DNA of 64,000 nucleotides. Source: Phormidium ambiguum IAM M-71 (GTDB lineage: Bacteria > Cyanobacteriota > Cyanobacteriia > Cyanobacteriales > Aerosakkonemataceae). The stretch lies in assembly GCF_001904725.1 (NCBI RefSeq), contig NZ_MRCE01000008.1, forward strand, positions 62,001 through 126,000. Reading direction: 5' to 3'. The notes beneath the pieces were generated by a model. The model searched no databases, was not told the DNA's origin, and was given only the letters and a program-made list of their open reading frames with translations. Below are positions 1 to 64,000 of this stretch, piece after piece (the stretch's first letter is position 1; each line of letters opens with the position of its first letter). Position numbers and translations under genes: made by a program.

Positions 1-41
1 ATCGTTAAAAGATTTAGTGTAGAAATTAGGGATTAATAAAA

Positions 42-770
42 ATGATTAATTTACGTAGTGCATTTTTTACTTTGGCATTATTGAGTTTGGGAGTGGTTTC
101 TGTACCTACAAGTGTTAATGCTTTTACGATCGTCGATCGCACAGGTTTTACTGATACAGAATTCCGAGGACTACTAGATCAAGGGTTGTTTGATGAATTA
201 TTCGTTGCCGAAAGTAGAATTGGTAACAACAGTGGTACAGGCGGCGAACGAGAAATTGGGATTAACCAAGACGTGAATTTAGGTGGTCTTCCAGTAGTTC
301 AAGGTCAGCGGACTTGGCAAAATGGCGGTTGGGTCGATTTTATGTTGGAATACACGGGAAGTTTGGTTAATTACACTGTTGGCGGTCAATTATTCTCGAC
401 TAATGCTTTTAGCGGCCCTGTCACCGATATTTTCCTTCGCACCCGTGCGGCAGATAAGAGTACGATGGCACTGAGCAATTTATTTTTTAACGGAGTGGAA
501 ATTGGTGATTTGTTTTCTTCCGGTTCGGGTGGTAGTGATATAGATTATCTACAAATTAGTAAGATCTCTACACCCTTTACTCTGACTGGTAAATCATTAA
601 TGAGTTGGACGGGTACGCGCCCAAATAATTCCGCACTGGCATATCAAATTAAGGTTGGTACTACTCCACAAGCAGAAAGTGTACCTGAACCTGGTACTGT
701 GGGTGCTTTGTTAGCGGCTGGTGTTTTGTCTGTTGGTTTGAAGAGAAAGCAAAAGGCTGCTCAATCATAA
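42..770 (+). CDS. PEP-CTERM sorting domain protein
   Basis: A 242-residue exported protein of unknown specific function. The N-terminus is a signal peptide (hydrophobic run about residues 8-27, ending near VNA). The C-terminus carries the PEP-CTERM tripartite signal: VPEPGT near residue 215, a hydrophobic helix, then a basic tail with KRKQK. Proteins of this class are recognised by an exosortase-type system and placed at the cell surface or in extracellular polymer. The middle is beta-rich and glycine/serine-rich without a domain I can name. It stands alone; the next gene downstream is unrelated. The class assignment is secure, the role unknown. Confidence 0.9.
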   Translation: MINLRSAFFTLALLSLGVVSVPTSVNAFTIVDRTGFTDTEFRGLLDQGLFDELFVAESRIGNNSGTGGEREIGINQDVNLGGLPVVQGQRTWQNGGWVDFMLEYTGSLVNYTVGGQLFSTNAFSGPVTDIFLRTRAADKSTMALSNLFFNGVEIGDLFSSGSGGSDIDYLQISKISTPFTLTGKSLMSWTGTRPNNSALAYQIKVGTTPQAESVPEPGTVGALLAAGVLSVGLKRKQKAAQS

Positions 771-787
771 TTTAGGTATTAGCTTTT

Positions 788-820
788 AGATCCCCGACTT
801 CTTCGAGAAGTCGGGGATCT
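788..820. repeat. Perfect hairpin repeat, CGACTTCT family
   Basis: Two perfect 15-base arms (788-802 and 806-820) around a 3-base TCG loop, lying between the PEP-CTERM and NFACT genes. There is no T-run after it on the plus strand, so it is more likely a dispersed palindromic repeat than a simple terminator. Relatives with the same core occur at 2815-2847 and 47868-47898. Confidence 0.8.
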
Positions 821-869
821 GGATTCATGAGAAGATAAAAGTAGACCAATTAAAGAAGAATCGACTGTT

Positions 870-2615
870 TTGCAACCCGTTGATTTCACTACACTGACAG
901 CTGCTTGTGATGAGTTAAGGGCTGGCTGGCTACCGTCGCGCTTGGAACAAGTATATCAGCGCGATCGCTTCACCATATCTTTAGCCCTCCGCACTTTGAA
1001 AGGTCGAGGTTGGCTAGATATTTCTTGGCATCCCCAAGCGGCGAGACTTTGTATTGCTACCCCACCACCCAAAGCACCCGATACATTTACTTTTAGTCAA
1101 CAGTTGCGTCATCAACTCGGTGGGTTAGCTTTAATCGCTGTTGCCGAAATTGCGCCTTGGGAAAGGGTTTTAGATTTCCAGTTTGGCAAACGTCCGGGAG
1201 ATCCAGCACTTTGGCATCTTTATGTCGAAATCATGAGTAAGTACAGCAATGTGATTTTGACGGATGCTGACAACATTATTATTACTGCGGCGCACCAAGT
1301 TAACGAACAACAATCGAGTGTGCGCCCGATTTTGACTGGACAACGTTACGAAGTACCGCCTATACTTTCCGATCCAATTCCTAGTTTGAGCGAGTCTCAA
1401 CAGCGTTGGCAAGAACGAGTTAGTTTAATCCCGGAAAAGTTGGGACGTTGTTTGCTGAAAAGTTATCGGGGTTTGAGTTCGGCTTTGGTGCAGTCGATGA
1501 TTCAAGCGGCTGGACTTGACCCTAACCAATCAAGCGATACTTTAACAGAATCGGATTGGTTAAGTTTGTTTCAAAAGTGGCAGGAATGGCTGTTAGTTTT
1601 GGAAAAAAGCCGAGAAGCAGAGAGAAATAAAAGAGATAATTCTTTTATTCCTGGGTGGACGGAACGAGGGTATAGTGTGTTGGGTTGGGGTGTGGTTGAG
1701 TCTGCTGAAGATGTGCATAGTTTGCTCGATCGCTACTATACTAATCAACTAAATCAGCAAGAATTTACCCAACTTCGCCATCAACTAAGTCAAAAACTAA
1801 ATAGTATCCTGGGAAAGCTACGGCAAAAAGCACAAGGTTTTGCACAAAAGTTACAGCAGTCTGACGCAGCGGATCAACACCGTCAACAAGCCGATCTACT
1901 AATGGCTCATTTGCATGAATGGGAACCAGGAATGAAGTCAATTATATTAGCAGATTTTGACACTGGCGAACCCGTAAAAATTGGCTTAGATCCAGAAAAA
2001 AATGCGGTACAAAATGCCCAAGCTTTATACAAAGTTCATCAAAAACTTAAGCGGGCGCGAAATGCAGTTGAGCCATTATTAGCTGAAGTAAATGCAGAGA
2101 TTTATTACTTAGAACAGGTAGAAGCAGCTTTGGCTCAAACTGAGTTTTATGGTAGTTCAGAAGATCTGCAAACTTTAACGGAAATTCGGGAAGAATTAAT
2201 TCAACAAAAATATTTGGAAGACCCAGAATATCGTACTGCTACTAAAGCTGAGTCGGAGTCGCATCCTTACCGATTTCAGACTCCTAGCGGTTTTGAATTG
2301 TTAGTTGGAAGGAATAACCGCCAAAATGATTATCTCACATTTCGGTTAGCCGGAGATTACGACCTTTGGTTCCATACTCAAGAGATTGCTGGTAGTCATG
2401 TTTTGCTGCGTTTAACACCGGGAACTGTGGCGGAGGAAGCGGATTTACAATATGCTGCCGATCTTGCTGCTTACTATAGTCGTTCTCGACAAAGCGATCG
2501 CGTTCCGGTAGTATATACCGAACCGAAACACATTTATAAACCCAAGGGAGCAAAGCCAGGTGTAGCAATTTATAAGCAAGAAAGGATTATTTGGGGTCGT
2601 CCTCAATTAAGGTAG
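870..2615 (+). CDS. NFACT family RNA-binding protein (Rqc2/FbpA homolog)
   Basis: A 581-residue protein of the NFACT family. Family members bind peptidyl-tRNA on obstructed 50S subunits and act in ribosome-associated quality control; older annotations call them fibronectin-binding proteins. Seen here: an NFACT-N type N-terminus (first 200 residues), a long helical coiled-coil middle (about 290-430), and a C-terminal NFACT-R domain (about 470-575) with the motif DLWFHTQEIAGSHVLLR. The start is TTG at 870; the next in-frame ATG is deep inside the N domain, so TTG is preferred. It appears monocistronic, with a terminator at 2763. Confidence 0.9.
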   Translation: MQPVDFTTLTAACDELRAGWLPSRLEQVYQRDRFTISLALRTLKGRGWLDISWHPQAARLCIATPPPKAPDTFTFSQQLRHQLGGLALIAVAEIAPWERVLDFQFGKRPGDPALWHLYVEIMSKYSNVILTDADNIIITAAHQVNEQQSSVRPILTGQRYEVPPILSDPIPSLSESQQRWQERVSLIPEKLGRCLLKSYRGLSSALVQSMIQAAGLDPNQSSDTLTESDWLSLFQKWQEWLLVLEKSREAERNKRDNSFIPGWTERGYSVLGWGVVESAEDVHSLLDRYYTNQLNQQEFTQLRHQLSQKLNSILGKLRQKAQGFAQKLQQSDAADQHRQQADLLMAHLHEWEPGMKSIILADFDTGEPVKIGLDPEKNAVQNAQALYKVHQKLKRARNAVEPLLAEVNAEIYYLEQVEAALAQTEFYGSSEDLQTLTEIREELIQQKYLEDPEYRTATKAESESHPYRFQTPSGFELLVGRNNRQNDYLTFRLAGDYDLWFHTQEIAGSHVLLRLTPGTVAEEADLQYAADLAAYYSRSRQSDRVPVVYTEPKHIYKPKGAKPGVAIYKQERIIWGRPQLR

Positions 2616-2762
2616 TGTAAATACGACAAAATTCAGGATAACTACCGAGATCAAACATCTACCTTTTGTAATATTATAGTTATTAAGAAAGTTTACCCTC
2701 TGCACGAATGGGAACGCGCAGTCGGGATTTCTCTAAATCAACAACAACACATTTTAAATATT

Positions 2763-2788
2763 AGACCAGCCCTCTGAAGTGCTGGTCT
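2763..2788 (+). terminator. Rho-independent terminator after the NFACT gene
   Basis: An 8-bp stem (AGACCAGC at 2763-2770, GCTGGTCT at 2781-2788) with a 10-base loop, followed by a short T-run. It is about 150 bases past the NFACT stop codon. Confidence 0.7.
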
Positions 2789-2814
2789 TTTACCGCTACA
2801 AAAGTATCTAATCT

Positions 2815-2847
2815 AGAACCCCGACATCTTAAAGAAGTCGGGGTTCT
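2815..2847. repeat. Hairpin repeat beside the porin gene
   Basis: Arms AGAACCCCGAC (2815-2825) and GTCGGGGTTCT (2837-2847) enclose a partly pairing centre. It has the same core as the repeat at 788-820. It lies just past the 3' end of the minus-strand porin gene and could end that transcript. Confidence 0.65.
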
Positions 2848-2855
2848 GAATAGCT

Positions 2856-4589
2856 TTAGAAGGAAAAAGTGGTGCGAATTGTACCAATAATAATGTCGCT
2901 GTTATTGCTATTATGATCGGGTGCAGTTAGCCAAATTACTCCAGGGGTAATGGAGATGTTATCGGTTAACTGAAATTGGTAAAAGGCTTCAACGTGAAAA
3001 GAAACATCATCATCATCGCCACCTAAACCAGCCCGAAATAAGTCTGTAGAAAGGCGAGGGCTAGCATCAGCAATTGGTTCTACACCAACTACAATTCCGC
3101 CTAAACTTCCTTTTTTTAACAAATCAGGAAAAGCGAGAGTAATTGCTCCATAGTAAATATCTAAACTACCTCGGTTAAGTTGTCCATCTAATGTGGAAAG
3201 GGTGCGACTATTAATGTAGCCACCCCAACCACCTATGACAAATCCGGGATTTAGTTGCCAAGAAAATCCGGCACCGTAAGCATTACTAGAAACTGGTAAG
3301 TTGTTATTACCTGCAAATGGTTGGAAGGCTTCTAAAGTCGATCGCAAATTAGCAACCCGACTACCAGTAAGTAGAGTCGTATTGTAGGAATTGGCGTAAG
3401 TGAAACCAAATTTGAAACTTTCACTTGGTTGAAATGTTAATTGGGCTAAAGCACCATAAGCGCCATTGAATAAACCTTCTCCTGAAAATGGAGAAGATGC
3501 TGAACCTGAGTCGGCGCGATATCCTAAACTAAGTTCGATACCATCAGTAAATTTGTGCCTAATTCCAATCCCTGAACCTTCTGTTAAGTAATAAATTGGG
3601 GGACGAGTGCCAAAGCGAGACAAAGCACCACTAGCACCATCACCGTCGAAGTAAGGATTTAATGTGTCGGTAAAACCATCTGTACCGCTAGCATTAGCAG
3701 AAATGATTACTTCTGTTCTTTCGCCAATGGGAAAAGTGTAAGATAATTCATCTAAAACTAAGCTATTATCTGCGGTTTCAAAAGGGCCAGCACCAAAGAA
3801 TAAATCGCCTTCTGGTGTAAAAGTGACGCTAGAGAAAGCAGGTAAATTACCTGCTTGAAACCTAGTTAAAAGTGTGTCTTTTCCCGTGAAACTAGTGACA
3901 AAATTCAGTCGAGCACGATAGCCCAAAATTGGTACTCTCTCTAATTTACCTCCAAAAGCATTATCTCCGGTAAAAATAGCAGCAGCGCCAAAAATTACTT
4001 CTCCTTCTAGTTTTGTGGTGGTGGAAAATTGCTGGGCTTCTACTGTGGTAACTCTGGCTTCTAAGTTATCTACTCTGCCGCGTAAACTAGCAATTTCGCT
4101 ACCAAATTCTTCTTGCAATCTTCGCAAGCGATCTAAATCTTCCTTGCTTACACTTTGGGGTAAAGCAGCGATTAATTCTTGAATTCTGTCTAAACAACTG
4201 TTTAATCCAGCGGCAAATTCGTAACGAGTCATGGCCCGATTGCCACGATATGTTCTGTCAGGATATCCTTCAATGCAACCGTATCTTTCTACTAGTGATT
4301 GTAATGCTTGAAATGCCCAGTCTGTTGGTTGAACATCTCGCAGTTGAGAAACTGAGGTTACTTGTTCTTGGGTGGTTTCTTCTGATGAATTTTCGGTTGT
4401 GTATTGGTTGATTTGTTCTAAGGTTGTTTGGGAAAGATTGGATTCGGAATTGCTGTTTTCTGGGGTGGTTGGGGGTGTGGTGGCGATCGCCTCTGCTGCG
4501 GGTTGCGCGATCGCACCTGTGGATAAAGCTAAACTTGCATTCAGCACAGCCGAACCTATTAAGATTTTATTAGAAAATTTTTTCAACAT
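2856..4589 (-). CDS. Iron uptake porin, SLH + OprB-type beta-barrel
   Basis: A 577-residue outer-membrane porin of the cyanobacterial SLH-OprB class, often annotated as iron uptake porin. Seen in order: a signal peptide (residues 1-28, cleavage after AIA), a low-complexity Thr/Ser/Glu linker, one SLH domain (about 80-140, motif DVQPTDWAFQAL and MTRYEFAAGLNSC), a coiled coil (about 140-185), then an OprB-type beta-barrel ending in aromatic-terminated TTFSF. The SLH domain ties such porins to peptidoglycan-linked polymer. The barrel would mediate passive uptake of small solutes or inorganic ions. The gene is divergent from znuA, and the Fur-like palindrome at 4717 lies between the two starts, so shared metal control is possible. 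Confidence 0.9.
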   Translation of the reverse strand: MLKKFSNKILIGSAVLNASLALSTGAIAQPAAEAIATTPPTTPENSNSESNLSQTTLEQINQYTTENSSEETTQEQVTSVSQLRDVQPTDWAFQALQSLVERYGCIEGYPDRTYRGNRAMTRYEFAAGLNSCLDRIQELIAALPQSVSKEDLDRLRRLQEEFGSEIASLRGRVDNLEARVTTVEAQQFSTTTKLEGEVIFGAAAIFTGDNAFGGKLERVPILGYRARLNFVTSFTGKDTLLTRFQAGNLPAFSSVTFTPEGDLFFGAGPFETADNSLVLDELSYTFPIGERTEVIISANASGTDGFTDTLNPYFDGDGASGALSRFGTRPPIYYLTEGSGIGIRHKFTDGIELSLGYRADSGSASSPFSGEGLFNGAYGALAQLTFQPSESFKFGFTYANSYNTTLLTGSRVANLRSTLEAFQPFAGNNNLPVSSNAYGAGFSWQLNPGFVIGGWGGYINSRTLSTLDGQLNRGSLDIYYGAITLAFPDLLKKGSLGGIVVGVEPIADASPRLSTDLFRAGLGGDDDDVSFHVEAFYQFQLTDNISITPGVIWLTAPDHNSNNSDIIIGTIRTTFSF

Positions 4590-4716
4590 TGGTACTTCCT
4601 AATCTCACACCAAATTTAGTTAAGACCTGGATATTATAAGCTTAGTTCTGGACAAATCAAGCTTTTTTTTCAGTTTATTGCCAAATATTAGCAATAATTT
4701 TTGATTGCATTGTCAT

Positions 4717-4733
4717 AGAATGAGTTTCATTCT
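4717..4733. promoter_or_regulatory. Fur/Zur-like palindrome upstream of znuA
   Basis: A perfect 7-bp inverted repeat, AGAATGA-gtt-TCATTCT, followed by TCATTTT. It sits about 70 bases before the znuA start in the divergent porin-znuA spacer. Its A/T-rich, ATGA-containing dyad resembles Fur-family boxes (Fur or Zur). Placement before a zinc-binding protein gene favours Zur. The regulator gene itself is not in the window. Confidence 0.6.
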
Positions 4734-4798
4734 CATTTTAAATATAGTATAATTAGAACGATTCGCAAAAAGCCTACCTTAATCAAAGGAGAAAAGCT

Positions 4799-5773
4799 TT
4801 GGCTTACCCTAAATTGCCAAGATTATTTTTAGGTTTGCTGCTGGGTTTGTTAACTGCTACTGGCTGTAACCAATCAAATTCGGTTTCTCCTCCTGCTTCT
4901 GGAGTAAGTCAAACTACCCCACAACCCCCAAAGTTGAAGGTAGTGACAACGTTTTTGCCGATGTATTGGTTTACTAAGGCGGTGACTGGAGATTTAGCCC
5001 AGGTAGAGATTTTGGTACCTCCGGGTAGTGAGATTCATGATTATCAAACTACGCCAAATGATGTGCAAGCGATCGCCCAAGCCGATGTTTTGGTCAAAAA
5101 TGGTTTAGGCTTAGAGGAATTTTTGAAAAGTACGATCGAAAATGCCCAAAACCCCAAATTAAAACAAATTGAAGCTAGTCAAGGAATTCAACCTTTACAG
5201 CAACTTTCCCCTGTAGTGAAACCAGTGCAAAAAAAAGGTAATGGTCACGATCATGACCATCCCGCAGGTAATCCTCATGTATGGCTAGATCCAGTTTTAG
5301 CAATTAAGCAAGTAGAAAACATTCGGGATGGTTTAATAGCAGCAGATGCAGACAATAAAGATGTTTACCAAGCCAATGCTGCTGCTTATATTCAACAACT
5401 GCAAGCTTTGGATCGACAGTTTCAACAAAGGTTAAAATTATTTAGTAACCAATGTACTTTTATTACTTTTCATGATGCTTTTCCTTATTTAGCTAAGCGG
5501 TATCAGCTAAAGCAAGTCGCAGTGGTAGAAATTCCTGAAGACCAACTTTCTCCAGATGATATTCAAAAAACAATTGCTACAGTAAAAAAGTATAATGTTA
5601 AAGCTTTATTTGGTGAATCAGGAACAGACAATAAATTGTTAAATAGTCTTTCTCAAGATCTGAATTTAACCTTGCGAAGTTTAGATCCTTTGGAAGGGGG
5701 AGACAAAGACCCACAATACTACATTACTGGTATGAAGTCGAATCTTCAAGGTATTGAAGCTGCTTGTCGCTAG
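4799..5773 (+). CDS. znuA: Zinc ABC transporter substrate-binding lipoprotein ZnuA
   Basis: A 324-residue cluster A-I (ZnuA/TroA family) metal-binding protein that captures Zn2+ and delivers it to the ZnuB/ZnuC transporter. Seen: a signal sequence with lipobox LTATGC (Cys about 23), ligand histidines in EIHDY, NPHVW and TFHDAF, an acidic ligand region near FGESGTDNK, and a short His-rich loop (GHDHDH, about residue 149) typical of zinc binders. The start is TTG at 4799 behind a good AAGGAG site; no upstream ATG fits. znuC follows 52 bases later. Manganese is a less likely substrate because of the His loop and SmtA/SmtB neighbours. Confidence 0.92.
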   Translation: MAYPKLPRLFLGLLLGLLTATGCNQSNSVSPPASGVSQTTPQPPKLKVVTTFLPMYWFTKAVTGDLAQVEILVPPGSEIHDYQTTPNDVQAIAQADVLVKNGLGLEEFLKSTIENAQNPKLKQIEASQGIQPLQQLSPVVKPVQKKGNGHDHDHPAGNPHVWLDPVLAIKQVENIRDGLIAADADNKDVYQANAAAYIQQLQALDRQFQQRLKLFSNQCTFITFHDAFPYLAKRYQLKQVAVVEIPEDQLSPDDIQKTIATVKKYNVKALFGESGTDNKLLNSLSQDLNLTLRSLDPLEGGDKDPQYYITGMKSNLQGIEAACR

Positions 5774-5825
5774 CTAAAACCTAGTTGGAAAAATTATGAA
5801 AAGTTTAGTGAGTTGAATTGACAAA

Positions 5826-6596
5826 ATGAATTTAGCAGAAGTCCCGGTTTTAAAGGTGGAAAATTTGACAGTTTACCGGGGCAATTATTTAGCCGTCAGG
5901 GACGTTTCTTTTGAGTTAAAATCGGGAACTGATACAGCGATAATTGGCCCGAATGGTTCGGGTAAAAGTACTTTGGTGCAAGCAATTTTAGATTTGTTGC
6001 CTAAAAGTTCGGGATGTGTGGAAATTTTTGGTCGTCCGTTGAAAAGATTGGGAAGTTGGCGGCATTTTATTGGTTATATTCCCCAGCAATTTATTTTCGA
6101 TCGCAGTTTCCCTATTTCTGTAAGTGAGTTAGTAGGATTAGGTTGGTCAGGAGAAACTAGTTTCCAGCTTTCTCGGGTTTGGGAACGAAATTGGGAGAAG
6201 GAAAAGGCGATCGCAAAAGCTTTACAACGAGTAAATGCCGATCGTCTGCGACAACAAGCGATCGGCACTTTAAGTGGTGGAGAATTAAAACGAGTTTTAC
6301 TTGCTTATTGTTTGGTGAGTCCGCGCAAACTTTTAGTTTTGGATGAAGCTTTCGCCGGAGTAGATATTTCTGGAGAAGCTGATTTTTACTATTTGTTAAA
6401 TGAACTAAAAAATGAACAAGGTTGGACAGTTTTACAAATTTCTCATGATTTAGATATGGTAAATAGTAATTGCGATCAGGTAATTTGTTTAAATCAAACT
6501 GTAGTTTGTTCGGGACAACCAGAAACAATTCTTTCGCCACAAAATCTGTTGGCTACCTACGGGCCAACTTTTAGCCGCTATCAACATCATCATTAA
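5826..6596 (+). CDS. znuC: Zinc ABC transporter ATPase ZnuC
   Basis: A 256-residue ABC ATPase that powers metal import. Seen: Walker A GPNGSGKST (about residue 41), Q-loop YIPQQF, signature LSGGELKR (about 149), Walker B LLVLDEAF and the switch histidine in ISHD. The length is typical of ZnuC/TroB. It ends in a His-rich tail (YQHHH), which might bind metal. It follows znuA in the same direction and faces the minus-strand repressor gene, so the znuB permease gene is separated from it. Confidence 0.92.
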   Translation: MNLAEVPVLKVENLTVYRGNYLAVRDVSFELKSGTDTAIIGPNGSGKSTLVQAILDLLPKSSGCVEIFGRPLKRLGSWRHFIGYIPQQFIFDRSFPISVSELVGLGWSGETSFQLSRVWERNWEKEKAIAKALQRVNADRLRQQAIGTLSGGELKRVLLAYCLVSPRKLLVLDEAFAGVDISGEADFYYLLNELKNEQGWTVLQISHDLDMVNSNCDQVICLNQTVVCSGQPETILSPQNLLATYGPTFSRYQHHH

Positions 6597-6602
6597 TTAA
6601 TA

Positions 6603-7016
6603 TTAACTTTCTTCTTTTTCGTCTAAGTGTTCGGCAACAGCTTGGTAAAGTTCTAAAACATGATGGTCTTGGAGACGATAAAATACATTACGTCCCTGCT
6701 TACGGTAGCTGACTAGTCTCATCGATCGCAAAACTCGCATTTGATGAGAAACTGCTGATTCAGACATTTCTAAAGCTGCTGCTAAATCACAGACACAAAG
6801 TTCCTTTACCGCTAACATTGAAAGAATTCGCAAGCGGTTAGCATCTCCTAAAAGGCTGAAAAATTCTGCCATTCTTTGAGCTTTTTCTGTCAGAATAATT
6901 TGCTTTTGGAGATAATTAACTTCGTCATCTATTGGACAAGGAAAGTCACAAGTTAGTTTTTCGGAATTAGGCAACAATTCGTTTTGTTTTTCATTAAATG
7001 CAGGTTTTATTGTCAT
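6603..7016 (-). CDS. smtB: ArsR/SmtB-family zinc-sensing repressor (SmtB/ZiaR-like)
   Basis: A 137-residue winged-helix metal sensor. The HTH is seen at [12 protein letters not shown] (about 86-97). The full alpha5 zinc site of SmtB is present: D117, H119, H130 and E133 with the right spacing. It also has an alpha3 Cys pair, ELCVCDL (C74, C76), plus N-terminal C23 and C27, as in ZiaR/CadC types. In this family the apo-protein binds DNA and Zn2+ releases it. It is wedged on the opposite strand between znuC (ends 6596) and znuB (starts 7077). Its likely target is the operator at 8187 before smtA; I see no similar dyad in the 60-bp spacer before znuB. Confidence 0.9.
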
Positions 7017-7076
7017 TTTTAAATTACAAGTGCTAATTGATTTTAATCTTTTTTTAATTAAAGAGGTCTGAAAGTA

Positions 7077-7955
7077 ATGCTTTGGATTAATTTACTTTCC
7101 TATTACAATCCTAACTTATTAACAGTCAATAATCTCAGCAATTTTCTGCAATTGTTGGAATTTCCGTTTATGCAACGGGCGATCGCTGGTGGTATCTTGA
7201 TGGGATTATTAGGAGGTCTACTCGGTAGTTTTGTAACTCTGCGGCAATTATCTTTTTATAGTCACGCTGTGGGACATTCTGCTTTAGTGGGAATTATTTT
7301 AGGTGTACTCCTTCAGTTGAATCCCACTTGGATGTTGTTGCCGTTTACGCTAATTTTTGGTGTAGTTGTACTTTATTTAATCGATCGAACTGAGTTAGCG
7401 AGTGACACTATTCTCAATGTAGTATTATCAGGAACTTTAGCGATTGGAATTATTCTCAGTAGCTTAATTCGTGGCTACCGAGGTGGTCTGATGAATGTAT
7501 TGTTTGGGGATATTCTGGCGGTTAATCAAATTGATTTGATCTTGACTCTAGTATTACTTGTCGTTAGCGCTATTTATTTGTTATCCACCTTAAAACAGCA
7601 GGTTTTATTAACTCTTAATTTGTCTGTTGCTAAAGTTCAAGGCATACCCGTCCAGCTACATCGTTATTTATTTGTGGTGTTGCTTTCTTTCACTGTGGCT
7701 TTGGCTACGAAAGCGATCGGAATTTTGTTGGTAAATGCGTTTTTGGTAATTCCAGCTGCGATCGCCAAATTACTCAGTCAAAAATTCAGCACTTTTCTCA
7801 CTTTATCAATAATATTAGGTGCTCTCAGCAGCATCCTGGGCATACTTTTCTCTGGTCTGTTTAACTGGCCTTCAGGCCCCAGCATTGTTTTAGTACAATT
7901 TTCCCTATTTTTAGCGGTGGCTGGACTAACTCAGCTGAGAATAGCCATCAAATGA
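7077..7955 (+). CDS. znuB: Zinc ABC transporter permease ZnuB
   Basis: A 292-residue polytopic permease of the ABC-3 family with about eight hydrophobic helices. It forms the membrane channel for Zn2+ driven by ZnuC. Family-like features include [24 protein letters not shown] (two short blocks seen as GSFVTLRQ and SHAVGHSA) in the first third and the conserved [17 protein letters not shown] stretch late. It is transcribed divergently from the smtB-like gene, with only 60 bp between starts, so it probably has its own promoter apart from znuA-znuC. Confidence 0.92.
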
Positions 7956-7986
7956 TACTGCTGAGATCCTAAAATACTGACTTTAC

Positions 7987-8151
7987 TTAATTACAGCCAC
8001 AGCCTTGATGACCACACCCTTTTCCTTCCGGGTGTCCGTTGGCACAGGCTTCGCTGCAATAGTACTTGTCATCTTTTTGAATCGCATCACCAATGGAAAC
8101 TACACAGAGGCAAGATTCACAAGCGCATTTCATGGTGGTGACAGTAGCCAT
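7987..8151 (-). CDS. smtA: Bacterial metallothionein SmtA
   Basis: A 54-residue Cys-rich protein. Nine cysteines occur at 9, 11, 14, 16, 32, 36, 46, 51 and 53, with His40 and His48, matching the pattern of the Synechococcus SmtA zinc metallothionein (CACESCLC, YYCSEACANGH, GCGHQGCGC). SmtA-type proteins bind a Zn4 cluster in the cytoplasm and buffer excess zinc. The ATG at 8151 follows GATGAGG and the SmtB-like operator, so zinc induction through the nearby repressor is expected. It is convergent with znuB. Confidence 0.95.
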   Translation of the reverse strand: MATVTTMKCACESCLCVVSIGDAIQKDDKYYCSEACANGHPEGKGCGHQGCGCN

Positions 8152-8186
8152 AGTTATTTCCTCATCAGTTCTTTTTAAATTTTAAT

Positions 8187-8210
8187 ATATGAACAATTAT
8201 TCAGATATTC
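8187..8210 (-). promoter_or_regulatory. SmtB-type operator of smtA
   Basis: The core TGAACA-at-TATTCA lies inside ATATGAACA...TATTCAGATATT, about 36 bases before the smtA start. This is the well-known layout of ArsR/SmtB 12-2-12 operators and closely resembles the Synechococcus smt site as I recall it. It overlaps the likely -35/-10 region of smtA (TATATTAAAAT on the minus strand). Confidence 0.85.
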
Positions 8211-8331
8211 CTCTTCATAAATCTTCAAAAAAATATCCATCAACTTTTTCTGACTAAAGACTTGCTAAAATCTCATTTGGTCTGTTATATTAATTAAGCG
8301 TCAAAAACAAGCAAAAACGCAAAAACAGTCC

Positions 8332-8408
<77 letters not shown>

Positions 8409-8411
8409 ATA

Positions 8412-8443
8412 AAACCCTTACATCTCATACGGTGTAAGGGTTT
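8412..8443 (+). terminator. Terminator hairpin after tRNA-Phe (element copy)
   Basis: An 11-bp perfect stem (AAACCCTTACA / TGTAAGGGTTT) with a 10-base loop, TCTCATACGG. The partner hairpin at 27644 has the same stem but the reverse-complement loop. Confidence 0.8.
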
Positions 8444-8544
8444 CAAGGTTTTCAAGCCTTTGCGCTGCGGTTGGCGATCGTTTTTGGTTTGAGGTGTTTG
8501 AGGTGCGGTTGAGGTGCGGTTGATGGTCAACCGCTTAATTATTC

Positions 8545-8766
8545 CTAACCATCAATTTCTATTTCACTAGCGATATAGGCTGTGAAGTGAATCAATGCTT
8601 CAATCGGTGATTGAAAATATTTATTCCGCAATCTAACGTCAATCGCGTAGTAACGCCAATACCAACCTTTGTCTTCTTTGTCAAAATCAATTATTAATCC
8701 TTCTATCCATTGCTCGCAATATTTATTAATTTCTGCATGGATGGATTGATCGTTGTTTTTAGTCAT
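8545..8766 (-). CDS. Small hypothetical protein, last gene of the integrase operon
   Basis: 73 residues, acidic, with tryptophan/tyrosine-rich WYWRYYAIDVRLRNKYF in the middle. No family recognised. Its ATG overlaps the integrase stop (ATGA), so it is translationally coupled and probably the last gene of the left-arm transcript. The position next to an integrase might suggest an excision-type accessory, but it has no clear winged-helix or Xis signature. Confidence 0.6.
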   Translation of the reverse strand: MTKNNDQSIHAEINKYCEQWIEGLIIDFDKEDKGWYWRYYAIDVRLRNKYFQSPIEALIHFTAYIASEIEIDG

Positions 8767-9848
8767 ATTTTTGGAACCTCCACTGAATTAATCACACCTG
8801 CATAATGCTGCCAAATCGTTTTAGGCGAGTTACCGACCCATGAGGCGACCTGGGCAACCGGGACACCTGATTCTAAACAGTGGGTTATGAAAGTGTGGCG
8901 AGTGTTGTACTGCTTTCGATACGCGATCGGTAATTCGTCAAAGGTTTTTTTCCATGCCCTCATCAGAAAATTGTGCGCGTCGATCGCCATCCCTTCAGGA
9001 GATGTGAAAATCAGCTGCTCCGTTTTGTACTGGTTCGGTCTGATTTCCAGTAAGAGCGATCGCAGTTGGTCATTTACTGGAAAGATTCTGGTTTTCCCAG
9101 TTTTGGTTCCCTTCCGATTGCCATTAACGATCGCCTCAGAGAACACTACTTTTTCTAAATTAAGTGACACTTTACCCCAAGTCAGCCCAACCGCTTCAGA
9201 TGTTCTGCATCCTGTCAAAAATAGGAATCGGACAAAGTTAGTGTAGTGATTGTAATACCTTGAATTAGCAAAAGCTTCAATTATTAAATCAACCTCTGCT
9301 TTGGTAAATGGTTGAATGTTGGCATTGTAAGGTTTTTTATCTACCGACAGCTTCTCAAAGGGATTGGTGCTAATAATTCCCTCGTTAATAGCCCAATTAC
9401 AACAAGCACCAAAGTACATCAACATCTTGCTGGTAGTTTCAGCAGAGTAATTATTTAGTAAGTAATCTCTGATTTTTCTCGCTTGATTAAAATTGTCGGT
9501 TGGTAATTTTTTAATGTGATTAGCAACTCTGATGAAATCTTTCTGTATAGTCGTTTGGGATAGCACTTTACTTTTCGCTTCAGTATATTGACTCCATAAT
9601 TCGCTTAATTGTGGATATTTGGGTGAGTAGTTGGGTTGGTATTTTTCCAGTGAATAATCAAATTTTTCAAAAGCAATGTCAGCAGCTATTGCTTGGGCTT
9701 TCATGTTTGCGGCTTGGCGATTGATTGGGGTGTCTGGTAATCCCAGGTGTAAGTATTTTTGTTCGCCATTGAATAGGAATCGGGGGAATCTGAGTAAAAG
9801 CATTCCCCTTTTAGATGTTACCGTGACTGAGCCTCTAGGATTTCTCAT
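8763..9848 (-). CDS. int: Tyrosine recombinase/integrase
   Basis: A 361-residue phage-type integrase that would recombine attP with the tRNA-Phe attB. Seen: an N-terminal arm-binding region (about 1-75), a SAM-like core-binding domain (about 75-170), and a catalytic domain with Arg in TGCRTSEAVGL (about 215), YNTRHTF as the H-x-x-R box (the first His is Tyr here), and the WQHYAGV nucleophile Tyr near residue 350. It lies next to attL, as expected for tRNA-directed integration. It ends in an ATGA overlap with the 73-residue gene. Confidence 0.93.
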   Translation of the reverse strand: MRNPRGSVTVTSKRGMLLLRFPRFLFNGEQKYLHLGLPDTPINRQAANMKAQAIAADIAFEKFDYSLEKYQPNYSPKYPQLSELWSQYTEAKSKVLSQTTIQKDFIRVANHIKKLPTDNFNQARKIRDYLLNNYSAETTSKMLMYFGACCNWAINEGIISTNPFEKLSVDKKPYNANIQPFTKAEVDLIIEAFANSRYYNHYTNFVRFLFLTGCRTSEAVGLTWGKVSLNLEKVVFSEAIVNGNRKGTKTGKTRIFPVNDQLRSLLLEIRPNQYKTEQLIFTSPEGMAIDAHNFLMRAWKKTFDELPIAYRKQYNTRHTFITHCLESGVPVAQVASWVGNSPKTIWQHYAGVINSVEVPKI

Positions 9849-10088
9849 TTACTCAATTAATAATGAAGGTTGATCGCCTGAAACCAAACTGAATCCACAA
9901 TAATAATGTCCATACAGCGAGATGTCTTCTACGCTTATTGGGATTGAATAATCCCATACATAACCACAGAAACAACAAATCCAGATAGGAACTTCGTCAT
10001 CCATTTCTGTATCATCACTGCAACAACAGGGACATTCTGTACTATAAAAAAGACGATATGGATTAGAAAGTGGAATAAAATTATTCAT
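9849..10088 (-). CDS. Small Cys-rich zinc-ribbon-like protein
   Basis: 79 residues from the ATG at 10088, which overlaps the stop of the preceding gene by 8 bases. A longer reading to 10247 is possible but would overlap that gene heavily. The motif CPCCC...ICCFCGYVWDY (about 16-44) looks like a zinc ribbon of two CxxC pairs. The stop lies next to the integrase start, so it is part of the same operon. Function unknown. Confidence 0.6.
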   Translation of the reverse strand: MNNFIPLSNPYRLFYSTECPCCCSDDTEMDDEVPIWICCFCGYVWDYSIPISVEDISLYGHYYCGFSLVSGDQPSLLIE

Positions 10089-10581
10089 AAATATAATCCT
10101 CTGATTTGTAATACCAAGACTGATTATTTTGAATCTCATCAAATTGCGTTTTATATTCCTGCCAATTGGTTGACAGTTTGGCAGCCATCCAAGAAAAGTA
10201 CTCTCTCGGCAACTCTTCAGCACTAGCCCAAAATCCATCTTCTCCACAATAGATCGGCACGGTAAAAACCATCATTATTCGTAAGTTTTCTTCAGGGTAA
10301 AAGCGCATTAAATAAGGAATCTGAATTGATGCCATCCAACCTAGTCGGAGAAAAAATTGGCGACGCTCAATGTCATATTGATATTTAACTCTTAATACAT
10401 TTATGTTTTCTGGAATTGGAGGCTCCAAAGCGTCTCTTATGGTGTTAATGTAATAAGGTAGCTCTTGAATACCTCCTAATTCTTTAACTTCTAAGCAGAA
10501 ATTACGGATCGGACACTTTAGCCCTTTTTCCGCACCCATTTCAAGACAGTCAAAATGTTGGGGACAAGTTCTTCTAGACAT
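10081..10581 (-). CDS. Hypothetical protein of the replication arm
   Basis: 166 residues with five Cys in the first 30 (TCPQHFDC, KCPIRNFC), which suggests metal binding at the N-terminus, followed by a mixed alpha/beta body. No family recognised. A clear AGGAGG-like site (minus strand) precedes the ATG at 10581. Same direction as the integrase and primase-helicase genes. Confidence 0.65.
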   Translation of the reverse strand: MSRRTCPQHFDCLEMGAEKGLKCPIRNFCLEVKELGGIQELPYYINTIRDALEPPIPENINVLRVKYQYDIERRQFFLRLGWMASIQIPYLMRFYPEENLRIMMVFTVPIYCGEDGFWASAEELPREYFSWMAAKLSTNWQEYKTQFDEIQNNQSWYYKSEDYIYE

Positions 10582-10644
10582 TTAAATACCTCCTGATTTG
10601 TTCAACTTCAAAATGTGTAATCTTTAGCTTGCTGTTTATGTAAA

Positions 10645-10797
10645 TCATGGATTCCTCTTTTTAAAGCTCTTTGCTTCAGGACAAGTAGCCCAATGTGTTG
10701 AACCATCAGAATTAATAGGAGTAAATTTTCCTCTCTCAGTTTTCACCCATTGGATGACAGCACCACAAGCTTTGCATTGACTAACATTTTTTCTCAT
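10645..10797 (-). CDS. Small zinc-finger protein, 50 aa
   Basis: A 50-residue protein with one likely zinc site: CKAC (8-11) plus HWATC (35-39). Its layout, CxxCGAxIxW...TxxGKxxPI...DGxxHWxxCP, is one I associate with small proteins of phages and plasmids, function not known. The ATG at 10797 overlaps the primase-helicase stop (ATGA), which supports it as a real, coupled gene. Confidence 0.75.
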   Translation of the reverse strand: MRKNVSQCKACGAVIQWVKTERGKFTPINSDGSTHWATCPEAKSFKKRNP

Positions 10798-13664
10798 CCA
10801 ATTACCTCCACAGCTTCCAAGTTAAACATTTCAATGCTACGTTTACAGGTCACACGCGCCCAGTATTTACCATCCTTTCGGATTACAGCTTCTAGCTTTC
10901 CTTGATTTAAAGTCGATTTATTCCAAAAGTCATGGTCTTTATGTTTAAGAGCTTTTAAAATCGTTTTTTCTGGTATTAAAACGTTAAAGAATTCTTCATG
11001 AAATAAAGCTCCTACCGTTCCCTGTTCACATTGAACCCATCCATTTTCTTGGACTTCTGCAATAACGTAATGTTTGCCAGCAGATACTTTGTGCTTCTTG
11101 TTGATGATGATTGAATCACCAACTTTGTACGGTGGATGGGCGATCGCCTTTTCCTCTGCGATCGTTTGTTGGGCGATCGCATCTATTTTTTCTAGGAATC
11201 TTACCTGTACTACCAGTTCCGTCCCGTCATCATACTTAATTTTCGCGTGAGCTAATGGCTCACCTTTTCCAGGGTAAACATCTGAAATTAATTCCCCCTC
11301 TGTTACCAAATTTTCCAGGGTATATCTTACGCGATCGCCAATCTTCAATCCCTTAGCCAAGGCTTTTTCCATATCCTTAGCCAGCATCTCATTCTCGTAA
11401 TTTGCGCTTTCCGATTCTGCTGAATCATCAATTTTCGGAGTAGTTAACTGCCTAAAAACTTCCCTTTCTTTAGCATCAAGGTTTTCCCAAATAGCACCTC
11501 TAAATTCGGGTTTCTCAGCACAAATATCTTGAAGCACTACCTTAATGTGTCCTGCTGTTTCCGTGTCGTTGTCAGCAACCACGGCCTTTACCCAACCCAC
11601 ACAAGTTTCAACCGTGTCTTCTTGTGGAACAACTGGAGCAGCTTGCTGAACTTCTTGCTGTATGCGCTCTACAGCCTGTTCCAAATCTTCAGCGATTTTT
11701 ATATCCTCTTGCGGATCAGGCCAAACCCATCCCCAGGGGATACTTCCTGATTGAATCCTCCTTCGGCACCGCTTCCATCCCAAAATCATCATCACGGCAT
11801 TAGCACGGCGATTTGCCATCACATCCATCTGAGCAACATCAAGCCCGATCGCCTTTTCTAAAATTTGGGTGGTAGGGATAAACTCTGATTTTCGCTCTTC
11901 AACATAAGCAGAGATCGCATCTTGCCAAGGATCGACCTGGGAGAAATCTTCATTAAGGACTTTCTGAATTTCCATTTCCTCCCGTGATAATTCGCACGAA
12001 ACCCCAGCACGGTAGAGAGCCATAGCAGCGCCCCAAATGCGATCGCGTTCTGCTCTTAGGGTTTCAATCGGAATGGTATAAACTCCGACCGGAATCGGCA
12101 TATACCGTCTACTGCCTGTTTCATCTTGGAGAAAATCATCACGGTTCGCGGTGCCAGCAAAAACAAACGATCGAGGGTGAGGTTTACAGACACGGGCATA
12201 AGGTGCCCGGTAATCATCAGTATCACGAGACAAAAACCTTTTTAATTCTTCCTTTTCTTTCTTACGGGTGATTGCTTCAAACTCTCCGTACTCACAACAC
12301 CAGTAACGAGCCAAAATCATTAAGCTGTCTTTCTCCTCAGTTCCCGTTACCGAATCTGTAAAAAATTCTTCACCATGCAAAACCTTAAAAAACGTGCTTT
12401 TTCTTAAACCAGTTTTACCCTGCAAAATTAAGATTGTGTCGTATTTACACCCTGGTTCAAACGCTCTTTTACAAGATGCTATCAGATGCTTGGTGATGTA
12501 AGTTTGATGCAATGGATCGGAACTGCCAAAATATCGGAATGCGAAGTTATCTAAAATACTGTTGTCGGTTCCATATTTCTGGTAACAGGACTCCAAATAG
12601 TCCAATACAGGGTGATAACTATTTTCTTTAGCTATTTTATTTAGGATAGCCAAGCCGTCACCATCGCTAACATCTATGTCTAGTTCTTCAGCAATAAAAA
12701 GTTTAGCCCCTCCTTGGTCATCCAATTCATCAACCAATGGATTTCTGTTGTATTCAATGTATTTTTTCAATAGATTGTAGGATAGTTTGTTTCCGATTTT
12801 ATTTCTAATAAAATGAAGTTTGGCGTTAGTTTTACTGTTGAATTTTTGCTCCTTATCCTCCTCATCTGATTCATTTTCTGTCTTGATTTTCGGCTGTGCA
12901 AATTTCCGTTTTGGTTCAACTGCTTTAAGAATGTCGTCAGCTTTTAAATTAAAATCTCCAATCCAATCAGCAACATCCAAACCTTTACTTTCTGCAATTC
13001 TGCCAGGTTCCCAAAATGGGGAATCGGGATAAGCATAAAGCCATTTGGCGGCGGGGAAATTTTCGGCTATTTCCTCCATGTGTTTTAGCCCTGGTTTGTC
13101 GCGGTCTGGGCAGAGGATTATCTGTTCTGCACCCGCTAAATCATCGGTGTCTGTCTCAGTCCACTTTCCACTACCACCGATGTTAGTTGTTGCCGCTAAT
13201 CCCAAATCCCAAAGGGCATCAGCACAGGGTTCACCTTCAACTATGAATATAGGCTGTTTATCTTTAATTGCTTGCCTTATTTCGTGATAGCGATAAACAG
13301 AAATTTCATCCCTACTAATACCAGTTAATCCTTTTACCCATTTCTTAGTTTTTTCGTTCCATCGTTCCTGCCATCTATTAGGTTTACCGCCTTCACCGTC
13401 ATCGGTTCTACACACTCGTACAAGTGGTTTTTTAGTAAAGGTTTCTAGGTATACCCAGTATCTAGTTCCCTTCGGTCTAACCTTCTTTTTCGGCTGTTCT
13501 GGAGCGTAATAAAAACTGCCATCGCTGTCGGTTTTGGTTGTTTTATACCAACCTTGAGCGGGTTCTGCATCTCGTTTGCAAACCGTTAAATCATTTAGTG
13601 AATAACACCAATCGGGTTTGCCGCAATGGGGACAAGGATTAGTTTTTGATACGTGATTAAGCAT
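10794..13664 (-). CDS. Primase-helicase: zinc finger, Toprim-like, VirE-type ATPase
   Basis: 956 residues, the element's replication protein. Seen in order: a zinc finger at the N-terminus (CPHCGKPDWC...VCKRD), a Toprim/DUF3854-like primase part (about 135-210, FIVEGEPCADAL and CPDRDKPG), an acidic linker (about 255-280), a VirE-type SF3-like ATPase (about 350-650) with Walker A GKTGLRKST near residue 413 and a second acidic motif WCCEYGEFEAI, then a long C-terminal tail with SH3-like segments (about 770-960). Such proteins prime and unwind DNA at an element-specific origin. It is one of two element genes with a firm biochemical prediction; the likely origin is the palindrome at 16.1 kb. Confidence 0.88.
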   Translation of the reverse strand: MLNHVSKTNPCPHCGKPDWCYSLNDLTVCKRDAEPAQGWYKTTKTDSDGSFYYAPEQPKKKVRPKGTRYWVYLETFTKKPLVRVCRTDDGEGGKPNRWQERWNEKTKKWVKGLTGISRDEISVYRYHEIRQAIKDKQPIFIVEGEPCADALWDLGLAATTNIGGSGKWTETDTDDLAGAEQIILCPDRDKPGLKHMEEIAENFPAAKWLYAYPDSPFWEPGRIAESKGLDVADWIGDFNLKADDILKAVEPKRKFAQPKIKTENESDEEDKEQKFNSKTNAKLHFIRNKIGNKLSYNLLKKYIEYNRNPLVDELDDQGGAKLFIAEELDIDVSDGDGLAILNKIAKENSYHPVLDYLESCYQKYGTDNSILDNFAFRYFGSSDPLHQTYITKHLIASCKRAFEPGCKYDTILILQGKTGLRKSTFFKVLHGEEFFTDSVTGTEEKDSLMILARYWCCEYGEFEAITRKKEKEELKRFLSRDTDDYRAPYARVCKPHPRSFVFAGTANRDDFLQDETGSRRYMPIPVGVYTIPIETLRAERDRIWGAAMALYRAGVSCELSREEMEIQKVLNEDFSQVDPWQDAISAYVEERKSEFIPTTQILEKAIGLDVAQMDVMANRRANAVMMILGWKRCRRRIQSGSIPWGWVWPDPQEDIKIAEDLEQAVERIQQEVQQAAPVVPQEDTVETCVGWVKAVVADNDTETAGHIKVVLQDICAEKPEFRGAIWENLDAKEREVFRQLTTPKIDDSAESESANYENEMLAKDMEKALAKGLKIGDRVRYTLENLVTEGELISDVYPGKGEPLAHAKIKYDDGTELVVQVRFLEKIDAIAQQTIAEEKAIAHPPYKVGDSIIINKKHKVSAGKHYVIAEVQENGWVQCEQGTVGALFHEEFFNVLIPEKTILKALKHKDHDFWNKSTLNQGKLEAVIRKDGKYWARVTCKRSIEMFNLEAVEVIG

Positions 13665-13666
13665 AA

Positions 13667-13906
13667 TTACAAACCAGATAAATTTCCAATATCAACTGTT
13701 TTACTAGTGGGATGTGAAAAGTACCAGCGTAAAACTTCTGCATCTTTATCCCAGAAAAATAAAGTAACAGAATTAACTAATTCGATAGCTACTCCAGATA
13801 CTTTTGAGTCACAATCAATCCAATCAAGATGGATGTCACAAACGTTATTCAAGTTGATGATATATCTGCCGATTTTGATGAATTGTGCATTAAATTTTGA
13901 CAACAT
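13667..13906 (-). CDS. Small hypothetical protein before the primase-helicase
   Basis: 79 residues, beta-rich, with DIHLDWIDCDS and LFFWDKDAEVLRWYF. No family recognised. A good ribosome site (GAGGAA) precedes the ATG, and a TATTAT-like -10 is about 30 bases upstream on the minus strand, so it probably opens the primase-helicase transcript. Its stop is 2 bases before the helicase ATG. Confidence 0.65.
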   Translation of the reverse strand: MLSKFNAQFIKIGRYIINLNNVCDIHLDWIDCDSKVSGVAIELVNSVTLFFWDKDAEVLRWYFSHPTSKTVDIGNLSGL

Positions 13907-14065
13907 TTTTCCTCAAATTTGCTATAATAAAGAACAAGTAATAGGCTTCTTTTGTAGGGTGGGCGGTGTGGGAGCCACCACTTTTTTTTACCCTATTTCA
14001 ATCGCCTAAAAGGGGATATTATCAATCTCGTTTATCCAGTCTTCAAGCTCCTTTAAAAGTTGCTT

Positions 14066-14434
14066 TCAGAAATCGTCTTTTACCTCCACTATCTCACCAT
14101 CAATTTGTTGAGGAAGGCCGGGTAAACTTAATGGTGCGTTTGGGATGTCTGGATTTACACCTTGAGTTCTTAAAAAGTGAGCTAGTTCGTTCCATACTTT
14201 AGTTCTGTCTGCGATGCGGGTATCAAGGGTTCTAATGGTGTTTACCTTGTCTTTTATTTCCTCAAGTACTTGCCATTTATTAGGTAATTTTGATTCTTGA
14301 GCTATCGTGCGTAATCTTTCCACACAATAGGCTGTTGATTCATCTTCTGCGGGAATTCCTACTAGGGTGATTTCTTCTGATGCCCCGTCGCGTAAATCGC
14401 TTTTAAGTCGATAGTAGATTTTCTCAATGTGCAT
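14066..14434 (-). CDS. Hypothetical protein of the replication arm, 122 aa
   Basis: 122 residues from the ATG at 14434, which overlaps the stop of the upstream gene by 11 bases; an ATG at 14458 would add 8 residues. Mixed charge and mostly helical (WQVLEEIKDKVNTIRTL). No family recognised. It forms a pair with the 79-residue gene upstream, both divergent from the XRE regulator. Confidence 0.6.
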   Translation of the reverse strand: MHIEKIYYRLKSDLRDGASEEITLVGIPAEDESTAYCVERLRTIAQESKLPNKWQVLEEIKDKVNTIRTLDTRIADRTKVWNELAHFLRTQGVNPDIPNAPLSLPGLPQQIDGEIVEVKDDF

Positions 14435-14663
14435 TGATTTCTGCTCCAAAACTATCAACTAAACCGTTAACTAAACCGGAAATTTCTGTTAGTTGTGCTG
14501 CAACTTTTTTATCTGTTTGTGCGTTCGGTTCTTCTATGTTTGTAATTTGGCTTCTCAATACAATTGCTTTGTTGAATATCGCTGTTAATCCGTCATACAA
14601 GGGGGCATAAGGCCATGATGGGTCTGGTTGTGGGGGCCAATTTTTTATTTCTTCAGTCTGCAT
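14424..14663 (-). CDS. Small hypothetical protein, first gene of the left arm
   Basis: 79 residues with a Pro/Trp-rich start (NWPPQPDPSWPYAPLYDG) and a helical C-terminal half. Not recognised. As the first minus-strand gene facing the XRE regulator across 450 bp, it may start the early transcript of the element. Confidence 0.55.
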   Translation of the reverse strand: MQTEEIKNWPPQPDPSWPYAPLYDGLTAIFNKAIVLRSQITNIEEPNAQTDKKVAAQLTEISGLVNGLVDSFGAEINAH

Positions 14664-15050
14664 TTTTCGCTAACTCCAATATGTTGATTTTTCGTATTTG
14701 GTGGAAGCAATGGGGGAGGCTGCACTCTCCCCCTTGGACTAAATTCCAATTCAGGTAGGTTATATCTTTGTTCAGGTTGATTTTGAGAACGCTTCACCGA
14801 TTTGGTTTTACATGGTTGTTCCTCAGTTCAGTACCCATCTTTGAGCCGATGGGTAGGCTTGTAACTTAGACACCAGTGAATAACAACTTCCAGAGGTTCT
14901 TGACCTAGTTTTGATGATTGGCGATAAGCTGCTCCTTGCCCTTAATCAGGCATTATTACGGCTGTAAAAAATAGGTAAGAAAGACAGGTAAACTAATTGC
15001 ACCCTGATCGGCAATCACCTTGCCTGTCTTACTATCGTCTACCATGTCTC
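14664..15050. other. Divergent intergenic region with hairpins
   Basis: No gene seen. It holds a G/C hairpin (GGGGGAG 14712-14718 with CTCCCCC 14727-14733), a second hairpin (TACCCATC 14832-14839 with GATGGGTA 14848-14855) and a distant inverted pair (AGACAGG 14982-14988, CCTGTCT 15023-15029). This is unusually long for the compact element and may hold promoters or a small RNA. Confidence 0.5.
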
Positions 15051-15095
15051 ATTTTGAGATATCACGCTTGATGTGTCAAGTAGATATCTCAAAAT
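15051..15095. promoter_or_regulatory. Long nested dyad before the XRE regulator
   Basis: Perfect 13-bp arms ATTTTGAGATATC (15051-15063) and GATATCTCAAAAT (15083-15095) enclose a second dyad, CTTGA-tgtg-TCAAG (15067-15080). A third half-site-like GGGATATCAC follows to 15104. It lies 20 bases before the XRE start, so an autoregulatory operator or lysis/lysogeny-type switch is likely. Confidence 0.7.
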
Positions 15096-15114
15096 GGGAT
15101 ATCACTATGTTACA

Positions 15115-15360
15115 ATGAGTCGAACTAATAAAAGAAAACAGGAGAGTGATTCTGTCTTGGAAACTCTCAGGATAGAGCGAACGCAACTTTCACAAGATGA
15201 ATTAGCAGCTAAATGTGGTATTCCGCGAGCCACTTATATGAGATGGATCGCCGGAAAAACCGAAGCCCGACCAACATTGCCCCAGTTAAAAAAATTGTGT
15301 AAAGAACTGGGAATCAATCACATAGACGAGTTACCCGACGATTTCGGGCCACAAAATTGA
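15115..15360 (+). CDS. XRE-family HTH regulator
   Basis: 81 residues from the ATG at 15115; an in-frame ATG at 15073 lies inside the operator dyad and is less likely. The HTH is seen at QDELAAKCGIPRATYMRWIAGK (shown in parts: DELAAKCGI, RATYMRWIAGK), with a basic N-terminus and acidic tail. This is a Cro/CI-type DNA-binding fold without a dimerisation or peptidase domain, of Cro-like size. It diverges from the replication arm behind a nested operator, which fits the element's switch regulator. A strong terminator follows at once. Confidence 0.82.
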   Translation: MSRTNKRKQESDSVLETLRIERTQLSQDELAAKCGIPRATYMRWIAGKTEARPTLPQLKKLCKELGINHIDELPDDFGPQN

Positions 15361-15373
15361 TATCTCTGAATCG

Positions 15374-15414
15374 AAAACAGAAACCCCTGGTGCTAGTCCA
15401 GGGGTTTCTGTTTT
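15374..15414. terminator. Bidirectional terminator, 17-bp stem
   Basis: Perfect arms 15374-15390 and 15398-15414 with A-runs on one side and T-runs on the other. It separates the XRE gene from the convergent TPR gene and serves both strands. Confidence 0.85.
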
Positions 15415-15433
15415 GGAACACCGATCTAGTTTT

Positions 15434-16054
15434 TTATGGGCAACTGGTTTGAGGCTGTGCAAAATGGGGGGATGTTAGCCAGCTAAATCCTTCAGGCATC
15501 CTATTTGTGGGAGCAGTCCGAAAAATCTTGATCACTTCCTGAGCGGTCACATAAGAGGATCTTTCCCCGGACTGATAATATTTTTCTGCCATCTTTTGTC
15601 CAATACGAATGGCTTCCTGTCTGTTTCCATTCATAAAATTAACAACAGCGAATGCCCAGTAATTATCTTCGTCGCGTTTCATGCTCAATGCTAGCTTTAA
15701 ATCCTCAAAAGCCTGTTTATAGTCACCTATCAACGCAAAAGCATGACCACGATCTTTGTAAATAAGATCTCTGCGGGGATAGCCCAAAACTAAAGCTTGA
15801 TTGTAGTTTTGGATTGCAGCAACATAATTTCCTTTTTCGTGATGACTCAACCCTCGGAAGAAATACGCTTCTGCGTACCGAGGGTTAAGTTTGATGGCTT
15901 GAGAAAAAGCCATGACTGCCTGACCATATCCGCCCTGTCCCCAGTAAATGTGTCCCTCACAAAATAGACGTTGAGGTGTTTTTTGAGCGATCGCAGGTGT
16001 GGGAAGAGCGATCGCAGTAGACGCTAACAATACAAATAGAGAAATAGGCTTCAT
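15434..16054 (-). CDS. Exported TPR-repeat protein (element copy)
   Basis: 206 residues: a signal peptide (1-23, ending PAIA), then about four TPR units (about 30-150, for example YGQAVMAFSQAIKLNPRYAEAYFFRG) and a tail ending TSCP. It is paralogous along its whole length to the chromosomal protein at 27891-28508, including the ending (TSLCP there). TPR proteins are periplasmic or membrane-linked scaffolds. The gene faces the XRE gene and lies next to the palindromic array, and it looks like cargo rather than replication machinery. Confidence 0.8.
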   Translation of the reverse strand: MKPISLFVLLASTAIALPTPAIAQKTPQRLFCEGHIYWGQGGYGQAVMAFSQAIKLNPRYAEAYFFRGLSHHEKGNYVAAIQNYNQALVLGYPRRDLIYKDRGHAFALIGDYKQAFEDLKLALSMKRDEDNYWAFAVVNFMNGNRQEAIRIGQKMAEKYYQSGERSSYVTAQEVIKIFRTAPTNRMPEGFSWLTSPHFAQPQTSCP

Positions 16055-16111
16055 GTTATGTAAACAAACCTTACATAGTTAGAATGCCCAACCCGTTCGA
16101 TAAAACTATGC

Positions 16112-16518
16112 CTGATCCTGATCTAGAAAAATTTCCAATTAAAAAAACACCAGGATCACCAGGATCAACAGACTACTTCAGCTATTGTATCCATTGCAGC
16201 ATAAAGAATAGAGGGTGATCCTGGTAATGATCCTGGTCTTGGATCATTACCAGGATCATTTGGAACACCAGGATCACCTTAAAAAACAACATCGTTGTTT
16301 AAGTGGTTCGAGTTTCTTGATATTGCAGAGTATGTTTGATGATCCTGGTACCTTGATGATCCTGGTAATGATCCTGGTAACGATCCAGTACCAGGATCAT
16401 GACCAGGATCACCCTCAAACCTACACATAGTAATCAACATAATAGCTGAGGTAGTTTGTTGATCCAGGTGATCCTGGTGTTTTTTAAATGGGAAATTTTT
16501 CTAGATTAGGATCACCTG
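16112..16518. repeat. Large palindrome with 12 copies of GATCCTGGT/ACCAGGATC
   Basis: About 400 bp without a credible gene. Twelve exact copies of the 9-mer lie at 16149, 16158, 16217, 16229, 16249, 16267, 16341, 16358, 16370, 16390, 16402 and 16470, six in each orientation, plus degenerate ones. The whole block folds on itself: outer arms 16112-16190 and 16439-16518 match in inverted order (TCTAGAAAAATTTCC...AACACCAGGATCACC), inner arms 16210-16278 and 16341-16415 likewise, centre about 16310. Possible roles are an iteron-type origin, a partition site or a structured RNA. Confidence 0.85.
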
Positions 16519-16719
16519 TAAACTAAAAACCCCCAGCAAACAGCTAGGGGTTTGGAGGTGTTGAACGATTGCGGGTACGTCAATACCCATCAACTCCCCC
16601 AGGAAAGAACCTAAAAAAAATCCCATCTACATTTTGCCTGACTTTTGGAACATTCACAAACAGATATGTTCTGGATCACCTGCAAACTAAAAACCCCCAG
16701 CAACTAGCTAAGGGTTTTT
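16509..16719. repeat. Two copies of a 46-bp hairpin segment
   Basis: Segments 16509-16554 and 16673-16719 match closely (GGATCACCTG-AAACTAAAAACCCCCAGC and a terminator-like hairpin ending GGGTTT). The second lies just past the end of the minus-strand 118-residue gene and could stop that transcript. The first abuts the right arm of the large palindrome. Confidence 0.7.
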
Positions 16720-16734
16720 ACTCATGGGGACAAT

Positions 16735-17091
16735 CTACTGGTGGTTCTGCACAAAATCTAAAAAAGGTATTTTCTTACCTGTCACCAAAATCGACTCAAC
16801 CTTTAACTTCCACTCCATAAGATTCCAATCTTCACTCTGATGACGATGCAGCAACCCCAAATCATAAAGCCTCTCTAAAAAGGAGTAGCAGATATTAGGA
16901 TGCTTCTTTGCAAGATGGGCTACCTGCTCAGTTGACATCCAATCATCCCCCCATTGCCACAACACCCACAAGATAAAATTTGCGCTGTTAACTTCAGGTC
17001 GCAAGCATCCAATTTTTTCAGACAAGGGGTAAAGAAGCCCCATATCACGGGCTGACAATAAAACGGGATCGAGAACGATTGGTTCATCCAT
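16735..17091 (-). CDS. Hypothetical protein, possibly winged-helix
   Basis: 118 residues, mostly helical, with the segment MSTEQVAHLAKKHPNICYSFLERLYDLGLL reading like a winged-helix DNA-binding unit (helix-turn-helix about 55-80). Its start follows the stop of the 70-residue gene without a gap, so the pair is one operon. It sits next to the iteron-like palindrome, so a DNA-binding role there is conceivable but unproven. Confidence 0.55.
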   Translation of the reverse strand: MDEPIVLDPVLLSARDMGLLYPLSEKIGCLRPEVNSANFILWVLWQWGDDWMSTEQVAHLAKKHPNICYSFLERLYDLGLLHRHQSEDWNLMEWKLKVESILVTGKKIPFLDFVQNHQ

Positions 17092-17304
17092 CTAACGCTT
17101 CTTCCCAATCTGCTTAAGCAGATAATTCCTTTCCTTATGCAGCTGCTCCACTACTCGCGTAGCATCCCACCCAAAAGCCTTACAGAGATTCTGTACCAGC
17201 GTCCCGTGTGGTCGGTACGGCTTCTCCTTCCCAAAAGCCATCCTAATCCGTGTAAATCTCCTTTTTGTCACGAAGTTCATGCTGTCATAGAAGGGGGTTT
17301 CCAT
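17092..17304 (-). CDS. Small basic protein, 70 aa
   Basis: 70 residues, strongly basic, mainly helical (FVTKRRFTRIRMAFGKEK, NLCKAFGWDATRVVEQL). No family recognised. It opens a two-gene operon with the possible winged-helix protein and faces the plus-strand right arm across 215 bp. A regulatory or DNA-binding role is only a guess. Confidence 0.55.
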   Translation of the reverse strand: METPFYDSMNFVTKRRFTRIRMAFGKEKPYRPHGTLVQNLCKAFGWDATRVVEQLHKERNYLLKQIGKKR

Positions 17305-17519
17305 AGTTCACCTAACAATTTAATAAATATTTGTAGAACCTGAAATGACATTTTAGATCGGGTACTAACATCTAATAGTCATATAAAGGTTTAGAAAGTT
17401 GGTACTTCAATTTTATAGCGCCTATCCCTTATCTCACAAGGGTTAATGGGTATCGCTTTATGCCAAAAGAGGGAGTAGATTAGCTGATAGATGTATAGCC
17501 CAAGTTAAAGGAAATTCAA

Positions 17520-17843
17520 ATGGCTGGATTCATTGATGCGGCTGATTTTCGGACTGCATTGGCAACTGTGGCACCTGGTATTACTGTATCCGCAGTCCAA
17601 TATCCCGACGGGACTGATGTTTTACCTGTGGTGGTCGCATTCTTACGGACGCTAGAAGAACAGCAAGTTGCTCAAAATGCAGTAGCACCAACGGGTGAAG
17701 ATGTAGCAGCAATCAGCGTTGGTTATGGTGCGGAAGAAACAGTAGATATTGCTGGTACTCCGACCAGAGTAAGACGCGCTACTCGCACTGTTTCCTGCTA
17801 CGAAAAATACAGCGTTTCTGATGTCTATTCGATTACCGTTTAG
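17520..17843 (+). CDS. Hypothetical protein, first gene of the right arm
   Basis: 107 residues beginning MAGFIDAADFRTALATVAPG, hydrophobic-rich and beta-prone at the C-terminus (SCYEKYSVSDVYSITV). No signal peptide. A good site (AAAGGAA) precedes the ATG. As the first gene of a tight plus-strand block it may be highly expressed. A small structural protein is possible; I do not recognise it. Confidence 0.6.
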   Translation: MAGFIDAADFRTALATVAPGITVSAVQYPDGTDVLPVVVAFLRTLEEQQVAQNAVAPTGEDVAAISVGYGAEETVDIAGTPTRVRRATRTVSCYEKYSVSDVYSITV

Positions 17844-17887
17844 ACCGTTAATGCTTAAAAACTTTGAAATTTTAAAAGGAACGCTTT

Positions 17888-18520
17888 ATGCCAGTTAACC
17901 GAAGAAGCCCTGAATGGCGGAAAATTACGCCTTTTACTGGATTAGATATTTTGTATGGCTTTCGTAGCAGAACATTGGGAAGCGATCAGGCTGAATTAGG
18001 GCAAACTGCGATCGTCCCAGACACCGATTTTTCTAAATTAGTCATCGCTCCCAACAACTGCCAACCTCACTCAGCCACAAAGCGAGGCGCGACAGGCAGC
18101 AGTAACGGGTTGATTGGAGCAGATAAAATTGCAGCTGCTGTAGCTAGTGGCAAATGGAAAATCAAATGGGGATATCCTCCCAGAAACCGGAAGCCAAAAG
18201 GTGAGAACAAAAACATCAAGATTGTTATTGGCACCATCAACATCGGGTATATTCGTGCTGCTGATGGCCTGTACGACCAATTAGCGAATTTTGGGCATAA
18301 AACGCCAGACGCTACAGATGCAGGAAAGCTCTTTTACGGATGTCAGTTTCCCATGCCACCAAAACTTGCCGTGACAACAGATACAGGAAAGAGCGTTTCT
18401 TCCTACGCCGATCCAGCAAAAATTGACGACATTGTTTCAGCAGGTGGCAGGCTAATCCATCCCGGCGCATACAACGCGGTACACCTAGCCAACATGGTCG
18501 CGGTAGCAGCGGCTCCATAA
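17888..18520 (+). CDS. Hypothetical protein, candidate structural component
   Basis: 210 residues, basic in the middle (WGYPPRNRKPKGENK), otherwise beta-rich, with Gly/Ala-rich stretches and no signal peptide or membrane segment. It precedes three small genes with 1-2 base spacing, so they form one transcript. The low hydrophobicity, size and position would suit a coat-type protein, but this is inference only. Confidence 0.6.
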   Translation: MPVNRRSPEWRKITPFTGLDILYGFRSRTLGSDQAELGQTAIVPDTDFSKLVIAPNNCQPHSATKRGATGSSNGLIGADKIAAAVASGKWKIKWGYPPRNRKPKGENKNIKIVIGTINIGYIRAADGLYDQLANFGHKTPDATDAGKLFYGCQFPMPPKLAVTTDTGKSVSSYADPAKIDDIVSAGGRLIHPGAYNAVHLANMVAVAAAP

Positions 18521-18521
18521 T

Positions 18522-18776
18522 ATGAGTGACATTCTCTGGCTACCTGGCGATCGCGGTTTTTCTGAAACCTTGCTGCTATCCCGTCCCCCTGGATGGCACC
18601 AAGTAGCAGCCAAAAATGGGAATGGCGCTGCGATGGTAGAGGACGCAGAAACTGGAGTCATGCGACCTGTAGACGAAAAAGGGCTTGAGGAATATATGTA
18701 CGGCGGTGAATATGATGAAGCCGAACAGAAAAGCCAAATTTTAGTGCCGATCGGAATTGAATTTGAAGAGGACTAG
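18522..18776 (+). CDS. Small acidic hypothetical protein, 84 aa
   Basis: 84 residues, acidic C-terminus (GIEFEED), a Trp-rich start (ILWLPGDRGF). It starts 1 base after the preceding stop and ends 2 bases before the next ATG. Not recognised. Confidence 0.6.
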   Translation: MSDILWLPGDRGFSETLLLSRPPGWHQVAAKNGNGAAMVEDAETGVMRPVDEKGLEEYMYGGEYDEAEQKSQILVPIGIEFEED

Positions 18777-18778
18777 TA

Positions 18779-19123
18779 ATGCCCTGGAATTCTCTGGGAA
18801 CCGTTACGCCCGCACATGGAAGTTTTTCCTATTTCAGTCAATCCGCATCACTCGCTGAATTCTTTCGATTAACCTACGCTGCCAGCACCTTTACAAAGGT
18901 AGATTCCTTTGGCTGGTTAGCGTGGCGTTACATCGGCGGAGAGGAAACCCTCCCCCCAGTTTTGGCAATGCGTGTTTACCCGGATATGAGAGGGAGATTA
19001 ATTCATCTCCCATATCCTCCACAAATGATTGATTTGGGATATGTTACCCGCCAATTTGAAATTAGGAAAAACTGGAAAGATGCTATTTTTTGGTCGATCC
19101 AAATAGAGGAATTAATAATATGA
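18779..19123 (+). CDS. Hypothetical protein, 114 aa
   Basis: 114 residues, aromatic-rich and beta-prone (SFSYFSQSAS, FGWLAWRYIGG, RQFEIRKNWKDAIFW). No signal peptide or membrane helix. Tight spacing with neighbours on both sides shows it belongs to the block. Not recognised. Confidence 0.6.
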   Translation: MPWNSLGTVTPAHGSFSYFSQSASLAEFFRLTYAASTFTKVDSFGWLAWRYIGGEETLPPVLAMRVYPDMRGRLIHLPYPPQMIDLGYVTRQFEIRKNWKDAIFWSIQIEELII

Positions 19124-19124
19124 A

Positions 19125-19331
19125 ATGGGGAAGAAAGGGCAGCAAAGCAAGAAGGGCATCGGGGAGAAAGAGCCAGACGGTTCACCTCGAAATAGACGCT
19201 TACAATGCTTTCTCCCAGAAGCAAAGATTGCCACCTTAAAAGCAATAGCCAAGAGCAAAAAAAGCTCACTTACGGATATAGTCTCAGAAGCGATAGATTT
19301 TTATTTAAATGTGCATAAATCTACTGATTAA
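19125..19331 (+). CDS. Small basic protein, ribbon-helix-helix-like
   Basis: 68 residues. A lysine-rich N-terminus is followed by RRLQCFLPEAKIATLKAIAKSKKSSLTDIVSEAI, which reads like a CopG/Arc ribbon-helix-helix DNA-binding unit (strand, helix, helix). Another ATG 5 bases earlier opens a different, shorter frame and is not favoured. It closes the first sub-block of the right arm and could be a regulator of it. Confidence 0.55.
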   Translation: MGKKGQQSKKGIGEKEPDGSPRNRRLQCFLPEAKIATLKAIAKSKKSSLTDIVSEAIDFYLNVHKSTD

Positions 19332-19371
19332 GTGTTACTCAACACTCGGAAATCAGGGATGTAGTAAGACC

Positions 19372-19428
19372 GCTTTTTAAACTGTTCGTGAATTTTTTAT
19401 AGTTCAACTGACGAACAATTTAAAAAGC
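19372..19428. repeat. 18-bp inverted repeat in a 130-bp spacer
   Basis: Arms GCTTTTTAAACTGTTCGT (19372-19389) and ACGAACAATTTAAAAAGC (19411-19428) differ at one position, with a 21-base loop. A second small perfect hairpin (AGTGTT-actc-AACACT) lies at 19331-19346. They separate the 68-residue gene from the next block and could be an operator, terminator or recombination site. Confidence 0.65.
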
Positions 19429-19461
19429 AGTAACATTAAGTAAAAGAGCGAAATAAATTGT

Positions 19462-19833
19462 ATGAAACTTTTACTTGCTACAAAACCTGTTATTGAAATT
19501 CCGGTTAACGCCCCCGCAAAAGTAGAATCTATTAATCATGTTCCTTTATTGGAAATTTCCGCAGCATTTCTATCAATTGGCTTAGCAATAGCAGCTTTGA
19601 TTAGGGCTGGTACTGCCAAGCAGGTAGTACTGCGAGAAGCAGAGACAGAATTAATTAAGAATCTGCGGCACGAAATTGAAGAAAAGGACGAAGAAGTAGA
19701 AACCTTGAAGCGCAAAATCTATCGCTTAGAAAATCGCTTAAGAATTGCGGATATTGAATTATCCGGCCCAATAAATCCACCCGTAGGAGTTTACAATGGC
19801 GCTTTCCCCCAGAGTAATTCAGGCAATTATTGA
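19462..19833 (+). CDS. Membrane-anchored coiled-coil protein, holin/spanin-like
   Basis: 123 residues. One hydrophobic helix (about 28-48, LLEISAAFLSIGLAIAALI) is followed by a charged coiled coil (about 55-95, EKDEEVETLKRKIYRLENRL). It overlaps the start of the hydrolase gene by 38 bases, an arrangement common in phage lysis cassettes. A holin- or inner-membrane-spanin-like role is inferred from layout and size, not from sequence family. Confidence 0.6.
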   Translation: MKLLLATKPVIEIPVNAPAKVESINHVPLLEISAAFLSIGLAIAALIRAGTAKQVVLREAETELIKNLRHEIEEKDEEVETLKRKIYRLENRLRIADIELSGPINPPVGVYNGAFPQSNSGNY

Positions 19834-20413
19834 ATATTGCCAAAATCAGAATTACAAATTATTCACCAATCCCGGTGAATATAATATTTTGTATGTTGAA
19901 GGGATGGATACAGAAGGGGAATTAAACAATGATTCCCCTAACCAATTTAATGATGTAAGGGTTGTCCTCAACAGCAATTTTCAGCTTTGTGGAAACTGGA
20001 GTGCAACCACTGAACCGGGAAGATTCTACACCCTTAATCCCATGAACAAAAAAGGCGCTGCACGAATCGCCTTTGGTCAATTTAAAGCTTGGTCAGTGGG
20101 TAATCATGGAAACTCTGAGCCTCATAGAGCATTACTGCAAGTAAGCCCGGTCAAAGTGTTTAGAGATGCTAATAAGGATGGGTTAAGGACTGGAGATGCA
20201 GTAGATGAAGGGCTTTTTGGAATTAACCAACATTGGGGGTACGATCTGCCCTTAGATGATATTCGCAAGGCTTCTGCTGGCTGTCTGGTAGGCAGAACGA
20301 GACAGGGACACCAGCAATTCATGAATATTATTACTGGTGATGTTAGGTATCACCGCGATCGCAGTTTTGTGTTCTCCACAATCATCATTCCAGGTGACAA
20401 ATTGAAATTATGA
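19796..20413 (+). CDS. YkuD-like/endolysin-like hydrolase
   Basis: 205 residues. Motifs GNHGNSEPHRAL, FGINQHWGYD and ASAGCLVGRTRQGH suggest an L,D-transpeptidase-like (YkuD-type) fold with a His and a Cys as catalytic pair. Similar proteins occur in cyanobacteria as I recall, often of unassigned function. There is no signal peptide, so export would need a holin; the preceding overlapping gene might supply it. A peptidoglycan-active enzyme used for release or entry is the best reading, and the exact bond is unknown. Confidence 0.6.
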   Translation: MALSPRVIQAIIEYCQNQNYKLFTNPGEYNILYVEGMDTEGELNNDSPNQFNDVRVVLNSNFQLCGNWSATTEPGRFYTLNPMNKKGAARIAFGQFKAWSVGNHGNSEPHRALLQVSPVKVFRDANKDGLRTGDAVDEGLFGINQHWGYDLPLDDIRKASAGCLVGRTRQGHQQFMNIITGDVRYHRDRSFVFSTIIIPGDKLKL

Positions 20414-20709
20414 TATTTAACATTTCTCCACCGGAACAATTAGATAATTCGGTAACGATAACAAATTGGCTTGGTGCAATCTATCCTGTTACCGCTTTAC
20501 TCGAAGAAATTATTACAGCAGATCCCAACAGGAAAAAGTTATTTCTTGAAAATAGAAGCGCTGAAAATATTTATATTAAATTTGGTGACGCTAATACAGA
20601 ATTAATGGCTATTTACCCTGATTCTGCATGGGTAGAAGAAGATGCTGCAAGCTTTAGCGTATGGGCTGAAGGGAACGGTAATTTGTACGTTGCACAATGG
20701 ATTGTTTAA
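20410..20709 (+). CDS. Small beta-rich protein, virion-decoration-like
   Basis: 99 residues. The segment DPNRKKLFLENRSAENIYIKFG resembles short phage structural proteins that read PNRxxLxIxNxSxxxIYVxFG. It starts in an ATGA overlap with the hydrolase gene and ends tail-to-tail with the minus-strand 184-residue gene, their stop codons overlapping. A small decoration or fibre-tip protein is plausible. Confidence 0.6.
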   Translation: MIFNISPPEQLDNSVTITNWLGAIYPVTALLEEIITADPNRKKLFLENRSAENIYIKFGDANTELMAIYPDSAWVEEDAASFSVWAEGNGNLYVAQWIV

Positions 20710-21260
20710 CTAACTTCCCATACCTTTAAATCATAAAATCTAGCTTGTGGTGCCCAAGAAGTCGTATCCCACATTTTAAAGCGTAACCTATCCCATACAT
20801 AGGGAATGATCACATCGATATTCGCTATTAAATCTTGGGTATTTGACAAGGTTCCAAAGTAACTCCAAAGATTAACGTAACTTGAAAAACTGACGTTGAA
20901 AGCGGCCAATTCAAACATACATCTATTATTATTACTATTCCTAAGTCCGACCTTAAAATTTATCCTGGTAAATTGCGGAATGGCTACACCAGGAAGCAAT
21001 ATAATCTCACCATTTGCCCATGCTACACCTCCTACAACTTCAAATAAATTAGAAGCTGAAGAAGAGTCGGAATCATACAAAGCCTGTAAATTTTGGGGCG
21101 CGATATGCCACCCATTTGAGGAATTTGATTCATAAGTAGGCTGCAAAGTTAGGGGTGTAAAAGTTAATCCTGTGGGATTAGCAGAACTTAATAACTGATC
21201 TATTTTTTCTTCTACAATCTCTAACTTGTCTTTGATAGGTTTTAAATTTTGAATAAGCAT
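20706..21260 (-). CDS. Fibre-like protein: coiled coil plus beta domain
   Basis: 184 residues. A short N-terminal coiled coil (about 5-27) leads to a Ser/Asn-rich, beta-prone body and a C-terminal jelly-roll-like segment (RFKMWDTTSWAPQARFYDLKVWEVS in part). That layout suits a trimeric fibre or adhesin tip. It is the last of three minus-strand genes, 4 bases after the 542-residue gene. No family recognised. Confidence 0.55.
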   Translation of the reverse strand: MLIQNLKPIKDKLEIVEEKIDQLLSSANPTGLTFTPLTLQPTYESNSSNGWHIAPQNLQALYDSDSSSASNLFEVVGGVAWANGEIILLPGVAIPQFTRINFKVGLRNSNNNRCMFELAAFNVSFSSYVNLWSYFGTLSNTQDLIANIDVIIPYVWDRLRFKMWDTTSWAPQARFYDLKVWEVS

Positions 21261-21264
21261 TTTA

Positions 21265-22893
21265 TTAATTAAACCCCGTAAATCCTTCAGGTTTTCTAGT
21301 CATCCATAAATCAACTTTCATGTTTCGTTCAAACCATTTAGCGTCCGGGTTGGCCATTTTGTATCTGCCTTTCCTTTCCCATCTTTCCCCGTCTTCCGCA
21401 GCGTTTTGATGAACTGTTAAGGTACAGTCCCAAGCATAAAATCTTTCTGGAGCCTCTTCTTTTTTAGAAGCCGAAGCAGACAATTTTGTAGGGGTTTGAC
21501 CGCGAAAATCGACATTGCTTGGCATTAGACGAATAAGCTTTTTCATTCGCCGTTCGCATTCCGCCTCACTAGCGCCAGTTATAGTCAGGTTGCCAAGATA
21601 TCTATCTTGGATAAAGCATTTCCAAATTGTCCGCCAGTAAGGATTACCGCGCATAAATTCATCAGCAGCGGCTTTAACATCGTTCCAAGACAATCCCTGC
21701 TTAACGTAAGGAATATTACATTCAGCGAATTTACCTGGAATCCCTCTTTGATCTGTCAGTGGTGGCCCATCTTTGGCTTGTGTGTTCCACCTAATTTTTA
21801 ATTGCCGTTGGGCTGGACTCTTCCTAAGCACATCCTCCAGTTCGCCACCAATAATGACACCAATATCCTTCTTAGCCATCAGCTGTTCCTCATGCAGGAT
21901 TCTCTCGGTTTCTTCCTGCACGAATTCCTGTGGGCCTGTGATGATGTAGGTGTCTTTGTCGGCATTGCGATCGGGCTTTAAGATGATGGTTCGCTGGGGG
22001 CCTTTAGCATCTTTAGCAGCTTGGCGTGCTAAAGCCCATTGGGAATCAAATTCGGATGCAGCAATGTAGCCACCTTCTAAAATCGCTTCGCCAAATTCTT
22101 CCAAAAAGTTTTCTACAGGCTGTTGCCAGTCCTTTGGTAGTTTCTCTTTTGCATCCTCTATTTTTTTTGCAAAGCTTGCGTTAGCACCAGCGATTTTTAC
22201 TGATTCCATCCCGAACCACTCGTGCTTTCTTGCGGTAAGTACAAACCCAAGAAAAGCATTATCTAATTGAGCGTTGCGGAATTGAGTTAACAGCTGATAT
22301 AGCCTTCCTCGGATTTCTTCCCCCCCTTCTTCAGCAACCGCAGCTGCCACCCGACCAGTAACAACCGGGACTTTAATATCTAATTTCTTGCCTGCACCAG
22401 CCGCACCAAATAATCTGCCAGCAGCTAAAGTGGCAACACGGACAACACCCCAACCTAAAGCGGCTCCTAATGCCCCTGCTGCACCTTCAACTATTGTTTG
22501 GTTATTCCTTTTGATTCTTTGCTCAATAGCAGCATCGGTTTGCGCCCAGTCGAAAGTCACAACTTTAGCTGTCAATTGAACCAACGTTGACCACCATTCA
22601 CTAAAAGTTCTAGGGAATAGTTTAGAAACAGCCGTGAACAGAAAACCCCCGTATTTTTTTATGGGATTAACAATCCATCTTTGAATAAAACTTACGCCTT
22701 GCTGAATCAGACCTCCCTGACCAGCATCCACTTGATCGGCGTTAATTCTGCGAATGCCATCGCTAACCGGAATTTTAATAATCCCTGCTACAGTCCCACT
22801 AGTCGAAAATTTCCGTAACTCCCGACTTCTCAATTCACTAGGCTTTATTTTCAAAGGTGAAAAAAAGCCATCAAAAGGATTTGGAAGTGCCAT
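21265..22893 (-). CDS. Large hypothetical protein with membrane-active segment
   Basis: 542 residues. An N-terminal region includes aromatic/amphipathic helices (about 60-110, FIQRWIVNPIKKYGG, EWWSTLVQLTAKVV) and a Gly/Ala-rich hydrophobic stretch (about 130-170, AAGALGAALGWGVVRVATLAAGRLFGAAGAG in part) that could insert in membranes. The C-terminal 200 residues are soluble and charged. It overlaps the 120-residue gene by one base (TAATG). Candidate roles are a membrane-penetrating virion protein or a tail-tape-like protein, but nothing confirms either. Confidence 0.55.
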   Translation of the reverse strand: MALPNPFDGFFSPLKIKPSELRSRELRKFSTSGTVAGIIKIPVSDGIRRINADQVDAGQGGLIQQGVSFIQRWIVNPIKKYGGFLFTAVSKLFPRTFSEWWSTLVQLTAKVVTFDWAQTDAAIEQRIKRNNQTIVEGAAGALGAALGWGVVRVATLAAGRLFGAAGAGKKLDIKVPVVTGRVAAAVAEEGGEEIRGRLYQLLTQFRNAQLDNAFLGFVLTARKHEWFGMESVKIAGANASFAKKIEDAKEKLPKDWQQPVENFLEEFGEAILEGGYIAASEFDSQWALARQAAKDAKGPQRTIILKPDRNADKDTYIITGPQEFVQEETERILHEEQLMAKKDIGVIIGGELEDVLRKSPAQRQLKIRWNTQAKDGPPLTDQRGIPGKFAECNIPYVKQGLSWNDVKAAADEFMRGNPYWRTIWKCFIQDRYLGNLTITGASEAECERRMKKLIRLMPSNVDFRGQTPTKLSASASKKEEAPERFYAWDCTLTVHQNAAEDGERWERKGRYKMANPDAKWFERNMKVDLWMTRKPEGFTGFN

Positions 22894-23255
22894 TATTGAT
22901 TAATTGAATAAACCTCTGTATCTGTAACTTGCAGCATGGTGTTGAGCGTCTGCTGCATCTGTACATAATTTGCTGGCGGATTCATGTTTGCGTAATACTG
23001 AGCGCTTCCACTGAAGGGGGGAGAAAAACTAGCTATACGATTACCAACCGCAGCAGTTAGATTAAATTTTTCCTGCATTTGATAACCCATGTTAAACAAT
23101 TTATAAACGCTATCAATAAAATCGGTGCTGTTCAAATTATTAATGGGTTTTCCATTCAAAAGGCTTAGGTCAATATAGGCTTTTCCGCTAATTATCACGA
23201 AAATATCTTGGGTAGTCACGCCCAAAGATTTAGCATGGTCAAATGTTAAGCTCAT
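22893..23255 (-). CDS. Hypothetical protein, first gene of the minus block
   Basis: 120 residues, with Asn/Tyr/Gln-rich C-terminal half (SAQYYANMNPPANYVQMQQTL) and a mostly helical prediction. It begins the three-gene minus block, divergent from the 23341 gene across 85 A/T-rich bases that must hold both promoters. Not recognised. Confidence 0.55.
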   Translation of the reverse strand: MSLTFDHAKSLGVTTQDIFVIISGKAYIDLSLLNGKPINNLNSTDFIDSVYKLFNMGYQMQEKFNLTAAVGNRIASFSPPFSGSAQYYANMNPPANYVQMQQTLNTMLQVTDTEVYSINQ

Positions 23256-23340
23256 AGAAAAAATGTTGAAATAGAGATAATTTATAAATATAATTTAAAA
23301 CAGCAGAAAACGCGATAACTTTTTAATAATTAAACACAAA

Positions 23341-24210
23341 ATGGCGCTATATTCCGACCAGGATAAAATCACGATTCAGAACACAAATAACCGCAATATA
23401 ATCAAACAGATAACTAGTGCTAACGGTTCTAATATTATCGATTTGTACACCCCAACTATGCAATCTTCTTACAATAACTGGGTAAGTACAAGACGAGATG
23501 GATATATTACATATTTAGACGCGACTATCGTAATGCCAAGCTTGCAGGAAACCAGCATACCTCCCATACCAGAATCGGCATTACCAGAAGAAGTAAAAAA
23601 ATTATTATATGAGGTTTCCCAACTTACTCAATTCAGAACCCTACACTTCTGGATTAGGTTTGAAGGTTCACCCGCAATAGAAAAATGTTCAATCCCGATT
23701 TTCAATAGAAAACCTTTTTCAACGATTAGCTTAATGCCCTTTTTCTGTGGCACAAACAATACCTTAGATTTAGGCACAAATGGCGGTGGAGCGGGAACGG
23801 TAATTAGTTTAAGCGTATCGCCACCACTAGCAGCAGAAGATAAAATTACCATCTTTGGTACCGCAATTGAGAGAGCTTACTGGGAGCCTCTCTTAGCACC
23901 TCCAGATGTAAGTATGATTAACATCGAATACGCCAGTTACCAAAGAAATATTACCGACACAGAATCAGTAGCTTTAGCTGCTAATGATAAAAGAAACAAT
24001 GCCACATTCGTTAATTACAGCGACCCACCAGTAGGCGCTAATTGGCACGATTACATAATTTGGATTAAACAAGGAAATGGGCCTGGAAAACCTTTATCAC
24101 CAAGAGGAGGAAGCTATCAAATTACCAAAAGTAATTATTGGAGTGGGCCAGTAAAAGCGATTAGTACAGAATCTACTTTATTAGCAGTAGAAGAAGGTGT
24201 GGAAGTATGA
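23341..24210 (+). CDS. Beta-rich hypothetical protein, 289 aa
   Basis: 289 residues, largely beta, with Ser/Thr/Pro-rich loops (ETSIPPIPESALPEE, GGGAGTVISLSVSPP). No signal peptide. It starts a tight four-gene block; its stop overlaps the next ATG (ATGA). Possible virion or surface protein; not recognised. Confidence 0.6.
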   Translation: MALYSDQDKITIQNTNNRNIIKQITSANGSNIIDLYTPTMQSSYNNWVSTRRDGYITYLDATIVMPSLQETSIPPIPESALPEEVKKLLYEVSQLTQFRTLHFWIRFEGSPAIEKCSIPIFNRKPFSTISLMPFFCGTNNTLDLGTNGGGAGTVISLSVSPPLAAEDKITIFGTAIERAYWEPLLAPPDVSMINIEYASYQRNITDTESVALAANDKRNNATFVNYSDPPVGANWHDYIIWIKQGNGPGKPLSPRGGSYQITKSNYWSGPVKAISTESTLLAVEEGVEV

Positions 24211-24839
24211 AATTTGATTTAACGATTAGGCGAAATTTTGACGTAGAGCATAAGCCGAAAGTAGACAGGCTTTTACCCTCCCACCCAATGAACTTGAGAG
24301 GACATTTACCCTATTGGTATTTGCGGACTAGATTCAAGCAATACGGATTAGCCGATTATGATTTACCACTGAGAGGAGTTACTAGAGAACCTGATTATGG
24401 AGAAGCGATGTTTATCCAACGCTCAAAAATTGAAGCTTTGGGGACTACTTATTTTGGATTAGGAGCAATTCTGCCCTATCACGAATTATTTTTTAGAGCA
24501 ATGTGGGAGATAGATTTTGATAAGCCTGAATTAGTCCAGGGGGAAAAAATTGACCCTGATGCACCTTGGGCATTTAGATATTTTAATGATTATCTTCGGC
24601 AACTTGAACCAGGAAATTATCAATTAAAAATTGTATTTTTATCAGTTAATGGGTATGGAAATGCCAAGGTTGAATTATTCACGGATATTAATGGCCAACC
24701 AGGGACGTTAATTAATAGTGACAATTTAACTAAAAATCAGAATGCTTGGGAATTTACCATTACCAGTGCCGCTAATTACTTCATTCGGATTACCACCGGA
24801 TCGAGGTACATTCACACCATTGAAAAATTTGAGGATTAA
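24207..24839 (+). CDS. Hypothetical protein with C-terminal beta-sandwich
   Basis: 210 residues. The first half is basic and aromatic (HLPYWYLRTRFKQYGLADY). The last 80 residues look like a beta-sandwich (YQLKIVFLSVNGYGNAKVELF, FTITSAANYFIRITTGSR), a fold seen in adhesion and carbohydrate-binding modules. Coupled to the preceding gene by ATGA and 2 bases from the next. Not recognised. Confidence 0.58.
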   Translation: MKFDLTIRRNFDVEHKPKVDRLLPSHPMNLRGHLPYWYLRTRFKQYGLADYDLPLRGVTREPDYGEAMFIQRSKIEALGTTYFGLGAILPYHELFFRAMWEIDFDKPELVQGEKIDPDAPWAFRYFNDYLRQLEPGNYQLKIVFLSVNGYGNAKVELFTDINGQPGTLINSDNLTKNQNAWEFTITSAANYFIRITTGSRYIHTIEKFED

Positions 24840-24841
24840 TT

Positions 24842-25594
24842 ATGACTTTTGGAAACATAGGAGGATTTTTAATTGATTTTACCGGGGCGGCTGGCGACTT
24901 AATGAACGGGATGAGTGACAACTTTCACGATCCTTGCAGCCAAAGAGTGACAATTGGTGTAGGTGATAGGGTTCCCGTAGTTGTGAGGGCTTCTGGTGGC
25001 GTGGTGGTTCGATCTGGTCAGCCAGTAGAAAATCAAGTAAATCTACAAAATACCGTTCAAATTACGGCACAAAATGTGTCTGTAGGAATTTCTCAACCAG
25101 GCGGCGCGAGTAATCCAATTCGACAGGAACAACCACAATCTGTCACTCAACCACAAACGATCGCGGTAACAGAAGCTATTAACGAAACCTTACAAGAATT
25201 TTCTCAAAATGGTCAATCGGTTGGAGTAACGCTACTCATTCCCAAAGTAATAGTAGAAAATAAAAGTGCAAGCAATGTAGTTCAAGCTTTGGGTCAGCAA
25301 ATAGCTGTAGAAGTTGACGCAACACGACAGGCAGCACAGTTATTAAGCCAGTCCGATGAGGTTTTATACAATCAATTAGCTAATCAATTAAGAAATAATC
25401 AAGCCAATTTACAAGCGATCGCTCAAAAATCTGGATTTGGGTTTGATGATGTCAATGCTCTTAAAAATGCAATGTTTAGCAATGACAATAAACTTTTACA
25501 ACAAATACTTCAAAAGAACGCTGAGAAGGTCGCAGCATTAACAAAAAACTTACAAACCGCTGCTTCTAATATTGCGGTGAGGGCTTGTGGATGA
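24842..25594 (+). CDS. Hypothetical protein, Gln/Asn-rich helical C-terminus
   Basis: 250 residues. A Gly-rich, possibly membrane-associating start (FGNIGGFLIDFTGAAGDLMNGM) and a Val-rich beta stretch are followed by a long helical, Gln/Asn/Ala-rich C-terminal half (about 150-245) with coiled-coil character. Its stop overlaps the next gene's ATG (ATGA). An elongated structural protein would fit; not recognised. Confidence 0.58.
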   Translation: MTFGNIGGFLIDFTGAAGDLMNGMSDNFHDPCSQRVTIGVGDRVPVVVRASGGVVVRSGQPVENQVNLQNTVQITAQNVSVGISQPGGASNPIRQEQPQSVTQPQTIAVTEAINETLQEFSQNGQSVGVTLLIPKVIVENKSASNVVQALGQQIAVEVDATRQAAQLLSQSDEVLYNQLANQLRNNQANLQAIAQKSGFGFDDVNALKNAMFSNDNKLLQQILQKNAEKVAALTKNLQTAASNIAVRACG

Positions 25595-27537
25595 GTATTT
25601 GCAATTTAGCTTCTCAAGCAGTTGGGGGATTAACTCAAGGCACTGGCGGATCGATTGTCGGTGGTGTAGCTAATGTTTTATCCGTACTTGGAGCCGCTGA
25701 TATTGGTATTCAACTTGGAACCGGGGGACAAGCTGGATTATTCGATCTACCAAATTTACTAAATACACCTGGAATTGATTGCAACGGAACCCTCGTTACT
25801 CCACTCCAGTGGTACGCGAACGGAATGAGTTGTGACGGATTAAGAAATTCCGATCAAGATCGAATTGAACGAGAAATTAGGGAATTTGAAGAGAGGCTGA
25901 GGTTAAGAGAAGAACTCAGAAATTCGCCCTTCAACATCCCTTCAAACCATTTCAATTCTGATGTTCCCAATGATCATATTCGGGAGGTACTAGATCAACT
26001 TGATGGAGAGAGAACGCCTCCCCAGGGGACGGTTTTTGATTTCAACGGAACACTAGAGCAAAACACTTGGGGTTTATTACAAGCGGGAGTTTCCAACACT
26101 TTTACCGCCTCAAATTTTAATTTTAAGTACAAGTACACAAAAGAAGAACACCCCTGGAACTTTCCAACATTTGCTGTTAGTGCTGGGCAAACATTACAAA
26201 GGAAAGATATTTCTCCTCCCTCTGGCGGTGGATGGACTTATGTTCTGGCTTCAATGTTTCTCGGATCACAAATACTCAATGGCGCAGGACTAGATCTACG
26301 AACGAACGTATTGAAAAATTTTGTTCCTTGGCTGAATCAAACTTTCATTCAGGTTTCAACGCAAGTGTATGTAAGTGACGCATCCTTCCGTTTTGTTGCG
26401 AACGGTTCACCGCCTGGAGTTTATATTTTTGAAGAATATGGTGGAGGCAGAAATCCACCACGAAGAGATCCAATTTCACCATGTAACGACGGAAACAGAA
26501 GGAGACAACCTATGCCATGTTCGCAGTGCAAATTAACACCTGATTTAATCAATAAAATTAATCAGCTTCATAAAGCTTGTGCAGCCGATCGATTAGCTAA
26601 TGGGATGCCGTATTTCCCAGAGAAAGATATTAGGAATTACGGAAGACAACTCTATCAAGCTAATCCTAATAATGTTAATGGACAGGTTAAACCAGGAAAT
26701 TTAATTGATGTAATCGCTGCCACAATAGCAGCTGAATATCACAGATTGGGATTACAAAGACTACCCGCAGAGTTACCAGAAAGTTTAATTCCAAAAACCA
26801 ATGCTGCGGCAGAGTTATTTGACAGAGACACAGTAAAAGTGGATAACTGCTTATCGTTTCATGAGCAGGTATTCAAACTACATGATGAAGTTTTGGGACA
26901 GTGGCCTATTCACTTTAAGGTCACTGATGACGGTAAAACCAATGATGTAAAACTATGGAATTTATCGGAGGCGATCGCCGAGATTTATGGGATGCAAACC
27001 AAAGTAGTAGAGGATGCTGATCTAGCTGTACATTGGGGGATTCGATCAGCTACCGAAGCGAGTAAGGCTGGTAATGCAGCACTTAAAACACTTCACCTAT
27101 TACAGGAGCTTGTCAAATTCACTGGTGCTATTACCGTGCCGGGATCGTTGACCGTAACCAGTACCTTTACTCCCGATCCGGTTGCTAAGCAGACAACTGA
27201 GCAGATGCTCCAACCATCAACCCAAACATTGATAGTGACAGATATTGTTGATGGTAGTTCTCTTCTAGAGTTACTGAAGACAATTTCTTATGCGGCCCAA
27301 ATATCGGCTAAGGCAGTCCTTCAACCCCTCAAGCCAAATCCTGCAACTGGTCAAGCAGCGATGCCTGGTGACTTCATCAAGACTGAAAGAAAGAAACGCA
27401 GGATTGATGACAAAACTTTTGAGAAGTGGAAGAAGGAGAAGGAGCAGCCGCTAGCCAACATACCTGAACAACAGCGGCCACCAGGGTATAAGGTGCCAGA
27501 TATTAAAATAGTGGCTCAACCAGATGAGAAGAAGTAA
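25591..27537 (+). CDS. Largest right-arm protein, 648 aa, unknown
   Basis: 648 residues from the ATG at 25591, coupled to the previous stop; a TTG at 25585 is less likely. The start is Gly-rich and hydrophobic (AVGGLTQGTGGSIVGGVANVL), then a charged helix (about 90-115), a beta region, a Cys pair (PCSQCK, about 310) and a lysine-rich tail. No Walker, transferase or lysin motif seen. As the last and largest gene of the block it could be a minor virion protein, receptor binder or secreted effector. Confidence 0.6.
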   Translation: MSICNLASQAVGGLTQGTGGSIVGGVANVLSVLGAADIGIQLGTGGQAGLFDLPNLLNTPGIDCNGTLVTPLQWYANGMSCDGLRNSDQDRIEREIREFEERLRLREELRNSPFNIPSNHFNSDVPNDHIREVLDQLDGERTPPQGTVFDFNGTLEQNTWGLLQAGVSNTFTASNFNFKYKYTKEEHPWNFPTFAVSAGQTLQRKDISPPSGGGWTYVLASMFLGSQILNGAGLDLRTNVLKNFVPWLNQTFIQVSTQVYVSDASFRFVANGSPPGVYIFEEYGGGRNPPRRDPISPCNDGNRRRQPMPCSQCKLTPDLINKINQLHKACAADRLANGMPYFPEKDIRNYGRQLYQANPNNVNGQVKPGNLIDVIAATIAAEYHRLGLQRLPAELPESLIPKTNAAAELFDRDTVKVDNCLSFHEQVFKLHDEVLGQWPIHFKVTDDGKTNDVKLWNLSEAIAEIYGMQTKVVEDADLAVHWGIRSATEASKAGNAALKTLHLLQELVKFTGAITVPGSLTVTSTFTPDPVAKQTTEQMLQPSTQTLIVTDIVDGSSLLELLKTISYAAQISAKAVLQPLKPNPATGQAAMPGDFIKTERKKRRIDDKTFEKWKKEKEQPLANIPEQQRPPGYKVPDIKIVAQPDEKK

Positions 27538-27594
27538 TTTTTAAGAACTAAAAGGGGCAGGTGTTTTTGGCCAGCTTTTATCCTGCGGAGCGCC

Positions 27595-27640
27595 CTGAAA
27601 ATCCTCGTGTCACCGGTTCAAGTCCGGTTCCTGGCATAAA
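27595..27640 (+). repeat. attR core repeat (46 bp, partial tRNA-Phe)
   Basis: Identical to 8363-8408; contains the tRNA-Phe 3' part only, so it is not a functional tRNA. It marks the right end of the element. Confidence 0.93.
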
Positions 27641-27643
27641 GTA

Positions 27644-27675
27644 AAACCCTTACACCGTATGAGATGTAAGGGTTT
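27644..27675 (+). terminator. Terminator hairpin beside attR, loop inverted
   Basis: The same 11-bp stem as 8412-8443, but the 10-base loop is CCGTATGAGA, the exact reverse complement of the left copy. A T-run follows. This is probably the original chromosomal tRNA-Phe terminator. Confidence 0.8.
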
Positions 27676-27890
27676 TATTTTTATGGTGTTAGCACTGCAT
27701 TAGAGAATATGGGGGTAGTGTTGGGGTCAATGACGTGCAGTTGAGGTGCAAAATTTTAAGTGTTATTGGGGTAAAGGGTGTAATTGGGTGTAAATTATTC
27801 TCCTCTTAGCTAAAACCTAATATCAAATCGAAGTCACCACCTGTGTCATCAAAAATGCGATCGCTAAAACGTAACAGCATAATAATTTAG

Positions 27891-28508
27891 TTAAGGACAG
27901 AGACTGGTGTAACCATAAGAATTAGGATGTAAGCCCCAATGATATCCATAATTTCGACCAGCACGAATTCTTTTGATAGCATCAATTGTTGTTTCGTAAG
28001 CATTTGTTTGCTTTTCTCTGTAGTAATGTGCTGCTAACTTCTCTAAAGTGGCGATGGCAGATTTCCTATCTCCTAAATCTAAATAAATCTGAGCTATGGC
28101 TTTATCAGCATAATCATACAGATTCTTGCTAATTACTTGACGCATTAGCTTTAGATCTTCGATTGCTTGCCTATGGTTTCCCAATTTTACCAAAGTAGCT
28201 GCTCGGTTCATGAGGGAAGGAGAGAGTAGTGGATCGCCAATACCCATTGTTAGAGCCTGATTAAAGTTAGCCAACGCCTCTGGATATCGCTTCTGAAGGT
28301 AATGAGCAACGCCTCGATAAAAATAAGCCTCAGAAAGTTGAGGGTTGTAATGAATTGCCTGCGAAAAAGAGTTAATTGCTTGTCCGTATCGGTCGTTTCG
28401 TAGTTCAGAAATGCCCATACAGAATGAGTTTGGTACTTTGGCAGAAACAGGTAGTGCAACCGCAAAGGTTATTACAATTGAGGCGCTTAGTATTCGATTG
28501 AATTTCAT
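27891..28508 (-). CDS. Exported TPR-repeat protein (chromosomal copy)
   Basis: 205 residues: a signal peptide (1-23), about four TPR units (for example YGQAINSFSQAIHYNPQLSEAYFYRG) and a tail ending TSLCP. It is a full-length paralog of the element's TPR protein at 15434-16054. It lies just outside attR on the same strand as that copy. The role is unknown; TPR units generally mediate protein contacts. Confidence 0.82.
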   Translation of the reverse strand: MKFNRILSASIVITFAVALPVSAKVPNSFCMGISELRNDRYGQAINSFSQAIHYNPQLSEAYFYRGVAHYLQKRYPEALANFNQALTMGIGDPLLSPSLMNRAATLVKLGNHRQAIEDLKLMRQVISKNLYDYADKAIAQIYLDLGDRKSAIATLEKLAAHYYREKQTNAYETTIDAIKRIRAGRNYGYHWGLHPNSYGYTSLCP

Positions 28509-28573
28509 AAGTTGAGATTTCAGTACATCTATACAGTTTTCCCAGGTATAAATTCAAAATTTGTACTTAAAGC

Positions 28574-28604
28574 AAAAATCCCTCTCTTAGGGCTAGGGAT
28601 TTTT
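28574..28604 (-). terminator. Terminator after the 156-aa gene
   Basis: A hairpin with AAAAATCCCT / AGGGATTTTT arms; on the minus strand it ends in T5 and lies downstream of the gene at 28788-29258. Confidence 0.65.
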
Positions 28605-28787
28605 AGCAGAAATTCTTTATCGTAAAAGTTATCAGACTCGACATACTTTTATTAGCTTGTGTGTACAGGCAAATATTAACAGTACAGCGATCGCTAGATG
28701 GACGGGAACTTCTGCCAAAATGATTGATAGTCATTATGGGGCTACCAACGTTACTAATCTCAGACCTCCAAATCTTTCTTGAGTTAT

Positions 28788-29258
28788 TTACTTACCAGAA
28801 CCAAGATTTTTCTCGCCCAACACACTCCAAGGATGAGGAATATTTAAAATTTCTGGTTGACCTTGTAATAAAGTTAAACCTACAAGAAACGTAGCTATAG
28901 ATAAAGCTAATGAACCAGAAATAATTTTAATTAATTTAACAATTTTTTCCTGACGTTCTCGGCAGCGATCGCTTTCTACAGATAACATCTGAGTTGGCAG
29001 TTTCATTTTTACGCTCAAATCTTGCAGATTCTTCGCTTCCAGAGTAACTTCAGTTTTACTAAGTTGGATAAATTGTAGTTCTTTTAACTTTTGAAGAGCT
29101 TCCAGAATTTCAGTGTAATTATAAGGTTTTTCCCGAAATTCAGCTGACCATGCTTGAAAATCTTGCAAATCCACAGTTAATTTTGGGTTAGCAGAAACTC
29201 TAGGCAATAGCCATTGATAAAGCAAAATAGTACAGCTGGTTAATTTGGTTTCTAACAT
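28788..29258 (-). CDS. Hypothetical protein, soluble N-domain and one TM helix
   Basis: 156 residues. The first 90 look like a winged-helix-like soluble part (DFQAWSAEF, EILEALQKLKELQFIQLSKTEVTL). A membrane helix follows near 112-130 (SGSLALSIATFLVGLTLL). No family recognised; monocistronic. A membrane-tethered regulator is conceivable. Confidence 0.6.
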   Translation of the reverse strand: MLETKLTSCTILLYQWLLPRVSANPKLTVDLQDFQAWSAEFREKPYNYTEILEALQKLKELQFIQLSKTEVTLEAKNLQDLSVKMKLPTQMLSVESDRCRERQEKIVKLIKIISGSLALSIATFLVGLTLLQGQPEILNIPHPWSVLGEKNLGSGK

Positions 29259-29503
29259 AGCTATCTCCTTAAGATTACTTTTACTACAGGTTGATGAAGG
29301 AGACTGGGGAAGAACAGCTATTTATATTAATTGCTATTCTCAAAGCTCATAATCCTTACTCTCTTATTTTTCTCTATTTCTGCTTGTTTCTGTCACCCTA
29401 GTCAATGATTTTTTACACTTCTCATAATAATTGTTACATAAGTAACAGTTTACAATATGGTTTTGTGTACTTACTGCATAAATCTCTACAATTTGACAAA
29501 CTA

Positions 29504-30328
29504 ATGACAAAACAACGGCTGGACGTATTGTTAGTAGAACTTAACTTAACTTCCTCTCGGCAGCTAGCACAAAGGTTAATTCAGGCGGGAGAGGTGTTGG
29601 TAAATCAACAGGTTATTGATAAAGTGGGTACGCTGGTGGACACTACAGCCCAAATTCAGGTGAAACAACGATCGCCTTTTGTTTCCAGAGGTGGCGAAAA
29701 ACTGGCTAAAGCTTTAAAATGCTTTACGATTCCGATCGCAGGGCGCATCTGCTTAGATGGAGGCATTTCCACAGGCGGTTTTACAGATTGTTTGCTGCAA
29801 GCTGGCGCAAAGCTAGTTTACGGCGTGGATGTCGGGTATGGACAAGTTGACTGGCGCATTCGCAACGATTCCAGAGTAATCTTGAAAGAACGTACTAACC
29901 TGCGCTATCTGACTCCAAACGAGTTGTACAAAGATGAGGAAATTGCTGATTTAGCAGTGGTAGATGTTTCGTTCATTTCTCTGGCAAAAATTCTGCCTAG
30001 CTTATGGCAATTACTTCAATCTCCTCGTGACGCAGTTTTACTTGTAAAACCGCAGTTTGAAGTAGGAAAAGAACGGGTTGGCAAAAAAGGCGTGGTGCGC
30101 GATACTGACGACCAAGCAGATGCGATCGCACAAGTAATTACAGCTGCACAAGCGATCGGTTGGCAATATTGTGACTTAACTTGGTCTCCAGTCACAGGCC
30201 CTGCTGGTAACATAGAATATCTTTTGTGGTTGAGTATAAACAGCCAAAATTCACCCCCCGATTTGGCAACACTTAAACAGATCGCCAAAACCGCAAAAGA
30301 AGAACTTAGTAATACCGCCAATACCTAA
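29504..30328 (+). CDS. tlyA: TlyA-family rRNA methyltransferase/putative hemolysin
   Basis: 274 residues from the ATG at 29504 (MTKQRLDVLLVELNL), the usual family start; an upstream ATG at 29405 would add 33 residues of non-conserved, aromatic sequence. An N-terminal S4 RNA-binding domain (about 3-60) is followed by an FtsJ-like methyltransferase (about 62-245) with GISTGGFTDCLLQ as the SAM-binding loop (family DGGxSTGGFTD) and VDVSFISL. TlyA proteins 2'-O-methylate rRNA cytidines. It is encoded upstream of two unrelated membrane/exported protein genes. Confidence 0.9.
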   Translation: MTKQRLDVLLVELNLTSSRQLAQRLIQAGEVLVNQQVIDKVGTLVDTTAQIQVKQRSPFVSRGGEKLAKALKCFTIPIAGRICLDGGISTGGFTDCLLQAGAKLVYGVDVGYGQVDWRIRNDSRVILKERTNLRYLTPNELYKDEEIADLAVVDVSFISLAKILPSLWQLLQSPRDAVLLVKPQFEVGKERVGKKGVVRDTDDQADAIAQVITAAQAIGWQYCDLTWSPVTGPAGNIEYLLWLSINSQNSPPDLATLKQIAKTAKEELSNTANT

Positions 30329-30360
30329 TTTTTTTAACCACCTAACTATCCTTTAATTCA

Positions 30361-31212
30361 ATGCGAGTTTTTAATTTATTAGTTAGATTAGTCATCTACA
30401 TTTTCGTTATTTGTAGCTTGGTTTTCTTTACTGTTAGCCTCAAATTAATAGCTAATTTTATCGGTGAAGAACTAATTTACAATATTCTCATCATAGGTGA
30501 ATTTATTGCTATTTTACAAGTAGTTGAATTCGCCAATATCATTATTTTTGCTGTACTAGGTATGGGTTTTGGCTTAGCTAGTGTCATCCTACCAAAAATT
30601 TGTCAACTCAAGACTAGTGCTGTTTTGTTGATTATTTTGGTTCCCTTAATTTTTAGCATCACTCCTTTTCTTAAATACAATACTTGGCTCAAAGAAATTG
30701 CCGATAACGAAAATATTACATACCAACAAGCACAGGAATTAAGTAATACATTTTTACAATCCAGAGTTAACTTAAAAGGGTTTTTAGGTTACTATTCTTA
30801 TAGTGCTCAATTTCCGGTTTTACCTAGAACAAAAAAAGAAATGATTCTGGCAATAAATTTAGAAAAAAAAGTTAGATCGGAAATTACTAACCTAACAAAA
30901 AAAGCTAATCTCAGCCAACAATCAATTTCTATTTTATTGGCCACTGGTAACTGGACAATTAGATTTTTTTATTTTTCTTTATCAGTATTTACAGCGATCG
31001 CTCATTTTTATATAGGTCGCCAAACAATTGAAAAACAACTACTAAAAGTTCGTTCTCCTATATTTCCTCCCATCCCTCACCGTCACCAAATGCCGCAAAA
31101 TAAACCTGTCAGACAACCAGTAACTCAAAAAAGTAAACCTAAAGCGCCGCCTATTCCGCACCGAACGAAATCAGTGAAAACAGAAATCCCTTCTCGTAAA
31201 CTAAATAAATGA
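30361..31212 (+). CDS. Membrane protein of unknown function, 283 aa
   Basis: 283 residues with four hydrophobic helices (about 8-28, 48-75, 80-100 and 195-215) and a basic, proline-rich cytoplasmic tail (KPKAPPIPHRTKS). It ends 10 bases before the polysaccharide deacetylase gene, so they probably share a transcript. A role in envelope or polysaccharide handling follows only from the neighbour. Confidence 0.65.
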   Translation: MRVFNLLVRLVIYIFVICSLVFFTVSLKLIANFIGEELIYNILIIGEFIAILQVVEFANIIIFAVLGMGFGLASVILPKICQLKTSAVLLIILVPLIFSITPFLKYNTWLKEIADNENITYQQAQELSNTFLQSRVNLKGFLGYYSYSAQFPVLPRTKKEMILAINLEKKVRSEITNLTKKANLSQQSISILLATGNWTIRFFYFSLSVFTAIAHFYIGRQTIEKQLLKVRSPIFPPIPHRHQMPQNKPVRQPVTQKSKPKAPPIPHRTKSVKTEIPSRKLNK

Positions 31213-31222
31213 TTAGTTCCTA

Positions 31223-32104
31223 ATGAAATCTCTAAAATTAAGCTTGAAATCTTTTCCAATTCGTGTTTTTATTGCGACATTATTAGTAGTTACTAGTATT
31301 TGGTTAATTATAGATATTGCTATACCAAAAATACCTATTTTCGGTTTTCATAGTATTGTAGACATTCGCAAGTTAGAGAAAAAAAATGCTCGTTATAAGT
31401 TACTAAAAATAGATTACAGTAAACAGGAATTCATTAATTTTTTAGAAGGGTTAGTAAAGCAAAATTTTTGGTTTATATCCAGTCAAGAACTATATGATTA
31501 TTTTATATCTAGTTCCCGGAAAATTCCCCGCGAACATATAGGCAAAAAACCAATAATGCTGACATTTGATGATTCTTATAAAACTTTTTATACAAATTTA
31601 TTGCCTATTCTAAAAAATATCGACAAAAAATATAATCAAAAAGTTACAGTAGTATTATTTATAAATCCCGGAACAATGGCAAAATCTAGAAGTGAAACTC
31701 CATACAATATAAATTGTCAGGATTTACGGGAGGGATTTAAAGATGGTTTTTTTGATATTCAATCTCATGGACAAAATCACAAAAAACTTACTAATTTATC
31801 GAATAAAGACTTAATCTATGAATTAGAAACAGCACAATTGCAACTAAGAAAATGTATTGCAGGTTTAGATCCTAATCAAACAGTTGCTTCTCATCTAGCT
31901 TACCCTTATGGGGCTTCCAATTCAAAAGTAGAAAAAGTTGCTGCTAAATACTATAAGTCTGCATATTTGTACAATAGTCGATTTTTTTGGCGTGGGTGGT
32001 TAAAAAATAAGTATCAAATATCTCGTTTAACTGTTAATGGCCAAAAACCACCTAGAGGATTGATCCACATAGCAGAAAAAGCTCTTAGAATAAAAGATGA
32101 ATGA
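31223..32104 (+). CDS. Polysaccharide deacetylase (NodB-like), membrane-anchored
   Basis: 293 residues. An N-terminal anchor (about 13-35) leads to a NodB-homology domain (about 90-260) with LTFDDSY (general base Asp/metal Asp), SHGQNH (metal His pair) and LAYPYGASN. It would remove N- or O-acyl groups from a surface polysaccharide or peptidoglycan outside the membrane. Its upstream neighbour is a membrane protein in the same operon. Confidence 0.85.
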   Translation: MKSLKLSLKSFPIRVFIATLLVVTSIWLIIDIAIPKIPIFGFHSIVDIRKLEKKNARYKLLKIDYSKQEFINFLEGLVKQNFWFISSQELYDYFISSSRKIPREHIGKKPIMLTFDDSYKTFYTNLLPILKNIDKKYNQKVTVVLFINPGTMAKSRSETPYNINCQDLREGFKDGFFDIQSHGQNHKKLTNLSNKDLIYELETAQLQLRKCIAGLDPNQTVASHLAYPYGASNSKVEKVAAKYYKSAYLYNSRFFWRGWLKNKYQISRLTVNGQKPPRGLIHIAEKALRIKDE

Positions 32105-32199
32105 TTGCTTAAGCCAATTTAAAGATGAATTTGGCTGGTAAGAGTTTTTGCCAATCAGAATATAGCATTTGAAAGTTTGCTCAACACAGAGGTAAAGCT

Positions 32200-32421
32200 A
32201 TGAGTACGGAAAAACAAGCGCGGGAGAAAATGGCGCAACAGCGTCTGGAAAATGAACATCTTCAGGAGTCTATGTTAAATCGTGCGGAAGCAGAAGTTCA
32301 ACAAGGAGATAATCCTGTAACTGAAGATTTAGCGCGACAACAAATGGCGCAACAACGCCTAGAATCAGAACACATTCAAGAGGCAATGTTGACTCGTACA
32401 GAAGCAGAAATTACTGAGTAG
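32200..32421 (+). CDS. Small duplicated helical protein, 73 aa
   Basis: 73 residues built from two near-identical units of about 35 residues: REKMAQQRLENEHLQESML...RAEAEV and RQQMAQQRLESEHIQEAML...RTEAEI. Strongly charged and predicted as a helical hairpin or coiled coil. A good start (AGAGGTAAAGCTATG) supports it. Its last 11 bases overlap the 3' end of the convergent GTPase gene. Family not known to me. Confidence 0.65.
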   Translation: MSTEKQAREKMAQQRLENEHLQESMLNRAEAEVQQGDNPVTEDLARQQMAQQRLESEHIQEAMLTRTEAEITE

Positions 32422-33820
32422 ATTTATCAATGTGTGGTTGCAATTCTGTGCGTAAACGATAGAGAATTGTGTGAGAGTCTGCCTGATTTAGTATTTCTTG
32501 AATGACTGTATTTGGCCCTAATTGTCCCCAAGTACAGCCTTTTTTTAAGTATACTTGGGCGGCGCGACCGATCGCATAAGCACCGTAACCCGCAATTCCA
32601 GCTTGCGCGATCGCAGCACCAGCATAAGCTGTAATATTAGATGGGTTTTCTCCCGCAGAAATTGCCGCAGCACTTTTACCTAATCCCCACAAGAAACTAG
32701 TGCCAATTTCTCCTAATAATAAACCACCAGAACTTAATAAAATTGTTTTTAATAACTTGCCAGCTTCGTAACTAGTCATCGGTAAATTATACAATTTAGC
32801 TAAAGCGCGAATTAAGGCTAAATCGGTTAAAGTTCCGCCGACAATATCTAAAAAAGCGATCGGATTTACAGCGATTGCGATCGCCTTATATTTAGTAAAT
32901 TGCCAAATTAAATCTTCCGCTTCCTTTTCCCGCATTTCTATAGTTTTTCGGGCAATTCTTTCTTCTATATCTCTTGCTTGCACTAAAGCATTTAAGGCAA
33001 GTAGCGATCGACCTTCTCGATTCAAAATTTTGAGAATTTTCTGCTTTAATTCATTAATTTGTGGTAGTGGACTTTCCCACTCGTAACCTACCTTACCATC
33101 GGGCATTTCTACTCTAACTTGTAACGGTGCAGGTTCCGCCGCTACCATGACAATTTCATCAGGCGAAAGTAACTCTTGTAAAATTGAATCATCACCGCTA
33201 GCAGCACCTAATCTTTGCAAATTCGCGTAAATTGTTTGTCTATCTTGTTCGGGATAAAGGTCGATTTTATTAAATACTAAAATTATCGGTTTTTGCGCCT
33301 TTCTTAATTCGCAAAGTGCTTGATATTCAGTGCGAGTAATATCGCCAGAAACCACAAATAAAATTAAATCAGCTTGACGCGCCACATCCTGCGCCATTTT
33401 TGCCCTAGCTTGCCCTTCAATTTCATCTAATCCCGGAGTATCAATTAATTCTACTTGTATTTGAGAACTCCCCCCCTTATTAAGGGGGGGTTGGGGGGGT
33501 ATCGTCCAACGTACAGAACGAGGGTATTGAGTAACGCCATGAAGTGGGCCAGTTTGTAATATTTTCTGCCCAATTAAAGCATTTAAAACTGCTGATTTTC
33601 CCCGACTAACTAAACCAAAAGCAGCAATACAAATTACGCCTTGGTCTAACTTTTCTAAAGTGCTGTTTAAAACTTCTATTTCTGGGCGCAACATCGATCG
33701 CATTTTTGCCGAATGTCCAGAAATGGCGCGGCGAATGCTGGAACGAGCGCGGTTAAAATGGGAGTCTTGACGACTCCGTGCTGGGGAAGGTTCAGTTTGG
33801 GGGAATGGCGAATTACTCAA
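32411..33820 (-). CDS. Era-like GTPase with DUF697-type C-terminus, repeat insertion
   Basis: 469 residues. G1 GLVSRGKS (69-76), G2-type Thr in GVTQYP (about 97), G3 DTPG (127-130), G4 NKID (184-187), then a helical and Ala-rich membrane-interacting C-terminal part (about 300-460). These GTPases are common in cyanobacteria, role not settled. Odd: residues 107-118, IPPQPPLNKGGS, are encoded by a C7/G7 palindrome (33470-33499) that has been inserted between G2 and G3. Another GTPase of the same group is at 36213. Confidence 0.85.
   Translation of the reverse strand: MSNSPFPQTEPSPARSRQDSHFNRARSSIRRAISGHSAKMRSMLRPEIEVLNSTLEKLDQGVICIAAFGLVSRGKSAVLNALIGQKILQTGPLHGVTQYPRSVRWTIPPQPPLNKGGSSQIQVELIDTPGLDEIEGQARAKMAQDVARQADLILFVVSGDITRTEYQALCELRKAQKPIILVFNKIDLYPEQDRQTIYANLQRLGAASGDDSILQELLSPDEIVMVAAEPAPLQVRVEMPDGKVGYEWESPLPQINELKQKILKILNREGRSLLALNALVQARDIEERIARKTIEMREKEAEDLIWQFTKYKAIAIAVNPIAFLDIVGGTLTDLALIRALAKLYNLPMTSYEAGKLLKTILLSSGGLLLGEIGTSFLWGLGKSAAAISAGENPSNITAYAGAAIAQAGIAGYGAYAIGRAAQVYLKKGCTWGQLGPNTVIQEILNQADSHTILYRLRTELQPHIDKSTQ
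33470..33499. repeat. Palindromic repeat inside the GTPase coding sequence
   Basis: C7-TTATTAA-G7, then TT-G7. The first part is a perfect 10-bp arm palindrome around one base. On the minus strand it reads as IPPQPPLNKGGS in frame. The PPLNKGG signature occurs, to my knowledge, in many unrelated cyanobacterial proteins, a sign of a mobile palindrome kept in frame. Confidence 0.85.
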
Positions 33821-34000
33821 GGTTAAATAGGGGAAAAGGCTTACAGTTCTATTGTGCCTAATATTTAATTAGTTGAGTATTTTACACTAATATCTTTGGC
33901 AAAAATAGAAAATCTCTATCTTTTATCTGTGTTTATCTGTGGATATCTGTGGTAAAAATTCTAGTTTTGTATATATCCCTAAGTTTTTAATTCACAATAA

Positions 34001-34228
34001 CTAAATTAAATCTGTCTTACGTAAAACTTTAACGAATTCTCCTGAAACGCGATCGCGCAAAACATCAAATTCATTATTCGGCATTCTTAAATCTAGTGGA
34101 ATCATTTCAGCAGGAAGTGTTTCTATAATTCCACCATCCACAAAACCATTTCCAGGCAAAAGAAGAATTGTAATTTTTTCTTTTCCCAAAAATCCCAAAA
34201 CTTTGACTGGTAAGCGATCGAACTCCAT
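34001..34228 (-). CDS. Small hypothetical protein, 75 aa
   Basis: 75 residues, beta-rich with conserved-looking LPVKVLGFLG, IPLDLRMPNNEFDVL. It follows the AAA/GGDEF gene by 29 bases on the same strand and may be cotranscribed. Family not recognised, though its composition and lack of low complexity support a real gene. Confidence 0.6.
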   Translation of the reverse strand: MEFDRLPVKVLGFLGKEKITILLLPGNGFVDGGIIETLPAEMIPLDLRMPNNEFDVLRDRVSGEFVKVLRKTDLI

Positions 34229-34257
34229 ACAGCATATTCATACAAATAATTCGTTAA

Positions 34258-35886
34258 TTATGACAATATTTTATTGGTATTTTGTTCTGGAGAGGAATAA
34301 TTACTAATACTATCGCCTTCCCGTCTTTTAGATGCAAATAAAGCTTGACTAGCTGCATCAATTACTTGATTCACATCGCTTTTTGAGCTATTAAAATCAT
34401 TAGCAATACCCAAACTAACTGTGACAATAGAATTTTTAAATCCATCCATTCCTTGAGGTTCAAAAGGAATTGCCAATGACTTAACTTGCTGTCGGATTTT
34501 TTCTGCAATTTGCCAACAAATCGTTAAATCTTTTCCTGGTAAAAGGATAGCAAATTCTTTTGTTTGGTAACGAGCTATTAAGGCGTTAGGGAAATTCACT
34601 ACACGACGGATAATATCAGCTATTTGCTGTAAGCATAAATTAGCAGCTTCATAACCATAACTTTTCTCATAAAATTCAAAATAATCTACACCACAAAAAA
34701 TCAATGAAAATTTTTCTTGATTAACTGAATGTTGCCATATTTTGTCTAATTCTTGCTCAAAGTAGCGCCGATTTAATAAACGAGTTACTTCATCCAAATG
34801 AGAAATATTTAATTCTTGTTCCTGTGTTAGGTTGGGAGAATATTTATTAAACAAATTAACTTGTAAAAGTTGTTCTTGAAAAGATTTCCGATATAATTCA
34901 CATCTGATTTTTGCGCTGGAACCTTGTAGTTTAATTAATCCCATACTTTCTAATTTGTATGCGGCGATCGCTTCTACAATTTCAGGAGAATCAGTAATAA
35001 TTTGTTTTAAAATCTCTCCTAATTCTGGATTTTCTCGAATTATATTCAATTGACTGAGTAAATGTTGTTGATAAATTTTTTCTATTGTAGCTGATTGTGC
35101 CAAAAACTCTTGCATACTGTGCCATTTTTCATCTTGATTAACCAAATGATAAAAAGCCAAATTAATTAAGTAAGGATGTCCACCAACGATCGCCATTAAT
35201 TGTTGAGCATCATTACTATTTATCCAATTTAATCCATAACGTACTGCTAATTCTTGCACTTGTTCTAAAGTAAATTCTGGCAACTGAAGTGATAATCCAA
35301 CATTAAAAGGTGATTGATTGATGTTTAAAGAAACATAAACTTCTGTAGAATGAATTACTACTAATCGTAATTTTTGCCACATTTTTGTCTGTTTCGCTTC
35401 TTCATGCCACGATCGCAACAAAGACAAAAAATCTCTAGCAATTTCAGGATATTCAAAAACTCGATTTAATTCATTTAAAACTAATACTAAAGGAGTATTA
35501 ATTTTTGTTAATAAGTAGCCTTGAAAATATAAAGTACTGCTGACTTTGCTACCAATATCTTCATCCCAATATTCGTCTAAAATTGGTTCTAGCTTCAATT
35601 GGCGACTGAGATTCGCACAAAACCACCGTAAAAATTTATACAAAGAAGAAAAATTTGTTTCATCTGCTTGCTGAAAATCTAATGTTGCGGTTCGATAACC
35701 TAAATTAGTTGCGCGATCGATGATGCGAATCATCAGAGAACTTTTTCCCATTTTCCTCGGTGCTTTAATCCGAATGAAACTCCCAGGCTTACTAATTTCC
35801 GCATAAGCTAGTTCTTCAATTGGAGGTCGTTCAATATAAAATGGTGAGTCCAGAGGTAATGGATCGTTAGGAAATTCCAAATACAT
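34258..35886 (-). CDS. AAA-like NTPase fused to a degenerate GGDEF domain
   Basis: 542 residues. The N-terminal AAA_35-like domain (about 10-340) has a P-loop-like APRKMGKSSLM (about 42-52) and VLVLNELNRVF as Walker B. The C-terminal part (about 365-525) is a GGDEF fold: DEVTRLLNRRYFEQEL, LIFCGVDYFEFYEKSYGYEAAN, and NSIVTVSLGIA. The catalytic GGDEF box is replaced by YQTKEF, so it probably does not make c-di-GMP and may sense it or regulate. The AAA-like domain is typical of cyanobacterial signalling fusions. Confidence 0.85.
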   Translation of the reverse strand: MYLEFPNDPLPLDSPFYIERPPIEELAYAEISKPGSFIRIKAPRKMGKSSLMIRIIDRATNLGYRTATLDFQQADETNFSSLYKFLRWFCANLSRQLKLEPILDEYWDEDIGSKVSSTLYFQGYLLTKINTPLVLVLNELNRVFEYPEIARDFLSLLRSWHEEAKQTKMWQKLRLVVIHSTEVYVSLNINQSPFNVGLSLQLPEFTLEQVQELAVRYGLNWINSNDAQQLMAIVGGHPYLINLAFYHLVNQDEKWHSMQEFLAQSATIEKIYQQHLLSQLNIIRENPELGEILKQIITDSPEIVEAIAAYKLESMGLIKLQGSSAKIRCELYRKSFQEQLLQVNLFNKYSPNLTQEQELNISHLDEVTRLLNRRYFEQELDKIWQHSVNQEKFSLIFCGVDYFEFYEKSYGYEAANLCLQQIADIIRRVVNFPNALIARYQTKEFAILLPGKDLTICWQIAEKIRQQVKSLAIPFEPQGMDGFKNSIVTVSLGIANDFNSSKSDVNQVIDAASQALFASKRREGDSISNYSSPEQNTNKILS

Positions 35887-36212
35887 AAAAATAGCCCAGT
35901 CAAATTACGTTAGCATTTTTTAATACCTATGTTAAACTTATTAAAAAATTAAGTAAATAAAATTTTTAATTTCTTAACTTTTCTAGCAGTCATGAAGAAA
36001 TTAAAATTCTACACTTGAGATCTTCAATCCTCATTATTTAAGTCAATTATCTTTAAATTTGATAAGATGAATTGCTTTTTTATTCTAGTATTCGTGTTCT
36101 TTTCTTCTTTATCAGTAAAGAAATTAGCTAACTCCAATGTCTACCACACAGGCGATGCTTTAGATCGGAACCTCAACTCATTAGCGAAAAGCAAACAATT
36201 TCCACAACTCAA
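35887..36212. other. Intergenic region, nothing identified
   Basis: A/T-rich (for example around 35930-36000) with loose inverted A/T repeats. No RNA or gene recognised; it may hold the promoter of the AAA/GGDEF gene. Confidence 0.5.
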
Positions 36213-37688
36213 TTAACTAAATTTCGCGCGATCGAGCAACTTTTCCCCAATAGCAAATTGTAATGTAGGCGAGTTAGGCATTAATTTACCTACAACTTGT
36301 TGGACAAAAGATTGGAGGAAAACTAGTCTTTGATTCTGCTGGAAAACGCTTTGTAATTTTTCTTTTAATCGTTCAATACTGAAAGCATTTTCTCCAGCTT
36401 CAACACTAATATCTTGTTCTTGGAAATACTCAATTAAACTCAATCCAGCGATTCTTGTTAAATAAGCGGCGCTAATTCCCTGTACAACTCCCCCAGCAAT
36501 AAAAGTAATTGCATGAGTTTTCAAAAAAGAGGTAATTGTTTGAGTAGAAAGTTCCACTAAACCCAATTTTAACATCGCGCTTCCCATAGTTCCCGCTATA
36601 GTTTGCGCTTGTTCTAAGGAAAATTTTTGCTGATAAATATTTGCTAAATCTAACACCATTTGAGCGTTAATTGCGCCTGTGGCGACTAAATCTAATGTTG
36701 GTATAGGATTAGCAAAAGCAGCACCAGCGGAAATCCATTGATATTGTTCAATGATTGGCAGAGATCGATCGCGCCTCACCCCATTTAAAACTTCCTTCGC
36801 TTCACCCTTCAAAGCCACAGCTTCTCGCCAAGTTGTCGCCCAAACTAATTGTTGACTTTGTTGGGTTAAAACAACACTCAACCTTTCAGTCAAAGCTGAA
36901 ATTTCTGGAACAGATTCTTCTAACCATTCTTGCACCGATCCATCTGTTTGATATTGTCGAACTTTAATCGCATTTGGATTAGCAGAAATAGCAATTACGT
37001 CTTCCTTTTCTATTATTTCCTGCGTTCTTTCTCGAATTTGTTGTAAAACAAGTTCTCGATCTTCCGGCAAATATTGATCTTGCTTATTAAAAATCAGCAT
37101 AAACCGTTGATTATCTGCTTTTAATTGTTGCAAAGTATGCCATTCAGAAGCAGTTAAATCACCATTGACAATAAATAATAAAACATCAGTATTGGTAGCA
37201 ATTTTTTCAGTTTCATCAGCGACAAATAAAGCTGGAATTTCCTGCAAACTTACAGATTTTGTGATTTGAGGAAGCCAATTCTTTGTTAATAATTCCTGTA
37301 AAGTAGTTTTACCAACTGCTTTGCCGCCAGTTATCGCTAAACTTAACTCTTGTCGGTTTAATTTATCTGTGACTTCGGCAATTTTTTGTCGCAGTTTGGT
37401 TATTAAATCCCCATTAACTGCTTCTAATTCTAATTTATCGATTACTTTTTCTGCTTGAGCGATCGCCTTTTCCACTGTCGCCCTTTCTACCAACGACAAA
37501 TCAAAATCTACCTGGGTGTTTTTCGCCTTCTTTTGTCTGAGTAAGAATACACCACCTAGAGCGATCGCACTCCATACAGCATACTCTCCTAACGGCCCGA
37601 TCGTATCATCCATACCTTGCCACAGCCAAAGCAAAAACGAAAGCCCAACTCCACCTATTAAAATCGGTTTCCGTAAATTCACTGTCAT
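36213..37688 (-). CDS. DUF697-type GTPase, degenerate G3
   Basis: 491 residues. Two N-terminal membrane helices (about 10-25 and 32-48), a coiled-coil/charged stretch, a G domain (about 115-260) with G1 GGKAVGKT and G4 NKQD, and a helical C-terminal part with DUF697-like traits (IVATGAINAQMVLDLANIY in part). Where G3 (DxPG) is expected the sequence reads QEIPALFVADET, so it seems unable to hydrolyse in the usual way. It is related to the 32411 gene, with a membrane anchor added. Confidence 0.78.
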   Translation of the reverse strand: MTVNLRKPILIGGVGLSFLLWLWQGMDDTIGPLGEYAVWSAIALGGVFLLRQKKAKNTQVDFDLSLVERATVEKAIAQAEKVIDKLELEAVNGDLITKLRQKIAEVTDKLNRQELSLAITGGKAVGKTTLQELLTKNWLPQITKSVSLQEIPALFVADETEKIATNTDVLLFIVNGDLTASEWHTLQQLKADNQRFMLIFNKQDQYLPEDRELVLQQIRERTQEIIEKEDVIAISANPNAIKVRQYQTDGSVQEWLEESVPEISALTERLSVVLTQQSQQLVWATTWREAVALKGEAKEVLNGVRRDRSLPIIEQYQWISAGAAFANPIPTLDLVATGAINAQMVLDLANIYQQKFSLEQAQTIAGTMGSAMLKLGLVELSTQTITSFLKTHAITFIAGGVVQGISAAYLTRIAGLSLIEYFQEQDISVEAGENAFSIERLKEKLQSVFQQNQRLVFLQSFVQQVVGKLMPNSPTLQFAIGEKLLDRAKFS

Positions 37689-37763
37689 AATTTTATTTGT
37701 ATAACTAGATTCTAGGATAAAGCAAAACCTCTCAAATATTTAGTGTTTCAAGTTTTGCAGTCC

Positions 37764-37973
37764 TTAATTTCCATTTGATTGTCTTTGTATTGGCATTATG
37801 TCGCCAAGAAATTCCTCGAATTTAAGAGGCTGTTGTTCCTCTATTTCTTTACCAAAAATTTTCTGTAAAATTAAGTCCCAAGCGTTGCGATACTGTGCAG
37901 AACGAGATTTTCGCTGTCGCTTTTGGCTTTCTACTAGATGGATTTCACTACCGTAGCTAACTTTCAGAACCAA
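37764..37973 (-). CDS. Small protein or remnant of unknown kind
   Basis: 69 residues with only a TTG start (37973), basic in its first half (ESQKRQRKSRSAQYRNAW). It lies beside the tRNA-fMet terminator on the same strand. Not recognised. It could be a decayed fragment; I include it at low confidence. Confidence 0.3.
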   Translation of the reverse strand: MVLKVSYGSEIHLVESQKRQRKSRSAQYRNAWDLILQKIFGKEIEEQQPLKFEEFLGDIMPIQRQSNGN

Positions 37974-37986
37974 CGCCTATTAGCAT

Positions 37987-38028
37987 AAAGCAAAACCCCT
38001 AAAACAAATGTTTTAGGGGTTTTGCTTT
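37987..38028. terminator. Bidirectional terminator after tRNA-fMet
   Basis: A 19-bp perfect stem (37987-38005 and 38010-38028, 4-base loop) with A/T tails on both sides, 6 bases past the encoded CCA. Confidence 0.85.
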
Positions 38029-38034
38029 TTAATT

Positions 38035-38353
38035 TGGTGGCGGGAAGTGGATTTGAACCACTGACCTTCGGGTTATGCTTACCACTACAGCTTTCGCTGC
38101 CTGGATTTCCAGTTTGGGGTCTGGACTCTCCCTTCACCCTCAGCCTAACTGTTAGGGTGCCTCCCATCGAGTCTCTACACCTTCTCCATTTTTGGAGCTT
38201 GGCTCGGGATTACCACGCTAAAGGCTTCCCCGAATTTGAGAGGCGATCGCAAACAAGTTTCCTTGCTTACAGCCCATAACAAAATCAACTTTCAAGCGTT
38301 TAGTTAATTTTGCTTTGCGAGCCCGACGAGCTACCAGACTGCTCTATCCCGCG
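38035..38353 (-). tRNA. Initiator tRNA-fMet (CAU), split by a group I intron
   Basis: The 5' exon is 38320-38353 (34 bases: CGCGGGA acceptor, D arm AGAGCAGTCTGGTAGCTC, GGG at the anticodon stem and CU). The 3' exon is 38035-38077 (CATAACCCG, AGGTC, T arm GTGG-TTCAAAT-CCAC, encoded CCA). Joined, they form an initiator tRNA: three G-C pairs in the anticodon stem and an unpaired 1-72. Without the intron the anticodon is CAU. Splicing must precede translation start. Confidence 0.95.
38078..38319 (-). other. Group I intron in tRNA-fMet (IC3-like), 242 nt
   Basis: It interrupts the anticodon loop. U33 before the 5' splice site and G as the last intron base set the boundary. Conserved core pieces in order: AAATTCGGGGAAGCC (P), GGTAATCCCGAGCCAAGC (Q), GTAGAGACTCGATGGGAGGCACCC (R, in part) and AGGGTGAAGGGAGAGTCC (S). 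These match the Anabaena tRNA-Leu intron layout as I remember it. There is no ORF for a homing endonuclease. Such introns are known in cyanobacterial initiator tRNA genes. Confidence 0.93.
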
Positions 38354-38413
38354 TCGCTTTGTCGCTTTTGACTCACTTAAACTAGTATAACCATAAACCA
38401 AATCAAAATGCAA

Positions 38414-39367
38414 CTATAAAAGCGATAATTCTCCAATTACTTCCAGACGCTTGTAAGCCCCCAAGTTCAGATAAGTTTCTGCCAGGGATTCAGCCACCGT
38501 CGGAGTAATCCAGCCCATCTGCCGCAACAGGTGAATAGCCACAGCACGTTTAGCACGTTTAGCACCATCCAATACCTTAATTGCTAAACCCATACCTTCA
38601 CCAACACGACCAATACACTGAATTCCTTCTGCACCAGCCTTACTCACGATTTCACCTTGCGTGAGCTTCATTAACTCAGTGTCAAATTCGCCAGGGCCAG
38701 CTACCATATTCGGATGAGCGGTCATAGCCCTGACAATGCGTTCCATATCCAAATTAGAGCCAGAGGACAATTGAGCATACAAAGATGCCATTTGCCCCAA
38801 TTGTATTAGATAGGTAGGAGCGCCACAATCATCATGAGCTTGAATAAATTCTTCTCCCGGCATTCGCAGCAATTCCGCGATTTTGCTTAAAATTAGCTGC
38901 TGTACTGGATGATTGCGCTGTAAATAGCTAACAAGCGACCAACTGCGTTGCTGACAAACTGCCAGCATTCCCGCGTGTTTTCCAGAGCAATTGTATTCCA
39001 GTGGACTTTGCCTACCTTCTGGAATTGGACACTGGAGGGCGGACGGATCGATATCACAGCGCCAAAGGACGTTAAAAACCTGTCGTACCTGCTCAATATT
39101 CCCTTTATGGGAACTACAGATAATTGCCAAGTCGCGGTCTGTTAAGCTGTAACGTTCTAAAGTGCCTGTAGTTGTGACTGCTAGTGCTTGGAAAGGCTTA
39201 AGTGCTGAACGAGCGAAGGTAGCAGTTTCCGAATTACCTGCTACAGAAAGCACGCGCCCTTTGTCGTCACAAACAGCGGCTTGGACGCGATGTGCTGATT
39301 CAATGATGCCTTCCCGCAGCAGTCTAACTTCTAGTTCTGCGGTTTGAGTTCTTTTTCCCCTTGTCAT
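38414..39367 (-). CDS. Asparaginase (asparaginase II family)
   Basis: 317 residues of the Asparaginase_II family (Rhizobium-type AnsA), which hydrolyses L-asparagine. Motifs: SALKPFQALAV, IICSSHKGNIEQV, NCSGKHAGMLAVC, DDCGAPTYLIQLGQMA. No signal peptide. It follows CGLD27 and RsfS in the same direction, a grouping I associate with cyanobacteria. Confidence 0.88.
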   Translation of the reverse strand: MTRGKRTQTAELEVRLLREGIIESAHRVQAAVCDDKGRVLSVAGNSETATFARSALKPFQALAVTTTGTLERYSLTDRDLAIICSSHKGNIEQVRQVFNVLWRCDIDPSALQCPIPEGRQSPLEYNCSGKHAGMLAVCQQRSWSLVSYLQRNHPVQQLILSKIAELLRMPGEEFIQAHDDCGAPTYLIQLGQMASLYAQLSSGSNLDMERIVRAMTAHPNMVAGPGEFDTELMKLTQGEIVSKAGAEGIQCIGRVGEGMGLAIKVLDGAKRAKRAVAIHLLRQMGWITPTVAESLAETYLNLGAYKRLEVIGELSLL

Positions 39368-39476
39368 GGGTAAGAATTTATCACTGGAGGGGGACGATTC
39401 GGGAATTTTAGATTTTTGATTTTAGATTTTGGATTGATTCCCAATATTAATTTACAACTAAATAGCAGCCAGTAAG

Positions 39477-39980
39477 TTAAAGAAAAACCCAAATTAGGCT
39501 GCCTAAGCAGAAAATTACGGCCAGAAATCCAAAAGTTTTGTGAAGTCGTTGGAGGATTGGTTGAACTTGGTAGGTAACGATTAGGCGATCGCGCATAATA
39601 ATTTCTGGCGGTTTACTCCAGCTTTGCCCATCGTACCAACCTGATTCCTCATAAAAAACGGTGGAATTGGTTAAGCGATCGCGCACGTAACACCAACCCA
39701 AATACAGGCGCAGCAAAGCCAAAATCATAAACAAACTCGCTATTGCCCCACCACAAAGCAAAAACTGAACCACAACTTTTTGGGGTGGGAAACTCGCTGC
39801 TGCCACTGGCCCTGCAACTAGCCAACTCCAACCCCAAATCCAAGCCATCTTTCGTGAATAACTCACCCAATCAAGAGTGGGCCAGCTAAAAAACCAGGAA
39901 TCTTTTAGTTCCTGGTACTCATTGATGGGTTGCTGTTCAGATGGTACCGGACATACAGAAACAGAAGACTCCATCATCAT
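39477..39980 (-). CDS. CGLD27-family membrane protein (DUF1230)
   Basis: 167 residues with about three hydrophobic helices (55-75, 80-100, 145-165). Motifs SWFFSWPTLD, RLYLGWCYVRDRL, ESGWYDGQSWSKPPEI are typical of the CGLD27/DUF1230 family, conserved in the green lineage and cyanobacteria and thought to be linked to photosynthetic or iron-limited fitness. It lies between RsfS and asparaginase. Confidence 0.88.
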   Translation of the reverse strand: MMMESSVSVCPVPSEQQPINEYQELKDSWFFSWPTLDWVSYSRKMAWIWGWSWLVAGPVAAASFPPQKVVVQFLLCGGAIASLFMILALLRLYLGWCYVRDRLTNSTVFYEESGWYDGQSWSKPPEIIMRDRLIVTYQVQPILQRLHKTFGFLAVIFCLGSLIWVFL

Positions 39981-40047
39981 TGCTCATCCACTCATTGTTA
40001 AAGCTTGCTATCCAGAATTTTATGATATCTGCCAATTAACATAATCG

Positions 40048-40464
40048 TTAACCATCTTGGTTTTGAGGCAAATTCACCCGTTCTGCATGACCCCAAAATG
40101 CTTCTAGATTATAGAATTCTCTTTCTTTCGGCATCAAGATATGGACGATCGCATCACCATAATCTAGTAATATCCAATTGGCTTCAGCTTGTCCTTCAAT
40201 TCTCAAAGGCCGACGTTGCCATTTTTGCTCTACTTGGTCTTGAATCGCTTGAGAAATTGCCCGCACTTGAACGCGAGAAAAGCCTGTTACTAAAACAAAA
40301 TAATCTGCCAAATAGGATACATCTGCCATCCGCAATGCAACCAGATCGTCTCCCTTGCGGTCTAATGCTGCTTCTACAATAGTTGCCAGGATATCTTGAT
40401 TAGCATCACTATGTGCCAATGCACTGGAAAAGGTAGAATTTACGCTGGGAAAATTTTCGGACAT
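40048..40464 (-). CDS. rsfS: Ribosome silencing factor RsfS
   Basis: 138 residues of the RsfS/Iojap family, which binds L14 on the 50S subunit and blocks subunit joining when nutrients are scarce. Motifs: ALDRKGDDLVALRM, DYFVLVTGFSRVQVRAI, EGQAEANWILLDYGDAIVHIL. Normal length. First gene of a run with CGLD27 and asparaginase. Confidence 0.92.
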   Translation of the reverse strand: MSENFPSVNSTFSSALAHSDANQDILATIVEAALDRKGDDLVALRMADVSYLADYFVLVTGFSRVQVRAISQAIQDQVEQKWQRRPLRIEGQAEANWILLDYGDAIVHILMPKEREFYNLEAFWGHAERVNLPQNQDG

Positions 40465-40895
40465 TCAACTCCTTAACGCTACGTATGATTTTTTTAGGTT
40501 TTTTATCAGAACGGACTGTTCTGATATGCGATTTCGTCACCAAAATCACTTTTCTTATAGTTTAGCGTCTCAGAAAAATCAATTTTGCTATTTTGCTCTT
40601 CATGATAGCTTGCTTCTAACAGTCGTGCTATCAAAAGGAGTAATTGTTCAATAATCGGGTTTTTTGGGAATTTTGGCGATTTTTAGCCCCTAACTACAAG
40701 TTAATATCACTCAGTCAGTTTGTGATTTGTCTTTCCAGAGTAGGATTTGCGATCGCTTTTTACACTTTTTAATCGAATACGAAAAACCATCTCTGTTGTA
40801 GAGACGGTTTTGTTCCTGACTATTTTCTTTCTTAACCAACCCAGAACGGGATCACCCAATTAATTTTAAGTATTTTTACTTAAAAGCCCAAAACT
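40465..40895. other. Intergenic region with two hairpins
   Basis: Includes ATCAGAAC-ggact-GTTCTGAT at 40505-40525, close to the rsfS start, and a terminator-like hairpin at 40784-40810 (minus strand, AAACCGTCTC...GAGATGGTTT then T-run) that would end the glycosyltransferase transcript. No gene seen. Confidence 0.6.
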
Positions 40896-42155
40896 TCAGT
40901 TGGGTACAGGTTTCACTTTGGAAATCGGTTGAGGCATCACAGAGGTAAAGAGTTCTTCATATCGATTCAAAGCTTGTTCAAAGGAGTAATAATCAACTGC
41001 GTGTTGTCTGCCTTGTTTGGCGAATTTTTCTGCTTTTTCTGGGTTTTGGTAGAGATGATCGATCGCTGAGGCTAAAGCCGCCGGATCTTCTGGAGGCACC
41101 ACAAGACCGCCACCACTTTGCTGTACCGCCTTAGCTGCTGTTCCAGTAGCAGGTACAGAAGCAACTATTGGACGACCACTAGCTAAAATCACAGGAATTT
41201 TAGAAGGTAAATTAAAAGCGATTACGTTATGTTTTTGAGTGACTAAACTGACATCAGCTGCTGCCAACATTTCCGGCAATTTTTCTCTAGGTTGGAATGG
41301 TAAAAGCTTAACGTTATATGCTCCATACATTTGGCAGTAATCATTAACCCGTGCCAATGCTTTTTCTTCCCCAACAATCACGAATACAATATCAGGATTA
41401 TCTCTGAGGCAAGCTGCTGCTTTGATTACCGTTGGTAAATCTTGCGTCAGAGCAATATTTCCCGAATAAAGTACTACAAATTTTCCTTCCAGCTGATGAT
41501 CCACCCGGAAATCATTATTTTCTTTTGGTAAAGGCCGAATAAAATTCACATCAACCCAATTGGGAATTAAATCAATTTTTTCTCTAGAAACACCTTTTCC
41601 AACCAAGTTTTCCACAAATCCATCAGCAATAACACTGATTTTAGTTGCAGCACAGTTGGCAAATTTTTCTAACGCTTCAAAAGCACGAATTACAAACTTA
41701 TTTTTTAGTAATCCCACATGAACAGCCGCTTCATGTTGTATGTCCTGAACATTTAAAACTACGGGGCAGTTATGTAGCCATCCAGCTAAAGTAGCTGACA
41801 AGCAAACAGGTAGTGGTGGTACTGTGGTTAAAATTACATCTGGTCTAGGCCCAAGTAAAGCAGGAAGAAAGCTGGTTAATACAAAACTGCCGTCTAAAAG
41901 TAATCTGTCTAGCAAACTTGGTTTGGGACGAATCCAAACATAACTACGATCGATCGTCACGCCATTTCTTTGTTCACGTACATAAAATTTACCTCTATAC
42001 CCTGGGTAAATCCGCCTCTGAGGATAGTTAGGCATACCAGTAATGACACGAACTTCGTGACCGCGTTTGACTAAGCCTTCTGCAAGTTCAGTCATCAAGG
42101 GGGCAATGCCAATCGGCTCTGGGTAATAGTTGTAGGAATAGATCAGGATACGCAT
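40896..42155 (-). CDS. GT-B glycosyltransferase, WcaI-like
   Basis: 419 residues. GT4-type glycosyltransferase with an N-terminal Rossmann part (MRILIYSYNYYPEPIGIAP) resembling WcaI/fucosyl transferases of exopolysaccharide pathways and a C-terminal nucleotide-sugar part (VLYSGNIALTQDLPTVIKA, SKIPVILASGRPIVASV). It probably adds a sugar to a lipid-linked or secreted polymer. It stands alone in a 400-bp flanked setting. Confidence 0.85.
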   Translation of the reverse strand: MRILIYSYNYYPEPIGIAPLMTELAEGLVKRGHEVRVITGMPNYPQRRIYPGYRGKFYVREQRNGVTIDRSYVWIRPKPSLLDRLLLDGSFVLTSFLPALLGPRPDVILTTVPPLPVCLSATLAGWLHNCPVVLNVQDIQHEAAVHVGLLKNKFVIRAFEALEKFANCAATKISVIADGFVENLVGKGVSREKIDLIPNWVDVNFIRPLPKENNDFRVDHQLEGKFVVLYSGNIALTQDLPTVIKAAACLRDNPDIVFVIVGEEKALARVNDYCQMYGAYNVKLLPFQPREKLPEMLAAADVSLVTQKHNVIAFNLPSKIPVILASGRPIVASVPATGTAAKAVQQSGGGLVVPPEDPAALASAIDHLYQNPEKAEKFAKQGRQHAVDYYSFEQALNRYEELFTSVMPQPISKVKPVPN

Positions 42156-42560
42156 AATAAAAGTCTATGAAATTTGCTAGGGGAATGGGAAGGAGTAGTT
42201 TGTAATGATTTAGATAAGTTTTTGTAGCGTGCTTAACTTGCGTTATTTAACATCAGTGCTTTTAGTGTTGAATAGGTGCTTTCTTGAGATTTGTTTTACA
42301 CCACATAATGTAAAGCAGCTTTTCCTGATTACACAATTTACACGCTAGCTTGTGATACACCCTAAGAGGATTGCTGAGTAACGGTAATTATGCTTTTAGT
42401 GAGTTAACTACTTTTGGCATCGATCGCATCCTAGTTTAAGATACCCATCATTTCAGAAATTATTACGATCGGGCCTAAAATAATTTTCTATACATTACCT
42501 TGATGAACTCAGGTTATTGGCCTAAATGTGAACTCAAAAATAAAGGATTGAGTTTGACCT
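42156..42560. other. Divergent intergenic region
   Basis: No gene or RNA recognised. It must hold the promoters of the glycosyltransferase (minus) and the ion channel (plus). Confidence 0.5.
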
Positions 42561-43349
42561 ATGTTGCTCCGCGAAAAAATCTCCTTTTATTTTGAAGATA
42601 TTGAAACCCCAGTTGGTAGAGCTATTAATTTAATTATTACAGTTTTAGTTCTTTTATCATCAGCAATTTTTGTGAGCCAGACATTTCCTATTCCTGAAGC
42701 TCTACGTAAGTTCCTAGACTATATAGACTCCGTAATTTTACTAATATTTGTTTTAGAATACTTATTACGTTTCTGGTGTGCTGACAATAAGTATCAATAT
42801 TTAGTAAGTCTTTATTCATTAATTGACTTAATTGCTATCTTGCCTGTTTTTATCGGTTGGGTAGACATTAGTTTCATTCGTATATTTCGTTGGTTTCGCA
42901 TTTTACGCTTGCTAAGATTTCTAGATCCCAAAAATTTACCAGGTCATTTAACAACCGAAGATAGCTTAATTCTGATTCGGATTGTTTTTACTTTATTTGC
43001 AATCGTCTTTGTCTACTCTGGCTTGATTTATCAAGTAGAACATCCAGTTAATCCTCAAGAGTTTAAAACTTTTTTAGACGCAGCTTATTTTTCGGTAGTA
43101 ACTATGACGACTGTTGGCTTTGGTGATGTAACCCCAATTTCCGAAACAGGCCGTTTTTTAACGATTATGATGATTTTTACGGGAATTGCGCTGATTCCTT
43201 GGCAAATAGGTGATTTGATTAAGCGTGTGGTCAAGTCAGCAAATGAAGTGGAAATGCCTTGTCAAAATTGTGGTTTGTTATTACACGATTCAGATGCAAA
43301 ATTTTGCAAAATTTGCGGAAATAAACTGGATAAAACCGAATCTAATTAA
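42561..43349 (+). CDS. Voltage-gated-type potassium channel with zinc-ribbon tail
   Basis: 262 residues. Six hydrophobic helices; S4-like RIFRWFRILRLLRFL (about 110-124); the pore with TMTTVGFGD (about 184-192, the K+ filter). It ends with a short cytoplasmic helix and a zinc ribbon, CQNCGLLL...KFCKICG (two CxxC, about 234-256). K+ transport is firm; gating by voltage is likely. The tail is unusual and may bind metal or sense redox. Confidence 0.87.
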   Translation: MLLREKISFYFEDIETPVGRAINLIITVLVLLSSAIFVSQTFPIPEALRKFLDYIDSVILLIFVLEYLLRFWCADNKYQYLVSLYSLIDLIAILPVFIGWVDISFIRIFRWFRILRLLRFLDPKNLPGHLTTEDSLILIRIVFTLFAIVFVYSGLIYQVEHPVNPQEFKTFLDAAYFSVVTMTTVGFGDVTPISETGRFLTIMMIFTGIALIPWQIGDLIKRVVKSANEVEMPCQNCGLLLHDSDAKFCKICGNKLDKTESN

Positions 43350-43731
43350 ATAAATAACTTCGGGTTTTAATTAATTTTATTTTTTAAAGCGTTAATTGTA
43401 TAATTGCAAATATAACCTTAATTAAACTAATTGCCTCTTAATTGACATTCTAATTATTAAATAGCCCGAAAATAGTGAGTTTAGAAATTAAAATTTGGTA
43501 ATATTTATAGAAATATAAATTTAATTTTTTGGTGATAACTTAAGGATTATAATTTTTCAAAGAATCTACTGAGTTTTATCCAAAAAGCTCTTTTAGCGGA
43601 CAATTGGGTATCAGTAAGAACACTTGGTTTATTTACAAAAAGTATTGGATATCTTGCCTGAAAGATTAAAATATTTTTTCATTATCCTGCAACTTTTGGC
43701 TAATTTGTTGGAAAACATCTGGCTTAATGAA
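43350..43731. other. A/T-rich intergenic region
   Basis: No gene or RNA recognised. Around 43400-43500 it is very A/T-rich; a terminator for tkt begins at 43732. Confidence 0.5.
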
Positions 43732-43760
43732 AAAAGGGTAAGTTAAGTACTTACCCTTTT
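43732..43760 (-). terminator. Terminator of tkt
   Basis: Arms AAAAGGGTAAGT (43732-43743) and ACTTACCCTTTT (43749-43760), 5-base loop; T-run on the minus strand. 27 bases past the tkt stop. Confidence 0.85.
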
Positions 43761-43786
43761 ACAGAGAAGTTTAACTTGTTTGAGTA

Positions 43787-45799
43787 TTAACCCAGCAATG
43801 CTTTAGCTTTAGCTAACACATTATCAACGCTAAAGCCAAATTTTTCCATACAAACGCCACCAGGAGCAGAAGCGCCAAAGCGATCGATACTTACAGTATC
43901 GCCTTCAGTTCCCACATACTTATGCCAGCCGAAACTAGCACCAGCTTCTACAGATAAACGTTTAGTAACTGCTTTTGGTAGCACAGATTCTCTGTATGCA
44001 GCATCTTGCGCTTCAAATAACTCCCAAGAAGGTAAGGAAACAACACGCACTTTCTTACCTTCAGCAGTGAGTTTTTCCCCTGCGGTGACACAGAGGCTGA
44101 GTTCTGAACCAGTACCAATCAGAATTAAATCTGGTGTACCTTCACAATCAACTACAATGTAACCACCCTTAGTTACGCCTTCAATCGAAGTACCTGCTAA
44201 GTTGGGGACGTTTTGACGGGTGAATGCTAATAGGGTAGGCTCGTTTTTCTTCGCTTTTTCGATCGCAACTTTATAAGCACCAGAAGTTTCGTTCCCATCA
44301 GCAGGACGAATTACTGTTAAGTTAGGAATCGCCCGCAGAGAAGCGAGAGTTTCGATCGGTTGGTGAGTTGGGCCATCTTCCCCTTGTCCAACGGAATCGT
44401 GAGTCATTACCCAAATCACGCCAGCATCAGACAACGCAGACAAGCGAATTGCTGCCCGCATATAATCTGTAAAGATCAAGAAAGTCGCACCGTAGGGAAT
44501 CAATCCCGAACCATGCAGCGCCATTCCGTTACAAATTGCGCCCATACCATGTTCCCGCACCCCAAAGTGGACATTGCGGTTTTGGTATTGTCCTTTTTGA
44601 AACTCGCCGATACCCTTGAGTTCAGTCAAGTTAGAGTGAGTCAAGTCAGCAGAACCACCAATCAACTCAGGTAAAACTGGCGCAAGTTTGTTCAGACAGG
44701 TTTCGGAATGTTTCCGGGTAGGTAAAGCTTTATCTTCAGCGGTGTAAGTTGGTAATACTTTATCCCAACCATCGGGCAATGTACCGTTTAAGAAACGCTC
44801 CAATTCAGCTGCTTCTTGAGCGTACTTAGCTTTGTATTCATCGAAAGCTTTGTTCCATTCTGCTTCGTAAGCAGCACCGCGTTCTACTGCTTTACGGGTA
44901 TGCTTGAGTACATCGTCTGGAATCACGAAAGGTTCATGTTCCCAACCCAAATTTTGCCGAGTTAATGCTACTTCGTCGTTACCCAAAGCCGCACCGTGAA
45001 CGCCTGCGGTGTTTTGCTTGTTGGGGGAACCATAACCAATAGTAGTTGTCACCTTAATCATGGTTGGTTTGTCGGTGACAGCTTTGGCTTCTTCAATTGC
45101 TTTGGCAATGCCTTCTAAGTCGGTGTTACCGTTGGGAACGTGGAGAACGTGCCAACCGTAAGCTTCAAAACGCTTAGAAACATCTTCGGTGAAGGCTACA
45201 TCTGTAGAACCGTCGATCGAGATGTGGTTGTCGTCGTACAGAGCGATTAGTTTACCTAATCCCAGGTGTCCCGCAAAAGAACAAGCTTCACCGGAAACGC
45301 CTTCCATGTTGCAACCATCACCAAGAATTACATAAGTGTAATGGTCAACAATTTTGGCATCGGGTTTATTGTATTTAGCGGCGAGGTGGGCTTCAGCCAT
45401 TGCTAACCCAACCCCATTGGCAATTCCTTGTCCGAGTGGGCCTGTGGTAACTTCTACGCCTGGAGTGACGAAGTTTTCTGGGTGTCCGGGAGTTTTGGAA
45501 CCCCACTGACGGAATTGCTTGATGTCCTCAATGGAGACGCTATCGTAACCCATCAAGTAAAGCAGGGCGTACTGCAACATGGAGCCGTGACCTGCGGAAA
45601 GCACGAAGCGATCGCGGTTGAACCATTTGGGATTTTTTGGGTTGTACCGCATAAAGCGATCCCAGAGCACAAATGCCATTGGCGCAGCGCCCATTGGCAG
45701 TCCTGGATGTCCAGAATTTGCTTTTTGTACCGCATCTATTGCCAGAAAGCGGATCGAATTAATACAAAGTTCCTCAAGGGATTGAGTTGCAACAGCCAT
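43787..45799 (-). CDS. tkt: Transketolase
   Basis: 670 residues from the ATG at 45799 ([12 protein letters not shown]); an upstream ATG at 45886 would add 29 residues without family likeness. It makes and breaks two-carbon units in the Calvin cycle and pentose phosphate path, using ThDP. Motifs: [33 protein letters not shown] (ThDP/Mg), [15 protein letters not shown] (catalytic Glu). Third in the acpP-fabF-tkt order usual for cyanobacteria, though a 250-base gap may hold a separate promoter. Confidence 0.97.
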
Positions 45800-45936
45800 A
45801 ATCTTTATCTTGTTAACGACAGTCGGAAACTTGGGTTTAGGTAAGATACAATTTTGGCGCTCTGGATCGCTCCAAAACATTATCACCCATCATCCCATTA
45901 GCGGGATCGATGGGCAAGTATTTTTGCCTAGTAATT

Positions 45937-45989
45937 TGGTAATTGGTGAATGGTAAATGGTTTGTCTCCTTATACATTACCAATTACCA
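45937..45989. repeat. 11-bp inverted repeat in the tkt-fabF spacer
   Basis: TGGTAATTGGT (45937-45947) and ACCAATTACCA (45979-45989) with TGAATGGTAAATGG between, of the same A/T-rich family as other heptamer-type repeats in this window. Confidence 0.65.
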
Positions 45990-46054
45990 GGTATGGACGG
46001 TTTTAGCAGATAGCTATGTAATTGCAACAAAAACATTAACTACAAAACCCGCCC

Positions 46055-47311
46055 CTACGAAGCAGTGTACTTCTTAAAGGCTAATGTGACGTTATGACCC
46101 CCAAATCCAAAGGAGTTGGAAAGGGCTACTTCTACTGTTTGAGCACGACTTTGATTTGGGACGTAATCTAAATCGCATTCAGGATCGGGGTTTTCTAAAT
46201 TGATTGTGGGTGGAACTCGATCGTTAGCTACTGCCATCACTGCTGCTACAGCTTCAATGCCACCAGAACCGCCCAATAAATGACCTGTCATCGATTTGGT
46301 AGAGCTAATTGCGGCTTTGTAAGCACTTTCGCCCAAAGCAGTTTTAATTGCTTTTGTTTCGGTGGAATCATTTGCTGGTGTGCTGGTGCCGTGAGCGTTA
46401 ATGTAGCTTATTTCAGCGGGAGTTAAACCCGCATCTTTTAAGCATAACTGCATGGCTCTAGCGGCTCCTGCGCCTCCTGGTACTGGGGCAGTCATGTGGT
46501 AGGCATCACAAGTCATGCCATAACCAACGATTTCGGCGTAAATTTTGGCTCCCCGACTGAGGGCGTGTTCTAGTTCTTCTATGATCAGGATGCCTGTGCC
46601 TTCGCCCATGACAAAGCCATCACGGTCTCGATCGAACGGGCGTGAAGCATGAGCCGGATCGTCATTTCTGGTAGATAATGCCCTGGCTGAGGCAAATCCA
46701 GCAAATGACAATGGCGTAACAGCTGCTTCTGTGCCACCGCAAATCATTGCTTGGGCATAACCACGTTGCACTAAACGAAACGCATCTCCGATCGAATTAG
46801 AACCAGCAGCACAGGCAGTTACAGAGCAAGAGTTTGGCCCTTTGGCTCCGGTATGAATTGCCGTTAACCCCGCAGCCATGTTAGCAATCATCATCGGAAT
46901 CATAAACGGGCTACAGCGATCTGGGCCACGATTTAAGAGAATTGTTTGTTGATCTTCCAATACTTTCAGACCACCAATTCCTGTACCGATGATTACGCCC
47001 ACCTGTTCTGCGTTCAGTTCGTTAATGACAAACTGCGCGTCTGCTAATGCCTGCTTGCTTGCAGAAACCGCAAACTGGGCAAACCGATCCATTCGTTTAG
47101 CATCTTTGCGATCTAGATATTCATGGGGGTCAAATCCTTTAACCTCGCCAGCGATTCGGCAATCATGCCCAGACGCATCGAATAAAGTGACTTCCCCAAT
47201 GCCGTTGCGTCCGCTCAATAAACCTTCCCAATACTCAGTTAAGGTATTGCCGATCGGTGTAATCGCTCCCAGGCCAGTAACAACAACGCGCTTTCGCTCA
47301 AAATCTGTCAT
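46055..47311 (-). CDS. fabF: Beta-ketoacyl-ACP synthase II FabF
   Basis: 418 residues. Condenses malonyl-ACP with acyl-ACP in fatty acid elongation. Catalytic Cys in CSVTACAAGSN (about 169), His in NAHGTSTPANDSTE (about 310) and TKSMTGHLLGGSGG (about 345). Standard length; follows acpP in the usual order. Confidence 0.97.
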   Translation of the reverse strand: MTDFERKRVVVTGLGAITPIGNTLTEYWEGLLSGRNGIGEVTLFDASGHDCRIAGEVKGFDPHEYLDRKDAKRMDRFAQFAVSASKQALADAQFVINELNAEQVGVIIGTGIGGLKVLEDQQTILLNRGPDRCSPFMIPMMIANMAAGLTAIHTGAKGPNSCSVTACAAGSNSIGDAFRLVQRGYAQAMICGGTEAAVTPLSFAGFASARALSTRNDDPAHASRPFDRDRDGFVMGEGTGILIIEELEHALSRGAKIYAEIVGYGMTCDAYHMTAPVPGGAGAARAMQLCLKDAGLTPAEISYINAHGTSTPANDSTETKAIKTALGESAYKAAISSTKSMTGHLLGGSGGIEAVAAVMAVANDRVPPTINLENPDPECDLDYVPNQSRAQTVEVALSNSFGFGGHNVTLAFKKYTAS

Positions 47312-47441
47312 GATTCATCTATTAACTCGGGTTTCCCTACCCAGAACGCAGAACAAAATAAACAACTGAGATTTGTAAGACTTTAGGTGATTAAAAAAGC
47401 GCGATCGCTTTTCTCCCTCAACCAGCCACTAAAAAAGTTTT

Positions 47442-47693
47442 TTATGCTGATGCAGCAACTTTTTGTTGGATGTAGTCCACCGCTTCTTGTACTGTCGTAA
47501 TTTTTTCTGCGGCTTCGTCGGGAATTTCAATATCAAACTCTTCTTCTAAAGCCATCACTAATTCCACTGTATCCAGGGAATCTGCTCCCAGATCATTTTG
47601 AAAGTTGGCTTCTGGTTTGACTTCGCTAGCATCAACACTTAATTGATCTGCAACAATTTCTTGTACTTTGCTGAAAATTTCCGTTTGGCTCAT
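47442..47693 (-). CDS. acpP: Acyl carrier protein
   Basis: 83 residues, acidic. The phosphopantetheine Ser lies in [12 protein letters not shown] (about 39). Carries acyl chains for fatty acid synthesis. 130 bases upstream of fabF in the same direction. Confidence 0.97.
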
Positions 47694-47867
47694 AGCTCTT
47701 CCTTATCGCGGTTGCTAGAACTGTCTCTCCAAAATCAAGATTGTCCTAAGCATTTTTTAATCTTATCTGATATGGTGATCCCTCTATCATGTCAAATAGC
47801 CAATTTTCTTAGTGACACCCAAAATTTAGATCCGGGCATGGTCAATCTTATCCTGTTTGAGGCTGTA

Positions 47868-47898
47868 TATCTCCGACTTCTTCAAGAAGTCAGACATC
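47868..47898. repeat. Hairpin repeat, GACTTCTT/AAGAAGTC core
   Basis: Arms GACTTCTT (47875-47882) and AAGAAGTC (47884-47891) with partial pairing outside. In the acpP-hdrB spacer (47694-47999), where nothing else is seen. Confidence 0.65.
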
Positions 47899-47999
47899 TA
47901 AATAGCAAGTTTTGCATCTCTCTAAACCTCTAAACACGCCATGATTAGGATAGGAACCAATATCCGGTTTTTGATTTATTCACCAATCATACTTGACAA

Positions 48000-48896
48000 A
48001 TGACTCTTAGATATGCTTACTTTCCTGGCTGTGTTGCCCAAGGTGCTTGCCGGGAGTTATACCAATCAACAGCGGCTCTAACTAAAGCTTTAGGCATTGA
48101 ATTAATTGAGCTAAAAAAAGCATCTTGCTGTGGTTCGGGCACTTTTAAAGAAGAATCTCGCTTGTTAGAAGATACCGTCAATGCTCGTAATATCGCTTTA
48201 GCAGAGGAGTTAAACTTACCTTTACTTACCCATTGCAGTACTTGTCAAGGTGTAATCGGTCATGTAGATGAGCGATTAAAAGAAGCTCAACAGAATAATC
48301 CAGCTTATCTAGCAGAAATTAACGGGCTTTTACAAAAAGAAGGTTGTTCTCCATATAACGGTAATACAACTGTTAAACATCTCCTTTGGGCACTGGTGGG
48401 CGATTTTGGATTAGAGGAACTGCAAAAGCGAGTTGTTCTAAAACTAAGTAACCTTAAGTGCGCTGCATTTTATGGATGCTATCTGCTGAGAGCCCAAAAG
48501 TCTATCCCGTTTGACGATCCGCACCAACCAGAATCAATGGAAAATGTATTTCGAGTTTTGGGGGCAACTCCTGTTTACTATCAGGGTAGAACTCAGTGTT
48601 GTGGTTGGCCTCTTTCGAGTTATGCCACTACTCAATCTTTTCAAATGGCAGGAAAACAAATTCAAGATGCCATTAATGCTGGTGCTGATTGTTTGGTAAC
48701 TCCTTGCCCTTTATGTCACTTAAATTTAGATTCCCGCCAACCAGAAGTAGAAAAGGTAATCGGGAAAAAGTTAGGTTTACCTGTGCTACATTTACCTCAA
48801 TTAATCGCTTTAGCAGTGGGTGTAGAACCTAAACAATTGGGTTTAGATCGGCACATTGTTTCCACTCATCCGATATTAGAAAAACTGGGTTGGTAA
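48000..48896 (+). CDS. HdrB-like CCG-domain protein
   Basis: 298 residues of the CoB-CoM heterodisulfide reductase B/ succinate dehydrogenase-type CCG family. Two CCG domains: CCGSGTF (about 41) with CSTCQG downstream, and CCGWPL (about 201) with CPLCH. These Cys sets bind an iron-sulfur cluster in relatives. In cyanobacteria it is probably part of a soluble redox complex, partner not in the window. Start ATG at 48000. Confidence 0.85.
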   Translation: MTLRYAYFPGCVAQGACRELYQSTAALTKALGIELIELKKASCCGSGTFKEESRLLEDTVNARNIALAEELNLPLLTHCSTCQGVIGHVDERLKEAQQNNPAYLAEINGLLQKEGCSPYNGNTTVKHLLWALVGDFGLEELQKRVVLKLSNLKCAAFYGCYLLRAQKSIPFDDPHQPESMENVFRVLGATPVYYQGRTQCCGWPLSSYATTQSFQMAGKQIQDAINAGADCLVTPCPLCHLNLDSRQPEVEKVIGKKLGLPVLHLPQLIALAVGVEPKQLGLDRHIVSTHPILEKLGW

Positions 48897-48949
48897 GCGA
48901 TGAATTTTGCTGTAGCGTGCATAACGTTGCAAAATTATTTGTATGGAAC

Positions 48950-49043
48950 CCAGGACTTACGCAGAGACTCTAGATATAGGGGCAACCACAAGGTGATTGC
49001 CCCTACAATTGGTGTTTATTTTCATAATTTGCGTAAGTCCTGG
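48950..49043. repeat. MITE-like palindrome, 94 bp
   Basis: Terminal inverted repeats CCAGGACTTACGCA (48950-48963) and TGCGTAAGTCCTGG (49030-49043), perfect over 14 bp, with an internal GGGGCAA...TTGCCCC hairpin. The ends are like those of cyanobacterial non-autonomous elements as I recall. A small frame across it is an artefact. Confidence 0.8.
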
Positions 49044-49167
49044 CTTTTTGAGCTAAGGAGAAATTTAGTGATATTGATAAACCCTGAGTATTTGAGATAT
49101 TAGTTACTCATACTCAGGGCTTAATTGTCAATTTACTGATTATTTTCTAATTTTTCGTTGTTTGAAA

Positions 49168-49632
49168 TTAGGAACCAGAAATTTGAGGTTGTTCGTCAGA
49201 TAAGTTTACTTTGAAAACTTTGTGACGTAGTTCTTCAACTTTGGGCAGAATTAGAGTTAAAATGCCATTCTTGAATTCAGCTTTGACGCGATCGTTTTCA
49301 ACAGGTACTGGCAGTTGTACTAAGCGTTGAAACTTACCATAACGGAGTTCGGAATGATAAAAACCTTTATCTTCTGTCCGGGTTTCTGCGTGATGTTCGC
49401 CAGTAATAGATACGGATTCTCGAGTAACTTCAATGTTCAGGTCTTTAGCTTCTACACCAGGAATTTCTGCTCTTAAAATTAGCTGATTTTGTTCATCTTT
49501 GAGTTCTATTGCTGGTGCCCAATTGGTATTTTTTGATTGGGGATTAATTTCTAGAAGTTCGTCAAACATCCGATCCATTTGACGGCGGATAGATTCCATT
49601 TCAGAAAATGGTTGCCAACGTACTAGTCTCAT
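49168..49632 (-). CDS. Hsp20/alpha-crystallin small heat shock protein
   Basis: 154 residues. An alpha-crystallin domain (about 42-140) with ELRYGKFQRLVQLPVPV and AEFKNGILTLILPK, and the usual basic start WQPFSEMESIRRQMDRMFD. ATP-independent chaperone. Monocistronic. Confidence 0.92.
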   Translation of the reverse strand: MRLVRWQPFSEMESIRRQMDRMFDELLEINPQSKNTNWAPAIELKDEQNQLILRAEIPGVEAKDLNIEVTRESVSITGEHHAETRTEDKGFYHSELRYGKFQRLVQLPVPVENDRVKAEFKNGILTLILPKVEELRHKVFKVNLSDEQPQISGS

Positions 49633-49823
49633 AGATAATTCTCCTTTTGCTAACTTTAGCGAGAAATTGGTTAAATCTTGTTTAAAGTCAGGTTATAGAG
49701 TTAGGCTCAACTTTTGTGATGTTTATTTTGGCCTCTTTTACCTACAAGTATATAGTCGCTCAAGTTAGAGAAATTGTCAGGTCGGTAAACCCTACAAACT
49801 AGTTCCTGTTTCCGATAAGGGAG

Positions 49824-50864
49824 TTATTTTTCATTACTATGACGTTGCATTTGTTTAAAGAACTGATAAATGTCTGGTAAGCGAGTGTAGATAGCAGAAG
49901 CTTTGAGAAAAATTTTGTGGGAAACGGCAGGAACACCGGAAACTATTGCCCCTGGTTCTACATCGTTATGAATGCCTGATTTAGCAGTGGCGATCGCACC
50001 ATCTCCGATATGTGCTTGGTTGGCAATTCCTACTTGTCCAGCTAATAATACGTTGTTGCCTACTTTTACTCCTCCAGCTAATCCTACTTGTGCTGCTAAG
50101 GCGCAATTAGAACCTATTTGGCAACCATGACCAATATGTACTAAATTGTCTAATTTAGTGTTTTGGGCAATGCGAGTTTCTCCGACTGCTGGACGATCGA
50201 TCGTACTATTACAGCCAATTTCTACGCCATCTTCTAACACAGTGCAACCAGATTGTTCCATTTTGAACCAACCAGTTTTTGTGGGTACAAAACCGAACCC
50301 TTCCGAACCAATTACTGCACCACTATGAATCACGCAATTTGCACCAATTTTACTCCGTTCATGAATTGTACAGTTGGCGTGTAAAACGGTGCGATCGCCA
50401 ATTTCTACTTTGGGATAAATCACTACATTGGGATGAATACAAACTTCATTACCGAGTTTTACGCCAGCTTGAATTACGACATTTGGGCCAACATAAATAT
50501 CTCTACCAATCTCTACTGAAGGATGAATTACGGCAGAAGGATGAATCCCCACATCGGGACGAAAAGGTTTGTAAAATAAGGCGATCGCTTTTGCAAATAA
50601 TAATCTCGGTTCTGCATCAGCTAACCAAGGAATTCCTCTTTCTATTGCCTGTTCCTGTAACTGTTCATCTAGCGGCAAAATTAGGGCGCTGGCAGTTGTT
50701 TTTTTCACCATCGCCGCAAACTTTCCCCCTTCTACATAACTCAAAGTACCTTCAGGTGCGTCATCAATTGGGGCTAAACCAGTAATTTCTGGATCGAGTT
50801 CCGTGTTTAATATCAAGCTATGAGAAGGAACTGCTAATTTTTGCACAATTTCACTGAATTTCAT
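49824..50864 (-). CDS. lpxD: UDP-3-O-acylglucosamine N-acyltransferase LpxD
   Basis: 346 residues from the ATG at 50864 (MKFSEIVQKLAV, the usual start); an ATG at 50933 would add 23 residues. Third step of lipid A synthesis: N-acylation with acyl-ACP. LpxD N-domain (about 1-105), then many hexapeptide repeats (about 110-270; IHPSAVIHPSVEIG, IGHGCQIGSNC), catalytic His in NLVHIGHGC. Adjacent to a flavoprotein gene, 6 bases apart. Confidence 0.93.
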   Translation of the reverse strand: MKFSEIVQKLAVPSHSLILNTELDPEITGLAPIDDAPEGTLSYVEGGKFAAMVKKTTASALILPLDEQLQEQAIERGIPWLADAEPRLLFAKAIALFYKPFRPDVGIHPSAVIHPSVEIGRDIYVGPNVVIQAGVKLGNEVCIHPNVVIYPKVEIGDRTVLHANCTIHERSKIGANCVIHSGAVIGSEGFGFVPTKTGWFKMEQSGCTVLEDGVEIGCNSTIDRPAVGETRIAQNTKLDNLVHIGHGCQIGSNCALAAQVGLAGGVKVGNNVLLAGQVGIANQAHIGDGAIATAKSGIHNDVEPGAIVSGVPAVSHKIFLKASAIYTRLPDIYQFFKQMQRHSNEK

Positions 50865-50939
50865 GGTCTTTAAAGATTGATTGAACCGCTTCTGGCGTAG
50901 AGGACACAGAGAAAGAGGAGAAGCAGGAGACAATAATTT

Positions 50940-52181
50940 CTAACTTCCCATTGCTTGACCAGCTAACCAAGCGGTTGTCCATGCACTCTGAAAATTAAAT
51001 CCGCCAGTTACACCATCAATATCTAGAATTTCTCCGGCAAAGTAAAGCCCCTGAGAACACTTACTTCCCATCGTTTTAAAATTTACTTCTTTCAAGTCCA
51101 CTCCACCACAGGTGACAAATTCTTCTTTAAAAACTCCTTTGCCCTGAATTTGGTATTGACCTTGAGTAATTTCTTCTATCAGTTGATTAAGGACTTTATT
51201 GGAAAGTCCAGCCCAACGATCTTCACTAGAAATAGACACTCGACCAATTAAATATTCCCACAATCGTCTGGGGAGAAGAAGTGGACAAGTGGTGGAAATT
51301 TGCCGTTGTGGTAGTTGGGATCTCACTGCTAATAACTGTTTCCGCAAAAATTCGATGTTAGAGTCAGGAACCCAATTAATTAGTAAAGTTGCTTGGTAGC
51401 GATTTTCCTGTAGAATTCTCGCACCCCAAGCAGAAAGTTTTAAAATTGCAGGGCCACTGAAACCCCAATGAGTAATTAAAATTGCCCCGGTTTGCTCAAA
51501 CTGAGTTTTACCTGCTATTTGTAAGCGCAATTTTACTTTTTCGACACTGACTCCAGCTAATTCTTTTAATTTGGGATCGGGAATGTTAAAGGTAAATAAT
51601 GATGGTACTGGAGAGATGATTTTATGACCTAATTGTTTAGCGATTTGATAACCTGTAGGGTTGCTACCAGAAGCGAGAAGAAGACGATCGCAAATCATCA
51701 CTTCACCATTTTTCAATTGCACTTCAAATTTGCTTAATTCTCCTGAAATCTGCTGAACTGAAGATACTAAAACTTTTGTTCGTAGTTCTATGCTTAAATT
51801 TTTCGCTGTTTTGAGTAAGCAGTTAGCGATCGTTGCTGAATCATCAGTTACCGGAAACATTCTCCCATCCGACTCAGTTTTAAGTTCTACGCCTTGCGCC
51901 GCCAACCAAGCTACCATATCCCTTGGCTGAAATCGACTAAAAGCCCCCCGCAAAGCTTTGCCTCCTCTGGGATAATACTGCACTAATTCCGCAGGTTCAA
52001 AACAAGCATGAGTCACGTTACATCTTCCCCCACCGGAAATTCGCACTTTGGTCAAGGGTTCATGACTTGCTTCTAGAATGGTAATTTCTGTATTAGGGTG
52101 AGTTTGGGCGCAAGCGATCGCACCAAAAAATCCCGCTGCTCCACCACCAATGACAACGATTTTTATTGATTTTCTGTTCAA
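50940..52181 (-). CDS. FAD-dependent oxidoreductase, HI0933/BaiN family
   Basis: 413 residues. Starts with a dinucleotide-binding VVIGGGAAGFFGAIACA, then KVRISGGGRCNVTHACF, ending in the family signature GEILDIDGVTGGFNFQSAWTTAWLAG. An NAD(P)/FAD flavoprotein of uncertain substrate. Directly upstream of lpxD on the same strand. Confidence 0.9.
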   Translation of the reverse strand: MNRKSIKIVVIGGGAAGFFGAIACAQTHPNTEITILEASHEPLTKVRISGGGRCNVTHACFEPAELVQYYPRGGKALRGAFSRFQPRDMVAWLAAQGVELKTESDGRMFPVTDDSATIANCLLKTAKNLSIELRTKVLVSSVQQISGELSKFEVQLKNGEVMICDRLLLASGSNPTGYQIAKQLGHKIISPVPSLFTFNIPDPKLKELAGVSVEKVKLRLQIAGKTQFEQTGAILITHWGFSGPAILKLSAWGARILQENRYQATLLINWVPDSNIEFLRKQLLAVRSQLPQRQISTTCPLLLPRRLWEYLIGRVSISSEDRWAGLSNKVLNQLIEEITQGQYQIQGKGVFKEEFVTCGGVDLKEVNFKTMGSKCSQGLYFAGEILDIDGVTGGFNFQSAWTTAWLAGQAMGS

Positions 52182-52204
52182 GTTATTGCTTTTACTGAAA
52201 TAAA

Positions 52205-52369
52205 CTACTCTTCGTAGGGTTCAAAGTCTTCTTTTCCTGCCCCACAAACAGGGCAAACCCAATCTTCCGGGATATCCTCAAAAGCTGTACCTGGTGAAAT
52301 ATCACCATCAGGGTCGCCTTGTTCTGGATCGTAAATATAGCCACAGACTGTACAAATATATTTTTGCAT
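52205..52369 (-). CDS. Soluble rubredoxin, 54 aa
   Basis: 54 residues. Two CxxCG knuckles, CTVCGYIYD (6-9) and [11 protein letters not shown] (39-42), bind one iron. Unlike RubA of photosystem assembly it has no C-terminal membrane helix and no ycf48/psbE neighbours, so it is probably an electron carrier. Confidence 0.95.
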
Positions 52370-52390
52370 TTTGTGATTTCCCAAGAAGTG

Positions 52391-52585
52391 CTACCAGACG
52401 GTTTCTTGCAAATAGCTGAGGATACCAGTAACCAGACAACACAGTATCAATACCCAGATTATCCCACCTGGGAGAAAACTCAGGATTGCCATGCCTCTAA
52501 GTATCCAAACAACTAAGGTAATACCCAGAATTAAGCTAAAAATTGAGATAAATCTCCAATTCCCTCGATTTGGTGTTCTAGTCAC
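52391..52585 (-). CDS. Small membrane protein, two helices
   Basis: 64 residues, starting GTG at 52585. Two hydrophobic helices (about 12-30 and 35-58). It precedes the rubredoxin gene by 21 bases, so they may be cotranscribed. Not recognised. Confidence 0.55.
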   Translation of the reverse strand: MTRTPNRGNWRFISIFSLILGITLVVWILRGMAILSFLPGGIIWVLILCCLVTGILSYLQETVW

Positions 52586-52949
52586 AATCTTTTTTTCCGA
52601 AATTCGTCTTCATTATGCCACGCCAATTTCTTAGCCTGTAATTATTATTCTGTCTGCTTGCTAGTAACTTATTCGGTAAATACACAGCACAGAGGAGAAA
52701 ATTTTTGCTGTTACCCATGTTTTCCCAGAGAAATTTTTGGAAATAAAACGCCAAATGTGGTGGTGATTGGTTGATTTATCGATCGCATCAGCCTTCAAGC
52801 CAAAAATTTTGCAAATCTTTATTGGAACTTTGCAGTTTCTTCAACTGATCTGGGTACTTTAATAAATAGGCAGGGAAGAACACCTAAATTTTAGGGAACT
52901 TCTAACTCTGGACTGTATTCCCTATTAGTAATAAGTTGCTTAAGCGATA
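52586..52949. other. Intergenic region, nothing identified
   Basis: 364 bases without a recognised gene, RNA or strong hairpin; contains the promoter of the SRPBCC gene. Confidence 0.5.
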
Positions 52950-53516
52950 ATGACTACACTTTGTATATCTGAACCTATTGTGAGTGGAAAAGACGTGGTG
53001 TGGAATCAACAACAACAAAAAGCTTTACTGTCTGGAGAAGTTTTGTTAGAAACTAGAACTCACTCCGCTTGGGGTGGGGCTTGTACGGCTTCGATGTACT
53101 TACCTTGTCCGCGATCGCACGCTTGGCAGCAATTAACTGATTATCCCCGTTGGGTACATTACTTCCCAGACTTAATCCGCAGCGAAGTCATCAATAGAGG
53201 AGATAGCCTCAAAAGCAAGCGTCTTTATCAAATTGCCCGCAAAGCTTTCTTAATGTTTTCTGCGGAAGTTGAAATCTACCTAAAGGTAATTGAAGTAGTA
53301 CAGCAACAAATCCAATTCCGTATGGAAAAAGGCAGTTTTAATGATTTTACTGCTGATTTAAAATTACAGGATTGGAGCAATGGCACTTTGCTTACCTATA
53401 GCGTGCAAGCAACCCCTACTATTCCTGTACCTTCACTTTTTATTCAACAGGCAATGCACCTAGATTTACCAACTAATATGCGAAAAATGCGCCAAGTTAT
53501 TTGTACTAGTTCTTAA
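52950..53516 (+). CDS. SRPBCC (START/cyclase-like) domain protein
   Basis: 188 residues. A helix-grip ligand-binding fold of the polyketide cyclase/START superfamily: CPRSHAWQQLTDYPRWVHYFPDLIRSEV (in part) and the late QAMHLDLPTNMRKMRQ helix. May bind a lipid or pigment; ligand unknown. Typical cyanobacterial protein. Confidence 0.82.
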   Translation: MTTLCISEPIVSGKDVVWNQQQQKALLSGEVLLETRTHSAWGGACTASMYLPCPRSHAWQQLTDYPRWVHYFPDLIRSEVINRGDSLKSKRLYQIARKAFLMFSAEVEIYLKVIEVVQQQIQFRMEKGSFNDFTADLKLQDWSNGTLLTYSVQATPTIPVPSLFIQQAMHLDLPTNMRKMRQVICTSS

Positions 53517-53913
53517 TAATTTTTCTGATTTGATTGTTTGTTCTTCACACTAATTCGATTTAGGATCAAATTAAAAATCTACTCACTATTCTGTACTATA
53601 CCGATTCATGAAATTCGTGATACATCTATAGTAGCGGCTGGTTTAGTGGCAGATTAAATTAAGATATCGGCTCAATCTATTCCTACCAATTTATTTGTAT
53701 CATCAATACCATGTAATAATTCTCTGTAAAATTGTGCTTAATCATTGCCCCTCCCCGTTTACGGGGAGGGGTTTAGGGTAGAATTCATAAAACTTTGGTA
53801 TGATGGGTTTTTTGGTCGATCGAGAAGGTAAGATTTAGAATTAATCTCATAAAAAACAATGCGAAAGAATTAAAATTTAACTCTTCCGCATCTTTAATTT
53901 TATGTTTAATTTC
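53517..53913. other. Intergenic region with G/C hairpin
   Basis: Perfect 11-bp arms CCCCTCCCCGT and ACGGGGAGGGG (53748-53758, 53761-53771) around two bases, then GGGTTTAGGG. It resembles the palindrome inserted in the GTPase gene. No gene seen. Confidence 0.6.
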
Positions 53914-55050
<1,137 letters not shown>

Positions 55051-55114
55051 TTAAAGGTAGGTTGTCAGTAGAAGAGACTACAAACAACGGACTACCGACA
55101 ATATGACTATCCCG

Positions 55115-55366
55115 CTACTTTTTCTTTTTGCCGCCTGTTTCTGCTTGTCCTTGGTCGCCTTCCAACATTCCATATTTACGGAGGAAGCGTTCGACTCTTC
55201 CTTCGGTGTCAATAATCTTTTGTGTACCAGTGTAGTATGGATGGTTCCCTGACCATACATCAACGTGGAGTTCTGGTTTGGTAGAACCAACAGTCATAAC
55301 TACTTGACCGTTACAGTAAACTTTTGCTTCGGGATACCATGTGGGGTGAATGTCTGGTTTTGCCAT
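55115..55366 (-). CDS. rpmE: Ribosomal protein L31
   Basis: 83 residues with KPDIHPTWYPEAKVYCNG and HPYYTGTQKIIDTEGRVERF typical of L31. Only one Cys is present, so it is of the zinc-free kind. It ends in a lysine-rich tail. Between rpsI and prfA. Confidence 0.93.
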   Translation of the reverse strand: MAKPDIHPTWYPEAKVYCNGQVVMTVGSTKPELHVDVWSGNHPYYTGTQKIIDTEGRVERFLRKYGMLEGDQGQAETGGKKKK

Positions 55367-55410
55367 TTTGCTGTTTCCTCAAGATCTTTTGTTCACAGGT
55401 TTTTGTTATG

Positions 55411-55470
55411 TGTCATTTGTCATTTGTCAGTTTTTTAAGCTAATGACGAATGACCAATGACCAATAACCA
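55411..55470. repeat. Inverted heptamer array between rpmE and rpsI
   Basis: TGTCATTTGTCATTTGTCAG (55411-55430) faces TAATGACGAATGACCAATGAC (55441-55461), forming a hairpin over a T6 loop. Related arrays are at 63101 and 63759. Confidence 0.75.
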
Positions 55471-55472
55471 TT

Positions 55473-55904
55473 TTAACGTTTGGAGTACTGAGGTGCTTTA
55501 CGTGCTTTGTGTAAGCCGTATTTTTTCCGTTCTTTGGCTCTGGGATCGCGGGTGAGATACCCTTCTGTTTTTAAGGGTTTACGGTTTTCTGGGTCTAGTT
55601 GACACAGTGCTCTAGCTACACCTAAGCGAATTGCATCTGCTTGTCCTGCGACTCCGCCGCCTTCAGCTTTAACGATGACATCGTAATCGTTTTCCAGTCC
55701 CAAGGTTTCTAAGGGTGCTTTGGCTACGATCAAGAAAGCTGGGTTGAATTGGAGATATAAGTCTCCGGGTTTGCCGTTGATGGTCATTTGACCGCTACCG
55801 GGTACGAGGCGAACTCTGGCGATCGCAGATTTCCGCCGACCTGTTCCCCAATACATTACGCGATCGTTGTTGACGATCCGATCGCTTTGTTCTACTGCTT
55901 GCAT
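55473..55904 (-). CDS. rpsI: Ribosomal protein S9
   Basis: 143 residues. [21 protein letters not shown] and the basic C-terminus ending APQYSKR are family hallmarks. Start overlaps the rplM stop by one base (TAATG). Confidence 0.97.
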
Positions 55905-56356
55905 TATCCTTCTCCTCCGGGAATAGTATTGATCTTAACTTCTTGAGGTTTTTGTGCTGCGTGGGGATGGTCGGGGCCGGGATAAACTTTTAATTTGGTG
56001 AATAAGCTTCTACCTAAAGAGTTTTTCGGCAACATTCCCTTGACAGCTTGTTCAATAATTCTTTCAGGAATCCGTTGTTGTAGTTGAGCAAAAGATTCGG
56101 TTTTCATTCCACCTGGTCTACCGGAGTGACGATGGTAGGTTTTCTGAGTCCGTTTTTTGCCTGTAACTTGAACTTTTTCGGCGTTAACTACAATTACAAA
56201 GCCACCTGTATCTAGATGTGGTGTATATTGTGGTAAATTTTTGCCTCTAAGAATTACGGCAATTTCACTGGCTAATCTTCCCAAACGCTGGTCAGCAGCA
56301 TCGATCAGATACCACTGGCGATCGGCATTTTGTGGTGGTAAGTAGGTTTTGTTCAT
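55904..56356 (-). CDS. rplM: Ribosomal protein L13
   Basis: 150 residues from the ATG at 56356 ([19 protein letters not shown]); an ATG at 56434 would add 26 unconserved residues. [15 protein letters not shown] and [13 protein letters not shown]-like segments show L13. Coupled to rpsI. Confidence 0.96.
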
Positions 56357-56460
56357 TTGTTTATAACCAAGATTGATCGTGATTAAAGGATTGGCGGATT
56401 CTCGGATTTCGGGATTAGAAACTATATCAATCATGAAATCCTTAAGTCTCTAAATCCTGA

Positions 56461-57342
56461 TTAAAATTGTGATGTTGGCTGCCAGAATGTAAATTTAGGT
56501 TGGTTATCAAACCAAACTTCTGGGGGAAATGGAAATTCGGGATAGCCAACGCGCAGCAAACACAGTCCGTTAGCAGGTGCTGCGTATTTTACTTCGTTAC
56601 GACGTTGGTTAACCCAAAGTTGGGTGAATTCGGCTGGCGATCGTTCACCTTTACCAACTTGTACCAATAATCCCACCAGTAACCGCACCATGCCATACAA
56701 AAATCCGTTTGCCTGAATTTCTATATGAATGAATGAGCCTTCACTATTCTTGCTGTTGCATCCGTTGGCGCGGACACATTGTACTTCTTGAACTTCTACC
56801 CAAGAGTGAGCGCGACCGGAATTCGATCGATGGAAAGCTGTCAAATCGTGCTTTCCAATCAAGGGATTGAGGGCGGCTTGCATTTGGGTTGCGTCTAGAG
56901 GCGCATAATAATAATGCCAAGCAAAGGGTCGTACAAACAAGTTTGGTTGGCGGTCTGTATATATGGTGTACCGATAACGTCGCCAACTAGCTGAAAAGCG
57001 AGCGTGCCATCTAGAATTTACCTCAGCTGAGGCCAGTACTAATATATCTTTAGGCAGTTGCGTATTGAGAACGGTTGCCCATTTTTCAGGAGGAATGGAA
57101 CCTGTGGTTTCAAAATGAGCTACTTGAGCCGCAGCATGGACTCCTGCATCAGTTCTTCCTGCGCCGTAAAGGGTGACTGGTCGATGTTCGATCGCAGCTA
57201 GTACTTTTTCGATCTCTTCTTGTACCGTGCGTTGTCCGTTTTGTCTTTGCCAACCGTGAAAATGAGTGCCCAGGTATTGAATCACCAAGGCAACTCGCCG
57301 TGATGATTTTAGATTTTCGTTTGCCGATTCTGGATTGGTCAT
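56461..57342 (-). CDS. truA: tRNA pseudouridine synthase TruA
   Basis: 293 residues. Modifies U38-40. Catalytic Asp in YGAGRTDAGVHAAAQVAHF (about 63). Between rplQ and rplM as usual in cyanobacteria. Confidence 0.95.
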   Translation of the reverse strand: MTNPESANENLKSSRRVALVIQYLGTHFHGWQRQNGQRTVQEEIEKVLAAIEHRPVTLYGAGRTDAGVHAAAQVAHFETTGSIPPEKWATVLNTQLPKDILVLASAEVNSRWHARFSASWRRYRYTIYTDRQPNLFVRPFAWHYYYAPLDATQMQAALNPLIGKHDLTAFHRSNSGRAHSWVEVQEVQCVRANGCNSKNSEGSFIHIEIQANGFLYGMVRLLVGLLVQVGKGERSPAEFTQLWVNQRRNEVKYAAPANGLCLLRVGYPEFPFPPEVWFDNQPKFTFWQPTSQF

Positions 57343-57367
57343 AGTAAATCTAAAATCTCAAATCGGC

Positions 57368-57718
57368 TCACACTAGCTCAATAATTGCCATTTCTGCGTT
57401 GTCGCCGCGACGGTTTATGGTTCGCAGGATGCGAGTATAACCACCTTTACGATTACCGTAACGTTCTCCGACTTGTTCAAATAAGGCGTGAACTAGTTGT
57501 TTGTCGTAAAGATAGCCCATTGCTTGACGACGAGCAGATAAGGAGCCATCTTTGGCTAAAGTGATGATTCGATCGGCTTCCGATCTCACAGCTTTAGCTC
57601 TAGTAACAGTAGTTTCAATCCGACCATGACGTAACAGTTGGGTTGTTAAAGCTCTTAACAGAGCTTTTCGCTGGTCAGCAGGCTTACTTAGTTGAGGGAT
57701 ACGACGACCGTGACGCAT
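57368..57718 (-). CDS. rplQ: Ribosomal protein L17
   Basis: 116 residues. [28 protein letters not shown] start and [24 protein letters not shown] end are typical. Follows rpoA. Confidence 0.96.
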
Positions 57719-57788
57719 AACATTTCCTTGTCTATCTTGTAGAAAGTTTTGAGTTTTGAGTTGAATTAATAACCGAAAAACTCTATCC

Positions 57789-57835
57789 GGGCGGGTTTTC
57801 TGCTGTAAGTACAGGCTTATCTAGTAAACCCGCCC
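57789..57835. repeat. Inverted repeat in the rpoA-rplQ spacer
   Basis: GGGCGGGTTT (57789-57798) and AAACCCGCCC (57826-57835), followed by CTACAAA. A partial relative (AAAACCCGCCCCTACG) is near 46045. Confidence 0.7.
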
Positions 57836-57856
57836 CTACAAACTTAAAACTATTGT

Positions 57857-58807
57857 TTAAGCGTTGGGTTTGGCAGATTTTTCTTTAGGTAAAGTGATGC
57901 CTAAGCGTTTTTGTAGGGCTTCGATCACTTCTTCGGCTGATTTTTGGCCAAAGTTTTTGATTTCCAGTAAGTCTTCCTGGGTGTAGTCCAGTAAGTCTGC
58001 GACTGAATTAATTTGTGCCCGTTTTAAACAGTTATAGGCACGAACTGAGAGATGTAATTCTTCGATCGGAATTTGGCTGGTTGGGTCTTGTTCATCCGAT
58101 GGCTCAGGGCCGATCGCATGAGTGGTAATATCTGTGAGTGGTTGAAATAAGTCCACTAAAATATTTGCCGCTTGAGACAGTGCTTCTTGTGGACTAATGC
58201 TGCCATTAGTCCAAATTTCCATCAGTAAGCGGTCTTTTTCCTGGGAACCATCAGCACGAACTTCTTCGACACTATAGTTCACCTTGCGGACTGGCATAAA
58301 TACTGCATCAATTTGGAGAAAATCCAAAGCCGCAGATTCATCATGCCCTCGTTCTACCGAACGATAACCTTTTCCGGTTTCCATCCGAAATTCGATTTCT
58401 AATTTAGCTCCTGGTGCCAGTGTTGCGACATATTGGCTGGGGTCTACTACCTCCACTTCTGAAGGTAAGTCAAACTGTGATGCAATCACTGTTCCGGGGC
58501 CTGTGGCCACTAAGCGGCCAATTTGTGGGCCAGCGATGTGACTTTTGAAGACTATTTCTTTCATGTTTAATAGAATCTCCAGCACATCTTCCTGGACTCC
58601 TGGAATTGTGGCAAATTCGTGATTCACTCCGGCAATCCGCACTGCGGTAACAGCTGTTCCTGGTAAATTGGACAGTAGTACTCGCCTTAATGCGTTGCCA
58701 ACAGTGGTTCCTTGACCTCTTTCCAGTGGCTCTAGGACAAATTTGCTGTATTGACCCCGATTTTTCTCAATGTTAGACTCGACACATTCAATGTGAAACT
58801 GCGCCAC
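57857..58807 (-). CDS. rpoA: RNA polymerase alpha subunit
   Basis: 316 residues. Alpha-NTD (about 1-230) with VGNALRRVLLSNLPGTAV and a CTD (about 245-305) with LDYTQEDLLEIKNFGQKS. Normal length; between rpsK and rplQ. Confidence 0.97.
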   Translation of the reverse strand: MAQFHIECVESNIEKNRGQYSKFVLEPLERGQGTTVGNALRRVLLSNLPGTAVTAVRIAGVNHEFATIPGVQEDVLEILLNMKEIVFKSHIAGPQIGRLVATGPGTVIASQFDLPSEVEVVDPSQYVATLAPGAKLEIEFRMETGKGYRSVERGHDESAALDFLQIDAVFMPVRKVNYSVEEVRADGSQEKDRLLMEIWTNGSISPQEALSQAANILVDLFQPLTDITTHAIGPEPSDEQDPTSQIPIEELHLSVRAYNCLKRAQINSVADLLDYTQEDLLEIKNFGQKSAEEVIEALQKRLGITLPKEKSAKPNA

Positions 58808-59019
58808 TTCGTCTCCCCCGTTCTTCCTAGATCCTTTAGAAGGCTGCTATTGCTACCTTCCTAAAATGTTTTTGCGTTGAATGTCCAGATGCTTAGCCCC
58901 AAAACTCACACTTGTTGATGGTGAGAACACCCGCATTCCCCTGCACGCAGGCTTGGAAAAGAGTCCGATGACTTGAACGCAGGCGAGAGGTAATCTAAAA
59001 ACGTCTTTTTTTCGTGTTT

Positions 59020-59415
59020 CTATACGCGACGACGCTTGGGTGGACGGCAGCCGTTGTGGGGAATGGGAGTAATGTCTCGAATCAGGGTAATTTCTAAGCC
59101 AGCACCTTGAAGTGCTCTAATTGCTGTTTCCCGACCTGCACCGGGACCACTAACCATGACTTCAATTTGCCGCATTCCTTGATCGATCGCTCGCCGTGCC
59201 GCGCCTTCGGCGGCTGTTTGTGCTGCAAAGGGAGTACCTTTTTTCGCCCCTTTAAACCCACTGGAACCTGCTGAGGCCCAGGAGATCACATCACCATTTT
59301 GATCGCTGATTGTGACGATCGTATTGTTAAAAGTTGACTGAATGTAAGCTATACCATTCGGCACGTTGCGCTTTTGCTTTTTCGTACCCGGTTTTCTTGT
59401 TGTTTGTCGCGCCAT
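59020..59415 (-). CDS. rpsK: Ribosomal protein S11
   Basis: 131 residues. [17 protein letters not shown]-like segment, [20 protein letters not shown] and [11 protein letters not shown] end. A 212-base spacer to rpoA follows. Confidence 0.97.
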
Positions 59416-59493
59416 ATCGCTCTATCGCTGGGTTTTAACTTAACTTGTTGGTGTAATATTCTGGGATTATTTACAGGGTTATTACCCCAATTC

Positions 59494-59877
59494 TTACTTC
59501 TTAGCTGGTGCTTTCTTCTTACCAGCTACAGTTAAACGTCTACCGCGACGGGTACGAGCGTTAGTACGGGTTCTTTGTCCCCGAACTGGTAAGCCGCTGC
59601 GATGACGACGACCGCGATAGCTAGCAATGTCAATCAGGCGCTTGATATTCATTGCTTCCCAGCGCCTGAGATCTCCTTCTACTTGATAGTTACTTTCTAC
59701 TGTGGCTCGTAGTGCTGCGACTTCAGCATCACTAAGGTCTTTCACACGAGTATCTGGATTAATTTTGGTCTCGGCGAGAATTTCTTTAGACCTGGTTAAT
59801 CCTATTCCATAGATGTAGGTCAGACCGATTTCTACGCGCTTGTCACGCGGAAGGTCTACCCCGGCAATCCTAGCCAC
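59494..59877 (-). CDS. rpsM: Ribosomal protein S13
   Basis: 127 residues. [26 protein letters not shown] start and [14 protein letters not shown] near the end. Confidence 0.97.
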
Positions 59878-59956
59878 GCTTGCTTCCCCCTAATTCTTTG
59901 ATGGTTGCTACAAAATGTTTCCAGAACTAAAATGTTCTTAAAAGAATCTGCATTGA

Positions 59957-60070
59957 TTAACCCTGGCGTTGTTTATGCTTCGGATTGGAGCAGATCACCA
60001 TAACTCTACCGCGTCTACGGATAACGCGACATTTTTCACAGATTTTACGAACTGATGCTCGAACTTTCAT
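59957..60070 (-). CDS. rpmJ: Ribosomal protein L36
   Basis: 37 residues: [20 protein letters not shown] and [12 protein letters not shown]; the C-C-C-H zinc ribbon is complete. Between infA and rpsM. Confidence 0.97.
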
Positions 60071-60188
60071 GCCTTTTTTGGCCTGGACTACAAACTAAAT
60101 ATTATATCATTTCCTATTTTATTTGTCAGTCAATTAACGTCTAATTAGAGTTAACTAATTACTGATTCAAAGCTAAGTCAATCTATTC

Positions 60189-60413
60189 TTACTTTTTACG
60201 TAAGCGATATGTAATCCTACCTTTTGTTAAGTCGTAGGGAGTTAGCTCTACTTTGACGCGATCGCCTGGTAAGATTTTGATGTAATTACGGCGAATCTTC
60301 CCAGAAATATGGGCTAATACATTAAACCCATTATCCAGGTCTACTCTGAACATGGCATTAGGTAATGATTCGGTTACGGTTCCTTCCATTTCAATTAAGT
60401 CTTGTTTAGACAA
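60189..60413 (-). CDS. infA: Translation initiation factor IF-1
   Basis: 74 residues, OB fold: [42 protein letters not shown]. Between adk and rpmJ. Confidence 0.97.
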
Positions 60414-60617
60414 TTGTTTCTTTCCTCAACTCGACAATTTTGTATGATTGAAATTATTGCCAGATTACTTTTCCCAGCGATAGAGCTTGAACCCTAGCAC
60501 ATTTTAACATAACTTATTAAATTCCCTGTTTAATCCTTACTAGACAGAGCTAAGAAGAAATGTTTGAATGGGTTGGTTGATTAACCCATTCAATCGATCA
60601 GAAAAAAATCATGGCTT

Positions 60618-61184
60618 TTAGCAATGCAAATCGATCGCTTTTTTCATTTCTTCTGTAACTTCTTCCATCGACTGATTGCCTTGGATAGATACAAGAATTT
60701 GACGTTGGCTATAGTAATCAATCAAAGGAGCAGTTTGTTCCCGGTAAATTTCCAAACGACGACGCAGAATTTCCTCCGTATCGTCTTGTCTACCACGAGC
60801 TAACAACCGCTTGACAATAACTTCATCAGGCACTTCTAGATCGATCGCAAAATCACACTGTTGATGTAATTTCTCCAAAAGTTCATCGAAAAACTTAGCC
60901 TGAGTCACATTCCGAGGAAAACCATCTAGAATCCAACCTGACTGAGTATCAGGTTCAGAAAGCCTTTGGCGAACCATATCATCAATCAGTTTATCTGGTA
61001 CAAGTTCACCCTTTTCCTGATATGACTTAGCTTGCAGACCTAACGGAGTACCTTTAAACACCTCATTGCGTAAAATCTCCCCCGTAGAAATATGTGGAAT
61101 ACTGCATAACGCAGCCAGTTTTTGTGCTTGAGTTCCCTTACCTGCACCTGGTGGCCCTAAAAAAATGAATCTCTTCCCAATCAC
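60618..61184 (-). CDS. adk: Adenylate kinase
   Basis: 188 residues, GTG start overlapping the secY stop by one base (TAGTG). P-loop GPPGAGKGTQ; DGFPRNVTQA; short LID (RQDDTEEILRRRL) without zinc cysteines. Converts ATP + AMP to 2 ADP. Confidence 0.96.
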   Translation of the reverse strand: MIGKRFIFLGPPGAGKGTQAQKLAALCSIPHISTGEILRNEVFKGTPLGLQAKSYQEKGELVPDKLIDDMVRQRLSEPDTQSGWILDGFPRNVTQAKFFDELLEKLHQQCDFAIDLEVPDEVIVKRLLARGRQDDTEEILRRRLEIYREQTAPLIDYYSQRQILVSIQGNQSMEEVTEEMKKAIDLHC

Positions 61185-62485
61185 TATTCTTTCACCATTC
61201 CTTCATATCGCTGAGAAATCACGTAAGTTTGAATCTGTTTTGAGGTATCAATAGCCACACCAACCAAAATTAGCAGCGAAGTTGCTCCTAAACCTCTAAA
61301 AGTTCCCACCGTCGCGCTTTCTACCGCTGTAGGTACAATCGCCACCACACCTAAGAAAACTGCACCCAAGAAAGTTAAGCGATTGAGTACTCTTTCCACA
61401 TACTCGCTAGTAGCTTTACCAGGGCGAATCCCAGGAATACTAGAGCCCATTTTCTTCAGATTTTGTGCCAAATCTACAGGATTCACAATCAAAGAAGCGT
61501 AGAAATAGCTGAAGAAAAGAATCAAAACCAAATAAGTAATGACATAAACCGGACTACCAGGATTCAGATAAGTGGCTGCGATTTTATTTAAAGTTTCATT
61601 TTGGACAAAATTTGCCAAAGATGCAGGTAAAAATAAAACAGCCGAGGCAAAGATAATTGGCATTACTCCGCCTTGATTTAAACGCAAAGGCAAGTAACTG
61701 CTTTTTTCTAAATACAACTTGCGTCCTACTTGACGACGTGCAGAAATAATCGGAATCCGGCGACTACCTTCTTGGACAAAAACAATCCCGACAATCATCA
61801 CCAAGAATACAACCAAGAGAATGATTACTTTCCCGACAATTTCCCTGCCACCAGTTTGAGCCAAATCAATAGTAGCGGCAAAAGACTTTGGTACAACTGC
61901 GACAATGTTCAGAAAAATCAGCAGAGAAGCCCCATTACCCAAACCACGTTCCGTGATCAATTCCGAAACCCACATCACAAACATAGAGCCTGCGGTGAGA
62001 GCAATTACAGTTTTGGCAAAAAACCAAAAGCCTGGATTGGGTGCTTCTGCAAATGGGCTAACCCAAATAGAAATGCCGATACTTTGAATTACCGCCCAGA
62101 CTACAGCTACATAGCGTGTCCACTGAGAAATCTTACGGCGACCAGCCTCTCCTTCGTTTTTCTGGAGGTTTTCCAAAGAAGGAAGGGCAGCAGTAAGTAG
62201 CTGCATGATAATTGAAGCATTAATAAAAGGCAGAATGCCCAAAGCAAAAATGCCTAAAGCTACAATTCCACCTCCAGAGAATAAATCTAGTAAGCCAACT
62301 AAGGGGCTATTTTGCACTTGTGCTCTAAATGCTTCTCGATTAATTCCTGGTACTGGTAAGAAAACGCCCAATCTTACCAAAATCAACAGCCCTAGAGTGA
62401 CGAGCAGCCTACCGCGCAGTCCAGCTGCTTGTGCCATCTGGGCGAATGTCTCCTGAGCCGTGGGAGCTTTTTCTCGACTGATCAT
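61184..62485 (-). CDS. secY: Protein translocase subunit SecY
   Basis: 433 residues, ten transmembrane helices. PGINREAF (TM2 plug region), SELITERGLGNGASLLIF and the C-terminal QRYEGMVKE fit SecY. Forms the Sec channel in thylakoid and plasma membrane. Confidence 0.96.
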   Translation of the reverse strand: MISREKAPTAQETFAQMAQAAGLRGRLLVTLGLLILVRLGVFLPVPGINREAFRAQVQNSPLVGLLDLFSGGGIVALGIFALGILPFINASIIMQLLTAALPSLENLQKNEGEAGRRKISQWTRYVAVVWAVIQSIGISIWVSPFAEAPNPGFWFFAKTVIALTAGSMFVMWVSELITERGLGNGASLLIFLNIVAVVPKSFAATIDLAQTGGREIVGKVIILLVVFLVMIVGIVFVQEGSRRIPIISARRQVGRKLYLEKSSYLPLRLNQGGVMPIIFASAVLFLPASLANFVQNETLNKIAATYLNPGSPVYVITYLVLILFFSYFYASLIVNPVDLAQNLKKMGSSIPGIRPGKATSEYVERVLNRLTFLGAVFLGVVAIVPTAVESATVGTFRGLGATSLLILVGVAIDTSKQIQTYVISQRYEGMVKE

Positions 62486-62629
62486 AATTTCAGGTTTACC
62501 TCTTGGCGTTCACACTTATCGCGTAGGACGTATTTTCGATTTTGGATTTTATCTTTTTGAACTTTAAAGGTTAGTTTGAGTACAAAATCTTTAAGTCACA
62601 AATTAAAAATCACAAATCGAAAAATTCGG

Positions 62630-63088
62630 TTAACCTCTGGTTTTCTCTTCGACCTCGCAAGTGCCACCTGCGGCTTCGATTTTGCTGCGGGCTCCCGCTG
62701 TAAAAGCCGCTGCTGTTACTCGCAGAGGTACGCTTAACTCTCCATCTCCCAAGAGTTTCAGTGGCCCATTGTTAGCGGTGATGATACCAGCTGACATGAG
62801 CGAGTCCAGAGTTACTTCGGTGTTGGCTGGGAGGGATGCCAGTTTGCTTACATTGATCGTAGTGTACTGGCGAGGATTAATTACCGTAAAGTGCTTTAAC
62901 TTGGGTAAACGACGATACAACGGTTGTTGTCCACCTTCAAATCCAGGTCTAGTGCTACCACCAGAACGAGCTTTTTGACCGCGCATCCCTTTACCGGCGC
63001 TAGCACCTTGTCCAGCAGAAACACCACGACCTAGACGGCGGCGGCGTTTTTTAGAGCCTTCTTTAGGCAGTGCATCATTAAGTCTCAT
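62630..63088 (-). CDS. rplO: Ribosomal protein L15
   Basis: 152 residues. [43 protein letters not shown]. Before secY as usual. Confidence 0.96.
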
Positions 63089-63100
63089 AGTCTTTTGTCC

Positions 63101-63213
63101 TTAGTTATTTAGTCATTTGTTATTTGTCATTTGTCATTTGTCGAAATCTTATTTAGAGATTTGAATTTTTGTTTGTTAATTCCCATGACTTAATGACTGA
63201 TGACTAATGACTA
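63101..63213. repeat. Inverted heptamer array between rplO and rpsE
   Basis: ATTTGTC-type heptamers (63101-63142) face TGACTAATGAC-type heptamers (63184-63213), about 40 bases apart. Confidence 0.75.
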
Positions 63214-63741
63214 ACCGAAGATGTTTTCTAGGGGGATTCCCCGATCTTCAGCTACTTCTGTAAATGTTCTCAGTGTTTCCAGAGCGTTAACAGTGGCTCT
63301 GGCATTGTTTAATGGGTTACTAGAGCCAAGTTGCTTGGCTAGAATATTGCGAACTCCCGCTAATTCTAATACTGTACGGACAGCGCCACCTGCGATTACA
63401 CCTGTACCTGGGGCTGCTGGACGCATGATAACTTTAGCTCCACCGCCTTTTCCGTTGATGGGGTGAGGAATTGAGTTAGCTTTGGTTAGAGGAACTTCGA
63501 CGAGGTGTTTTTTGCCGTCAGCTACACCTTTTCTGACTGCGCCGATTACGTCACTGGCTTTGCCCACTCCGACTCCGACTTGACCGCGTTCGTTGCCTAC
63601 AACAACGATCGCGCGGAAGCTAAGTTTTTTCCCACCCTTAACTACTTTGCTAACTCTACGGATTTGAATTACCCGTTCTTGCCAGTTAGTTTCTTTTTCT
63701 TTAGTGCGGCTGCTTTTTTTTCCGCGACCTTTCTCCGCCAT
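63211..63741 (-). CDS. rpsE: Ribosomal protein S5
   Basis: 176 residues. [21 protein letters not shown] and the [15 protein letters not shown] segment show S5; a basic extension opens the protein. Between rplR and rplO. Confidence 0.97.
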
Positions 63742-63758
63742 GATTGTTTCCCTTAATT

Positions 63759-63875
63759 ATTTGTCATTTGTCATTTGTCATTTGTCATTTGTCATTTGTC
63801 ATTTTTTAGAAGATTTAATATCTTAAATTTCTTTGGCTTAATTTCAATGACGAATGACTGATGACTAATGACAAT
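63759..63875. repeat. Six tandem heptamers facing inverted heptamers, rplR-rpsE spacer
   Basis: Exact ATTTGTC units, six in a row (63759-63800), face ATGACGAATGACTGATGACTAATGAC (63846-63872 in short units). Confidence 0.85.
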
Positions 63876-64000
63876 TAAAAATCTAATCCTGCTTCCCGGG
63901 CTGCTTCAGCAAGTGCTTTGATTCGACCATGATACAAATTACCACCCCGATCGAAGACTACTTTTTGAATACCTTTTTCTAAAGAGCGCTGGGCAATTAA
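63875..64000 (-). CDS. rplR: Ribosomal protein L18, C-terminal part
   Basis: The last 41 residues, cut by the window end: [20 protein letters not shown] and REAGLDF before the stop. Next to rpsE as expected. Confidence 0.95.

Follow-up and report, generated by a model that had tools for sequence, protein, structure and literature searches.

The closest described counterparts of the locus analysed here are the replication origins of the SaPI/PICI type and of phage P4. According to the origin-related parts of the respective papers, two iteron sets flank an A+T-rich region in PICI origins (PMC6092414), and these origins sit immediately 3' of the initiator gene (PMC6092414, PMC7581432). For SCCmec Cch2, excerpts of PMC7581432 describe a putative origin downstream of the gene, with just three 5-nt iterons, which are bound by the C-terminal domain of a helicase related to D5 and SaPI5-Rep. 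Phage P4 (X51522) carries alpha on the minus strand, small genes, an ori with type-1 repeats ~2.3 kb upstream of alpha and rightward late genes, as well as a second site, crr, behind alpha. A limited look through titles and abstract openings of open-licence literature revealed none on cyanobacterial VapE genes with iteron origins inside or behind them.

The palindrome described here lies in a 64-kb stretch of DNA, the whole of which we call the window. On the basis of sequence comparisons we regard it, with a probability of about 80%, as the iteron replication origin of the VapE-type primase-helicase of the surrounding element. This reading assigns a hitherto unexplained palindrome to an initiator-iteron pair of a cyanobacterial element, and that pair can be tested. 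The palindrome consists of the following parts:

16113-16514, no strand: proposed replication origin, a palindromic array of iterons whose 148-nt arms are 84% complementary; 12 exact 9-mers, six per strand
16113-16278, no strand: left iteron set, with exact copies at 16149(-), 16158(-), 16216(+), 16228(+), 16249(-) and 16267(-) and a one-mismatch copy at 16113(+)
16279-16338, no strand: 60-bp centre, candidate melting region, with 32% G+C compared to 41% in the element, but not uniquely A+T-rich (60-bp stretches at the outer ends similar, 32-35% G+C)
16340-16514, no strand: right iteron set, with exact copies at 16340(+), 16357(+), 16369(+), 16390(-), 16402(-) and 16469(+) and variants at 16460(+, one mismatch) and 16505(-, two mismatches)

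A motif scan of the window detected 12 exact matches to GATCCTGGT, all inside 16149-16478 and six on each strand, as an earlier note on this DNA had counted them; 100 dinucleotide shuffles of the window gave a mean of 0.25 and a maximum of 1. For the 10-mer TGATCCTGGT the scan revealed 12 exact copies, one-mismatch copies at 16113 and 16460 and a two-mismatch copy at 16505. The longest inverted repeat pairs 16113-16260 with 16367-16514, its 148-nt arms being 84% complementary and separated by 106 nt, and inner parts of the arms also pair locally (16216-16233 with 16241-16258). The palindrome had been called near-perfect, which holds for its outer ~75 bp, whereas toward the centre the spacers have diverged and gaps are present. 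The note further stated that no comparably dense dyad iterons occur elsewhere in the window; the other both-strand clusters there are weaker, the largest having 9 copies (63763-63942). In an ungapped inverted-repeat scan the palindrome was the sole repeat of the window over the cut, with a score of 76; the best score among 21 other fetched loci was 36. Of the 84 GATC sites in the whole 19.2-kb element, 18 fall within the block, whose only ORF of at least 60 aa is a 71-aa frame built of repeats. A terminator-like stretch of 45 bp is duplicated (91%) at 16509-16553 and 16673-16717, overlapping and then following the right end of the palindrome.

The element that contains the palindrome is bounded by a tRNA-Phe repeat, a direct repeat of 81 bp (91%) at 8363 and 27595, 19,232 bp apart, whose first 46 bases are identical. 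Its features outside the array are:

8363-8443, plus strand: attL, the 3' part of tRNA-Phe (tRNA 8332-8404) and the following hairpin, in the 81-bp direct repeat
8763-9848, minus strand: tyrosine integrase, intact (Pfam Phage_integrase, E 6.6e-14; phrog_1, E 3.5e-45)
10794-13664, minus strand: 956-aa VapE-type primase-helicase, proposed initiator (Pfam VapE-like, E 5.6e-68; PHROGs DNA helicase and primase families; PriRep1 fold)
11685-12674, minus strand: helicase domain and C-terminal helical/beta-hairpin part of this protein, a putative winged helix and proposed iteron-binding domain (AlphaFold2)
15073-15360, plus strand: XRE-type regulator (Pfam HTH_3, E 1.3e-9)
15434-16054, minus strand: TPR protein, immediately left of the array (Pfam TPR_1, E 1e-14)
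16735-17304, minus strand: two small genes to the right of the array, for proteins of 118 aa and 70 aa (ORFs; searches)
27595-27675, plus strand: attR, the second copy of the tRNA-Phe 3' repeat (direct repeat)

Between the repeats the order is integrase, primase-helicase, XRE regulator, TPR protein, palindrome, the two small genes and a late module. The palindrome thus separates leftward early and replication genes from rightward late genes, and it lies 2.45 kb upstream of the start of the primase gene. A hairpin follows the tRNA-Phe repeat at both ends (8409-8443 and 27641-27675), with the loop sequence inverted between the copies. Among the element proteins covered by a partial scan, none was named as a capsid, terminase or satellite gene product.

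A structural model of residues 331-660 of the primase-helicase (AlphaFold2; mean pLDDT 89.9, pTM 0.80) matched the fold of PriRep1 with dsDNA best (7pds; E 2.9e-18), followed by the NrS-1, poxvirus D5 and SaPI5 primase-helicases; the profile match to PriRep1 7pds had an E of 8.8e-50. We read the part C-terminal to the helicase in this model as a putative winged helix. Single-protein searches for the primase in genome contigs and viral contigs confirmed nothing; an alignment-based search did succeed. The closest primases among the relatives are those of L075 (46%) and L078 (47%), but their contigs end at or before the helicase end, so that the best test cases are missing.

Of the 291 genomes of the order, 75 contained VapE genes. 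The loci around VapE genes that were searched for 9-mers recurring on both strands inside 400 bp are a chosen part of these places, mostly with helicase-domain matches; they form a non-random sample. Together with the window, 61 fetched loci left 54 (window included) with a helicase hit and enough sequence behind it, L075 and L078 being too short behind the helicase and L073, L074, L086, L092, L093 and L121 having no hit that reaches the helicase end. At least six copies (at most one mismatch) of one 9-mer on both strands, within -200 to +800 bp around the helicase end, were present in 38 of the 53 relatives and absent from 15, compared with 5 of 139 control 1-kb windows taken from 20 other regions of the same genomes. 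Under a strict cut (at least seven copies, at least two on the rarer strand) 33/54 loci had a cluster, and 33 of 61 clusters started -8 to +199 bp from the helicase end; the 20 control regions (397,713 bases) yielded 7 clusters. Both-strand clusters outside the six-copy count were seen in L092/L158, L074, L086, L159 and L161. Of 80 viral contigs, 78 were testable; 22 showed a strict cluster behind the helicase and 56 failed, and 22 of 31 clusters started -100 to +74 bp from its end; some of the loci are near-copies of one another. Each primase cluster behind a helicase end has its own motif, and the frequency of such clusters was unexpected. Relative to the first in-frame stop (n=38), 27 clusters lie before it, 5 span it and 6 lie after it. 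The survey suggests a rule: the origin should be sought directly behind the VapE helicase domain, often still in the reading frame.

As a yardstick, the same script recovered crr and ori of phage P4, which are both annotated as iteron sites. It also found 17 copies of one 9-mer, TGCCTAACC (at most one mismatch), as a both-strand cluster directly behind the primase gene of cyanophage S-LBS1 (L154, 7122-7499). This cluster resembles the array of the window, from which it differs in its iteron and in its position behind the gene, and it is probably the origin of S-LBS1; in a word search of the paper's text (PMC6157547), 'iteron' and 'palindrom' did not occur and 'replication origin' occurred once, in a reference title. 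BT61P1, a Bacteroides phage with a VapE helicase, had no cluster of at least six copies in 9.1 kb.

The window primase gene has no cluster behind its helicase end, where the best 9-mer reaches 4 copies, and TGATCCTGGT (at most one mismatch) has no copy behind the gene, so that the element under study itself breaks the best positional rule. The palindrome score of the window (76) is higher than that of any of the 38 relatives' clusters, whose mean was 15.0 compared with 10.2 in 70 controls; only L117 (49), L076 (29) and L077 (26) stand out among them. In L117, the second most palindromic case, the cluster behind the VapE end contains an inverted repeat that is perfect over 49 nt, its arms being 303 nt apart.

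The window has in common with the SaPI/PICI type an initiator with a VapE/PriRep-type helicase (best match 7pds), encoded on the element itself, and many short iterons, here 12 exact copies and three variants in two mirror sets that enclose the 60-bp centre. In contrast, its two iteron sets form one long palindrome, and the array lies upstream of the gene with no cluster behind the helicase, a position in which most relatives do carry a cluster (33/54 under the strict cut). The layout of P4 is also found in the window, with the initiator gene on the minus strand, small genes, rightward late genes and an array at 2.45 kb, close to the distance of the P4 ori from alpha. The window differs from P4 in having no second site, and the P4 repeats (GGTGAACAG, compared with TGATCCTGGT in the window) were outside the ten best in the window-motif comparison. 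As the array is not 3' of the gene and lacks a second site, we file the putative origin of the window as neither PICI nor P4; by analogy, it most likely works like one of them. Binding of the iterons was demonstrated for Cch2 in the excerpts of its paper and is proposed for the window.

Across 39 primases the similarity of iterons tracked that of winged helices (Spearman 0.33, Mantel p 0.001), a result that leans on close relatives having both motif and protein in common. The iteron nearest to the window's, GGTGATCCAG, belongs to L116, the locus with the second most similar winged helix; in 300 column shuffles the window motif never reached the L116 score against any motif. The locus with the nearest winged helix, L079, had an iteron score of 2.81, about average (mean 2.46). 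Dozens of diverged primase/iteron pairs make it possible to test for a recognition code of the winged helix, and such pairs could supply small replicons for cyanobacteria.

Displaced iteron arrays have precedents among the relatives. The primases of L087 and L088 are 83% identical over 327 residues and have a common iteron core, AGGTATAG; relative to L088, the main cluster of L087 is shifted downstream by 2.4 kb. L100 has TGATCCA arrays in two places, as inverted copies, one 1.7 kb upstream of the primase gene and the other 3.4 kb beyond, and no cluster behind the primase. The window shows that uncoupling of an array from its proposed initiator gene is possible. The trend between motif and winged helix, the moving arrays and the layout of the P4 ori tie the palindrome, as a putative origin, to the VapE origin type. 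The array is most likely an origin of the type that related primases have directly after their gene or within its 3' end, but displaced.

For the proposed iteron origin we envisage that the primase-helicase acts on the element after its excision, or in place. It would bind the repeated 10-mer on both mirror-image iteron sets, probably through its C-terminal winged-helix part, and initiate replication at the array. Staphylococcal Rep proteins serve as the model for the next steps: a pair of hexamers would form, melt the A+T-richer centre and, once loaded on opposite strands, prime replication. It is conceivable, if rather unlikely, that the mirror arms are themselves functional, in that one large dyad, possibly extruded as a cruciform, positions two opposed hexamers, and that the arrays of this initiator family move from element to element and duplicate in inverted form as separable cassettes (window, L100, L117, L087/L088).

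The earlier note had left the choice between an iteron origin, a partition centre and a long hairpin RNA; the comparison with related primases strengthened the first. A partition or regulatory site, with operators for XRE, the 70-aa or 118-aa neighbour or a ribbon-helix-helix-like protein serving segregation or repression, appears improbable. Candidate genes do lie within a few kb, among them a 68-aa protein 2.6 kb off with a ParG match (E 0.053), which remains below the threshold at 14.1 bits compared with a cut-off of 21.4, but no ParA family was detected among the scanned proteins, which covered part of the small ORFs, and such both-strand clusters go with VapE genes in other elements. In addition, G004 (L073, L157), the nearest relative of the late module, has TPR and late genes ~445 bp apart, lacks a VapE hit and shows no cluster of more than 6 copies on both strands; the array therefore goes with the primase and not with the late module. 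A tie of the array to the late module through relatives of its 542-aa protein was rejected on the same grounds. L260, a second late-module-like locus of the own genome, had no strict cluster.

The late module itself (17520-27537) encodes uncharacterised proteins. Relatives of its 542-aa protein (21265-22893) occur in 39 of the order's 291 genomes (own included); this protein matched nothing in Pfam or PHROGs at E 0.01 and nothing among phage records at E 1e-3. The module is perhaps an undescribed class of cyanobacterial element. The 70-aa neighbour of the array had a match in 13 of the 291 genomes (own included), several of them lying close to relatives of the 542-aa protein, and by these matches it belongs to the late module and not to the array. 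The 118-aa neighbour matched in the own genome only. In G004, too, the TPR gene adjoins the late module.

A long hairpin RNA would require that the block is transcribed into structured or double-stranded RNA, e.g. as a regulator or as a processing or termination signal between the TPR and the small genes. For the RNA, a very stable fold is predicted (-228.9 kcal/mol, z -26.5; 0/100 shuffles equally stable), and terminator-like hairpins are present at 16509-16553 and 16673-16717; however, any long inverted repeat folds in this way, and so does the DNA strand (-125.7 kcal/mol, z -19.8; 0/100 shuffles equally stable). The gapped alignment of the arms contains 8 G-U, 8 A-C and 15 other mismatches; G-U and A-C being equal, neither RNA strand is favoured and nothing points to selection of a strand-specific hairpin RNA. 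What is spared from divergence are the iterons and not the stems: mismatches between the arms affect 2/59 iteron positions compared with 22/89 spacer positions (Fisher p 4e-4), a difference to which the definition of iterons by motif similarity adds some bias, lessened by counting a position if either arm has an iteron. The block has no Rfam family match, and iterons recur in relatives, whereas long arms do not. Taken with this sparing and the strand-symmetric mismatches, we judge a hairpin RNA very improbable.

Since the outer arms are 92-93% alike, spacers included, one half of the palindrome looks like an inverted duplicate of the other, apparently a fairly recent one. Least probable of all is that the block has no function, being a chance inverted duplication of a short repeat, which this likeness would fit, or a dispersed mobile (MITE-like) repeat, given that the iterons are kept between the arms while the spacers decay and that the block occurs in single copy, with few and short matches elsewhere. 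Scattering of the repeat over the chromosome, which the earlier note had named as speaking against a connection with the element, was not found: a 431-bp search of the 7.4-Mb genome returned nothing but the block, the block matched to its own reverse complement and, at a distance of 160 bp, a piece of 22 bp, and a 21-base double-iteron pattern (at most 3 mismatches) occurred genome-wide at one place outside the block, with 3 mismatches. When a 1,261-bp region around the palindrome was compared with 60 related genomes, matches of 26 to 34 bases were obtained in 3 genomes besides the own, and phage and plasmid records contained no DNA relatives. The 21-base pattern had one exact match in viral contigs (L093). 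This locus was dropped as a relative because the strict scan showed no cluster of at least six of the motif and no VapE hit there; its sole 9-mer with 4 copies is a different motif.

Some further observations concern the surroundings of the locus and its relatives. Two TPR proteins of ~205 aa, at 15434-16054 and just outside attR (27891-28508), look like paralogues by eye. A group I intron (Rfam RF00028) is located at 38107-38303 of the window on the minus strand, where ARAGORN reported no tRNA. The gene content and the GCGATCGC repeats of the genome point to a cyanobacterium. L105 has two VapE loci ~5.7 kb apart with matching iteron clusters, either because the replication module was duplicated in tandem or as an effect of the assembly.
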